IMG/VR virus record: IMGVR_UViG_3300022213_000022
Span: 1-32,279 of that record
From: a virus
Strand: one strand, 5' to 3'
Length of the DNA: 32,279 nt
The notes under the pieces are model-generated. The model was not told the DNA's origin, did not search any database, and worked only from the letters and a program-made list of their open reading frames with translations. Shown here in pieces: positions 1 through 32,279 of this stretch (positions within the stretch are counted from its first letter, which is position 1; the number at the start of each line of letters is the position of its first letter). Made by a program: the position numbers and the translations under genes.

Positions 1-2
1 TA

Positions 3-662
3 TGGATCGAGGACGATGTTCCTGCGTCTCAGGCTGGCCAAAACCTGATTCTTACGGCCGCCGCGCCGTACATCGATCTGATCGAAACCGATGCGTCTGC
101 GAATAATGGCGTGTGGCGTGTATACGTCAATTCAGAGCAGTTGAAAATACAGGTCGGGAATGATGCAAAAGACACGTTTGTTGATGCCGTTGTCATTGAC
201 CGAACAGCGAACACGGTCGATACGATCAACTTGAAGGGAACGGCAAACCAGTCCAACGGACTGACGGTTCTCGATACGGCCTTTGTGACCAAAGGCTCGT
301 TTACTCCGACGTTCACCGGGTTTTCTGCGGCACCTTCATCACCGACGATTTACTGGACCAAGATCGGAACGCTGGTGTTCATTCATATGTCATTTGGTGA
401 AGGGACGAGCGATGCCACTGGATTCACAATAACCAACTGGCCTGCCGCTATTCAGTCCGATGCTTCAATACAAGTCCCGGTCGGCGGTCTTGTTGATAAT
501 GGAACAGAGTTTTCAGGAGGATGCGCTTCGTTCTCGTCTGGAAGCGCCACGGTATCCTTTTTCAAAGACTTTGATTTTGGCTTATGGACTGGAAGCGGTA
601 ACAAGGGCATTGCAGGAACTTCAGCATCGTCGTCATTCGTATACTCAACGGATGTGATCTGA
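3..662 (+). CDS. Tail fibre / structural protein, C-terminal part (5' end outside window)
   Basis: The reading frame is open from the first complete codon at position 3 to a TGA at 660-662, so this is the 3' part of a longer gene. The visible 219 residues are rich in Thr, Ser, Gly and Asn and low in charge, like the beta-rich distal part of a phage tail fibre. A stretch GSFTPTFTGF followed by a conserved-looking IYWTKIGTLVFIHM segment resembles repeats in phage tail-fibre and receptor-binding proteins. The TGA overlaps the ATG of the tailspike gene by one base, so the two are probably co-translated. Function is inferred from composition and neighbours; no catalytic motif is visible. A GTG at 111 is an internal codon, not a start. 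Confidence 0.7.
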   Translation, partial: WIEDDVPASQAGQNLILTAAAPYIDLIETDASANNGVWRVYVNSEQLKIQVGNDAKDTFVDAVVIDRTANTVDTINLKGTANQSNGLTVLDTAFVTKGSFTPTFTGFSAAPSSPTIYWTKIGTLVFIHMSFGEGTSDATGFTITNWPAAIQSDASIQVPVGGLVDNGTEFSGGCASFSSGSATVSFFKDFDFGLWTGSGNKGIAGTSASSSFVYSTDVI

Positions 663-2584
663 TGGCACGCATATTCCAACTTCCGCGTCAGGTGCCGATT
701 GTCGGTGGCACTGTCAGTCCCGGAGCTAAGGCCTATTTCGTTTTGACCGGAACCAGCACGCCAGCGGCTACCTATACAGACGCTGCTTTGTCTACCCCAC
801 ACAGCGATCCTGTGGTGGCCGATGCGGCTGGTGTGTTTCCGGTCGTTTTTCTTGATCCAGCTGTTGATTACGACCTGACAATTGACGATGCAGCGGACGC
901 GCTGATTTACGAAGAACCCCATATTCAGGACAGCATAGATGCATTGACACAATCGGAAATCGGGGCTGTTCTTTTTCCAATAAGCGACGCAGAAACATCT
1001 GCCGGCCTGGTTATTGGTGATCTGACGACAAACTGGTATTACGGCGACATTCGCCGTTACGGCGCCACGACAACTTCAACAACAAACCGGGCGGCCGTTC
1101 AGGCGTCATTGAATCAATACTCTCATGGCGGCGCGCCAACATTTGTTCCGTGGGGCCGCTGGCGCTGCGAGGGAACGGTCTACGGTTATTACCATGTAAC
1201 GAACAATCCAGACTTCGCTTCTGCTGATCGCTTGCAGGCAAAAGTTTTTATTCAGGGTGTGGGTCGGATTGAAGTCAATCACTATAACAACAGCGAATAT
1301 TCCGGTTCTGTTCTTCAATTCACATCAGGGCAGCTGGATATCCACGATGGTCATACAACGGCTGCTCGCGGCTCCATTATGCGCGATTTGGTAATACTGA
1401 ATAACGATGCCACGGCGAAAACGATTCGTGCCTATTACACGCCGAGCGGTACTCAGTGGTTCAATCTGTTTGTAGCGAATGCCGGCGATGGAGGTCAGCT
1501 GGATTTGCAGGACATATTTAATGCCGAGTTTATGGACATCATGGCGTATGGAAACGGAGCTGGAACGGGAATCAAGTACGATGCGGTACAGGCCGGAGGC
1601 GGCAACGTGACGATGGTCAATGTCACTTCCAGAAACAACGCTATCGACTGGGATTTGGGTTCTGCGTATGACGTAGCGCGATCCAACTTTATAAAAAACT
1701 GGACTTTCAAGAACTGTCAGGGGGCTGGCAGCCCGATTCATTGGCGGGTACGACACGGCATTGGGCAAGCTACCTGGGAGAACTGCTGGAACGAAGGCGC
1801 GACCGGGGTTGCAGGAAGGGGCTTTGCATTTTCCGATATGGCGGGCTGGCAAGATGCGGGCTCGGTCAATCCCGGTCAATTGCTGCTGACAGGCGGCGGC
1901 AATTATTCCGATGCTGCTACGGACTCAGGATTCGTACACATCGAAATCGGTGACGATACAGCCACGGAGACGACTGATGGTGTTGGTCCGATCACGATTC
2001 AGGATGTGACGCTCGGGCAGATCGGCAACAACACCATAGGCATTCGGGTTCACAATTCTACTAATGCCGGTCCACGGGTTCTAAGCAGAATAAACGCACA
2101 CAACAATGGCGGAGTGTTCTGTGCGCTAGATGACGAGGTGCAGATAGGGCCGGTGATATGGGAAAACTACGACGATTCAGAATATGGGTATGCCAACCAT
2201 GTCACCGATACAACCGGGGCCACTGATTTACGCAGTCGACTGTCTGTCTATATGGATGAATCTTATAACATTCGGCCCGCTTCAGAATCGTTCAGTGAGA
2301 AGACCATTACCGGCGGGATCGCTGCGGTAACGGCGTTAACGCATTCTATCGACACGCAAGCCGACGCTTCAAGCGATGATCTGGATACGCTGACTGGAGG
2401 AATACCGGGGCAGACGTTAATCCTTCGTGCAGCAGATTCGGCTCGTACTGTTGTTTGTAAGGACGGAACAGGGAACCTGCTTCTGGCAGGTGACTTTAGC
2501 TTGGACAATGTGGAAGACCGGCTATACTTGCACTATGACGGAGTTAATTACGTGGAAATATCCAGATCGGATAACGGTGCCTAA
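662..2584 (+). CDS. Tailspike with head-binding-like N-terminus and right-handed beta-helix
   Basis: This 640-residue protein starts with a compact beta-rich domain (about 1-95) like the particle-binding domains of podovirus and siphovirus tailspikes. Around residues 120-165, DIRRYGA, then NRAAVQASL, matches the N-terminal cap of pectate-lyase-type beta-helix proteins (the usual FGAxGDG...DxxAxQxAI pattern). A long Asn/Gly/Asp-rich section of short beta repeats follows to about residue 530, then a compact C-terminal domain that probably trimerises or binds receptor. The role is host-surface recognition and probably polysaccharide cleavage or binding. The catalytic residues cannot be assigned by eye. 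The ATG overlaps the previous stop by one base, and the stop TAA overlaps the next ATG. Confidence 0.85.
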   Translation: MARIFQLPRQVPIVGGTVSPGAKAYFVLTGTSTPAATYTDAALSTPHSDPVVADAAGVFPVVFLDPAVDYDLTIDDAADALIYEEPHIQDSIDALTQSEIGAVLFPISDAETSAGLVIGDLTTNWYYGDIRRYGATTTSTTNRAAVQASLNQYSHGGAPTFVPWGRWRCEGTVYGYYHVTNNPDFASADRLQAKVFIQGVGRIEVNHYNNSEYSGSVLQFTSGQLDIHDGHTTAARGSIMRDLVILNNDATAKTIRAYYTPSGTQWFNLFVANAGDGGQLDLQDIFNAEFMDIMAYGNGAGTGIKYDAVQAGGGNVTMVNVTSRNNAIDWDLGSAYDVARSNFIKNWTFKNCQGAGSPIHWRVRHGIGQATWENCWNEGATGVAGRGFAFSDMAGWQDAGSVNPGQLLLTGGGNYSDAATDSGFVHIEIGDDTATETTDGVGPITIQDVTLGQIGNNTIGIRVHNSTNAGPRVLSRINAHNNGGVFCALDDEVQIGPVIWENYDDSEYGYANHVTDTTGATDLRSRLSVYMDESYNIRPASESFSEKTITGGIAAVTALTHSIDTQADASSDDLDTLTGGIPGQTLILRAADSARTVVCKDGTGNLLLAGDFSLDNVEDRLYLHYDGVNYVEISRSDNGA

Positions 2585-2991
2585 TGACAACCCTTCTCAC
2601 AATCCTCAAACATCTATGGCCTACAACATGGTTAAAAGCAATGTTACAAGAAGCTGAACATGCGCCGGCAACAGTGCTCGGCATCTTCGTCTTATGGTTA
2701 ACGATCATAGTCCTGTCACTATCCGCGTGGTCTGCTTACTCGAAAGACGCCGAAGCGGCCGATGCGAAGTTCGCTACAGTACAAACGCTCATAGCCAAAA
2801 ACACCGAGGCGTTGGATTGCGCTCGCAGAGATCGCGTTATATCCGCCAAGACGCGGGAAGTTAACAACTTGTCACGGCTTCTCGAGTTAGCTACTGACGA
2901 AAATGAAAAACGCGATATAAATCTGCAACTATCCGAAGCACAGCGCGATCTCAACAAAGCCCAGCAAGGCTATGACGCCAAATGCTTATAG
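2584..2991 (+). CDS. Membrane-anchored coiled-coil protein of the lysis region
   Basis: 135 residues. A hydrophobic segment at about 28-52 (VLGIFVLWLTIIVLSLSAW) forms one membrane span. A charged, Ala/Glu/Arg-rich helical tail of about 80 residues follows, predicted to be a coiled coil (heptad-like NLSRLLELATDENEKRDINL). The topology resembles a pinholin, antiholin or second spanin-like protein, but no family can be named with confidence. It sits directly between the tailspike gene (one-base overlap) and a two-span holin candidate, so a role in lysis timing or membrane anchoring is an inference from position. Two Cys residues lie in the tail (about 79 and the penultimate residue). Confidence 0.65.
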   Translation: MTTLLTILKHLWPTTWLKAMLQEAEHAPATVLGIFVLWLTIIVLSLSAWSAYSKDAEAADAKFATVQTLIAKNTEALDCARRDRVISAKTREVNNLSRLLELATDENEKRDINLQLSEAQRDLNKAQQGYDAKCL

Positions 2992-3001
2992 GAGTTAACC
3001 T

Positions 3002-3253
3002 ATGTTCATACAGAAAGTAAACAAGGAATGGGTCGTCAAGAAGAAGTTCGCCTTCGCCGCTGTTGCCCTGGCAGCTATCACCGTGATAGGCTTACACGGT
3101 CTGATGCTGGCACAGTCGGTATCCGACACGGCCGTTCTTCTGACGGCTTACACGACAGCCAGCGGCGCGGTACTGGCGCTCATATTCGCCGCTGACATTA
3201 CCGACAAGAAACTCAATCAAGGAAGTTACGAGCCCAAGTCCAACAAGGAATAG
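3002..3253 (+). CDS. Putative holin (two transmembrane segments)
   Basis: 83 residues with a short basic N-terminus (VNKEWVVKKK), two hydrophobic segments at about 15-36 and 43-65, and a short hydrophilic charged C-terminus. This is the size and topology of a class II holin, which permeabilises the inner membrane and releases the endolysin. It lies directly upstream of the endolysin gene (3-base gap), the classical holin-lysin order. A GGAG-type ribosome-binding site (AGGAGTTAACCT) precedes the ATG. Sequence family not recognised; the call rests on topology and position. Confidence 0.7.
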   Translation: MFIQKVNKEWVVKKKFAFAAVALAAITVIGLHGLMLAQSVSDTAVLLTAYTTASGAVLALIFAADITDKKLNQGSYEPKSNKE

Positions 3254-3256
3254 TTT

Positions 3257-3910
3257 ATGCAAGTGTCGCTTGAACAACTGAAAGACATCCTTCCGCATTG
3301 CCGCTACCCGGAAGATTGGGTAAGACCGCTGAACGATGCCATGTTCAGCAGGGAAATCGCAAACAAGCTCCAGCGCGTGTGTGCTTTCCTCGGACAAATC
3401 GCCGTAGAGTCCGCGGAATTGAACCGAACCGAGGAAAATCTGGCCTACTCGCCGCAGCGCATCATGGCGGTATGGCCAACCCGATTCAAGGACTTGGAAG
3501 AGGCGCTGGCGTACGGGCGGAACCCGGAGCGGCTCGGCAACAAGGTGTACGCCGATCGCATGGGCAACGGCCCGGTGGAATCCGGTGACGGCTTCCGTTA
3601 CCGCGGACGCGGCCTGATCCAGATCACCGGGCGAAGTAACTACAACCGTATCGGCGAACTGATGGGGCTGCCGGCATTAGCCGAGCACCCGGACAAGCTG
3701 GTTACTCCGCGCTACGCTGCGTTGTCGGCCGCGGTCTTCTGGGAAGACAACGGCCTGAATGACATCGCCGATACCATCACTGCCAAGAACCTGAAGGCGC
3801 GGGTAAAAGCCATCACCAAACGGGTGAACGGCGGTGTTCACGGGCTGGACGAACGGCTCGCTTTTACCGAGAAAGCACTCGAAGTGCTGGACCAAGGGTT
3901 TGAACTTTAA
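3257..3910 (+). CDS. Endolysin, GH19 chitinase-like muramidase
   Basis: 217 residues with the GH19 phage-lysin signatures: QIAVESAEL at 47-55 (catalytic-Glu segment), TEENLAYSPQRI at 58-69, and FRYRGRGLIQITGRSNY at 113-129. By analogy with characterised GH19 phage lysins, E51, E60 and T124 are likely catalytic residues. It cleaves the glycan strands of peptidoglycan to lyse the cell. There is no signal peptide, so export through the holin upstream is expected. There is no separate cell-wall-binding domain; the length is typical of a single-domain Gram-negative lysin. The stop overlaps the ATG of the i-spanin gene. Confidence 0.92.
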   Translation: MQVSLEQLKDILPHCRYPEDWVRPLNDAMFSREIANKLQRVCAFLGQIAVESAELNRTEENLAYSPQRIMAVWPTRFKDLEEALAYGRNPERLGNKVYADRMGNGPVESGDGFRYRGRGLIQITGRSNYNRIGELMGLPALAEHPDKLVTPRYAALSAAVFWEDNGLNDIADTITAKNLKARVKAITKRVNGGVHGLDERLAFTEKALEVLDQGFEL

Positions 3911-4314
3911 TGTGGCTGACCTTTCTAAAATCTCTGAAGTCGCTGTTAAACCCCACCGTACTGCTGACGGTCACCCTTGCGAGTGCGTCCGCTGCCGGTG
4001 TCGGGTACTATCGCGGGGCGACCAACACGCGAAACGCGATCGAGGCCAGCGAGGCGAAGTTGGAGAGGGTGCGCCAGATAACCTACGACGCAGCCTTGGC
4101 GGCAACTGCCGAGGAAATCTCGAAGATTCAGATCGTCAACAGGACGATCCGACAGGAGTTGGAACGTGAGATCAGGACTGAAACGAAGTACGTTGATTGC
4201 CGCAGCAGTGATGATGTTGTGCGGTTGCTCAACGCTGTCCTCGCGGGAGCAGCCCCGGCAGAGTCCGTTGATAGCGGTGAGCTGCCCGACGTTGACGCCG
4301 CTGACGGGCAATAG
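3910..4314 (+). CDS. Rz: Rz-like inner-membrane spanin subunit
   Basis: 134 residues with an N-terminal membrane anchor at about 12-34 (LLNPTVLLTVTLASASAAGVGYY), then a long charged helical periplasmic domain (Glu/Arg/Ala-rich) and an Asp/Ala/Gly-rich tail with one Cys (VDCRSSDD). This is the expected architecture of an i-spanin, which joins an outer-membrane lipoprotein to fuse the two membranes in the last step of Gram-negative lysis. It directly follows the endolysin, and a second gene is embedded out of frame in its 3' part (4166-4396), the classic Rz/Rz1 arrangement. Confidence 0.88.
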   Translation: MWLTFLKSLKSLLNPTVLLTVTLASASAAGVGYYRGATNTRNAIEASEAKLERVRQITYDAALAATAEEISKIQIVNRTIRQELEREIRTETKYVDCRSSDDVVRLLNAVLAGAAPAESVDSGELPDVDAADGQ

Positions 4315-4396
4315 CTTCGGCGAGATCATAGCCAAGCTGGCGGAAGTGGCGGGCCAATACAACGAATGCCGGCGGGCGGCTTTGGGTGTGGAATAG
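4166..4396 (+). CDS. Rz1: Rz1-like outer-membrane lipoprotein spanin subunit (embedded gene)
   Basis: 76 residues starting inside the i-spanin gene in another frame and running 82 bases beyond it. The N-terminus is basic (MRSGLKR), followed by a hydrophobic core and the lipobox LCGC, with the second Cys (about residue 20) as the acylation site. The mature protein is short and Pro/Ser-rich (REQPRQSPLIAVSCPTL), as in Rz1 proteins. It partners the Rz-like protein to bridge the periplasm. About 149 bases encode both proteins. The stop TAG is followed directly by the ATG of the next gene. Confidence 0.9.
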   Translation: MRSGLKRSTLIAAAVMMLCGCSTLSSREQPRQSPLIAVSCPTLTPLTGNSFGEIIAKLAEVAGQYNECRRAALGVE

Positions 4397-4912
4397 ATGG
4401 AACTTTTCTTTCAATGGTTGATTGAAAAGTTCGAGGCGTTTTATTGTGTTTACATAGTACGTCCATACGAACGTGCTGTTCATATTCGCGGCGGAAGGCT
4501 TCTGAAAGTCAGCCCGCCCGGATGGTACTTCAAACGCCCCTTTGAATACGACGAAATTCATAAGCTTAATGTTGTATACGACACAATCAATCTGAATACC
4601 CAAGTCGTAACTGACAACAAAAAGCAATCGTACGTCATAAGTTCTGTGATCGGTTGGCAGATTCGAGAAGAGGCTTGCGCGAAGCTTATAATAGAACTCG
4701 AAGATTACGAAGACGTATTAGCCAACACCGTATACGGCGAGCTTGCGCGGGTAGCCAGAGAATACGATTTCGATAATGTTAGCCAAATAGAAGAAAAGGC
4801 GGCAACGGCTATTCGTAGAAAATTAGGACGTTACGGCGTTGATTTGAAAGATTTGTGGATAACAGACCTTGCTAAAGCCCGGACTTATCGGCTTGTAACC
4901 GGTAACGATTAG
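4397..4912 (+). CDS. SPFH / Band 7 (stomatin-prohibitin-like) domain protein
   Basis: 171 residues. The pattern YERAVHIRGGRLLKVSPPGW then YFKRPFEYDEIHKLNV matches the start of an SPFH/Band 7 domain (typical: E.GV..R.GK....PG..F..PF.....). It continues with VVTDNKKQSYVISSVIGWQI (typical T.D.....V...I.W.I), and an acidic/basic helical end. The hydrophobic N-terminus (FFQWLIEKFEAFYCVYIV) could anchor it in the membrane. SPFH proteins scaffold membrane microdomains and often regulate proteases such as FtsH. Here it is a minimal, C-terminally short version with no long coiled-coil tail. It abuts the o-spanin stop, so it is probably expressed with the lysis genes. A role in superinfection exclusion, membrane protection or lysis control is speculative. 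Confidence 0.75.
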   Translation: MELFFQWLIEKFEAFYCVYIVRPYERAVHIRGGRLLKVSPPGWYFKRPFEYDEIHKLNVVYDTINLNTQVVTDNKKQSYVISSVIGWQIREEACAKLIIELEDYEDVLANTVYGELARVAREYDFDNVSQIEEKAATAIRRKLGRYGVDLKDLWITDLAKARTYRLVTGND

Positions 4913-6303
4913 ACCCTCTTCCGTAGCGCCCGCATCAGCTTCACCTGGTCAATGTCCTTCCCTTCCAGCATTGACATGTAATCCTCGTCGATCGTATCGC
5001 GAGCCACCAGCACTTGAATCATCAAGTCCTCCGATCCCCGACGATGCCCTCCCGCCAGCCTGGCGATCAACTGCAACCACCACTCGAGATTGTTGGTCGG
5101 CCCGAACCAGATAAGGTCTCGGGCGCCTGACTTGTACAGCTTGTTCAGCCCGTGCCCGCCCGAGGCCGGGTGGATAATACCATAATCCAGCTCGCCGCGC
5201 TCGAAAGCGTTCATGGACGCCTCCGACTTCAATTGAGCCCACCGGCCGCCATAGCGTGTCAGGCGCTCCCCTATGCGCGCCAGATCGCTTCTGAAGCCGT
5301 ACCCTATCAGGACCGGTCCTGAGAACGAAAGCTCGTCCAGCGCCTCACAGAGAGCGTCCAGCTTGGCGTCGTGCAACCGTTCGAAGCTCCCACGGTCATC
5401 CGTGTACACGGCCCCGGAGGCGAGCTGGAGCAGCTTCCCGCCAAGGACGCCCGCGTTGGCCGCTGTGATCGTATGCGGGTCCAGTTGCAGAATAGCCTCG
5501 CGCGCCAGCTTACGGTACTGCCGCATCACGGCCGGTGAGAGCGTGACCTTGATCTGGTTGACCGGGACCGCCGGCTGGGCGTCCGGGATGGACAACACGA
5601 TGTCACTGATAAGACTTTGAATCTCTTCGGCTGCCCCGTCCTTGATCTCGTACTTGAACCCCCACTCCTGGGGTGCATTGAACCACCTTTTCAGGAAAGC
5701 GTCCTCGGTCGCCCCGAGGCGGTGCCCGCCATCCAGCATGTATATCTGGTGCCAGATATCCCGGTAGCCGTTCGGCGAGGGCGTCCCGGTCAGCTCCAGC
5801 ACGGTTTGTGCCAGCCCGTAACGGGCGACCCCGGAGGCGGCTACCGAGCACTGGGCCGACTGGCTCTTGTAACTCTGCGCCTCGTCCATCGTGAACCAGT
5901 CCCACGGCCACTTGCGGATTTGCTTGAACTTGGTCTTGGTGCCGACCTCAACGTAGCCTGAGAAGAGCCAGGCGAGGTTCTCGCGGTTGACGGTGTGGAT
6001 GTCGGCCGGCACCTTGAGAGCGTCCAGCCGGTTCTGTCTCGAACCGTGAATACGGGAGACGGTCAGTCCTTGCAGGTGCGCCCACTGTTCGACCTCTTCA
6101 TGCCACACGTCACGGGCAACCCGGAGTGGCGCCGTGACCAGCATACGGCGGGCGTCGAAAGAGTTGGAGGCGTCAGCAAAGGCGGTTAGGGCGGTGCCGG
6201 TCTTCCCTGTCCCCATGCCCATCCAGAGTGCAGCCTTCGGATGTTGTCTTACATGGTCGATCCCTTGCAGTTGGGACGGTGTGAGGTTGTTACGATCCAG
6301 CAC
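4909..6303 (-). CDS. SNF2-family superfamily 2 DNA helicase / translocase
   Basis: 464 residues with SF2 motifs in order: Q-motif-like LTPSQLQGIDHV (8-18), Walker A GMGTGKT (29-35), motif Ia TAPLRVARDVW, DEAQ box (140-143) and motif III LTGTP (171-175). Motif VI lies near 410-425 and is degenerate: QLIARLAGGHRRG instead of the usual QxxxRxxRxGQ. Phage SNF2 helicases act in replication or recombination fork remodelling. The start is a GTG at 6303 without a clear Shine-Dalgarno sequence, overlapping the upstream small gene by 14 bases, which suggests translational coupling. The stop codon overlaps that of the convergent SPFH gene. Confidence 0.9.
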   Translation of the reverse strand: MLDRNNLTPSQLQGIDHVRQHPKAALWMGMGTGKTGTALTAFADASNSFDARRMLVTAPLRVARDVWHEEVEQWAHLQGLTVSRIHGSRQNRLDALKVPADIHTVNRENLAWLFSGYVEVGTKTKFKQIRKWPWDWFTMDEAQSYKSQSAQCSVAASGVARYGLAQTVLELTGTPSPNGYRDIWHQIYMLDGGHRLGATEDAFLKRWFNAPQEWGFKYEIKDGAAEEIQSLISDIVLSIPDAQPAVPVNQIKVTLSPAVMRQYRKLAREAILQLDPHTITAANAGVLGGKLLQLASGAVYTDDRGSFERLHDAKLDALCEALDELSFSGPVLIGYGFRSDLARIGERLTRYGGRWAQLKSEASMNAFERGELDYGIIHPASGGHGLNKLYKSGARDLIWFGPTNNLEWWLQLIARLAGGHRRGSEDLMIQVLVARDTIDEDYMSMLEGKDIDQVKLMRALRKRV

Positions 6304-6493
6304 GGTCGCCGTATGCCCGTATCCCCGAATACGATCGGTCCCACATCCCGGTAGCGATCTCGCGTATTTCGCGTAAGCGCAGCTCGAGTCCGGTGGTTCT
6401 CAACGCCATTTCGCGTATCTTCTCCTGCTGATTCCGGACTCGCTTTCGGAGTTCTGACAGTTCGCCCGGATAACTTTCCACTTCGTTGTTCAT
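6290..6493 (-). CDS. Small coiled-coil protein of the replication operon
   Basis: 67 residues, mostly charged alpha-helix (ELSELRKRVRNQQEKIREMA) with heptad spacing, so a short coiled coil is likely. The ATG at 6493 was chosen over an upstream in-frame codon because it forms an ATGA overlap with the stop of the VRR-NUC gene, the rule for this operon. No family is recognised. Its position between a nuclease and a helicase gene suggests a small accessory or adaptor to one of them (inference). Confidence 0.6.
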   Translation of the reverse strand: MNNEVESYPGELSELRKRVRNQQEKIREMALRTTGLELRLREIREIATGMWDRSYSGIRAYGDRAGS

Positions 6494-6861
6494 GTCAGAT
6501 TCTCCTGTGCGTAAAGCAACTCTTTGAACTTGTCCACGTCGTCGATCACGTAAACCCATAACCGGACAGCCCGCATTCGTGCGTGTTCTTTCTGCTGCAA
6601 CTCAGTAGGTTTGCCACCAGGCCGTTTGAACTCCACAAAGAATACGTGACCTTCCTTGGCGAAGATGTAATCGGGTACCGACGTGTTACCGGGAGCCGCG
6701 CTGAACTTCCTCGCCCACCAGCCTTTACTTCGGGCGTGCTTGACGCTCGGCCCCTGTATGTCTTTCTCCTTCAACGGCCGTTTCGTCTCTTTCCAGTCGC
6801 TCACGTCGAATGCGTCTTTCACGTTTGAATACCCTGTTCCAGTTTCTTTCGAGAGTGTCAT
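6490..6861 (-). CDS. VRR-NUC domain nuclease
   Basis: 123 residues. The C-terminal half carries the VRR-NUC (PD-(D/E)XK superfamily) signature: GNTSVPDYIF (58-67; catalytic D64), FFVEFKRPGGKPTELQ (74-89; catalytic E77 and K79, then the conserved Q). Stand-alone VRR-NUC proteins are common phage enzymes that cut branched DNA structures and usually sit beside an SF2 helicase, as here. The N-terminal 40 residues are variable. The start at 6861 overlaps the upstream stop as ATGA. Confidence 0.9.
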   Translation of the reverse strand: MTLSKETGTGYSNVKDAFDVSDWKETKRPLKEKDIQGPSVKHARSKGWWARKFSAAPGNTSVPDYIFAKEGHVFFVEFKRPGGKPTELQQKEHARMRAVRLWVYVIDDVDKFKELLYAQENLT

Positions 6862-7061
6862 TGTCCACGAACTGTGGACGGCGTTTGCTGCCTTTGCTCA
6901 CCCGGCTCCTCCCACATTCGAATGTATTTCATGCCGAAGTCGACATCCTTTTCCGGGTAGCCTTCGTCAAGCAACCACTGTCTGAAGTCAGTAACGTCTT
7001 CAGGCAACACCTTGGGAAAGCCGTACCTCCAACCCGAAGGCGGATCGACGAACTTACTCAT
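6858..7061 (-). CDS. Conserved phage hypothetical protein
   Basis: 67 residues, soluble, rich in aromatic residues (SGWRYGFPKVLPEDVTDFRQ, then KDVDFGMKYIRMWEE). The pattern PPSGWRYGFPK followed by a FRQWLLDEGYPEKDV helix recalls a small family found near phage VRR-NUC and polymerase genes, but no function is known to me. It overlaps the downstream VRR-NUC start (ATGA) and the upstream gene by 8 bases, so it belongs to the polymerase-nuclease-helicase translation unit. Confidence 0.7.
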   Translation of the reverse strand: MSKFVDPPSGWRYGFPKVLPEDVTDFRQWLLDEGYPEKDVDFGMKYIRMWEEPGEQRQQTPSTVRGQ

Positions 7062-7221
7062 TTCCTGTAACTCTTCCGATCTTGTTCTCGAGTTCCTGCA
7101 TGATCAGAAACACTTTATCCAACTCGTAGTCGTACTTAGTGCTCGACCACGCAGCAGCAGCAGCAAGCACGGTGAAAACTCCTGCTCCAAACGAAGCCAG
7201 CACAAGTAAAAACAAATTCAT
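7054..7221 (-). CDS. Small single-span membrane protein
   Basis: 55 residues: hydrophobic N-terminal segment (NLFLLVLASFGAGVFTVLAAA, about 2-24), then a charged helical tail (YDYELDKVFLIMQELENKIG). The ATG at 7221 overlaps the polymerase stop as ATGA and is preferred over an earlier in-frame codon inside the polymerase gene. The role is unknown. Its place inside the replication operon could mean membrane tethering of a replication factor (speculative). Confidence 0.55.
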   Translation of the reverse strand: MNLFLLVLASFGAGVFTVLAAAAAWSSTKYDYELDKVFLIMQELENKIGRVTGNE

Positions 7222-9218
7222 TTCCGATACCTCTTCCCACGCCATCCTTCACACTTGACGGGTAATCCGTCAGCCCATTCGAGCGGCACGGTCATCAACC
7301 GCATCGCCTCTTCATCCGATCCGAACCCTTCCGGTACCTCGAACACGCCCTCGTCATGCACGGTAAGGGTGGTTTTATACCCCTTATCCTCCATATTCAT
7401 CAAACCAGAAACTAGTAAGTCTCTACCTATTCCCTCGCAGGCGTTCTGCAACCACTTGCCACCATACGCTGATACGCGCGTCCACTTACGCGAATAGGTG
7501 TCGATACCCATGTAGGTGACTTCTTCACCACGGTCGCCCATCTGCACTTCCGGATCGAGATAGGCGATCCGACGGCCCGAGGGCAGGCGCATGTACAGCC
7601 AGCGCCCTTCAACCTTGAACATGATTTTCTTGTTCGGAATCGCGTACGCCTCGCCTGGGTGCTTGACCGCGTACATCGCCGTTTCGGTCAGGTCGTACCA
7701 CAATTGAACCTGTTCCGAGTTCGCTTCGCGCCACTTGCCGGCGATGTCGGCCGGGTCCATGTTCAGCTTGATACCCATCTGCCGGGCGAACTTCTCGATG
7801 GCAACCGCCCAGCCTTGGTAACCGCAAGCCAACTCGCCGATCTTCGCCGCCGTATAAAGCTGGTCCTCGCCGCTATCGACAACCTCTTCGGGCTTGATAC
7901 CGAACATCAGGGAGCCGGTAGCGTTGTAAATCTTGATCTTGCCTTCACGAAAGAACTTCAACTTCCACTCGGCGCCCGCCAGCCACGCTTGGATGCGTGA
8001 CTCGATCTGCGCGAAGTCGTACGCCATCAGGTCCTTGCCTTCTCCCGCCACCAGCATACCGCGGGTGCAGGAGGCCAGCACCTTCATTACGTCGGTGCCA
8101 TGATACAACCAGCGCAACCAGCCCAAGTTCCGTTCCCGCAGTTCCTCTATCGCATTGTCGGCATCCTTGATCACCGGGCGCATCATGTTCTGGAGCTGGA
8201 CGATGCGGGAACTCCAGCGGCCGGGACCGGCGCCGTAGTATTGCAGCATCCCGTGCAGCCGTCCGTCATCGCAAACGGCGCGCAGCATAGCGTCGAACTT
8301 GGTGACGGCCTTCATGTTGTAAGTGGAGAACAGTCGTAGCAGCTTCTTGATGTTGTCCGGACAACGGCTGTCCTTCACCACTTCGTCAACGGTCGGCGCT
8401 TGCAGGTTTTTAAGCTGCGGATAACCGTTGGCTCTGATCCATTCGGCAAGAGCCCCGGTTTGGGTAGGTTTGTACCCGGTTTGGGTATGACACAGCTCCG
8501 CCAGCTTTTCTTTGTATTCGTCCCGGATCGCCATTGCGTTCTCAACCGATTCGATGTCGACGCCGATACCGCGCTCGTTGATCTTCTGATCCAGGAAGTA
8601 GATGGACTGCTCGCGCTCCGTCAGGTCCGGGATGTGTTTGTCCAAGTCGCGCTCGGCTTTAACGTCGTCGATGCAATACCTGACCAGCGTGATAAACCGA
8701 TCCGTTTCGTCGTACGGCGTGGGGCGGGTACCGTCCTTGCGGGGCTTGGCGAAATAGCGCATCTCGTTCGCCCCGGACTCACGTTTAGGGAAGGTACCGA
8801 GTGCCTTCGCCGCATGTTCCAAGGCTGCCGGCAGGCCGTGGACGGCGGCCTTGGCCATTGTGCAGATTGTATTCTCTATTCTGATATGCGGAACGCTGTG
8901 TCGAATACCGGCTGAATTGTTCAGGACAACTCGCTCGAACTGTGCATTATGCGCTGCTATTTTCGCCTTCTCTACCGTGAGTTGCAGAACTTGCGGTATA
9001 AGATGCCCTTGCAGAAGAGCCCCCTCAACTTCCAACTCCAGCTCGTTGAAAATCTTCTGCGGCAAGTTTTTCCACGGCATCCACACGTTTACCGGGCCGT
9101 CGTCTTCCGCCCAGCACAAGACACTCAGGTCGGTTGAAGGATGTTGCGCATAACGGTACAAGCCCTCCGTTTTCAGGTTGGCTTCGCTGAATGTTTCGAT
9201 GTCGATATGGACTTTCAC
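7218..9218 (-). CDS. Family A DNA polymerase with 3'-5' exonuclease domain
   Basis: 666 residues. The N-terminal proofreading domain has Exo I HIDIET (D6, E8), Exo II AAHNAQFE (N91, E95) and Exo III YCIDDVKAE (Y181, D185). The polymerase domain has GRWSSRIVQLQNM (333-345), motif A AYDFAQIESR (D401, E406), motif B KIGELACGYQG (K459, Y467) and motif C TVHDEG (H621, D622, E623). There is no 5'-nuclease domain, as usual for phage replicative PolA enzymes. It replicates the phage genome with the primase-helicase at 14980-17061. The start is a GTG that overlaps the upstream stop (GTGA). Some phage relatives exist as split genes; this one is intact. Confidence 0.95.
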   Translation of the reverse strand: MKVHIDIETFSEANLKTEGLYRYAQHPSTDLSVLCWAEDDGPVNVWMPWKNLPQKIFNELELEVEGALLQGHLIPQVLQLTVEKAKIAAHNAQFERVVLNNSAGIRHSVPHIRIENTICTMAKAAVHGLPAALEHAAKALGTFPKRESGANEMRYFAKPRKDGTRPTPYDETDRFITLVRYCIDDVKAERDLDKHIPDLTEREQSIYFLDQKINERGIGVDIESVENAMAIRDEYKEKLAELCHTQTGYKPTQTGALAEWIRANGYPQLKNLQAPTVDEVVKDSRCPDNIKKLLRLFSTYNMKAVTKFDAMLRAVCDDGRLHGMLQYYGAGPGRWSSRIVQLQNMMRPVIKDADNAIEELRERNLGWLRWLYHGTDVMKVLASCTRGMLVAGEGKDLMAYDFAQIESRIQAWLAGAEWKLKFFREGKIKIYNATGSLMFGIKPEEVVDSGEDQLYTAAKIGELACGYQGWAVAIEKFARQMGIKLNMDPADIAGKWREANSEQVQLWYDLTETAMYAVKHPGEAYAIPNKKIMFKVEGRWLYMRLPSGRRIAYLDPEVQMGDRGEEVTYMGIDTYSRKWTRVSAYGGKWLQNACEGIGRDLLVSGLMNMEDKGYKTTLTVHDEGVFEVPEGFGSDEEAMRLMTVPLEWADGLPVKCEGWRGKRYRK

Positions 9219-9409
9219 TTACCGCGCACCATCCCACACTCCAACGATCGGATAGCCTCTTCAATCAGCAACTTCGCACCGGTAAGTCCGTACTCGTAAT
9301 GCCTGATACCTTCGGCGAACATAGCCTCGCTCACTGCGTCAATCACGCCGGCAGCAGAACGCAGCGCGATGTCCGCGTCGTTGAACATCAGGGTTTCTAT
9401 CTTAATCAT
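9215..9409 (-). CDS. Small hypothetical protein upstream of polymerase
   Basis: 64 residues, soluble, Ala/Glu-rich and probably alpha-helical; no recognised domain. A strong AGGAG lies six bases before the ATG, and its stop overlaps the polymerase GTG, so it probably feeds ribosomes onto the polymerase message. The RBS lies at the edge of the terminator hairpin of the preceding gene (9421-9447), so readthrough or a local promoter must supply the transcript. Confidence 0.65.
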   Translation of the reverse strand: MIKIETLMFNDADIALRSAAGVIDAVSEAMFAEGIRHYEYGLTGAKLLIEEAIRSLECGMVRGK

Positions 9410-9420
9410 TGTGTTCTCCT

Positions 9421-9447
9421 AAAAACAGGAGCCCCCGAAGGGGCTCC
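9421..9447 (-). terminator. Intrinsic terminator downstream of DUF2815 gene
   Basis: Read on the minus strand, an 8-bp GC-rich stem GGAGCCCC/GGGGCTCC with a four-base TTCG loop is followed by TGTTTTT. It lies 18 bases after the stop of the ssDNA-binding protein gene. The U-tract runs directly into the AGGAG of the next gene, so termination is probably partial and serves to lower polymerase expression relative to the binding protein. Confidence 0.8.
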
Positions 9448-9464
9448 ACAAAGATCATCCTTGA

Positions 9465-10073
9465 TCAGAAGTTGATGTCGAAATCGTCATCCACACTTCC
9501 AGCATCCGCCGGGCTGTTATCTTCCAGTGCTTCGAACTCGTCCTCGACACTCACTGGCCCGGCACCGAACGCCTCGCCATCCTTGACGAACTGTACCCCG
9601 CGAAGGTTACCGTTGATGCGCTTCCCGTACTTGTTGTTCTGCGCCCACAACGTCAACGTACCGTTCACGTAGCAGCCGCCGTACGGGCACTGAGGATCGC
9701 CCTCGGCTACCGGCTCTCCCTTCCGGTTCGCCACAGCCGGTCGCACCGTGTTGGTCACACTGATATAGAACATATCCTTGTAGCCTTCACTGACCGTTCC
9801 ATCCTCTTTCACTTTCTTGTTACCGTCGCCGAAACAGATGCCCTTCAATCCTGCCGGGGCAAAGTCCGCACCGTAAGCCTCCCGCATGAGCGCCGCCGCT
9901 GTCTTCTTGATCTCCTTGATCTGAACAGCGTGGTCGGCATCACTCGGGTCCAGCAGAAAGGTCGCTTGGAATTTCTTCTCCTGACCTTCCTGGTAGGCTT
10001 CCGGTTTGAACAGCTTCGGGTATGACAGTCGCGCACCCTTCACTTTGATTACTTCACTTGTTTTTGCAGCCAT
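9465..10073 (-). CDS. DUF2815 family single-stranded DNA-binding protein
   Basis: 202 residues with DUF2815 features: KGARLSYPKLFKPEAY near the N-terminus, KKFQATFLLDPSD, a central GICFGDGNKKVKEDG, and a very acidic C-terminal tail ending in DDDFDINF. An acidic tail with a terminal Phe is the hallmark of T7 gp2.5-type and other SSB proteins that recruit replication partners. It probably coats ssDNA for the phage polymerase and helicase. AGGACGG lies about nine bases before the ATG. The downstream terminator suggests that this abundant protein has its own transcript end. Confidence 0.88.
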   Translation of the reverse strand: MAAKTSEVIKVKGARLSYPKLFKPEAYQEGQEKKFQATFLLDPSDADHAVQIKEIKKTAAALMREAYGADFAPAGLKGICFGDGNKKVKEDGTVSEGYKDMFYISVTNTVRPAVANRKGEPVAEGDPQCPYGGCYVNGTLTLWAQNNKYGKRINGNLRGVQFVKDGEAFGAGPVSVEDEFEALEDNSPADAGSVDDDFDINF

Positions 10074-10118
10074 CGTGTTATCCGTCCTATCGTTTTACCG
10101 TATTAGCATCTTAGCGTA

Positions 10119-10292
10119 TTACGTTCCGACGATCGGAGGGTCGTCGGTTCCCTTTGAACTTTCTTTCCAGTCATGTTCATTATTTTCTGTTTCATTGCAG
10201 TAGTTCGGATCGGATGTTTTAGCTCCGAAAGCAATAGCTAAGGCTAACAAAGCTGCCCGTTTAAAATCCAAACCACAAGCACTACATTTCAT
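10119..10292 (-). CDS. Small CxxC hypothetical protein
   Basis: 57 residues: MKCSACGLDF gives one CxxC pair, followed by a hydrophobic helix (RAALLALAIAFGA) and a polar Asp/Asn/Glu-rich tail. The ATG at 10292 is supported by AAGGAG seven bases upstream, inside the end of the deformylase gene (11-base overlap). No family recognised. A metal-binding dimer or short membrane-associated peptide is possible. Confidence 0.55.
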   Translation of the reverse strand: MKCSACGLDFKRAALLALAIAFGAKTSDPNYCNETENNEHDWKESSKGTDDPPIVGT

Positions 10293-10782
10293 CAGCTTTC
10301 TCCTTTTCAATCGCTTCCGCCATCTTCGCGTAGAAGTCCAGCGTCCGCCCGTTGAGATGATCTATTTCATGCTGGAGCACTCGGGCCACCAGGTCCTTAC
10401 CGCCGAACGTGACAGCTTCCCAGCGTACACTGAAGCCGCGCACCTTGACCCGCTGAAACCGCGGTACGAGTACGCGCTCGTCAGGAAAACTAAGGCACCC
10501 TTCCTCGCCCAGAACCGGACCGCCTTTCCACCAGATAAGTTCCGGGTTGATGATCGCCGCTTTGGTGCAGCCAGCCACCATCACGCCGTTCTTGATAGCG
10601 GGTACCTGGATGACGATGACACGCTTGTTGACGCCTATCTGCGGCGCGGCCAGCCCGATCCCGTTCGGGTAGTCCATTGCGTCGAACATGGCATCGACCA
10701 GATCGCGAGTCTTCTCGCCGAAGGGGACGGGTTCCGCTACCTTCTCCAACTGTTTGTTCGGCCATGTTATTACGCTAGCCAT
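10282..10782 (-). CDS. def: Peptide deformylase
   Basis: 166 residues with all three deformylase motifs: GIGLAAPQIG (41-50), EEGCLS (93-98, metal ligand C96) and LQHEIDHLNG (137-146, HExxH with H138, E139, H142). The enzyme removes the formyl group from N-terminal Met of new proteins. Unlike the shortest phage versions it keeps a C-terminal helix (MAEAIEKEKADE). The ATG at 10782 overlaps the upstream stop; a GTG one codon earlier is an alternative. Nearby translation-related genes are absent, so it may speed maturation of phage or host proteins during infection (inference from other phage deformylases). Confidence 0.95.
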   Translation of the reverse strand: MASVITWPNKQLEKVAEPVPFGEKTRDLVDAMFDAMDYPNGIGLAAPQIGVNKRVIVIQVPAIKNGVMVAGCTKAAIINPELIWWKGGPVLGEEGCLSFPDERVLVPRFQRVKVRGFSVRWEAVTFGGKDLVARVLQHEIDHLNGRTLDFYAKMAEAIEKEKADEM

Positions 10783-11048
10783 CACATCGCATCCGATAAG
10801 TGTTCGTCCACGTCATCGTCGATCTGTTTTTGCAGTCGCCATGCTCGTACCCGCAGTCCGATCGCAACCAAATAAATGACTGCGTTGACGGAAACGGCAA
10901 CACGGATACCCCATTGATCCGGCGTGGTCGAGTACAGGACGAACGGTACGCCGATCAGGGCGATGATAATTCCTATCAGCATCCGGTAGATCGCGGTGAA
11001 AACGAAAAACCCCAGAGCGGATAACGTTATAATTATTTGTTCAATCAT
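10782..11048 (-). CDS. Small membrane protein, two predicted spans
   Basis: 88 residues with hydrophobic stretches at about 4-40 (IIITLSALGFFVFTAIY then GIIIALIGVPFVLY, possibly one or two spans) and about 50-66 (VAVSVNAVIYLVAIGL). The tail is charged (RLQKQIDDDVDEHLSDAM). The family is not recognised. It overlaps its upstream gene by 8 bases and the deformylase by one, so all three are translationally coupled. Confidence 0.6.
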   Translation of the reverse strand: MIEQIIITLSALGFFVFTAIYRMLIGIIIALIGVPFVLYSTTPDQWGIRVAVSVNAVIYLVAIGLRVRAWRLQKQIDDDVDEHLSDAM

Positions 11049-11265
11049 TTTCTCTCTCCATGTTCGTTAGTTCTCTTCGGGCGAAGCCTAGTTCTGCCTC
11101 TCTTATAAACCAAGCCGGGATGACGCCGGGCTCCACGTCTTCATCCAGTCGAACATACGAATACTTTTCGTCGTTAATAGTGCCGCGCGCTATCAACACC
11201 GTTTTTCCGTTGTCCGGGCCTTTCGCCACGCAAATCGTTGAGCTGTACTCGGTGATCTCAATCAT
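11041..11265 (-). CDS. Hypothetical protein next to DUF2800 nuclease
   Basis: 74 residues, soluble, beta-rich at the start (ITEYSSTICVAKGPDNGKTV) with a helical, charged C-terminus (ELGFARRELTNMEREND). No recognised family. It overlaps the DUF2800 stop by 8 bases and the next gene by 8 bases, the regular spacing of this operon. Confidence 0.6.
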   Translation of the reverse strand: MIEITEYSSTICVAKGPDNGKTVLIARGTINDEKYSYVRLDEDVEPGVIPAWFIREAELGFARRELTNMEREND

Positions 11266-12499
11266 CGTCTACATCTCCAAACTCGGTTTCAGGATCGATC
11301 GCCAGCGACTCCCGCTTGTCGGTGCCAGGCACCAGCACGGGCTTCCCTTGCGGCTTGTGTATCAGGTGGTCCAGCTTCCCCTTGCCGAACTTCTTCTCGG
11401 CCTGCGCCGGCGACACCAGCTTCTTGTTCCAGATAGCATCAGGATCATCGACCTCCAACATCAAGACATCCGCCACTTCATCCTCGGCCAGCTTCCAGGC
11501 ACGCAACGATCGACCCTCCACGAACTTGTAAGGGCCGGTCTCCGGATTCACCACCGGGTTACCTGCGGCAACCTCCGAGCGGGCGTACGCCAGCATGTCG
11601 TTGCACCACTTCTTGATAGCCGGGATGCGTGGCAGCAGCCGACCCAGTTCGTCATTGGTCATAAATTCAATCATCCTCAGATCGCTGTCCAGATCGGTGA
11701 AGTCATCCAGTGCCGCCTCCAGCACATACTGCTCGCGCACCTTGCAAGTGTTCCTGATCGGGCAGAAGGTGCAGTGGTTGCCAGCCTTGAACGGGGCGCC
11801 GGGCTTCAGGGCTATCTCGGCGGTCGGCCGGACCACTTCATCGGCCCACTTCAAAAGGTCTGAGAGTGTGATCTCAAACGTTTCTACGTGATCCAGCCGC
11901 GGTTGGTGAATGGCGAGGATGAACTTGTCGAAGATGTACAGATGCTTGTAGTCGTGATAAAGCCCGAGCGCGTAAATTTTCAACTGCTCGCTATCCTCGG
12001 CGAACACCTGCACACCCTTGCCGTACTTCAGGTCGGTAACATATATGTTACCATCGTTCAACCTGGCGTCGTCCAGCGTACCGAAGCCGTTCGGTACCCA
12101 CTCGTCGTAGTGGATCATCTCTTCGATAAGTCGATCGCCGGGCAGATTTTCGACATATTCGACGAACATGTCGATGCCGTCGACCATTTCCTGATCGACC
12201 GTGAACTCGAACTCGCCCACTTTGATCGTGTGTCCAAGGAACGTGGACGCGTCGGTATTCTGGACACGGCACCATTCGCTAAGATCGTGCGCGGCGTTGC
12301 CCTCGGCGGCGAAGATGCTGTCCTTCTTTGTCACCCCGCGAGACGCTAACACGGAACCAGGACAGTTCAACCACCGGGGGGCGGCCGACGGTCCCAGTTC
12401 GCTGTGTAGCATTTCAATGACGGTATGATCGGTCACATCGGCACCAGTAAAAGTATCGGTTGCATTTATAGCAGAATCGTCTGAGGTAGTCGTGGTCAT
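11258..12499 (-). CDS. DUF2800 RecB/Cas4-like PD-(D/E)XK nuclease with Fe-S cluster cysteines
   Basis: 413 residues. Family features: SAAPRWLNCPGS (C46 as the first cluster Cys), EGNAAHDLSEW (helix with E66 and H71), FGTLDDARL and VTDLKYGKG (nuclease core with D144 and D156/K158), EQLKIYALG, then CTFCPIRNTC (C243, C246, C252). A Cys upstream plus three near the C-terminus is the Fe-S arrangement of AddB/Cas4-type nucleases. It probably resects or processes dsDNA ends for phage recombination with the neighbouring DUF2815 protein. The first 29 residues form a Thr/Asp-rich extension, and a start near residue 30 would also give a full domain. Confidence 0.88.
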   Translation of the reverse strand: MTTTTSDDSAINATDTFTGADVTDHTVIEMLHSELGPSAAPRWLNCPGSVLASRGVTKKDSIFAAEGNAAHDLSEWCRVQNTDASTFLGHTIKVGEFEFTVDQEMVDGIDMFVEYVENLPGDRLIEEMIHYDEWVPNGFGTLDDARLNDGNIYVTDLKYGKGVQVFAEDSEQLKIYALGLYHDYKHLYIFDKFILAIHQPRLDHVETFEITLSDLLKWADEVVRPTAEIALKPGAPFKAGNHCTFCPIRNTCKVREQYVLEAALDDFTDLDSDLRMIEFMTNDELGRLLPRIPAIKKWCNDMLAYARSEVAAGNPVVNPETGPYKFVEGRSLRAWKLAEDEVADVLMLEVDDPDAIWNKKLVSPAQAEKKFGKGKLDHLIHKPQGKPVLVPGTDKRESLAIDPETEFGDVDDD

Positions 12500-12594
12500 C
12501 CATCTTTATATCCCTGCTAGAGCGCACGCGCTGCCATTGCCCGTAATTGGATTGCCGACTTGTGCGTGCTATCGCGGATTTGTTTAAGCACGGC

Positions 12595-12780
12595 TTATAA
12601 ATAGTCATCAGAGATTGCATTATAAATGCGCTTGGCCAGCTCGGAGTTTTCGATATTAAAGCAGTCGCCCGGAGAGCAGACATTGTAGATCAATTGCCCT
12701 ACACGCATATCTGGGTACTGTTTAACGTAGGCTTTGATTGCTTTCAGAACATCGGGCATGGTTTCTGCTCTGTTCTCCAT
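12595..12780 (-). CDS. Small conserved phage protein
   Basis: 61 residues, helical (ETMPDVLKAIKAYVKQYPD, then RVGQLIYNVCSPGDCFNIEN). The pattern KYPDMRxGQLI is typical of a small family seen in many phages and prophages, function unknown. A perfect AGGAGG lies five bases before the ATG. Downstream (12500-12594) there is no gene before the DUF2800 start; that spacer holds no clear signal. The GACCTA palindrome cluster at 12806-12836 lies just upstream and may control it. Confidence 0.75.
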   Translation of the reverse strand: MENRAETMPDVLKAIKAYVKQYPDMRVGQLIYNVCSPGDCFNIENSELAKRIYNAISDDYL

Positions 12781-12805
12781 AACTACCTCCTAAGTAGTAC
12801 ACATC

Positions 12806-12836
12806 GACCTATTAACTAGGTCAATTGACCTATTAA
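12806..12836. promoter_or_regulatory. Operator-like cluster of three GACCTA half-sites
   Basis: GACCTATTAA occurs at 12806-12815 and again at 12827-12836. Between them TAGGTC stands in the opposite orientation, producing a perfect 16-bp palindrome TAGGTCAATTGACCTA at 12817-12832 and an overlapping inverted pair GACCTA-N5-TAGGTC. This looks like a binding site for a dimeric regulator, placed 26 bases upstream of the strong RBS of the 12595-12780 gene. No regulator is assigned. Confidence 0.5.
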
Positions 12837-12955
12837 AGTGACGGTGATCCGGCCCGTAAAGGCGACTCGTTCTGCGATCGTCCGCACACGTTGCAGTATC
12901 CTGCACTCGACGCAAGCGCCACCACCTTATCAGCTAGTTCTTTGTCGTTCATCAT
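12833..12955 (-). CDS. Short protein with CxxC, possibly the N-terminal remnant of a phage family
   Basis: Forty residues read directly from the minus strand: begins MMNDKELADKVVALASSAGY and has a CNVCGRS zinc-knuckle-like CxxC. The opening NDKELADKVVALG-type motif is familiar from longer phage proteins (DUF2591-like), which suggests a shortened member. The start (ATGATG) has only a weak GAG upstream, and the stop lies in the GACCTA operator cluster. Real but small, or a decaying remnant; confidence is moderate. Confidence 0.45.
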   Translation of the reverse strand: MMNDKELADKVVALASSAGYCNVCGRSQNESPLRAGSPSL

Positions 12956-12975
12956 CGGTCACTCGCGGTACGCAA

Positions 12976-13152
12976 CTACGCCGCCAGCGTTTCGTGAACA
13001 ATGACGGCGACAGCAATGGCAAGCAGCCAGACGATCGGCACCGACCACAAGCCGAACAGGCTGATGGCCATAAAGACCATCACACCAAACAAAGCGGCAA
13101 TAAGGACGCTCACGGCAATTATTGCGGTCAGGCACATGTATTTATAGATCAT
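12976..13152 (-). CDS. Small two-span membrane protein
   Basis: 58 residues: two long hydrophobic runs (CLTAIIAVSVLIAALFGVMV and PIVWLLAIAVAVIV) separated by a short Gly/Trp/Ser loop, and a short HETLAA tail. AGGGAGAGG lies about 10 bases before the ATG, and the gene overlaps the 3' end of the upstream zinc-knuckle gene by 11 bases. Together with 12833-12955 it fills what otherwise looks like a gene-free gap. Confidence 0.55.
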   Translation of the reverse strand: MIYKYMCLTAIIAVSVLIAALFGVMVFMAISLFGLWSVPIVWLLAIAVAVIVHETLAA

Positions 13153-13420
13153 TGGTCTTCACCTCTCCCTGCTTGGTGGCTGCGAGCGCTATAGCGATCT
13201 GCGTCTTGTCCATTGTTCTACAGGCATCCTCAAGCGCCTTGACTCTGGCTTGCAGTTCTGCAATGTGCGCTATCTGCTCAACATTTTGATCGTACTGTCG
13301 ATCACGTTCAGCAGTCAGGCGCTCGATTTCGTCACGCGCCAACCGTAGATCGCACCAAGGGCATTCTTTATCAAGTTCACCATCGACCATGTGCCCACAA
13401 TCATTACAATGCCATCTCAT
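13142..13420 (-). CDS. Zinc-ribbon / coiled-coil small protein
   Basis: 92 residues: N-terminal four-Cys zinc ribbon (CNDCGHMVDGELDKECPWC, residues 5-23), then a long charged heptad helix (RLARDEIERLTAERDRQYDQ to about 72). The form is a zinc-binding head on a coiled-coil stalk. Family and role unknown. AGGGAGAG precedes the ATG. The leader (AGCAGGGAGAG) resembles that of the next gene at 13152. Confidence 0.65.
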   Translation of the reverse strand: MRWHCNDCGHMVDGELDKECPWCDLRLARDEIERLTAERDRQYDQNVEQIAHIAELQARVKALEDACRTMDKTQIAIALAATKQGEVKTNDL

Positions 13421-13453
13421 GTAGTTTTCTCTCCCTGCTCTGTGGCTCCGAAT

Positions 13454-13996
13454 CTACTTCTCCGCCAGCCTCGCAAGCTGTTCGTCAGCGAACTGAACCA
13501 CTTCGGCGTACTTGTCTTTAGGAACAGCACCCAAGATATCGGTACCGGCTACCTTGTTCAGCAGCTCTTTGGCTTTGCCCATCGCCTTAGTACCGGCTTC
13601 CTTGGCGTCCGTTCCTTTTTCCACCAGTTTCGCCGCCAGCGCGTTCTTGAAGTTGATCAGGGCCTTGCGAACATCTTCCGGTGAGACGGTTGTGACTGCC
13701 GGTGCGTCGTCCAAGAAGTCGTCCAGATCGTCCACTACGGGCGGTTCCGGAACTTCCGGTTCGGGTGCTGCTTCGGCTGCCTTATCCGCTTCGATCTCGG
13801 CCTTGGTCCGACGTTTGCGCTTCTTCTTTTTAGATTGGTTTTTTGTATCGCTCTCGGTGATCGATGCAGGAGGTGCAGAAACAACCGATAACGGCTCCTG
13901 CTTTGTCGAAGTAGCCTCCTCCATCTGATTCACCACCACTTTCCCCAGCGCTGCCGCTGCTGCTTCCAGACTGTCGAACTGCAATGTCACTTTCAT
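13454..13996 (-). CDS. Hypothetical protein with basic disordered linker
   Basis: 180 residues from the ATG at 13996, chosen because GGGAG lies eight bases upstream; the frame also opens with a TTG 18 bases earlier that has no RBS. A short N-terminal segment (MKVTLQFDSLEAAAAALGKV) is followed by a disordered part containing a KKKKRKRR cluster, a Pro/Glu-rich acidic section (PEPEVPEPPVVDDLDDFLDD), and a helical C-terminal domain of about 75 residues (VSPEDVRKALINFKNALAAK...). The layout suggests a nucleic-acid-associated tether. The 3' part of the DUF3310 gene overlaps its 5' end for 167 bases in another frame. Confidence 0.7.
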   Translation of the reverse strand: MKVTLQFDSLEAAAAALGKVVVNQMEEATSTKQEPLSVVSAPPASITESDTKNQSKKKKRKRRTKAEIEADKAAEAAPEPEVPEPPVVDDLDDFLDDAPAVTTVSPEDVRKALINFKNALAAKLVEKGTDAKEAGTKAMGKAKELLNKVAGTDILGAVPKDKYAEVVQFADEQLARLAEK

Positions 13997-14201
13997 TGTC
14001 GTACTCCCATTCAATTAACATTTCAATACAATGTATTGCTTTTTCCAAATCCTGCCGGCCACCTTTGCCTTTATACCGGCTGATATAAGACACAGCTTCC
14101 GACTGAAGATTGTTCTGTTTGTTCACAAAAGAGAAATAGGCCGGCTGGATGGCCATGCTCTTGTAGTGGTCGCCGCCGACCTGCTTGTCACTCGGTTTCA
14201 T
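13830..14201 (-). CDS. DUF3310 protein
   Basis: 123 residues. Residues 1-67 match DUF3310: DKQVGGDHYKSMAIQPAYFS, then SYISRYKGKGGRQDLEKAIH and CIEMLIEWE. This domain is widespread in phages and linked with nucleotide metabolism and replication modules; its biochemical role is unsettled. A Ser/Gly-rich tail (SGSSSGSAGESGGESDGGG) and a Cys-containing end (IGCFCTSCIDH) follow, in the stretch that also encodes the next gene. DUF3310 proteins often end near residue 70, so the extra tail is odd. The start overlaps the metallophosphoesterase stop (ATGA). Confidence 0.85.
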   Translation of the reverse strand: MKPSDKQVGGDHYKSMAIQPAYFSFVNKQNNLQSEAVSYISRYKGKGGRQDLEKAIHCIEMLIEWEYDNESDIAVRQSGSSSGSAGESGGESDGGGYFDKAGAVIGCFCTSCIDHRERYKKPI

Positions 14202-14983
14202 TTCAACCCCTTATTCCGTCGTTCCAGGAAGTCCAGCGACACTTCCATCAGGTCGTAATCACCGTTCAGGACTTCATGCAGCATGATCACGCCGCGCCAG
14301 TGATGGTTCGCCTGCGGTCCTTTGTAGTCCTCGTCATGCAGATAGCAACTCCCGGCGATCAACGCCCGTCTGACATCTCCGGTCGACACGTACAGGTTCG
14401 CGTGCTTCAATCCCTGCTGGTGGCCCATCACAAAACTGTGGCCGACGTTCTTCAACCTTGTCTCCGGCATCCCGCCCCACGGATGACCCGTCATAGGGTT
14501 GTAGAAGTAATGCGCGAAGTGTACGTCATTGATGTTGACCGGCTCAAGGAAAGCATGAACCTCCCAGTCATATTTGTCAAGGTTAAAATCGTGGTAGCCG
14601 ATCGTATCCTCGAGGATGGCATCGGCTTGGATAGCACGGTCGATCCGGTTCTCGTGGTTGCCAAGACAAAACACCAGCCGCGGCTTGTACTGCTTGTGCT
14701 TGGTCTCGGCTTGGCGCTTGTTGTAATCGACGAGTGGCGCCATCAGCAAGTCCATCGCGTAATTGCCGGCATTGATATCAGCCCGGTAACGCCTGCCCTC
14801 GAAGCACTTCTTGCCCTTATCATAGGACGACAGGCTCGGCATGTCCCAGTGATCGCCGATATGCACCACCACGTCCGGGCGTTTGTCGACGATATACTTT
14901 CCGATCCACGTAAAGTGATCCATCCTCACACCGGGCTTTGCCTGTGTGTCGGGGATCAGTAGAATCTTGAGACGTTTCTTCAT
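14198..14983 (-). CDS. Calcineurin-like metallophosphoesterase
   Basis: 261 residues from the ATG at 14983, which overlaps the primase-helicase stop as ATGA. Metallophosphoesterase motifs: PDTQ (D12), HIGDHWD (D44), LGNHEN (N109-H110), and later His residues (HFAHYFY and GHQQGLKH) that could complete a two-metal site. Such phage enzymes sit next to primase-helicase and DUF3310 genes and may hydrolyse phosphodiesters or nucleotides during replication. The substrate cannot be read from sequence. Confidence 0.88.
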   Translation of the reverse strand: MKKRLKILLIPDTQAKPGVRMDHFTWIGKYIVDKRPDVVVHIGDHWDMPSLSSYDKGKKCFEGRRYRADINAGNYAMDLLMAPLVDYNKRQAETKHKQYKPRLVFCLGNHENRIDRAIQADAILEDTIGYHDFNLDKYDWEVHAFLEPVNINDVHFAHYFYNPMTGHPWGGMPETRLKNVGHSFVMGHQQGLKHANLYVSTGDVRRALIAGSCYLHDEDYKGPQANHHWRGVIMLHEVLNGDYDLMEVSLDFLERRNKGLK

Positions 14984-17061
14984 AACCAATCTTCCTCTTC
15001 TGCTGCGATCGCCGTCGTCAGCGAAACCTTGTTCCCTTTGTGCAGGAACAGCCACTGGTCCGTGACCAGCTTCTGTACTGCTCGTGAAATCTGTTGCTTG
15101 CGAGTGTCGCGCTTGCCCTTCTCAACTTCCGGCAGGGACGCCACTGCTGCCGATATTACCTCGTCCACTGCCATCGGCTCACCGCCTTTAAGCAATCGCC
15201 TGGCTACGGTCAGCGCGGTCTTGGGGTACAGCCCGGTCGGTTCGACCCGGTTCTTCATCGGCTGCTCTGGTGAGTCAACGTGCTCGATCACACAAGACGT
15301 GATCTCTTCACCGTCCGTGTCAATACCGAGCACCACGGTCCGCAGCTTGAACGACCACTGCCGGCCGTCGCTGCCATCCTTCATCTTGGTCACGGACGCG
15401 GTACGGAAATCACCGTTGCGCGTAATCTCGATCTCGGCGTCCGCCGCGGCCCGCAGTCCGGACCAGCCGCGCGCTCCACGGCTGGCGTCCTTACCGCTAT
15501 GGTGAATCAGCATGACCAGCGCGCCGGTCTTCTTGTGGATGAAGCGGCAGTGCTCTACCACCTTGCCTAAATCCTTGCCGGCGTTCTCGTCAGCACCCGG
15601 TATGGACGCGCTCAAGGTATCGATGACCACCAGATCGGCCTTGCCGAACGCAATGATGGCTTGCGCAACGCCGGCCACATCCTCCACATCCAGCAGGTTC
15701 GGCGTATCGCCTATCACGCCGAACTCGTTCAACTGGATATTATGCTGGACCGCATACGCACGAAGGCGCTGACGGAAGCCGCCGGCGCCTTCTGCACACA
15801 CGTACACCACTTGTCCGGGCACGGATCGATGCCCGCGCCACTCCAACCCGCGGCTGATCGCCGCGCACAGGTCCAATGCCAGGAAAGACTTGCCCGATCC
15901 GGACTGGCCGTACATCACCACCAGTTCTGCCTTGGGCAGTACCGACTTGATCAGCCACTCCATCGACACGTCGGACGCGAAGTCAGGCGCCGGGACTACC
16001 GTGAACTTGGGTCGTGTTGGATTCTCCGCGTTATCTGCGGATATTCCGACATGATTCTCCGCATCCAAGTTCTCAAACTCGTTCAATACCCGCTGCGCCT
16101 GCACTTCTTTCTGCTCGAGTGCGAGCTGGCACATTGCTTTGTAGGACGGGCGCTCGGTTATTGGTTTTTCTGCGTCATCTCCAGTATCTTGGTTACCGAA
16201 GAGATGAAGCCGGACAAGATCGAATGCGTTGTGCTGTCCGTGTGCAGGGTCTGTATTATGGTCTGAATGACCTTTAAGTCCTCCATCGTAAATTCGAAAA
16301 CCGTCTGGTCGGCTACCAAAGGTATAAGTCCACCTCTCTTCCGAGCTTCCAGAAACGTAGGGCAGCTTGAATCGATCGATAACATCAGGAATGCTAAAAG
16401 CGCGACAAAATTGTCCCACGATCCCCGGCTTCGTATCGGGAGCGGGAATATCGTCTCCGGCGATGTAGGCGGAGTCTCCTTGCAGTCGCTTGGGCCACTC
16501 TTTCCGGTCTGTCCAGTCATCGTATTCCTCCAATACCCCATCCACATCCACCCATTTTCCGTCCGTAACCTCGGACCAGAACTCGCCGCCTTTCCGCACC
16601 GAGGGCAAGAACATCATCTGTGCCGGCTTGTCCGACTCGCGCGCCAGCTTCTCGATGTCGCACATCGCCGCTACCTTACGGGTGACCGCACCGAACTCTT
16701 CAGCGGTCACCGGTCTCGACAGCGGAAACACGGCGCGCAGCCTGGGCTTCTCCGGCGTGTGCGATGCGGTCGTGTACAGGATATGCGCCACATCCTTGTA
16801 AGCGTCCCTGATCTCTTCCAAGTCCCACTCGTCGATCTCGTCATAGTCGAACGTAAGACAATGCCGGGCGACCAGGTTCTTGCCGTCCCGGTAGGCCGGC
16901 TCGAAGTGGGCCGGGCAATACCAGCCGGGCTTCGCCTTGTCCTGCGTCTTCATCGGCGCACGGGTTAGGAACTCCACGAATTTAGGCCAGGTTGTTTTGA
17001 CAACCTTGGTGATGGCGGCCAAGTTCTCCTTGGCGCCTAACGATATGACGATATCACGCAT
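14980..17061 (-). CDS. AEP-type primase fused to RepA/KaiC-like replicative helicase
   Basis: 693 residues. The N-terminal third looks like an archaeo-eukaryotic primase/PrimPol: FDYDEID with D72 and D74, then TASHTPEKPRLRAVFPLSRP (98-117). The C-terminal half has a P-loop ATPase of the RSF1010 RepA/KaiC type: Walker A GQSGSGKS (385-392), Walker B VVIDTLS (D481), LIHHSGKDASRGARG (518-532) and a helical C-terminus with a winged-helix-like end (KQQISRAVQKLVTDQWLFLHKG). It would prime and unwind DNA for the family A polymerase. The stop overlaps the metallophosphoesterase start, and the start overlaps the upstream gene by 8 bases. Confidence 0.92.
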   Translation of the reverse strand: MRDIVISLGAKENLAAITKVVKTTWPKFVEFLTRAPMKTQDKAKPGWYCPAHFEPAYRDGKNLVARHCLTFDYDEIDEWDLEEIRDAYKDVAHILYTTASHTPEKPRLRAVFPLSRPVTAEEFGAVTRKVAAMCDIEKLARESDKPAQMMFLPSVRKGGEFWSEVTDGKWVDVDGVLEEYDDWTDRKEWPKRLQGDSAYIAGDDIPAPDTKPGIVGQFCRAFSIPDVIDRFKLPYVSGSSEERWTYTFGSRPDGFRIYDGGLKGHSDHNTDPAHGQHNAFDLVRLHLFGNQDTGDDAEKPITERPSYKAMCQLALEQKEVQAQRVLNEFENLDAENHVGISADNAENPTRPKFTVVPAPDFASDVSMEWLIKSVLPKAELVVMYGQSGSGKSFLALDLCAAISRGLEWRGHRSVPGQVVYVCAEGAGGFRQRLRAYAVQHNIQLNEFGVIGDTPNLLDVEDVAGVAQAIIAFGKADLVVIDTLSASIPGADENAGKDLGKVVEHCRFIHKKTGALVMLIHHSGKDASRGARGWSGLRAAADAEIEITRNGDFRTASVTKMKDGSDGRQWSFKLRTVVLGIDTDGEEITSCVIEHVDSPEQPMKNRVEPTGLYPKTALTVARRLLKGGEPMAVDEVISAAVASLPEVEKGKRDTRKQQISRAVQKLVTDQWLFLHKGNKVSLTTAIAAEEEDWL

Positions 17062-17341
17062 TGTCGTCCTTGACGGCAGTCTCGTTTTCGAATTTATGCG
17101 TTACAGCAGAGTTGCCCGACTTCGGATATTTGCGGTAGTTCCCGTCTTTTGCGCCGGGGTCGATAGGGGTCAATTCTTTTAGCGTAGGATGGATGCTTTT
17201 ATCCCTCACCAGTGCATCCGTCGTGGGGGTAATCCAGCCCTTCTTGGACTTCTGATAATCCGGGTCGTTCGCTTTCAACCATGCCTCCGTTTTATCAACC
17301 AGTGCGCCTTGTGCCTTCCCTGTCACTTTTTTAACGCTCAT
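17054..17341 (-). CDS. Small basic hypothetical protein, first gene of the replication operon
   Basis: 95 residues, hydrophilic, Lys/Asp-rich, with no membrane span (GKAQGALVDKTEAWLKANDP, then KSKKGWITPTTDALVRDKS). No family recognised. GGAG lies 11 bases before the ATG. It overlaps the primase-helicase start by 8 bases and is the first gene after a 60-base non-coding gap, so it probably leads the replication operon. Confidence 0.65.
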   Translation of the reverse strand: MSVKKVTGKAQGALVDKTEAWLKANDPDYQKSKKGWITPTTDALVRDKSIHPTLKELTPIDPGAKDGNYRKYPKSGNSAVTHKFENETAVKDDNA

Positions 17342-17362
17342 GTGTATCGAATCTCCAACTTT

Positions 17363-17392
17363 TTAATAGAACCCCGGCAACGTAATGGGCAA
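17363..17392 (-). promoter_or_regulatory. Possible sigma70 promoter of the replication operon
   Basis: Minus-strand -35-like TTGCCC (17387-17392), 18-base spacer and -10-like TATTAA (17363-17368), about 20 bases before the 17341 gene's start. The -35 has only a partial match. The sequence AGGGGACACTTTT just upstream (17391-17403) recurs in the divergent control region at 28555-28567. Support is by position only. Confidence 0.3.
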
Positions 17393-17401
17393 AAGTGTCC
17401 C

Positions 17402-17653
17402 CTATACTGTACGTTTATCCAGTATTTCGCACAGTTGACGCCTACTCTTGACGTTCAGTTCCTTCATGATCCGCCGGATGGTCCATCCCAGCGCCTTCAG
17501 TTCCCTAGCCCTGCGCGCCCACCGTGGCTCAGGCGGACGCACGGTGACCCGTACCAGTCGCCAGGCGAGCGGCTGACCTTCGGGCCATGTGACGACCAGC
17601 TTCGTTTCTGGGGCTTCTGGGGCGGTCAGGGGCGTTTTGTCAGTCTTTTCCAC
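17402..17653 (-). CDS. Small HTH-containing protein
   Basis: 83 residues starting at a GTG with GGAGG six bases upstream. The N-terminal half is Pro/Glu/Thr-rich. The C-terminal 35 residues (ARELKALGWTIRRIMKELNV then KSRRQLCEIL) have the length and hydrophobic spacing of a helix-turn-helix, as in resolvase-type or small phage DNA-binding proteins. It could regulate this operon, but that is inferred. Its 5' end overlaps the 3' end of the short zinc-ribbon gene. Confidence 0.6.
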   Translation of the reverse strand: MEKTDKTPLTAPEAPETKLVVTWPEGQPLAWRLVRVTVRPPEPRWARRARELKALGWTIRRIMKELNVKSRRQLCEILDKRTV

Positions 17654-17781
17654 AGCGATCCTCCATGATACTTGCGGAAACCTTTTTCGATCCAGCAGAA
17701 GTTACACCAGATCGTGTTATCGGGCGGGATGTACCAGCCAGCACAAAGCTGGCCGCAGCGGTGGCAGGTGGGTTGGTTCAC
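17626..17781 (-). CDS. Short zinc-ribbon protein (GTG start)
   Basis: Read directly on the minus strand: 51 residues beginning MNQPTCHRCGQLCAGWY, then WCNFCW, giving two CxxC pairs (residues 6/9 and 26/29) about 20 apart, a zinc-ribbon pattern. The tail is basic (KGFRKYHGGSLWKRLTKRP). It sits between the 17785 stop (three bases gap) and the 17653 start, with a 28-base overlap. The start GTG has no strong Shine-Dalgarno, so the call rests on the Cys pattern and gene packing. Confidence 0.5.
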   Translation of the reverse strand: MNQPTCHRCGQLCAGWYIPPDNTIWCNFCWIEKGFRKYHGGSLWKRLTKRP

Positions 17782-17784
17782 TGC

Positions 17785-17976
17785 TTACTTGGTCCCGAGC
17801 TGATCCTCATCAGTAACCGGAAATACTCGCGTATCCTCGGTCGGGTTCCAGTAGGTCATTCCGCATTCACAGACTTGCATTCCCGGTCTGTCAGACCAGA
17901 CCCAGATATGGGCACCAGACCATGATCGCCAACAATTCGTGTCCGTGTTTCCATAGGTTCCGTAGTAACCGATCAT
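17785..17976 (-). CDS. Small Trp/Cys-rich hypothetical protein
   Basis: 63 residues, rich in Trp, Tyr and Gly, with CWRSWSG, then VCECGMTYW (a CxC pair) and an acidic end. Overlaps the upstream gene as ATGA. No family recognised; it may be a small metal-binding protein. The reading frame next to it (17891-18091) is a shadow. Confidence 0.55.
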   Translation of the reverse strand: MIGYYGTYGNTDTNCWRSWSGAHIWVWSDRPGMQVCECGMTYWNPTEDTRVFPVTDEDQLGTK

Positions 17977-18173
17977 TGCCTATTACCGACACGCGCTCTG
18001 TATCTCGCCAATTCGCCATCGACAATAACTGCCCGCAGCCAATGGTCCCAAGATGGTTCCGATTGAGCGAACAGCCTCCTTCTCCAAGCAAGCCATCTTT
18101 CAGCTTGTGTCATTGAATCGTGAAAATTTTCACGTTCGCAACGCTCAATGAATTGTTCGATTAATTCTGTCAA
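17973..18173 (-). CDS. Small helical hypothetical protein
   Basis: 66 residues, charged and Trp-rich (MTELIEQFIERCERENFHDS, then AERWLAWRRRLFAQSEPSWDHW), probably alpha-helical. Overlaps the upstream gene by four bases (ATGA) and the downstream gene by four. Family unknown. Confidence 0.6.
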   Translation of the reverse strand: MTELIEQFIERCERENFHDSMTQAERWLAWRRRLFAQSEPSWDHWLRAVIVDGELARYRARVGNRQ

Positions 18174-18529
18174 GAGTCCTTCTCCGTCAGCGGTCGCGTT
18201 TTGACTTCGCCGCGAGCCTCACGAATCAGCTTGTCGCCAAGTGCGTCGGCCGCTTCGGATACGCCGAACCTGTCCGTGTTCTTTGTCGTCTCGGACAATA
18301 GTTTCATAGCCTCATCAATATGGCTGTCAATGAATGATTCGTGTCCGGGATAGCAGGCTTGCGGAATATGTGGCTGAAGGTTTATTAGGTGGTTGTGGGC
18401 CTTTTGCATTCGTTCCTGTAACTGCTCAATCTCGACTATTGCCTTATGCAGCGCCTCGGCCTCGCCATCGTGATTTCGTGACGCATGGGCTATGTCGGCA
18501 AGGTACTCAATCAAGTCACTCACGATCAT
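18170..18529 (-). CDS. Coiled-coil hypothetical protein
   Basis: 119 residues, helical, with a central heptad-like stretch (EAEALHKAIVEIEQLQERMQ) and His residues. Two starts are possible: the ATG at 18529, with GGAGG only two bases upstream, and a GTG at 18523, with the same GGAGG eight bases upstream (better spacing). Either overlaps the DHH gene's 3' end by 8-14 bases. No family recognised. Confidence 0.6.
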   Translation of the reverse strand: MIVSDLIEYLADIAHASRNHDGEAEALHKAIVEIEQLQERMQKAHNHLINLQPHIPQACYPGHESFIDSHIDEAMKLLSETTKNTDRFGVSEAADALGDKLIREARGEVKTRPLTEKDS

Positions 18530-19448
18530 TCCCTCCGTTCGGCAGTGCATCGAATTGTGCAAGCTGATCGAACGGAACCCGGAAGCCGCTGGCGTGTTTG
18601 TGCCCGCCGCCGCCGTATTGCTTGGCAATCTCGCCTACGTCAGCACCGTCGTCTCGGCTTCTGAGGCTGAATACGCGGCCCTCGGGCGTGTCCCAATAGC
18701 AACCGGCGAACGGGTATTCATCACCACAGAGCAAGTGGCCAGCATCGCTCGTTAGCGTGTAAGGTAGATTCGCCATTGGCACAACTTGCCCGCCTATCTT
18801 CATTGGTCGAGTGACGACCTGAACCAGTTCGGCAATATCCTTGTGGTGCTTGCGCTCGATTGCCGTACCTTCTTGCCGGAGAATGGTGTCGCCAAATTCA
18901 TCGAATGAATCGGCCAGTCTGTCCCATACCTCGAAGTCATACGGATAACTGAATATCGCCGCTTGAACCTGTCGCGTACCGGGAAGCTTGAATCGCCATA
19001 AGTCGCGGTCCTCGATGTGGTCGATCAGTTTTGGTCGCGGGTGGCCCGGATGGAAGTAATCCCATGTGATGCCCGCACCGCTACGCTCCATGTCGAACAG
19101 CGCATGAATAGCGTTCGGTGCGTTGCATTCTCTCGCCCATTGCCGCATGGCTGCGGGGTCGTATGCTCCATCAAGCGGCACCGGAAATCTCGCAAGATCG
19201 TCGGCGGCTGTTTTGTGGTGATCGAGGATCAGCACAGTTTCAGCGGTTTTCCCAATCTCATGGATTACATCGTACTTGTAGCTGAAATCGACCATGATCA
19301 CGTCACGGCCTTTGCAATCGGGTGGCGGCTCTTGGTGAACGCCGGGAAAGAACTCGACGGTTTCCTCGCCTAACGCTTTGCGAACAGCCCATGCGGAACC
19401 GAAGCCATCAGCGCAATTGCCGTGGTAAATACAAAGTATTGGTTTCAT
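18516..19448 (-). CDS. DHH-family phosphoesterase (nanoRNase / pAp phosphatase-like)
   Basis: 310 residues. DHH-family motifs: YHGNCADGFGSA (8-19; H9, D14), VDFS (53-56; D54), LDHHKT (75-80, the DHH triad) and IEDRDLW (145-151). The C-terminal DHHA1-type substrate-binding domain ends with GGGGHKHASG (279-288). The family hydrolyses short oligonucleotides, pAp or cyclic dinucleotides. For a phage it could recycle RNA fragments or degrade host-derived nucleotide signals; the choice cannot be made from sequence. The ATG has a GGAG about seven bases upstream (CGGAGAAATC). Confidence 0.92.
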   Translation of the reverse strand: MKPILCIYHGNCADGFGSAWAVRKALGEETVEFFPGVHQEPPPDCKGRDVIMVDFSYKYDVIHEIGKTAETVLILDHHKTAADDLARFPVPLDGAYDPAAMRQWARECNAPNAIHALFDMERSGAGITWDYFHPGHPRPKLIDHIEDRDLWRFKLPGTRQVQAAIFSYPYDFEVWDRLADSFDEFGDTILRQEGTAIERKHHKDIAELVQVVTRPMKIGGQVVPMANLPYTLTSDAGHLLCGDEYPFAGCYWDTPEGRVFSLRSRDDGADVGEIAKQYGGGGHKHASGFRVPFDQLAQFDALPNGGNDRE

Positions 19449-19469
19449 GATTTCTCCGTTAGTTTGTGA

Positions 19470-19787
19470 CTACCTGAGACACACGCCTTTAGCGATCCGG
19501 TTCTTGATCCGCGTCTTTGCGGCCTTCTCGGCGCGCCGCCTGTATTCAGCACGTTTCGCATTATCGCGGACCGTATCCAGCATATCCTGCGTTGCCGCGA
19601 GCTGTCCGCGCAGCCGTTCCTCTGGCGACTTCCCAGGGTAATAATTCGTGTCACCGCAGACCGTACAGTAAAAGGGCTTGTGGTCCCGTTGCCGCATCGC
19701 CACATGATCGTCCGACAGGTATATGACGTGCCCGCAGCCGATGACCCGGACCGCTGTTACGCCGACTTCATTTATTACGGTTGGCAT
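19470..19787 (-). CDS. Phage zinc-ribbon / coiled-coil protein, C-terminus short
   Basis: 105 residues. FYCTVCGDTNYY (one CxxC) is followed by a long basic coiled coil (EERLRGQLAATQDMLDTVRD, then EYRRRAEKAAKTRIKNRIAK) ending GVCLR. In related phage proteins that I recall, the coil ends with a second CPxC zinc knuckle and about 20 more residues (GVCPCC...); here the stop follows GVCLR, so the protein looks truncated. AGGAG lies six bases before the ATG. Function unknown; DNA- or protein-bridging is possible. Confidence 0.7.
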   Translation of the reverse strand: MPTVINEVGVTAVRVIGCGHVIYLSDDHVAMRQRDHKPFYCTVCGDTNYYPGKSPEERLRGQLAATQDMLDTVRDNAKRAEYRRRAEKAAKTRIKNRIAKGVCLR

Positions 19788-19909
19788 CTTTATCTCCTGT
19801 CTCTGTGTGGAACAAGGGCCGCCGGTTCACCACGTCGCGCTCCTCGGCTTCCCGGTCGTTACCGCGCTTCTACTGGCCCAATTCATTGTCATTTCCTTCT
19901 GTGGTCACG

Positions 19910-20155
19910 CTACGAAAACGTCCTGCGTTTCCAGTTGATAAACTTCTGCTTGACTCGAGTCAGCCAGCCCTTCTTACGTGGCACCGGATTACGGTTCAAT
20001 GCCTGGCGCAGTCCTACCTCGAACTTCTTCGAGCGTTTCTTGTTACTACGTTCAATCCGTTTGGCCAGCCGTTCCATGCGCTCGCGATGGACCTGCTGCG
20101 ATGCCGTTTCCAGATTCTCGGGCCTGTTTCTACTGCCGAACGGTTCTTGTTTCAT
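19910..20155 (-). CDS. Small basic protein
   Basis: 81 residues, very Arg/Lys-rich (ERMERLAKRIERSNKKRSKK, later NPVPRKKGWLTRVKQKFINW), probably helical and nucleic-acid- or membrane-surface-binding. The ATG at 20155 overlaps the upstream stop as ATGA. The 122 bases between this gene's end and the 19787 gene's start hold only a 19-codon frame that I do not call. Confidence 0.6.
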   Translation of the reverse strand: MKQEPFGSRNRPENLETASQQVHRERMERLAKRIERSNKKRSKKFEVGLRQALNRNPVPRKKGWLTRVKQKFINWKRRTFS

Positions 20156-20379
20156 TTCGGGCACTCCACAACGCGGTGAAAATAGTCCCGGCAAACCGAT
20201 TTCCGTGGCTCGGTCTGCGCGGAATATACCGTATAAGTTATAAAAAAGCTGCCGATTAGTAACGCAAGGGTTATTAAAAAGGCGATGAAACCTGGCGACA
20301 AACTTTGCGGACGCTGCCAACGGAAATCGAAGTAAGGCTTCAACGTTACAATCGGATCGTGGTCCCAAGGATTTTTCAT
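20152..20379 (-). CDS. Small membrane protein
   Basis: 75 residues: polar N-terminus (NPWDHDPIVTLKPYFDFRWQ), a single hydrophobic segment at about 30-50 (FIAFLITLALLIGSFFITYTV), and a periplasm-like tail with two Cys (SVCRDYFHRVVECPK). The ATG at 20379 overlaps the recombinase stop as ATGA. Unrecognised family. Confidence 0.6.
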   Translation of the reverse strand: MKNPWDHDPIVTLKPYFDFRWQRPQSLSPGFIAFLITLALLIGSFFITYTVYSAQTEPRKSVCRDYFHRVVECPK

Positions 20380-20966
20380 AACCCGAACTCCTTCTTCAAA
20401 TTGTAGACGGTCTGCCGACTGCACCCGTACCGATCGGCGATAGTGATTACCGACTCACCCAGCTCTAGGGCTAACTCTATTTCGGATTGGGTCTTATCGT
20501 CAAACATTTTCTTGTTGCCCAGCAGCTTGCCCTCGGCCTTGGCCCTGCTCAAGCCCGCTTTGATGCGCTCCTGGATCATGGATCGCTCGAACTCGGCGAA
20601 CACGCCGACCATGCTGAACATGGCCCGGCCGCTCGGTGTAGTGGTGTCCAGCGCCTGCTGGTGCAGATACAGACCCACGTTCGCAGCGTTTAGTTCATTC
20701 AGAATGGCGATCAGGTCGGCCAGCGACCGACCCAGCCGGTCGACAGCCCATGCCGCCACCATATCGAACTCGCCGCGCACGGCAGCTTTGAGCATTTTGT
20801 CTAGTGCGGGTCGCTTGTCCCTGCCCTTGGCGCCGGAGATACCGTGATCTTCGAAAACGGCGGTGATCTGCCAACCGCGCTGTACACACACGTTTTTCAG
20901 TTCGCGTGCCTGGTTGGCCGTGTTCTGTTCGTTGGTACTGACCCGGAGATAAAGGGCGACTCTCAT
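20376..20966 (-). CDS. Serine recombinase (resolvase/invertase type)
   Basis: 196 residues. Catalytic domain: YLRVSTNEQ with nucleophile S10, arginine-bearing AVDRLGRS (74-81), MFSMVGVFAEFERSM with the E-helix start, and QERIKAGLSRAKAEG. A C-terminal helix-turn-helix (SVITIADRYGCSRQTVYNLK) matches Hin/gamma-delta-type DNA-binding domains. The length fits simple resolvases/invertases, not large phage integrases. It may resolve genome multimers or invert a segment; no paired recombination sites could be identified by eye. GTCTAGTG occurs in its coding sequence at 20799. The start overlap (ATGA) puts it in the small-protein operon. Confidence 0.92.
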   Translation of the reverse strand: MRVALYLRVSTNEQNTANQARELKNVCVQRGWQITAVFEDHGISGAKGRDKRPALDKMLKAAVRGEFDMVAAWAVDRLGRSLADLIAILNELNAANVGLYLHQQALDTTTPSGRAMFSMVGVFAEFERSMIQERIKAGLSRAKAEGKLLGNKKMFDDKTQSEIELALELGESVITIADRYGCSRQTVYNLKKEFGL

Positions 20967-21211
20967 GCCGCCCCTCCCATCCCTTTACCTGCTTTCCGCC
21001 CTCGTAGTTTCTCCGTCGTGTTATCCACGCCGATCCAGTACAAAGTCAAGGCACGCTCCAACGTCATACGGGTTGTCGCTGTCTTGCTATGCCCGCCTTT
21101 CCAGCGGATCGTGACAACCAGCTCGGATATGTCATCGACCCGGTTTTGAAGGTCCGTAATCATCTGTTGTGGTGTGTAATTACCGCTGATTATCAGGCTT
21201 TCTACTGTCAT
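20963..21211 (-). CDS. Small hypothetical protein
   Basis: 82 residues, mixed alpha/beta (MTVESLIISGNYTPQQMITD, then ISELVVTIRWKGGHSKTATT), basic C-terminus (TEKLRGRKAGKGMGG). The ATG at 21211 overlaps the upstream stop and the stop overlaps the recombinase start, both as ATGA. No family recognised; its tight link with the recombinase may reflect cofunction. Confidence 0.6.
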   Translation of the reverse strand: MTVESLIISGNYTPQQMITDLQNRVDDISELVVTIRWKGGHSKTATTRMTLERALTLYWIGVDNTTEKLRGRKAGKGMGGAA

Positions 21212-21360
21212 CGTCGGCACCACCATACCGCAAGTCCGATAGCCAATGCCGGCACGGCCCAGGTCAAGGCGAAAAGGTAGTACGACAGTTCCAGCAGCAG
21301 ACATACCATCATCGCCAGCAGAAAAAACGACCACCACAACAAAACGATGTTCAACTTCAT
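21208..21360 (-). CDS. Small hydrophobic membrane protein
   Basis: 50 residues, almost entirely hydrophobic (LNIVLLWWSFFLLAMMVCLL, then LFALTWAVPALAIGLAVWW), two spans. The ATG at 21360 shares a base with the stop of the next upstream gene (TGATG), a coupling signal. The family is unknown. It pairs with another tiny membrane protein immediately upstream (21360-21527). Confidence 0.55.
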   Translation of the reverse strand: MKLNIVLLWWSFFLLAMMVCLLLELSYYLFALTWAVPALAIGLAVWWCRR

Positions 21361-21527
21361 CAGAAGCGGCCCGCGATCCACGCCGCTGTCCAGTACAGTA
21401 AACCTATCCATAATAGCCCCGCAAACATTATCACAAAACAAAGGGAAAGAAACGACGTAAACCGCGTTCGCCGCGGTTCGGTGTACTCCCGAACAAGCCG
21501 GAAAATCTGTCTAGTGCGGATAGTCAT
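21360..21527 (-). CDS. Small membrane protein
   Basis: 55 residues, read directly: a basic N-terminus (MTIRTRQIFRLVREYTEPRR) and one long hydrophobic helix (FLSLCFVIMFAGLLWIGLLY) with a Trp-rich C-terminus. The start ATG lies in the 3' end of the upstream gene (17-base overlap). One GTCTAGTG element (21509-21516) falls in its coding sequence and supplies the upstream gene's stop. Confidence 0.55.
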   Translation of the reverse strand: MTIRTRQIFRLVREYTEPRRTRFTSFLSLCFVIMFAGLLWIGLLYWTAAWIAGRF

Positions 21528-21708
21528 TGGTGCTTTTTTCCTTGCCGTCTATCCATATCCGTTTGAGATAGTTCTTGTAAGACTCCGCCTCAACGTGGAC
21601 AGCGGCATAAGGGTTAGAAGTGCGAAGCAGCACCTGGCGCTTGCCGTAACGTTGCACACGCACAATGTAACGGGTGTCACCGTTGTTCAACGTCTCGGTG
21701 TAGATCAT
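21511..21708 (-). CDS. Small hypothetical protein with QVLLRTSNPYA motif
   Basis: 65 residues, beta-rich (MIYTETLNNGDTRYIVRVQR, then YGKRQVLLRTSNPYAAVHVE). It shares a GK-VL-R--NPYA pattern with the 21896-22219 protein (HGKVLARFKNPYA), suggesting a common ancestor or fold. ATG at 21708 forms an ATGA overlap. Ends with CAC TAG inside the repeated element. Function unknown. Confidence 0.55.
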   Translation of the reverse strand: MIYTETLNNGDTRYIVRVQRYGKRQVLLRTSNPYAAVHVEAESYKNYLKRIWIDGKEKSTNDYPH

Positions 21709-21899
21709 GCCAGCCACTCGTAATCGGCATACGGAACGATATGGTAACGTTGATGCCCGCGTTCGATAGCGTACCGTTCGGATTGCCCGATACGTCCCCA
21801 AAGTTGCGGGTCCTTCGGCTTGCTGTGAACATCGTAGTAGCCGTGTCGTATCAACTCCTGCCTGGCGGCCAATGCCGTCTCATGGTCACGGTATTTCAT
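21705..21899 (-). CDS. Small hypothetical protein
   Basis: 64 residues, Tyr/His/Arg-rich, helical (MKYRDHETALAARQELIRHG, then RYAIERGHQRYHIVPYADYE). ATGA overlaps with both neighbours. No family recognised. Confidence 0.55.
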   Translation of the reverse strand: MKYRDHETALAARQELIRHGYYDVHSKPKDPQLWGRIGQSERYAIERGHQRYHIVPYADYEWLA

Positions 21900-22219
21900 A
21901 TCCCCGCCTTGATAACAGCGACTAACAGAATCGAAAGTAACAGGAAGGCACCCACCGCCCACCAGCCGGACAAGCCGGAAGCCGGTATATTCTCGTCGTC
22001 CAGCCGGAAGTCAGAACGCGCGAATTCATGCCACTTGTCGCCGGCTGCTTCGCCATTGGGCATGGTCGCATAGGGATTCTTAAAACGAGCCAGCACCTTG
22101 CCGTGCTGCAATACGAATATATCCGCTGTCTCAGTGAACAACGGGAAGTGACGGCCAACATACTCAGCCGGTCTAGTGAGGCCAGGCGGCAAAGTGCCTT
22201 CGGGGTGGTATTTAATCAT
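21896..22219 (-). CDS. C-terminally membrane-anchored protein
   Basis: 107 residues: a soluble N-terminal region (HFPLFTETADIFVLQHGKVLARFKNPYATM) and a C-terminal transmembrane helix at about 85-105 (WWAVGAFLLLSILLVAVIKAG), so tail-anchored topology. AGGAGCACTAGACTG precedes the ATG, the shared leader of this cluster. Contains a GTCTAGTG element in frame (22171-22178). Confidence 0.6.
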   Translation of the reverse strand: MIKYHPEGTLPPGLTRPAEYVGRHFPLFTETADIFVLQHGKVLARFKNPYATMPNGEAAGDKWHEFARSDFRLDDENIPASGLSGWWAVGAFLLLSILLVAVIKAGI

Positions 22220-22223
22220 CAGT

Positions 22224-22802
22224 CTAGTGCTCCTGTTTCAATAGCTTATTCACCATTTGCGTCAGTTGTTTGTTTTGTGCCGACCGGGCCGCCGCCAACC
22301 CGGCCGCCGCCAACCAAGCCGACCGGTCCGCCGCCAACCAAGCCGACCGGTCCGCCGCCAACCAAGCCGACCGGTCCGCCGCCAACCCGACCGCCGCCAA
22401 CAGTTCAGCGTCAGTAATCTCGCTCTCTCGCCATGCTCGTGTAGCTGCGATAGCCGCAACGCTTCGCGGATCAGGGTTCTTGATGTTCTTCAACGCTTGC
22501 TCTTCACACCAACAGGCGAACTCATGCAGAACGGTAGAAGCATCAGCCATAGCAATAACGGTACGCTCGGATGCTACCGACTTGTCGTCTTGATGCAGTA
22601 TCCTGCCGCCCAACTCCACGCGACAGACCACGGGGCCAGGCGCATACTTCAAAGCATCAAACAGACGCTTTGTTGCGTGAAAGCCCGACTTGCACATAAC
22701 CAGTGAGTCGGGATCACATTTGAATGTATGGCCGACTCTAACTAACCGGCCATCCTTGTAGCCGAGTTTCTTGTTCTCGGCCAGAAAATGCCACGCTTTC
22801 AT
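22224..22802 (-). CDS. DUF7666-like protein with LAADRSAW tandem repeats
   Basis: 192 residues. The N-terminal 100 resemble the DUF7666 family (MKAWHFL, GYKDGRLVRVGHTF, CKSGFHATKRLFDALKYAPG, GPVVCRVELGG), seen in many phage and prophage proteins. The C-terminal 60 carry three exact LAADRSAW repeats plus degenerate flanking copies, then a Gln/Lys-rich helix ending LKQEH. Repeats of this kind are described in some family members and may form an alpha-helical rod; function unknown. Its stop (CAC TAG) falls inside the RBS leader of the next gene. Confidence 0.75.
   Translation of the reverse strand: MKAWHFLAENKKLGYKDGRLVRVGHTFKCDPDSLVMCKSGFHATKRLFDALKYAPGPVVCRVELGGRILHQDDKSVASERTVIAMADASTVLHEFACWCEEQALKNIKNPDPRSVAAIAATRAWRESEITDAELLAAVGLAADRSAWLAADRSAWLAADRSAWLAAAGLAAARSAQNKQLTQMVNKLLKQEH
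22304..22375. repeat. Three perfect 24-bp tandem repeats
   Basis: Three exact copies of a 24-bp unit begin at 22304, 22328 and 22352, with a partial, diverged copy after 22376. Each encodes one LAADRSAW unit on the minus strand. GC-rich, in frame, so copy-number change would alter protein length without a frameshift. Confidence 0.95.
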
Positions 22803-22806
22803 CAGT

Positions 22807-23037
22807 CTAGTGCTCCTGTATTTTAGCTCCGATTAGTTCACGGTTGAACCAGCGCACGATAACACGCAGATCGAAGTCATTGATGCCCTCACCGAGTGAC
22901 GTAGCTTTCATAAGCCGTCTAGTGAGTCTGTTCGTTTCTTTCAGGTCCCAGGCAGGCAACTTCATATCGTTGCGCATTGCAATGATGCGCCTTCTAACGT
23001 TGTTACGCCGGGCCTGAATCAGTTCGGATTCTGTCAC
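22807..23037 (-). CDS. Small basic hypothetical protein
   Basis: 76 residues, Arg-rich helical (NNVRRRIIAMRNDMKLPAWD, then RLTRRLMKATSLGEGINDFD). GTG start preceded by AGGAGCACTAGACCGC. Ends IQEH with CAC TAG in the next leader. Contains an in-frame GTCTAGTG at 22917. Family unknown. Confidence 0.6.
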   Translation of the reverse strand: MTESELIQARRNNVRRRIIAMRNDMKLPAWDLKETNRLTRRLMKATSLGEGINDFDLRVIVRWFNRELIGAKIQEH

Positions 23038-23068
23038 GCGGTCTAGTGCTCCTAAGCTCCAAGGTCAA

Positions 23069-23157
23069 TGCCGGCCCGCGTCCTACCTCGCAGCAAACGG
23101 CGGGAGCTATGCGCCGTTCGGGGGTGCGCCGGTAACATCTAGGGACGCGGACCGGCA
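23069..23157 (-). other. Possible structured RNA / regulatory stem element
   Basis: Arms at 23069-23083 and 23143-23157 form a 15-bp stem with one C/A mismatch (TGCCGG-C-CCGCGTCC against GGACGCGG-A-CCGGCA). It encloses a second hairpin AACGGCG/CGCCGTT (23096-23102 and 23112-23118). It fills most of the 160-base gap between the 22807 and 23198 genes. It could be a processed RNA, a cis-regulatory leader or a DNA-binding structure. No homology is claimed. Confidence 0.5.
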
Positions 23158-23197
23158 AAATTAGTTTAGGTTCGATTTGCCTGGTAGTCAATGCCGT

Positions 23198-23569
23198 CTA
23201 GCAATAAATCAAACCGTCGTCGCCTTGGTACAAGCACAGTTCCCCATACTTTTCGGCGCTTTTGGTCAATAAGTCGCGATAGCAAGCCGGCCATTCATCA
23301 TCCCGGAATCCAACGCCATGCCCTTGCCGTGTCATATAAAAGTCGTGACCGGCTTGCGCAATCGAATCATCGAAAGCATTCCGGCATACTTCCCCCGTAA
23401 TATAGCACCTAAAGCGGCGCCAGAATGAGCGACAGTCAGCCTCAATATCAAGTCGGCACTCTTCGCTTAGGTCCGCATCCCTGTCCGGCTGGCCGTCTTC
23501 GCCAGTATCGGCGATATAAAATGCTTCGATAAATGCGTCTGTAAAATGTTTTAAGTCTGATTCGTTCAT
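23198..23569 (-). CDS. Conserved phage hypothetical protein
   Basis: 123 residues, acidic (FIEAFYIADTGEDGQPDRDA), with a C-terminal pattern IAQAGHDFYMTRQGHGVGFRDDEW and EKYGELCLYQGDDGLIYC that I recognise from many phage proteins of unknown function (AGHDFWLTRNGHGxGF). Start ATG preceded by AGGAGCACTAGACC. The 78-base leader upstream is a repeat of the one at 25112. Confidence 0.75.
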   Translation of the reverse strand: MNESDLKHFTDAFIEAFYIADTGEDGQPDRDADLSEECRLDIEADCRSFWRRFRCYITGEVCRNAFDDSIAQAGHDFYMTRQGHGVGFRDDEWPACYRDLLTKSAEKYGELCLYQGDDGLIYC

Positions 23570-23570
23570 G

Positions 23571-23648
23571 GTCTAGTGCTCCTATTTTGCCAATACTAAC
23601 CCCAAGGGTATACCCTAGATCGCGTGTCCTGGGGCACTACACGCGGTC
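23571..23648 (-). repeat. Leader repeat copy A
   Basis: A 78-base non-coding leader upstream of the 23198-23569 gene, homologous to 25112-25188: both begin GTCTAGTGCTCCT, then TTTTGCCAATA-TAACCCCAAGGGTA, and end CACGCGGTC, with a diverged middle. Contains a GGGTATACCC palindrome (23607-23616) and a 7-bp hairpin CGCGTGT/ACACGCG (23621-23627 and 23639-23645). Probably a duplicated promoter/5' UTR module. Confidence 0.7.
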
Positions 23649-23666
23649 GAATCCAAGTGATTCGCA

Positions 23667-23695
23667 GCTAAACCCCGCGTTTGGCAGGGTTTAGC
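23667..23695. terminator. Hairpin after the 23705 gene
   Basis: Perfect 9-bp arms GCTAAACCC/GGGTTTAGC with an 11-base loop lie just downstream of the 23705-24559 stop (minus strand). No U-tract follows, so it is a weak or structural terminator candidate. Confidence 0.4.
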
Positions 23696-23704
23696 GGCTA
23701 TCAC

Positions 23705-24559
23705 TCACGCGACCGATTTTTCGCTTTCCGCTTTGATATCGTAATCGAACGGAAATTCAACCAGGATATCGAGCAGCGCGCTTTTAACTGCCGCGCTCAT
23801 TGGTTGCCGCCAGCCGAAACCGAAGCGCCCGGTGCGCGAGTAGTAAATCACGTTGTCAGTCGGCACGTTGTGATCCATAAGCCACAACATGCCGTCGCGC
23901 TCAACGACTGCCGCGCCGGTTTCTTTGGTCACGCTGTCAAGCTTTTCCTGATACTTGTCCAGCACGCGCTGCCGTTCGCGTTCGCGCCTCTTGACAGCCC
24001 GCGAATCCTTGCCGACCGTTTGCCGTTCGATGTACCGCGGTATCAGCCAGGCAGCTTCGGAATCCGTGAGCGGTTTACGCTTTGGCAAGTGCTCGGAGCA
24101 CGGCCGCATACGCAGTAAGAACAGGTCAAACTCTTTTAAGTATACGCTGTCCAAACACTTGTCGCAAAATGCGTTACCGACCGGTTCGCGGTGTCCGCAA
24201 TAGCCGCAAACGGCAGTATTCTCACGAATGGCGCGCATTTCGTCGGTAATTTCAAGCCAATGCCCGCGCTTGCAAGACTTAGCAATCAATGCCGGATATT
24301 CCTCATAGTGATCGAACACGCGGCGCCCGTCGGTCGTATTCCATTGATTCGAGAAAAGGAATTCCGTTTCGAGTTCGACGGTTTCGACGTATTCGCGCTC
24401 ACCGTACGGTATTACGACTCGTTTTGAGCCTTCGCCGCCCCAGGAATTCATCCAGACGCGCGGACCGTCGGCGTCGATCCGTTCGCGCACGGCCTTATAG
24501 GCCGCGTGCTGGTCCGAATCATTAATGTTGAATTGGTAATGATGTAATTGCGTTTTCAT
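23705..24559 (-). CDS. Zinc-ribbon-containing hypothetical protein
   Basis: 284 residues, large for this cluster. A four-Cys zinc ribbon CGYCGHREPVGNAFCDKC is central (about 118-135). Before it lies a conserved-looking WMNSWGGEGSKRVVIPYGER; after it, a basic coiled coil (RRERERQRVLDKYQEKL) and a final domain (GMLWLMDHNVPTDNVIYYSR, GRFGFGWRQPM). I recall similar proteins in other phages with no known function. The ATG overlaps the upstream stop (ATGA), with AGGAGCATAGGAAA before it, a variant of the shared leader. Confidence 0.7.
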   Translation of the reverse strand: MKTQLHHYQFNINDSDQHAAYKAVRERIDADGPRVWMNSWGGEGSKRVVIPYGEREYVETVELETEFLFSNQWNTTDGRRVFDHYEEYPALIAKSCKRGHWLEITDEMRAIRENTAVCGYCGHREPVGNAFCDKCLDSVYLKEFDLFLLRMRPCSEHLPKRKPLTDSEAAWLIPRYIERQTVGKDSRAVKRRERERQRVLDKYQEKLDSVTKETGAAVVERDGMLWLMDHNVPTDNVIYYSRTGRFGFGWRQPMSAAVKSALLDILVEFPFDYDIKAESEKSVA

Positions 24560-24720
24560 TTTCCTATGCTCCTATTGTAAGCCCGCACCAGGTCGCGACG
24601 AACCACGACAGGCGACGGGACGTTGTTGCGTTCATTCCAGAATTGGTCTGTTAGTGAATAAGCTTCCGTACCCTTACGGGATGACGGTATAACCTTTTGA
24701 CGGGCTGGCGTTGTTTTCAC
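24556..24720 (-). CDS. Small hypothetical protein (GTG start)
   Basis: 54 residues. A longer in-frame reading starts at 24840, but the GTG at 24720 has AGGAGC seven bases upstream (AGGAGCTAAAAAC), matching the leaders of the neighbours, and the longer form would run through another gene. Basic N-terminal part (MKTTPARQKVIPSSRKGTEA) and a helical end. Unknown function. Confidence 0.55.
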   Translation of the reverse strand: MKTTPARQKVIPSSRKGTEAYSLTDQFWNERNNVPSPVVVRRDLVRAYNRSIGK

Positions 24721-24724
24721 GTTT

Positions 24725-24898
24725 TTAGCTCCTGTAAAATAGCCGCGCAATGCATTCAAGGCGCGGCTGTCCAAAATCATGATGCGCCAGCCAATGCCAG
24801 AATGCAATATCCTGGCACTCGCCGAGTTCGACGTGTTCAATAATAGCGTAATCCGTTGTTACGGTATTACCTTCGAGTGTGATGTGATGTCCTATCAT
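24725..24898 (-). CDS. Small acidic hypothetical protein
   Basis: 57 residues read directly from the minus strand: MIGHHITLEGNTVTTDYAII, then ECQDIAFWHWLAHHDFGQPR and a Cys/Arg end (LECIARLFYRS). Start ATG directly follows AGGAGCACTAGAC, identical to the leaders of proven neighbours, which is the main support. Its last codons overlap the next gene's Shine-Dalgarno. Family unknown. Confidence 0.6.
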   Translation of the reverse strand: MIGHHITLEGNTVTTDYAIIEHVELGECQDIAFWHWLAHHDFGQPRLECIARLFYRS

Positions 24899-24900
24899 GT

Positions 24901-25110
24901 CTAGTGCTCCTTTATCGAACTAGCCGCGTCAAACAGAATCGATCCGCGGTAAGTCCAAATCCGCGCGGCGGCCGTATACGGCGGACCATTTTCTCGCAGT
25001 ACATTACCCCGGTTACGGCATATTTCGGCCAAAGCTTCTATGATATAGGGTAGCCCGAACTGCTCTATTCCTTGCTCCAATACTTCACAAAAGTTCTCTA
25101 CATTGTTCAT
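24901..25110 (-). CDS. Small hypothetical protein
   Basis: 69 residues, helical and Glu-rich (VENFCEVLEQGIEQFGLPYI, ending AASSIKEH). AGGAGCACTAGACA precedes the ATG; its own stop TAG is in the next gene's leader (GAG CAC TAG). Resembles short DUF-type phage proteins of the IEALAEICRNRG kind, unconfirmed. Confidence 0.6.
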   Translation of the reverse strand: MNNVENFCEVLEQGIEQFGLPYIIEALAEICRNRGNVLRENGPPYTAAARIWTYRGSILFDAASSIKEH

Positions 25111-25111
25111 T

Positions 25112-25188
25112 GTCTAGTGCTCCTTTTTGCCAATAGTAACCCCAAGGGTACCCCCGAGAAAATCGATTACAGGGCATCTCACGCGGTC
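25112..25188 (-). repeat. Leader repeat copy B
   Basis: A 77-base relative of 23571-23648 with conserved ends (GTCTAGTGCTCCT and CACGCGGTC) and the same TTTTGCCAATA-TAACCCCAAGGGTA core. It lies between the methyltransferase-like gene and the 24901 gene and contains the methyltransferase stop codon at its far end. Confidence 0.7.
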
Positions 25189-25852
25189 ACTTTTCAAGAA
25201 TCCGGCTCCATTGGTCGGCCATTGCGTCCGCAATGCCGGGATATGTGTTACTGCGAATTTGCCAGCGATCCTCGGACGGTCCAAGCCGGTTCTGTCCCGA
25301 GTCAGTCTGATTAGCCCACCGTTCAACAAGCTTGCCGTTGTGCTCAACCTGGCGGCCGGCAATCCGTCTAGTGCGCCTCAGCAAAGGAAAGCCGCGAATC
25401 CATAAACCGGTCCTTTTGCTGGCATCCTCGCCGAAATCGTATGGCTGTATATATTGCGGCTTCGGCATATCGGATAGCCGCGAGTTAATGACGCCGACCG
25501 GGTTTTCTATGCACAACCGGTCGATGCCGCAGTTCCAAAGATCGAAAACAAACGTTAATGCCTTTTCACGGGCAGCACGGCGCGCAGCGCCTGTTAACGT
25601 GCCCGGCTTGATATTTTTGGTCTGTACGTCTCTGTAGGCCCATTCCGCAGAGCAGCATAGATAGGTGCATGGTGGGTGCGCGATCAGCGCGTCCCAATGC
25701 CGCGAGGCGATCACGTCTAATACGTCGCCGACAATATGGTAAGGGCTGCCGGACTGATCCGGCAGCAAGTCACACGAATAGGCGTCAATGCCGCGTGCCC
25801 GGAAAGCGTCGCGCACCGTGCCGGATGATTCGCAGCCGACTAGAAGGCTCAT
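25187..25852 (-). CDS. DNA cytosine methyltransferase-like protein
   Basis: 221 residues. Motif I-like LVGCESSGTVRDAFRARG (3-20) with YSCDLLP, motif IV-like ALIAHPPCTYL (catalytic-type PPC with C62), and ENPVG in place of the ENV motif. These are the landmarks of the short phage family annotated as DNA cytosine methyltransferase. It lacks a clear variable target-recognition domain. Possible roles are protection from restriction or a base-modifying activity. An in-frame GTCTAGTG lies at 25366. ATGA overlap with 25849-26232. Confidence 0.75.
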   Translation of the reverse strand: MSLLVGCESSGTVRDAFRARGIDAYSCDLLPDQSGSPYHIVGDVLDVIASRHWDALIAHPPCTYLCCSAEWAYRDVQTKNIKPGTLTGAARRAAREKALTFVFDLWNCGIDRLCIENPVGVINSRLSDMPKPQYIQPYDFGEDASKRTGLWIRGFPLLRRTRRIAGRQVEHNGKLVERWANQTDSGQNRLGPSEDRWQIRSNTYPGIADAMADQWSRILEK

Positions 25853-26232
25853 TCTGTCGGGTCGAATGAATCAGCAGCCCCGAGCGCATCGGCCAGCGAA
25901 TCGCCGTTGTACAGTTCCGCGACTTGGTCGCACTCGTCGTAGACGCATACCAGAAACCGCGCGCCTTGCATTTCACGCTCGCCGGGATCGCGGGCGTCTG
26001 ACCATATCTTGATGTAGCGTCCGTCCGGTCGGTCATGGAAAAGAATAGGCCGTACAAACGAGACGCATACGTCATTGTGCCAGCTATCATCTTCAAAGCC
26101 GGCAGCCTCAATGGCTGCTACTTCGTTGTAGTGAGGCTGCATATAATCCTCGAATTCACGTTGTCTTAATGGCAATTGTGCTTCTCGCTCAATTGCTTCT
26201 GCGTCCGGTCTGTTCATGCTTATTGTGGTCAT
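25849..26232 (-). CDS. Hypothetical protein
   Basis: 127 residues, acidic, with an Asp/Glu-rich and aromatic pattern (FEDYMQPHYNEVAAIEAAGF, SFVRPILFHDRPDGRYIKIW). No family recognised. Leader GAGGAGCTAATACC before the ATG, as in 26945. Translationally coupled to the methyltransferase-like gene. Confidence 0.6.
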   Translation of the reverse strand: MTTISMNRPDAEAIEREAQLPLRQREFEDYMQPHYNEVAAIEAAGFEDDSWHNDVCVSFVRPILFHDRPDGRYIKIWSDARDPGEREMQGARFLVCVYDECDQVAELYNGDSLADALGAADSFDPTE

Positions 26233-26251
26233 GGTATTAGCTCCTCATCAG

Positions 26252-26296
26252 TACCAGCTCTTAAGGCGGCTGGTAGACACTGGCCAGAGCCAGTGT
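26252..26296. other. Two adjacent hairpins between genes
   Basis: TACCAGC/GCTGGTA (26252-26258 and 26269-26275) and ACACTGGC/GCCAGTGT with a four-base loop (26277-26284 and 26289-26296) stand side by side just before the 26232 start. They may be a processing or attenuation site. No U-tract follows. Confidence 0.5.
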
Positions 26297-26305
26297 TTCG
26301 GGCGC

Positions 26306-26566
26306 CTAAATATCGCTGTTCACAATTTCAGACATCACGGATTCGATTGCATAGCAATATTCGAGTGTCCGCATCGCGCCATTGTGCCGTTCAATCGCAT
26401 TGACGCGGCGAATCGCCCGGTTGGTCACATTGAACCGACCGCGAATAGGCCATAAGTGCGATTCATCTTGTGCGCGATACGCTTTGTTGATAATGCGACG
26501 CGCTGCCAAGTCGCTTGACGCGCTATCGGCCAGCGCGGCTATATCTTCGGCAGTTTTGATATTCAT
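26306..26566 (-). CDS. Small helical hypothetical protein
   Basis: 86 residues, Ala/Arg-rich (AEDIAALADSASSDLAARRI, later TNRAIRRVNAIERHNGAMRT). GGGAGCTAATGAC precedes the ATG. No family recognised. Confidence 0.6.
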   Translation of the reverse strand: MNIKTAEDIAALADSASSDLAARRIINKAYRAQDESHLWPIRGRFNVTNRAIRRVNAIERHNGAMRTLEYCYAIESVMSEIVNSDI

Positions 26567-26594
26567 GTCATTAGCTCCCTCGAAAATACCCTTA

Positions 26595-26945
26595 TTAGCC
26601 TATTTGCTCACTACAGTGCGAACAATAATTCGGTTCGTAATCCGGATCACAGTCCGGCTCGTTTAAGTCTTGATATTCCGTCTCGATATCAAGAGCGATA
26701 ACGTGCCAACCGTCGCCGGGATTAGAATGCGCGATCTGCCAATACTCGGACCGGCAGCAGTCCGCGCAAAGCGTGCCACCGTCGTCGGTAATAGCGTATA
26801 ACGAATAGCCGCCGGGAAACGAATAACGGATACGTGCCACGTAGCGGGCAATATCCGCCGGTCGGTCCATGTCATACTTATCATTGCGCCATATACAGCC
26901 TATTTCCTTAGAAACGGACCGGTAGTTTTCAATAATGTTGTTCAT
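26595..26945 (-). CDS. Zinc-knuckle hypothetical protein
   Basis: 116 residues: RYSFPGGYSLYAITDDGGTL, then CADCCRSEYWQI, and a C-terminal NYCSHCSEQIG, forming two CxxC pairs. This DDGGTLC..C/C..C pattern is common in small plasmid and phage proteins of unknown function. Leader AGGAGCTAATACC before the ATG. Confidence 0.7.
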   Translation of the reverse strand: MNNIIENYRSVSKEIGCIWRNDKYDMDRPADIARYVARIRYSFPGGYSLYAITDDGGTLCADCCRSEYWQIAHSNPGDGWHVIALDIETEYQDLNEPDCDPDYEPNYCSHCSEQIG

Positions 26946-26985
26946 GGTATTAGCTCCTATCTTTTGGTAACTGCAAGCGTTTTTA

Positions 26986-27201
26986 TCATTTCTTATCTAG
27001 CCTAGATTGTTCTATCAACTCGAAATAGAAGTCACCACCAAGCTCGCTTGTGTTGAAGTTGTCGCCGAGTAGCTCATAAAACTGAACAGCCAATCTCATT
27101 ACAGAAACACTAAGAGCACTGTCATTACTGTGATTGATTGCGAATCGATGTAAAGTTTGTAGAGCCGCAGAAACGTTTTCTACTTGTTTGTCATATCTCA
27201 T
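26986..27201 (-). CDS. Small hypothetical protein
   Basis: 71 residues, helical (VENVSAALQTLHRFAINHSN, then VMRLAVQFYELLGDNFNTSE). GGGAGAGAAGCG precedes the ATG. The block GTCAGTGAACG upstream (27214-27224) is repeated before the next gene. Unknown function. Confidence 0.6.
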   Translation of the reverse strand: MRYDKQVENVSAALQTLHRFAINHSNDSALSVSVMRLAVQFYELLGDNFNTSELGGDFYFELIEQSRLDKK

Positions 27202-27225
27202 CGCTTCTCTCCCGTCAGTGAACGA

Positions 27226-27426
27226 TTAAAGGCTGAAAAAATTCTCAACCGCTTCGATAGCGGTTTCAGCGTGACTAAATACCGCGTGCCGCTCAGCTTC
27301 CGGTAAATCACAGCTAACTGCTTTCGGCATGCTGCCGTATGTTGTCCATGCGACTTCGTGATTTGCAAGCGTCAAGACTAACGTTTGGCCGCCTTTATGT
27401 ACTTTCATTGTGTAGCGCTTGTTCAT
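27226..27426 (-). CDS. Small hypothetical protein, first of the leftward accessory operon
   Basis: 66 residues from ATG 27426; a second ATG two codons earlier sits too close to the Shine-Dalgarno (GGAGCTA directly before it). Beta then helix (YTMKVHKGGQTLVLTLANHE; AERHAVFSHAETAIEAVENF). The first coding gene leftward of the control region, so its promoter should lie in 27433-27600. Confidence 0.6.
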   Translation of the reverse strand: MNKRYTMKVHKGGQTLVLTLANHEVAWTTYGSMPKAVSCDLPEAERHAVFSHAETAIEAVENFFSL

Positions 27427-27716
27427 TGTCATTAGCTCCAGTCAGTGAACGGTTACCGTTATACGCTCATTCTCAGGGGAAGCAATTAAATACCTGATAT
27501 CGCTCGCAAGCTATTGATTTTAGGTAGCCCCGATAGCGGATACTTTTCGTAATTTGCGCAAAACGTCTCAAAAACGGCATACCTAAGCCAAAATAATGTC
27601 AAAGTAACCCCATTTATTTTCAGAGCCGGTTTTATCGTGTAAACACGAGCCGGAATAGATAGGTTTACATGAAAATAAATATCCTGGAATATCAATAACT
27701 TATGCTTGAAACATAG

Positions 27717-27976
27717 CTTGCAACACTTGCAACATGGTTTCACGTGCAAGTGTTGCAAATGGTGTTGCAACGTAAGTTATTGATTCGCCAGGGTAAATCG
27801 GCAAGTCGGGCTTATATGTGCAACATCTAATATAAGGGGGTTGTATATACAAGTTAAAACACTGTTGCGGGTGTTGGTTTGCAACACCCCATGTTGCAAC
27901 GTAAATCATTGAAACTTATAAGCTTATGACGGTTGCAACACTTGCAACACGGCTGCAACTGTTGCAAGTGTTGCAA
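27717..27976. repeat. Iteron-like TTGCAACA array
   Basis: Ten exact TTGCAACA boxes (either strand) lie in 260 bases. Block 1: two direct copies, 27718-27725 and 27727-27734, then two inverted ones, 27751-27758 and 27763-27770. Middle: one each way, 27879-27886 and 27892-27899. Block 3: direct 27933-27940 and 27942-27949, inverted 27960-27967 and 27969-27976. Direct copies are spaced by 9 bases. Blocks 1 and the middle end in GTAAGTTATTGA or GTAAATCATTGA. Candidate binding array for an initiator or regulator. Confidence 0.85.
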
Positions 27977-28002
27977 TAGGGCAAAATGGCGTTCTCAACA
28001 GT

Positions 28003-28031
28003 GTCCCCCCACACACTATGTGTGGGGGGAC
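28003..28031. other. Perfect 13-bp inverted repeat, extended to about 19 bp
   Basis: GTCCCCCCACACA and TGTGTGGGGGGAC flank a CTA loop. Beyond it, TCAACA (27995-28000) pairs with TGTTGA (28032-28037) with a two-base bulge. Very stable as RNA or cruciform DNA and readable both ways; no U-tract. Possible bidirectional terminator or insulator between the array and the rightward promoters. Confidence 0.8.
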
Positions 28032-28241
28032 TGTTGAAAGCCAGCGACGCGGATCAGTTGAAAGGATGTCAACACAAGCACACGGCGCGCTGTCCTACCC
28101 TGTGACCATAAGCCCGGCCAGTACGTCACCGTCATACGCTTATAAGGTGTCAACCTAACATGTGTCTGATTGACACGCTGATATGCTCAACATGGCCTAG
28201 CATTTATGCGGCCTACAGCATGGCGCTGCGACCAGGTTACG

Positions 28242-28272
28242 TTGACACGGCCAGCCTGGCTGGCCGTATGAC
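28242..28272 (+). promoter_or_regulatory. Promoter-like boxes around a perfect 19-bp palindrome
   Basis: TTGACA (28242-28247) and TATGAC (28267-28272) enclose CGGCCAGCC-T-GGCTGGCCG (28248-28266), a perfect 9+1+9 palindrome that fills the 19-bp spacer. ACGTTGA repeats on both sides. A regulator bound there would block a rightward promoter. The 19-bp spacer is longer than optimal. Confidence 0.45.
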
Positions 28273-28363
28273 GTTGAGACGGGGGGTAGGGGTCTCGCTG
28301 GCGCGCCTCAGAAAAAGGGCTTTCGGAATGCGGATGCCGCGAATATCGTTACCCCTGCCCGCG

Positions 28364-28379
28364 CAAAATTCGAATTTTG
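28364..28379. repeat. 16-bp AT-rich perfect palindrome
   Basis: CAAAATTCGAATTTTG reads the same on both strands, in a short AT-rich patch in a GC-rich stretch. Could be a regulator site or a melting site. Confidence 0.6.
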
Positions 28380-28487
28380 AAATTAAATCGATGTCAATCA
28401 AACACTTAACGTCTAAACGTTACACGCGCACACGCTTTTAAGCGCAGCTTATCCGGGATAGCCTGCTCTTAAAAGCAGACGATCGTC

Positions 28488-28530
28488 ATACGCTACAACG
28501 TATAAGCCGCCGGTATACGCGACAGCGTAT
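28488..28530. repeat. Nested inverted repeats
   Basis: Outer arms ATACGCT (28488-28494) and AGCGTAT (28524-28530) enclose inner arms CGTATA (28499-28504) and TATACG (28514-28519) around a GC-rich loop. Two four-base gaps separate them, so a long cruciform or RNA hairpin is possible. CGTCATACGCT at its left end also stands at 28130. Confidence 0.65.
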
Positions 28531-28690
28531 CATCGTAACACCTTGATTTCGTTCAGGGGACACTTTTCACCATACAAGTTGTGGGGGATATCTCCTGCAA
28601 ACGTGCGGACCATCAAATCGTAATACCGTCCCCCGGTTAAACGCTCAGCCCTCCGCGGCCGGCGTGTTACGAGGTCTGCTCGATAAAACG

Positions 28691-28729
28691 CTCGCCCCTT
28701 CGAGTCGCCAAGCGTCTTGAGGGGGCGAG
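28691..28729 (+). other. Leader hairpin upstream of the lipoprotein gene
   Basis: CTCGCCCC (28691-28698) pairs with GGGGCGAG (28722-28729) in the 5' leader of the 28759 gene. No U-tract, so more likely a leader structure than a terminator. Confidence 0.4.
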
Positions 28730-28758
28730 TTCACTCAAAACAGGGTTTCTTACCGATC

Positions 28759-28986
28759 ATGCACAAACTGCTGCCGCTGTTGCTGATAATGGCCTGTTCG
28801 CCGTTAACGGAACAGCAGCGGTATGATAGTGACGATCGGCTGATCCAAGCTCGAGAACAGTATGAACTTCGACGCCAGGCGTGCCGGCAGAACGGCGGGA
28901 TCATGGAGATCAGAAGTCACGGTAAGTTAGGAAGACACGACTATGCAGATTACAAACTGGCTCATTGCGTTCGCTCTAACCATTAG
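28759..28986 (+). CDS. Small lipoprotein upstream of the packaging genes
   Basis: 75 residues: short basic start and hydrophobic core (MHKLLPLLLIMAC) with a lipobox-like IMAC; Cys 13 is the predicted acylation site. The mature part is charged and helical (QRYDSDDRLIQAREQYELRR), with Cys at about 45 and 71. An upstream in-frame TTG would bury the signal, so ATG 28759 is chosen. I recall similar small lipoproteins next to phage terminases; the role is unknown. Possibly exclusion of other phages (speculative). Confidence 0.65.
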   Translation: MHKLLPLLLIMACSPLTEQQRYDSDDRLIQAREQYELRRQACRQNGGIMEIRSHGKLGRHDYADYKLAHCVRSNH

Positions 28987-28988
28987 CG

Positions 28989-29627
28989 ATGTACTCGCAG
29001 GTTAACGGTATAAGCTCGGCGGACTTTCTGGACGACGTTCTGCCGAACGACGAGATAACGCTCGACGACGACTCGTGGCTGGAGATAGAAGCGCCGACCA
29101 CCGGTTTGTCCAAACGGGCTCCCGTGATGCAATCCGGTGGGCAGAATGGCGTCGATCGGATTTGGTGGACCGACGGCGAGTACGTATGGTTCCGTCGTGC
29201 TCAGTCCAATCCTGAGACCTTAAAACGTCATAACGACTTCTGCAAGTCCGGTGACTACCGGCACGTCGAGACGCAGGACGGTGTGGAGATATACCAGCTC
29301 CAGCCGCAATCGCCCTTCGCTGTCAAGAAAACTCTCGATATCGGCCAGATGGACATGTACAACGTCCGGCGCCAAGCGGTCAAAGCGGCCTGCCGGCGCG
29401 ACTGGAAGACCTACCGCGACATCATGATGTTTCTGCGGGAACGGGTGGTGGCGAAGCACGGCGCGAATGCGGCCGGTGCTGAGATGGAGTACGCCGACTT
29501 GTATCAGGCCGTGATGGCGGCCATCGACATGCGCCACGGGCCGTCTGCCAACGAGGTTAACCAAGAGCTGATGGCTCTGGCTTCTAAGGGCAAGAAGACC
29601 GGCTCCATGCTGATATCGGTGGGATGA
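28989..29627 (+). CDS. Hypothetical protein preceding the small terminase
   Basis: 212 residues, soluble. Opens with SADFLDDVLPNDEITLDDD, an acidic segment shared in part with the small terminase start. Contains DRIWWTDGEYVWFRRAQSNP and a helical C-terminal half (NVRRQAVKAACRRDWKTYRD, MAAIDMRHGPSANEVNQEL). No family recognised; location suggests a packaging accessory. No good Shine-Dalgarno precedes the ATG, and the upstream stop lies three bases before it. Confidence 0.65.
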   Translation: MYSQVNGISSADFLDDVLPNDEITLDDDSWLEIEAPTTGLSKRAPVMQSGGQNGVDRIWWTDGEYVWFRRAQSNPETLKRHNDFCKSGDYRHVETQDGVEIYQLQPQSPFAVKKTLDIGQMDMYNVRRQAVKAACRRDWKTYRDIMMFLRERVVAKHGANAAGAEMEYADLYQAVMAAIDMRHGPSANEVNQELMALASKGKKTGSMLISVG

Positions 29628-30208
29628 GCGACTTTCTGGACGATGTGCTGCCTTTGGTTGAAGCGGTACGGGTAAAACCCGAACCGCCGGGGTTGCCGTT
29701 AAAAGCGAAATCCCCTGTTGCCAGTAAGAAAAGCAAGCGGGAGCCTGCTTTAGTCGTTGCAGAACGCAAGTTAAAACCTACCCAACGGTTTTATGCACGG
29801 GCATTACTCGAGTGCGATTCTTACGCGCATGCCGAGCGCGTGATGAAGCTGGCCGGCTATCCTTGTGAGCGTACGACCTTGTATCGCTGGCGCTGTCACC
29901 CCGACTTCGTAAAAGCTTTCAAGCTGATGCAGGCCGAGAAAGTGGAGTCGCTGGTGGTCAACAAGGACAAGATATTGTCCGACGCCGAGAAGGCTAAAGA
30001 GATTGCGCTTAACCCCAAGGCTATTTTGTACAAGGGCGTGCCCACCGGACACGAAGAAGTGAACGTAGGGGCGTATATCCGGGCGCTGGAGCTGCAAGGC
30101 AAGGCGATCGGGGTTGGACAGGACGAGGGCCAGAAGGTGCAGGTTAACATCGACATTGACTACTCCGGCCGTGTGGAAGGCTCCGCCGATGTGATCGACG
30201 GTGGATAA
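29624..30208 (+). CDS. terS: Terminase small subunit (putative)
   Basis: 194 residues. A helix-turn-helix-like segment, FYARALLECDSYAHAERVMK then YPCERTTLYRWRCHPDFVKA (about 56-97), resembles the DNA-binding region of phage small terminases. The C-terminal NVGAYIRALELQGKAIGV (about 146-163) is a typical closing helix of the family. It would select phage DNA for packaging by TerL. Start overlaps the upstream gene (ATGA). It shares an N-terminal DFLDDVLP with the preceding protein. Confidence 0.8.
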   Translation: MSDFLDDVLPLVEAVRVKPEPPGLPLKAKSPVASKKSKREPALVVAERKLKPTQRFYARALLECDSYAHAERVMKLAGYPCERTTLYRWRCHPDFVKAFKLMQAEKVESLVVNKDKILSDAEKAKEIALNPKAILYKGVPTGHEEVNVGAYIRALELQGKAIGVGQDEGQKVQVNIDIDYSGRVEGSADVIDGG

Positions 30209-30422
30209 TATCTCGGAAGAGAAGGACATCTGTGTCATCACAATGGATTTGCTCAACGGTGACCGGTACGGGTCTTTTATCCGGATGCGGCTTGGCGGGG
30301 TTGCTGAAGTGCTGGTCGAGCTGCGGGTGTTGAAAGTGAAGAACTTGGAGACGGGGGAAGTGGTTGATGTAGCTGATCCGGCCGGGGACTACACCGACGA
30401 CACGCCCGCGGTTCTGCACTGA
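30201..30422 (+). CDS. Small hypothetical protein between the terminase genes
   Basis: 73 residues starting at a GTG that overlaps TerS by 8 bases; an internal ATG at 30243 is an alternative. Beta-rich (AEVLVELRVLKVKNLETGEV) with acidic ends. The stop overlaps the TerL ATG by one base. Family unknown; it is expected to be co-translated with both terminases. Confidence 0.6.
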   Translation: MDNISEEKDICVITMDLLNGDRYGSFIRMRLGGVAEVLVELRVLKVKNLETGEVVDVADPAGDYTDDTPAVLH

Positions 30423-31972
30423 TGGCGAAAGTATCCGGCAGCACGGTCCGGTATCGCCCGCAGGGTGCGACCCTGCAAGCGCTAGGGCAGAGCACCAAGG
30501 ACGTACAGATCATTCGCGGGCCGCTGGGTTCGGGTAAAACCAAAGCGGTTGTATTCAAGATCATCAAGCTGCTGTGCGAGCAGCGCCCCAACGCCGCTGG
30601 CGTCAGGCAGTCTCGTGTAGCCGCTATTCGGAACACTTATCCTGATTTGCAGACTACCACCATCCGCGAGTTCAAGGAGTGTGTATCGCCGGTAATGGGT
30701 CGACTGATCAACGGGCACCCGCCCATGTTCAAGTTCGATTTCGATCTGCCCGACGGTACCCGCGTTGAGGCCGAGATCGACTTCCTGGCACTGGACCGTC
30801 CGGACGATGTGCGTAAGCTTCGCGGTACCCAATACACCTTCGCCTGGCTGAACGAGGTCAAGGAGCTGCCTAAAGCGGTTCCCGACATGGTAATGGGTCG
30901 TATCGATCGTTACCCGACTCCCGGATTTTCTTCGTGGGTTGGCTGGATCGCCGATACTAACGCATGGGACGAGGATCACTGGCTGGTTCAGTGGGAGCAG
31001 GACTGGCTCGAAGGTAAGATGCCTGACTACGAGTTCTTCACCCAGCCCGGTGCAGTAATGCCTTGCGAGGCGGATCACCCGGAGGCGGCGCGCTCGGAGA
31101 ACGGCACTTACTGGCGGGTCAACCCCGAAGCCGAGAATCTGATCGTTCTGCGCAAGGACTACTACCATCGACAGATCGCCGGCCACAAGGACGACTGGAT
31201 CAAGGTCAACTTGGCCAACGAGATCGGCCTGTCGATAGACGGCAAGCCGGTACATTCGGACTACCAGGAATCGGTACATCGCGCCAAGGCTATTTTGAAG
31301 CCGATGCTGGGCATTCCCATTTACGTTGGCCTGGACTTTGGTTTAACGCCGGCCGCAGCGTTCGCGCAACGGATACCGGAAGGCCGCTGGCACGTTCTCG
31401 ACGAGATCGTGTTCGAGGATGGCGACGCAGTTAAACTGGCCAACGAGTTGAAAGTGAAGTGCGCCGAGATTCGCGGCGAGATCGGAGTCAACAAGAACGA
31501 CACCGAGTCGCTTAAATTTGTGTTTCGCGGCGACCCTTCAGGCGACAGTCGTGCCGACTCCGATTCCAGTACAGCCTTTCAGGTTTTACGGAACAACGGC
31601 ATACCGGCACTTGCTGCATCCGGTAACGATCCCAGCTTGCGCCGTGGCGCGCTGGATCGGCCGCTGACTCGCATGGTCAACGGCGGACCGGGCATACTGG
31701 TGTCGCCTAAGTGCAAGCACATCCGCAAAGGCTTGGCCGGCGCATTTCAATACAAGCGCATCAAGGTATCCGGTACGGAGAAGTTCAAGGACGTACCTGA
31801 TAAAAATTTATGGTCTCACGTTTGCGAAGCACTGGAGTACGCACTGATGGACGCCGGCGAGCATTCGGTTGCTGACTCTCCCGTTGGGATGCGAATGCCC
31901 AAGGGGCCCATACAACCGCAAGTGGTTAACGCAACCGTAGGAGGTTTCGGATGGTCGCCGTTCGATGGCTAA
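30422..31972 (+). CDS. terL: Terminase large subunit
   Basis: 516 residues with ATPase and nuclease motifs: Walker A GPLGSGKT (33-40), Walker B FAWLNE (140-145, catalytic E145), coupling-like segment ADTNAWDEDHW (178-187), nuclease IYVGLDFGLTP (300-310; D305), FRGDPSGDSR (369-377; D371) and a C-terminal SHVCEALEYAL with H466. It cuts concatemers and pumps DNA into the prohead. The ATG overlaps the upstream stop. Confidence 0.95.
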   Translation: MAKVSGSTVRYRPQGATLQALGQSTKDVQIIRGPLGSGKTKAVVFKIIKLLCEQRPNAAGVRQSRVAAIRNTYPDLQTTTIREFKECVSPVMGRLINGHPPMFKFDFDLPDGTRVEAEIDFLALDRPDDVRKLRGTQYTFAWLNEVKELPKAVPDMVMGRIDRYPTPGFSSWVGWIADTNAWDEDHWLVQWEQDWLEGKMPDYEFFTQPGAVMPCEADHPEAARSENGTYWRVNPEAENLIVLRKDYYHRQIAGHKDDWIKVNLANEIGLSIDGKPVHSDYQESVHRAKAILKPMLGIPIYVGLDFGLTPAAAFAQRIPEGRWHVLDEIVFEDGDAVKLANELKVKCAEIRGEIGVNKNDTESLKFVFRGDPSGDSRADSDSSTAFQVLRNNGIPALAASGNDPSLRRGALDRPLTRMVNGGPGILVSPKCKHIRKGLAGAFQYKRIKVSGTEKFKDVPDKNLWSHVCEALEYALMDAGEHSVADSPVGMRMPKGPIQPQVVNATVGGFGWSPFDG

Positions 31973-32279
31973 AGGAATTATTCGAGAAGGTCCGTCGCTG
32001 GTTGATACCGCGTATCACCACAGTATTGACCTATGGGTCGTCTTTATGGAACTCGATCCGAAATCGCGTGTTGAAGCTCGTTCGCCGTTCTGGCGGTTCC
32101 TGAAAAGCGGCTTTCGGCATGTTGAGTGCTGGAAGTATATTCAGCCTGGCGCTTGGCTGCGGTTTAATACTGGCGTGGAGCTTATTGCGCCGGAAGTTTA
32201 TTTACGCCCGCCGTGGGAGCTGATGGCGCATTTGAATCCGACTGCAATGAAAGTGCAGCGGATGGTGCCGCAAGGATTT
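31965..32279 (+). CDS. Conserved phage protein, 5' part (runs past window end)
   Basis: The frame stays open to the window end (105 codons). It opens MAKGIIREGPSLVDTAYHHS, then LWVVFMELDP, SPFWRFLKSGFRHVECWKYI and GAWLRFNTGVELIA. The pattern LWVVFMELDP, WRFLKxGFRHV recalls a family often directly after terminases and before portal genes. ATG 31965 overlaps the TerL stop by 8 bases, with no close Shine-Dalgarno: an AGGAGG at 31939 lies about 20 bases away and fits better with another frame's ATG at 31951. Confidence 0.75.
   Translation, partial: MAKGIIREGPSLVDTAYHHSIDLWVVFMELDPKSRVEARSPFWRFLKSGFRHVECWKYIQPGAWLRFNTGVELIAPEVYLRPPWELMAHLNPTAMKVQRMVPQGF

Follow-up and report, generated by a model that had tools for sequence, protein, structure and literature searches.

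Gene organization and the primase-helicase

The window, by which we mean the whole 32,279-nt stretch analysed here (IMGVR_UViG_3300022213_000022), is divided into a leftward and a rightward gene block that diverge from a 1.28-kb non-coding gap. The leftward block holds a phage replication set: a SNF2-type helicase and a VRR-type nuclease (both names assigned by inspecting the translations), a family A polymerase, an Enc34-type ssDNA-binding protein (PF10991), a DUF2800 exonuclease and a primase-helicase. The rightward block begins with packaging genes. The gap contains an array of short boxes, and the minimum of the cumulative GC skew falls there as well. Because gene orientation confounds skew, we left the latter out as evidence. 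The features of the primase-helicase are as follows.

14980..17061, minus strand: primase-helicase of 693 aa, made of an N-terminal primase-like part, a RepA-type (RecA-fold, AAA_25) helicase and a C-terminal wHTH; presumed binder of the boxes
15274..15981, minus strand: RepA-type helicase domain, residues about 361-596 (AAA_25, E 2.5e-38)
15010..15231, minus strand: C-terminal wHTH, residues about 611-684 (pLDDT above 90; winged-helix matches; covariation)
15061-15102, minus strand: recognition helix of the wHTH, residues 654-667; putative specificity residues of the wHTH are T653, Q656 and Q657

The closest solved structure to the helicase core is RSF1010 RepA (1nlf, E 6e-11). In the full-length model the helicase core and the wHTH are confident (pLDDT about 90 or above); the N-terminal part is modelled poorly, and by sequence it matches phage primase/helicase families. 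The last 94 residues modelled on their own reach a mean pLDDT of 88.9. Their structural matches are winged-helix domains, which inform on the fold class only, since the best E value is 0.02. The model places residues 653-657 where the recognition helix begins. No RepC match was found among the window proteins scanned, the small ORFs being scanned in part. The primase and helicase parts, fused in the window, are separate genes in two syntenic relatives, G007 (about 2 kb apart across contig ends) and G008 (0.7 kb).

Elsewhere in the leftward early block, a Type II hammerhead ribozyme lies between two small ORFs (26235-26303, minus strand; Rfam RF02276, 45.7 bits, above the gathering score). A 51-bp direct repeat (92% identical; 23560-23610 and 25102-25150), whose copies border small early genes, is possibly a repeated control element. 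Two genes represent unusual phage cargo, one peptide deformylase-like (10282-10785, minus strand; by inspection) and the other coding for an SPFH/Band 7 protein (4397-4912, plus strand; Pfam).

Two further contigs, G001 (56,472 bp) and G002, belong to the same phage. The first kilobase of the window (1-1075), and with it the N-terminal portion encoded by the tail-fibre-like gene 662-2584, differs from G001 upstream of 37808, and G001 is otherwise almost identical; the difference is a tail-fibre module exchange. A 76-bp piece of a G001 tail-fibre gene (37461-37536) recurs, inverted and 91% identical, at window positions 7076-7151, within a small ORF (7054-7245) that belongs to the replication block. 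The serine recombinase segment of the window (18435-22261) is absent from G001; in its place G001 carries 1.3 kb of different sequence, after which the contig ends.

The box array

The window contains ten exact matches to TTGCAACA, every one of them within 27718-27976, against a mean of 1.01 and a maximum of 5 per whole window in shuffles. The array is identical in G001 and G002 and consists of the following elements.

27718..27770: left half of the array, four boxes TTGCAACA, two direct (+27718, +27727; 9 apart) and two inverted (-27751, -27763; 12 apart)
27680..27795: imperfect 116-bp palindrome with the left half at its centre, 75% identical to its own reverse complement (minus-strand self-match, E 6.6e-13)
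27771..27932: spacer between the array halves, 40.7% GC versus 54.2% for the window; candidate unwinding region
27879-27899: single inverted box pair inside the spacer (+27879, -27892)
27933..27976: right half of the array, boxes at +27933 and +27942 (9 apart) and at -27960 and -27969 (9 apart), a perfect 17-bp inverted repeat
27995..28037: GC-rich hairpin adjoining the array, GTCCCCCCACACA-CTA-TGTGTGGGGGGAC, perfect stem 28003-28031 (DNA fold z -5.6)

A preliminary description of this DNA had reported ten boxes far above chance, laid out as two direct copies 9 bases apart and two inverted copies, this design being used twice with a single inverted pair in between. The count and the layout both hold, and so do all the coordinates but one, the first box starting at 27718 and not at 27717. 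Its remark that the array lies next to AT-rich DNA is fair, but the enrichment is modest, as the GC values of the spacer indicate. Degenerate near-copies of the box occur at about 27819 and 27954. The helicase gene is 10.7 kb away from the array.

Direct and inverted copies are common in operators, the array sits in the divergent control region, and a weak promoter-like site is present between its halves, all of which would suit an operator array serving a transcriptional regulator of divergent early and late promoters. However, promoter-like sites are no commoner here than in shuffles. Moreover, the small HTH protein 17402-17653, which had been put forward earlier as an alternative binder, has no homologue in eleven relatives and was rejected as the binder of the boxes for this reason. 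Considering also that most relatives have their array 3' of the helicase gene rather than at a divergent promoter, and that the box word follows the helicase wHTH (see below), we regard an operator as unlikely. The helicase may additionally autoregulate at the same boxes.

Arrays in related phages

A similarity search with the array region found no DNA match in phage and plasmid records, because the box word changes between lineages. The exact three-box pattern was found in viral contigs of the same phage only, and in genome contigs it had four matches. Three of these (L152, L153 and L155) looked like chance and were dismissed. The fourth, L154, is an archaeal contig (Acidiplasma aeolicum) with a dense array of about 29 copies of TTGCAACA in both orientations (179-806) and sugar-transferase-like genes; no helicase was seen beside the array, and we set the contig aside as unrelated. 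Relatives were also sought via the terminase, which gave too few contigs spanning the array region. The relative G003 was of no use for this region because the ends of its contig fail to span it.

The preliminary description had held that relatives lacking the array at this place would speak against its reading. The three closest whole-genome relatives, which share gene order with the window phage, each carry their array where the window does, immediately to the left of the rightward packaging genes, and their box words differ:

G007, 6768-7060: word TGGAGCA
G008, 1703-1812: word TGGGTCC
G009, 44807-44958: word TGGTGCA

The left half of the G007 array (6768-6811) has the --++ design common to the window, with the box TGGAGCA, and is followed by a spacer and then by a right half holding the hairpin CCCTTTAGGGG. 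The right half in the window (27933..27976) is the counterpart of the right half built as 'two direct, hairpin, two inverted' in relatives. This placement of the array away from the helicase gene is shared with the window by few close relatives (G007-G009).

A wider set of relatives was obtained with the helicase half of the protein as the query, which found 79 viral loci; the non-redundant helicases with downstream sequence numbered 53. An array, defined as at least six mixed-orientation copies no more than 700 bp after the helicase gene, is present in 33 of the 53, compared with 7 of 394 control segments (Fisher p 2.7e-29). About a third of the relatives have no array after the helicase gene; some of them carry one elsewhere, and in others none was found. 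In many loci the array starts ~27 bp past the helicase stop codon and uses one short word in both orientations, in the approximate layout -27 -36 -47 +62 -89 -98 [CCCCTTTAGGGG] +120 +128 (the sign gives orientation, the number bp after the stop codon). This common pattern, - - - + - - [CCCCTTTAGGGG] + +, covers about 105 bp. The word itself varies by lineage and includes GTTGCA, GGTGCA, GGAGCA, GTGGCA, GAAGCA and others.

A CCC(C)TTTAGGG(G) hairpin also lies inside many of these arrays. Its strict pattern follows 21 of the 53 helicase genes and occurs in 3 control segments, with one control taken per locus. The array of the window has no such internal hairpin; a different GC hairpin sits outside, alongside it (27995..28037), and is possibly the counterpart of the one in the relatives.

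Nine cultured phages with related helicases were checked, and in seven the helicase gene is immediately followed by an array: CRP-811, CRP-823, CRP-831, Rhizobium 16-3, Alteromonas XX1924, Salicola CGphi29 and Idiomarinaceae 1N2-2. The other two, Caulobacter GB2A and Microcystis Mae-JY30, have none at that position, and in GB2A none was found at all. None of the cultured-phage annotations shown names an origin at the array position.

The location of the array in the window, about 1.6 kb upstream of a putative terminase small subunit gene (29624-30208), could be taken to indicate a packaging site (cos or pac) recognised by that subunit, the more so as the arrays of the syntenic relatives are near packaging genes too. 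Yet most relatives have the array immediately behind the helicase gene, and it is with the helicase that the box covaries, a pattern that can be explained without the terminase. A packaging site is therefore very improbable.

Covariation of the box word and the recognition helix

Across dozens of related phages, the box word and the helicase wHTH change together. In the alignment, the helicase C-terminus has the motif GKRDTRKQX, where X is His with the word GGTGCA and usually Arg with GTTGCA. Since this pattern was first noticed by eye, we tested it by a column scan. Among all columns of the helicase half, box letter 2 is tied most closely to the one that corresponds to window Q657 (MI 1.08, z 10.8, the next being 5.6). 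This column is still first, with z 11.8, when only the two commonest words are used and the window clade is removed. The strongest tie to box letter 3 is that of the T653 column. These permutation z-scores ignore relatedness, for which the tree test corrects, albeit on a small sample: in a tree made with the wHTH columns left out, about 10 changes of His657 are counted, and the independent pairs with branch support are 6 for and 0 against, one being tied (p 0.03 by sign test, from the starred branches alone).

The rule was also tested on a second search that provided 42 loci from contigs not used before, although several closely duplicate one another or loci used before, so that not all are independent. 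His657 goes with GGTGCA in 5/5, and Arg, Lys or Val at 657 goes with GTTGCA in every locus with a callable array. Five Arg loci among the 42 show no clear word, four lacking an array and one with a tie in the 6-mer count. Other words are found in loci that have Asn or another kind of helix (KGN type); for words other than GTTGCA and GGTGCA, orientation and register were set by hand. Gln657 of the window is unique among the lineages used, and the rule linking residue 657 to the word was tested on pairs with other residues there. That the C-terminal domain probably recognises its cognate repeats is read from the covariation of residue 653 with letter 3 and of residue 657 with letter 2.

A further reading is a resolution site (res) for the phage serine recombinase. 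The protein encoded at 20376-20966 is a resolvase/invertase-type serine recombinase with an HTH, one inverted box pair covers 26 bp, like a crossover site, and G007 and G009 have distant homologues of the recombinase. However, the gaps between the boxes of inverted pairs vary (10, 16 and 5 bp), unlike those of a fixed dimer site, no recombinase homologue was found in G008, G010 or other array-bearing relatives, and the box word follows the helicase, not the recombinase. We consider a res site highly unlikely.

A probable replication origin, proposed to be read by its own helicase

In our view, the array is very probably the replication origin of the phage, with its boxes bound by the C-terminal wHTH of the phage's own RepA-type primase-helicase. 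At the level of sequence and structural models, this is suggested by the array itself, its repeated association with the helicase, the conserved layout with a changing word, the two-letter covariation and the confidently modelled wHTH. The preliminary description had proposed iterons for a replication initiator, perhaps a fused primase-helicase, and this proposal gains support from the arrays that accompany the helicase family and from the covariation of the word with the recognition helix.

If this is the case, the wHTH of the primase-helicase would bind the 8-bp boxes one by one, and their mixed orientation and spacing would position several helicase subunits at the site. The hexameric RecA-fold helicase would then reach its own origin and be loaded there with no need for an initiator protein of the RSF1010 RepC kind, and the duplex would open within the AT-richer spacer. 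Priming would come next, perhaps at the nearby GC hairpin, by analogy with the ssi sites of RSF1010. All these steps, namely helicase binding, loading, opening and hairpin priming, as well as the origin activity as such, are what we infer.

More generally, it seems likely that these phages represent a widespread, previously undescribed replicon class, in which a RecA-fold RepA-type helicase has its own origin-reading wHTH. In this class the layout would be kept while the word shifts in step with two or three residues of the recognition helix, making the word predictable from the protein. Few environmental phages have a known origin; should the proposal be true, the helicase gene would show where the origin of a large phage group lies, and a few helicase residues would suffice to predict its word. 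A RepA-type replicative helicase that recognises its own origin would merge the roles of RSF1010 RepA and RepC. In addition, the family would offer a natural series of matched protein-DNA pairs, in which one could follow how an initiator and an origin stay matched while both change.

Comparison with known replication systems

We found no description of RepA-type helicases reading their own origins in the literature searched; since most subscription journals were outside the coverage, this is weak evidence of absence.

The P4 origin has short repeats in both orientations, and the P4 alpha protein has a C-terminal winged-helix origin-binding domain. P4 alpha unites primase, helicase and origin binding in one polypeptide, and the 693-aa protein of the window, with its RepA-type core, its wHTH and a poorly modelled N-terminal part that matches phage primase/helicase families, may be built likewise. 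The helicase of P4 alpha is SF3-type, whereas the core in the window is RecA-fold RepA-type; moreover, in some close relatives of the window phage the primase and helicase parts are in separate genes. The primase of P4 alpha is of the Toprim type (PMC4234260).

In pRN1, a stem-loop origin is found downstream of the gene for the primase-helicase ORF904, which has a C-terminal winged helix, and the sequence conservation of the origin is low while its structural conservation is high (PMC4234260). The phages described here resemble it in having the putative origin 3' of the primase-helicase gene, in the C-terminal winged helix and in the low-sequence, high-structure conservation of the origin.

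SaPI Rep and SCCmec Cch2 are initiator helicases acting at iteron origins; short repeats are recognised by their C-terminal domain, and self-loading has been proposed for them (PMC7581432). They share with the family described here the putative C-terminal repeat recognition and the proposed self-loading, and both in SaPIs and in most of the relatives the helicase gene is immediately followed by the known or putative origin. In the window itself, unlike in the 33 of 53 relatives, the repeats do not directly follow the helicase gene. Furthermore, the helicases of SaPI Rep and Cch2 are of the DUF927 or D5/Primase_Cterm kind, whereas that of the window has the RecA-fold RepA-type (AAA_25) core.

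RSF1010 replicates with RepA, RepB' and RepC and an oriV with ssiA and ssiB, the repeats being bound by the separate RepC (PMC4234260). The window helicase is RepA-type by both sequence and fold, and the strong hairpin near its repeats recalls the ssi primase sites. In contrast to RSF1010, where RepC is a separate protein, the wHTH is fused to the helicase in the window phage, and the boxes are 8 bp long and of mixed orientation. The helicases of SaPI/SCCmec, P4 alpha and pRN1, for their part, are of another type than RepA. Repeat-recognising C-terminal domains on helicases are already known, and what appears to be new here, judging from sequence, is a RepA-type helicase in that role.
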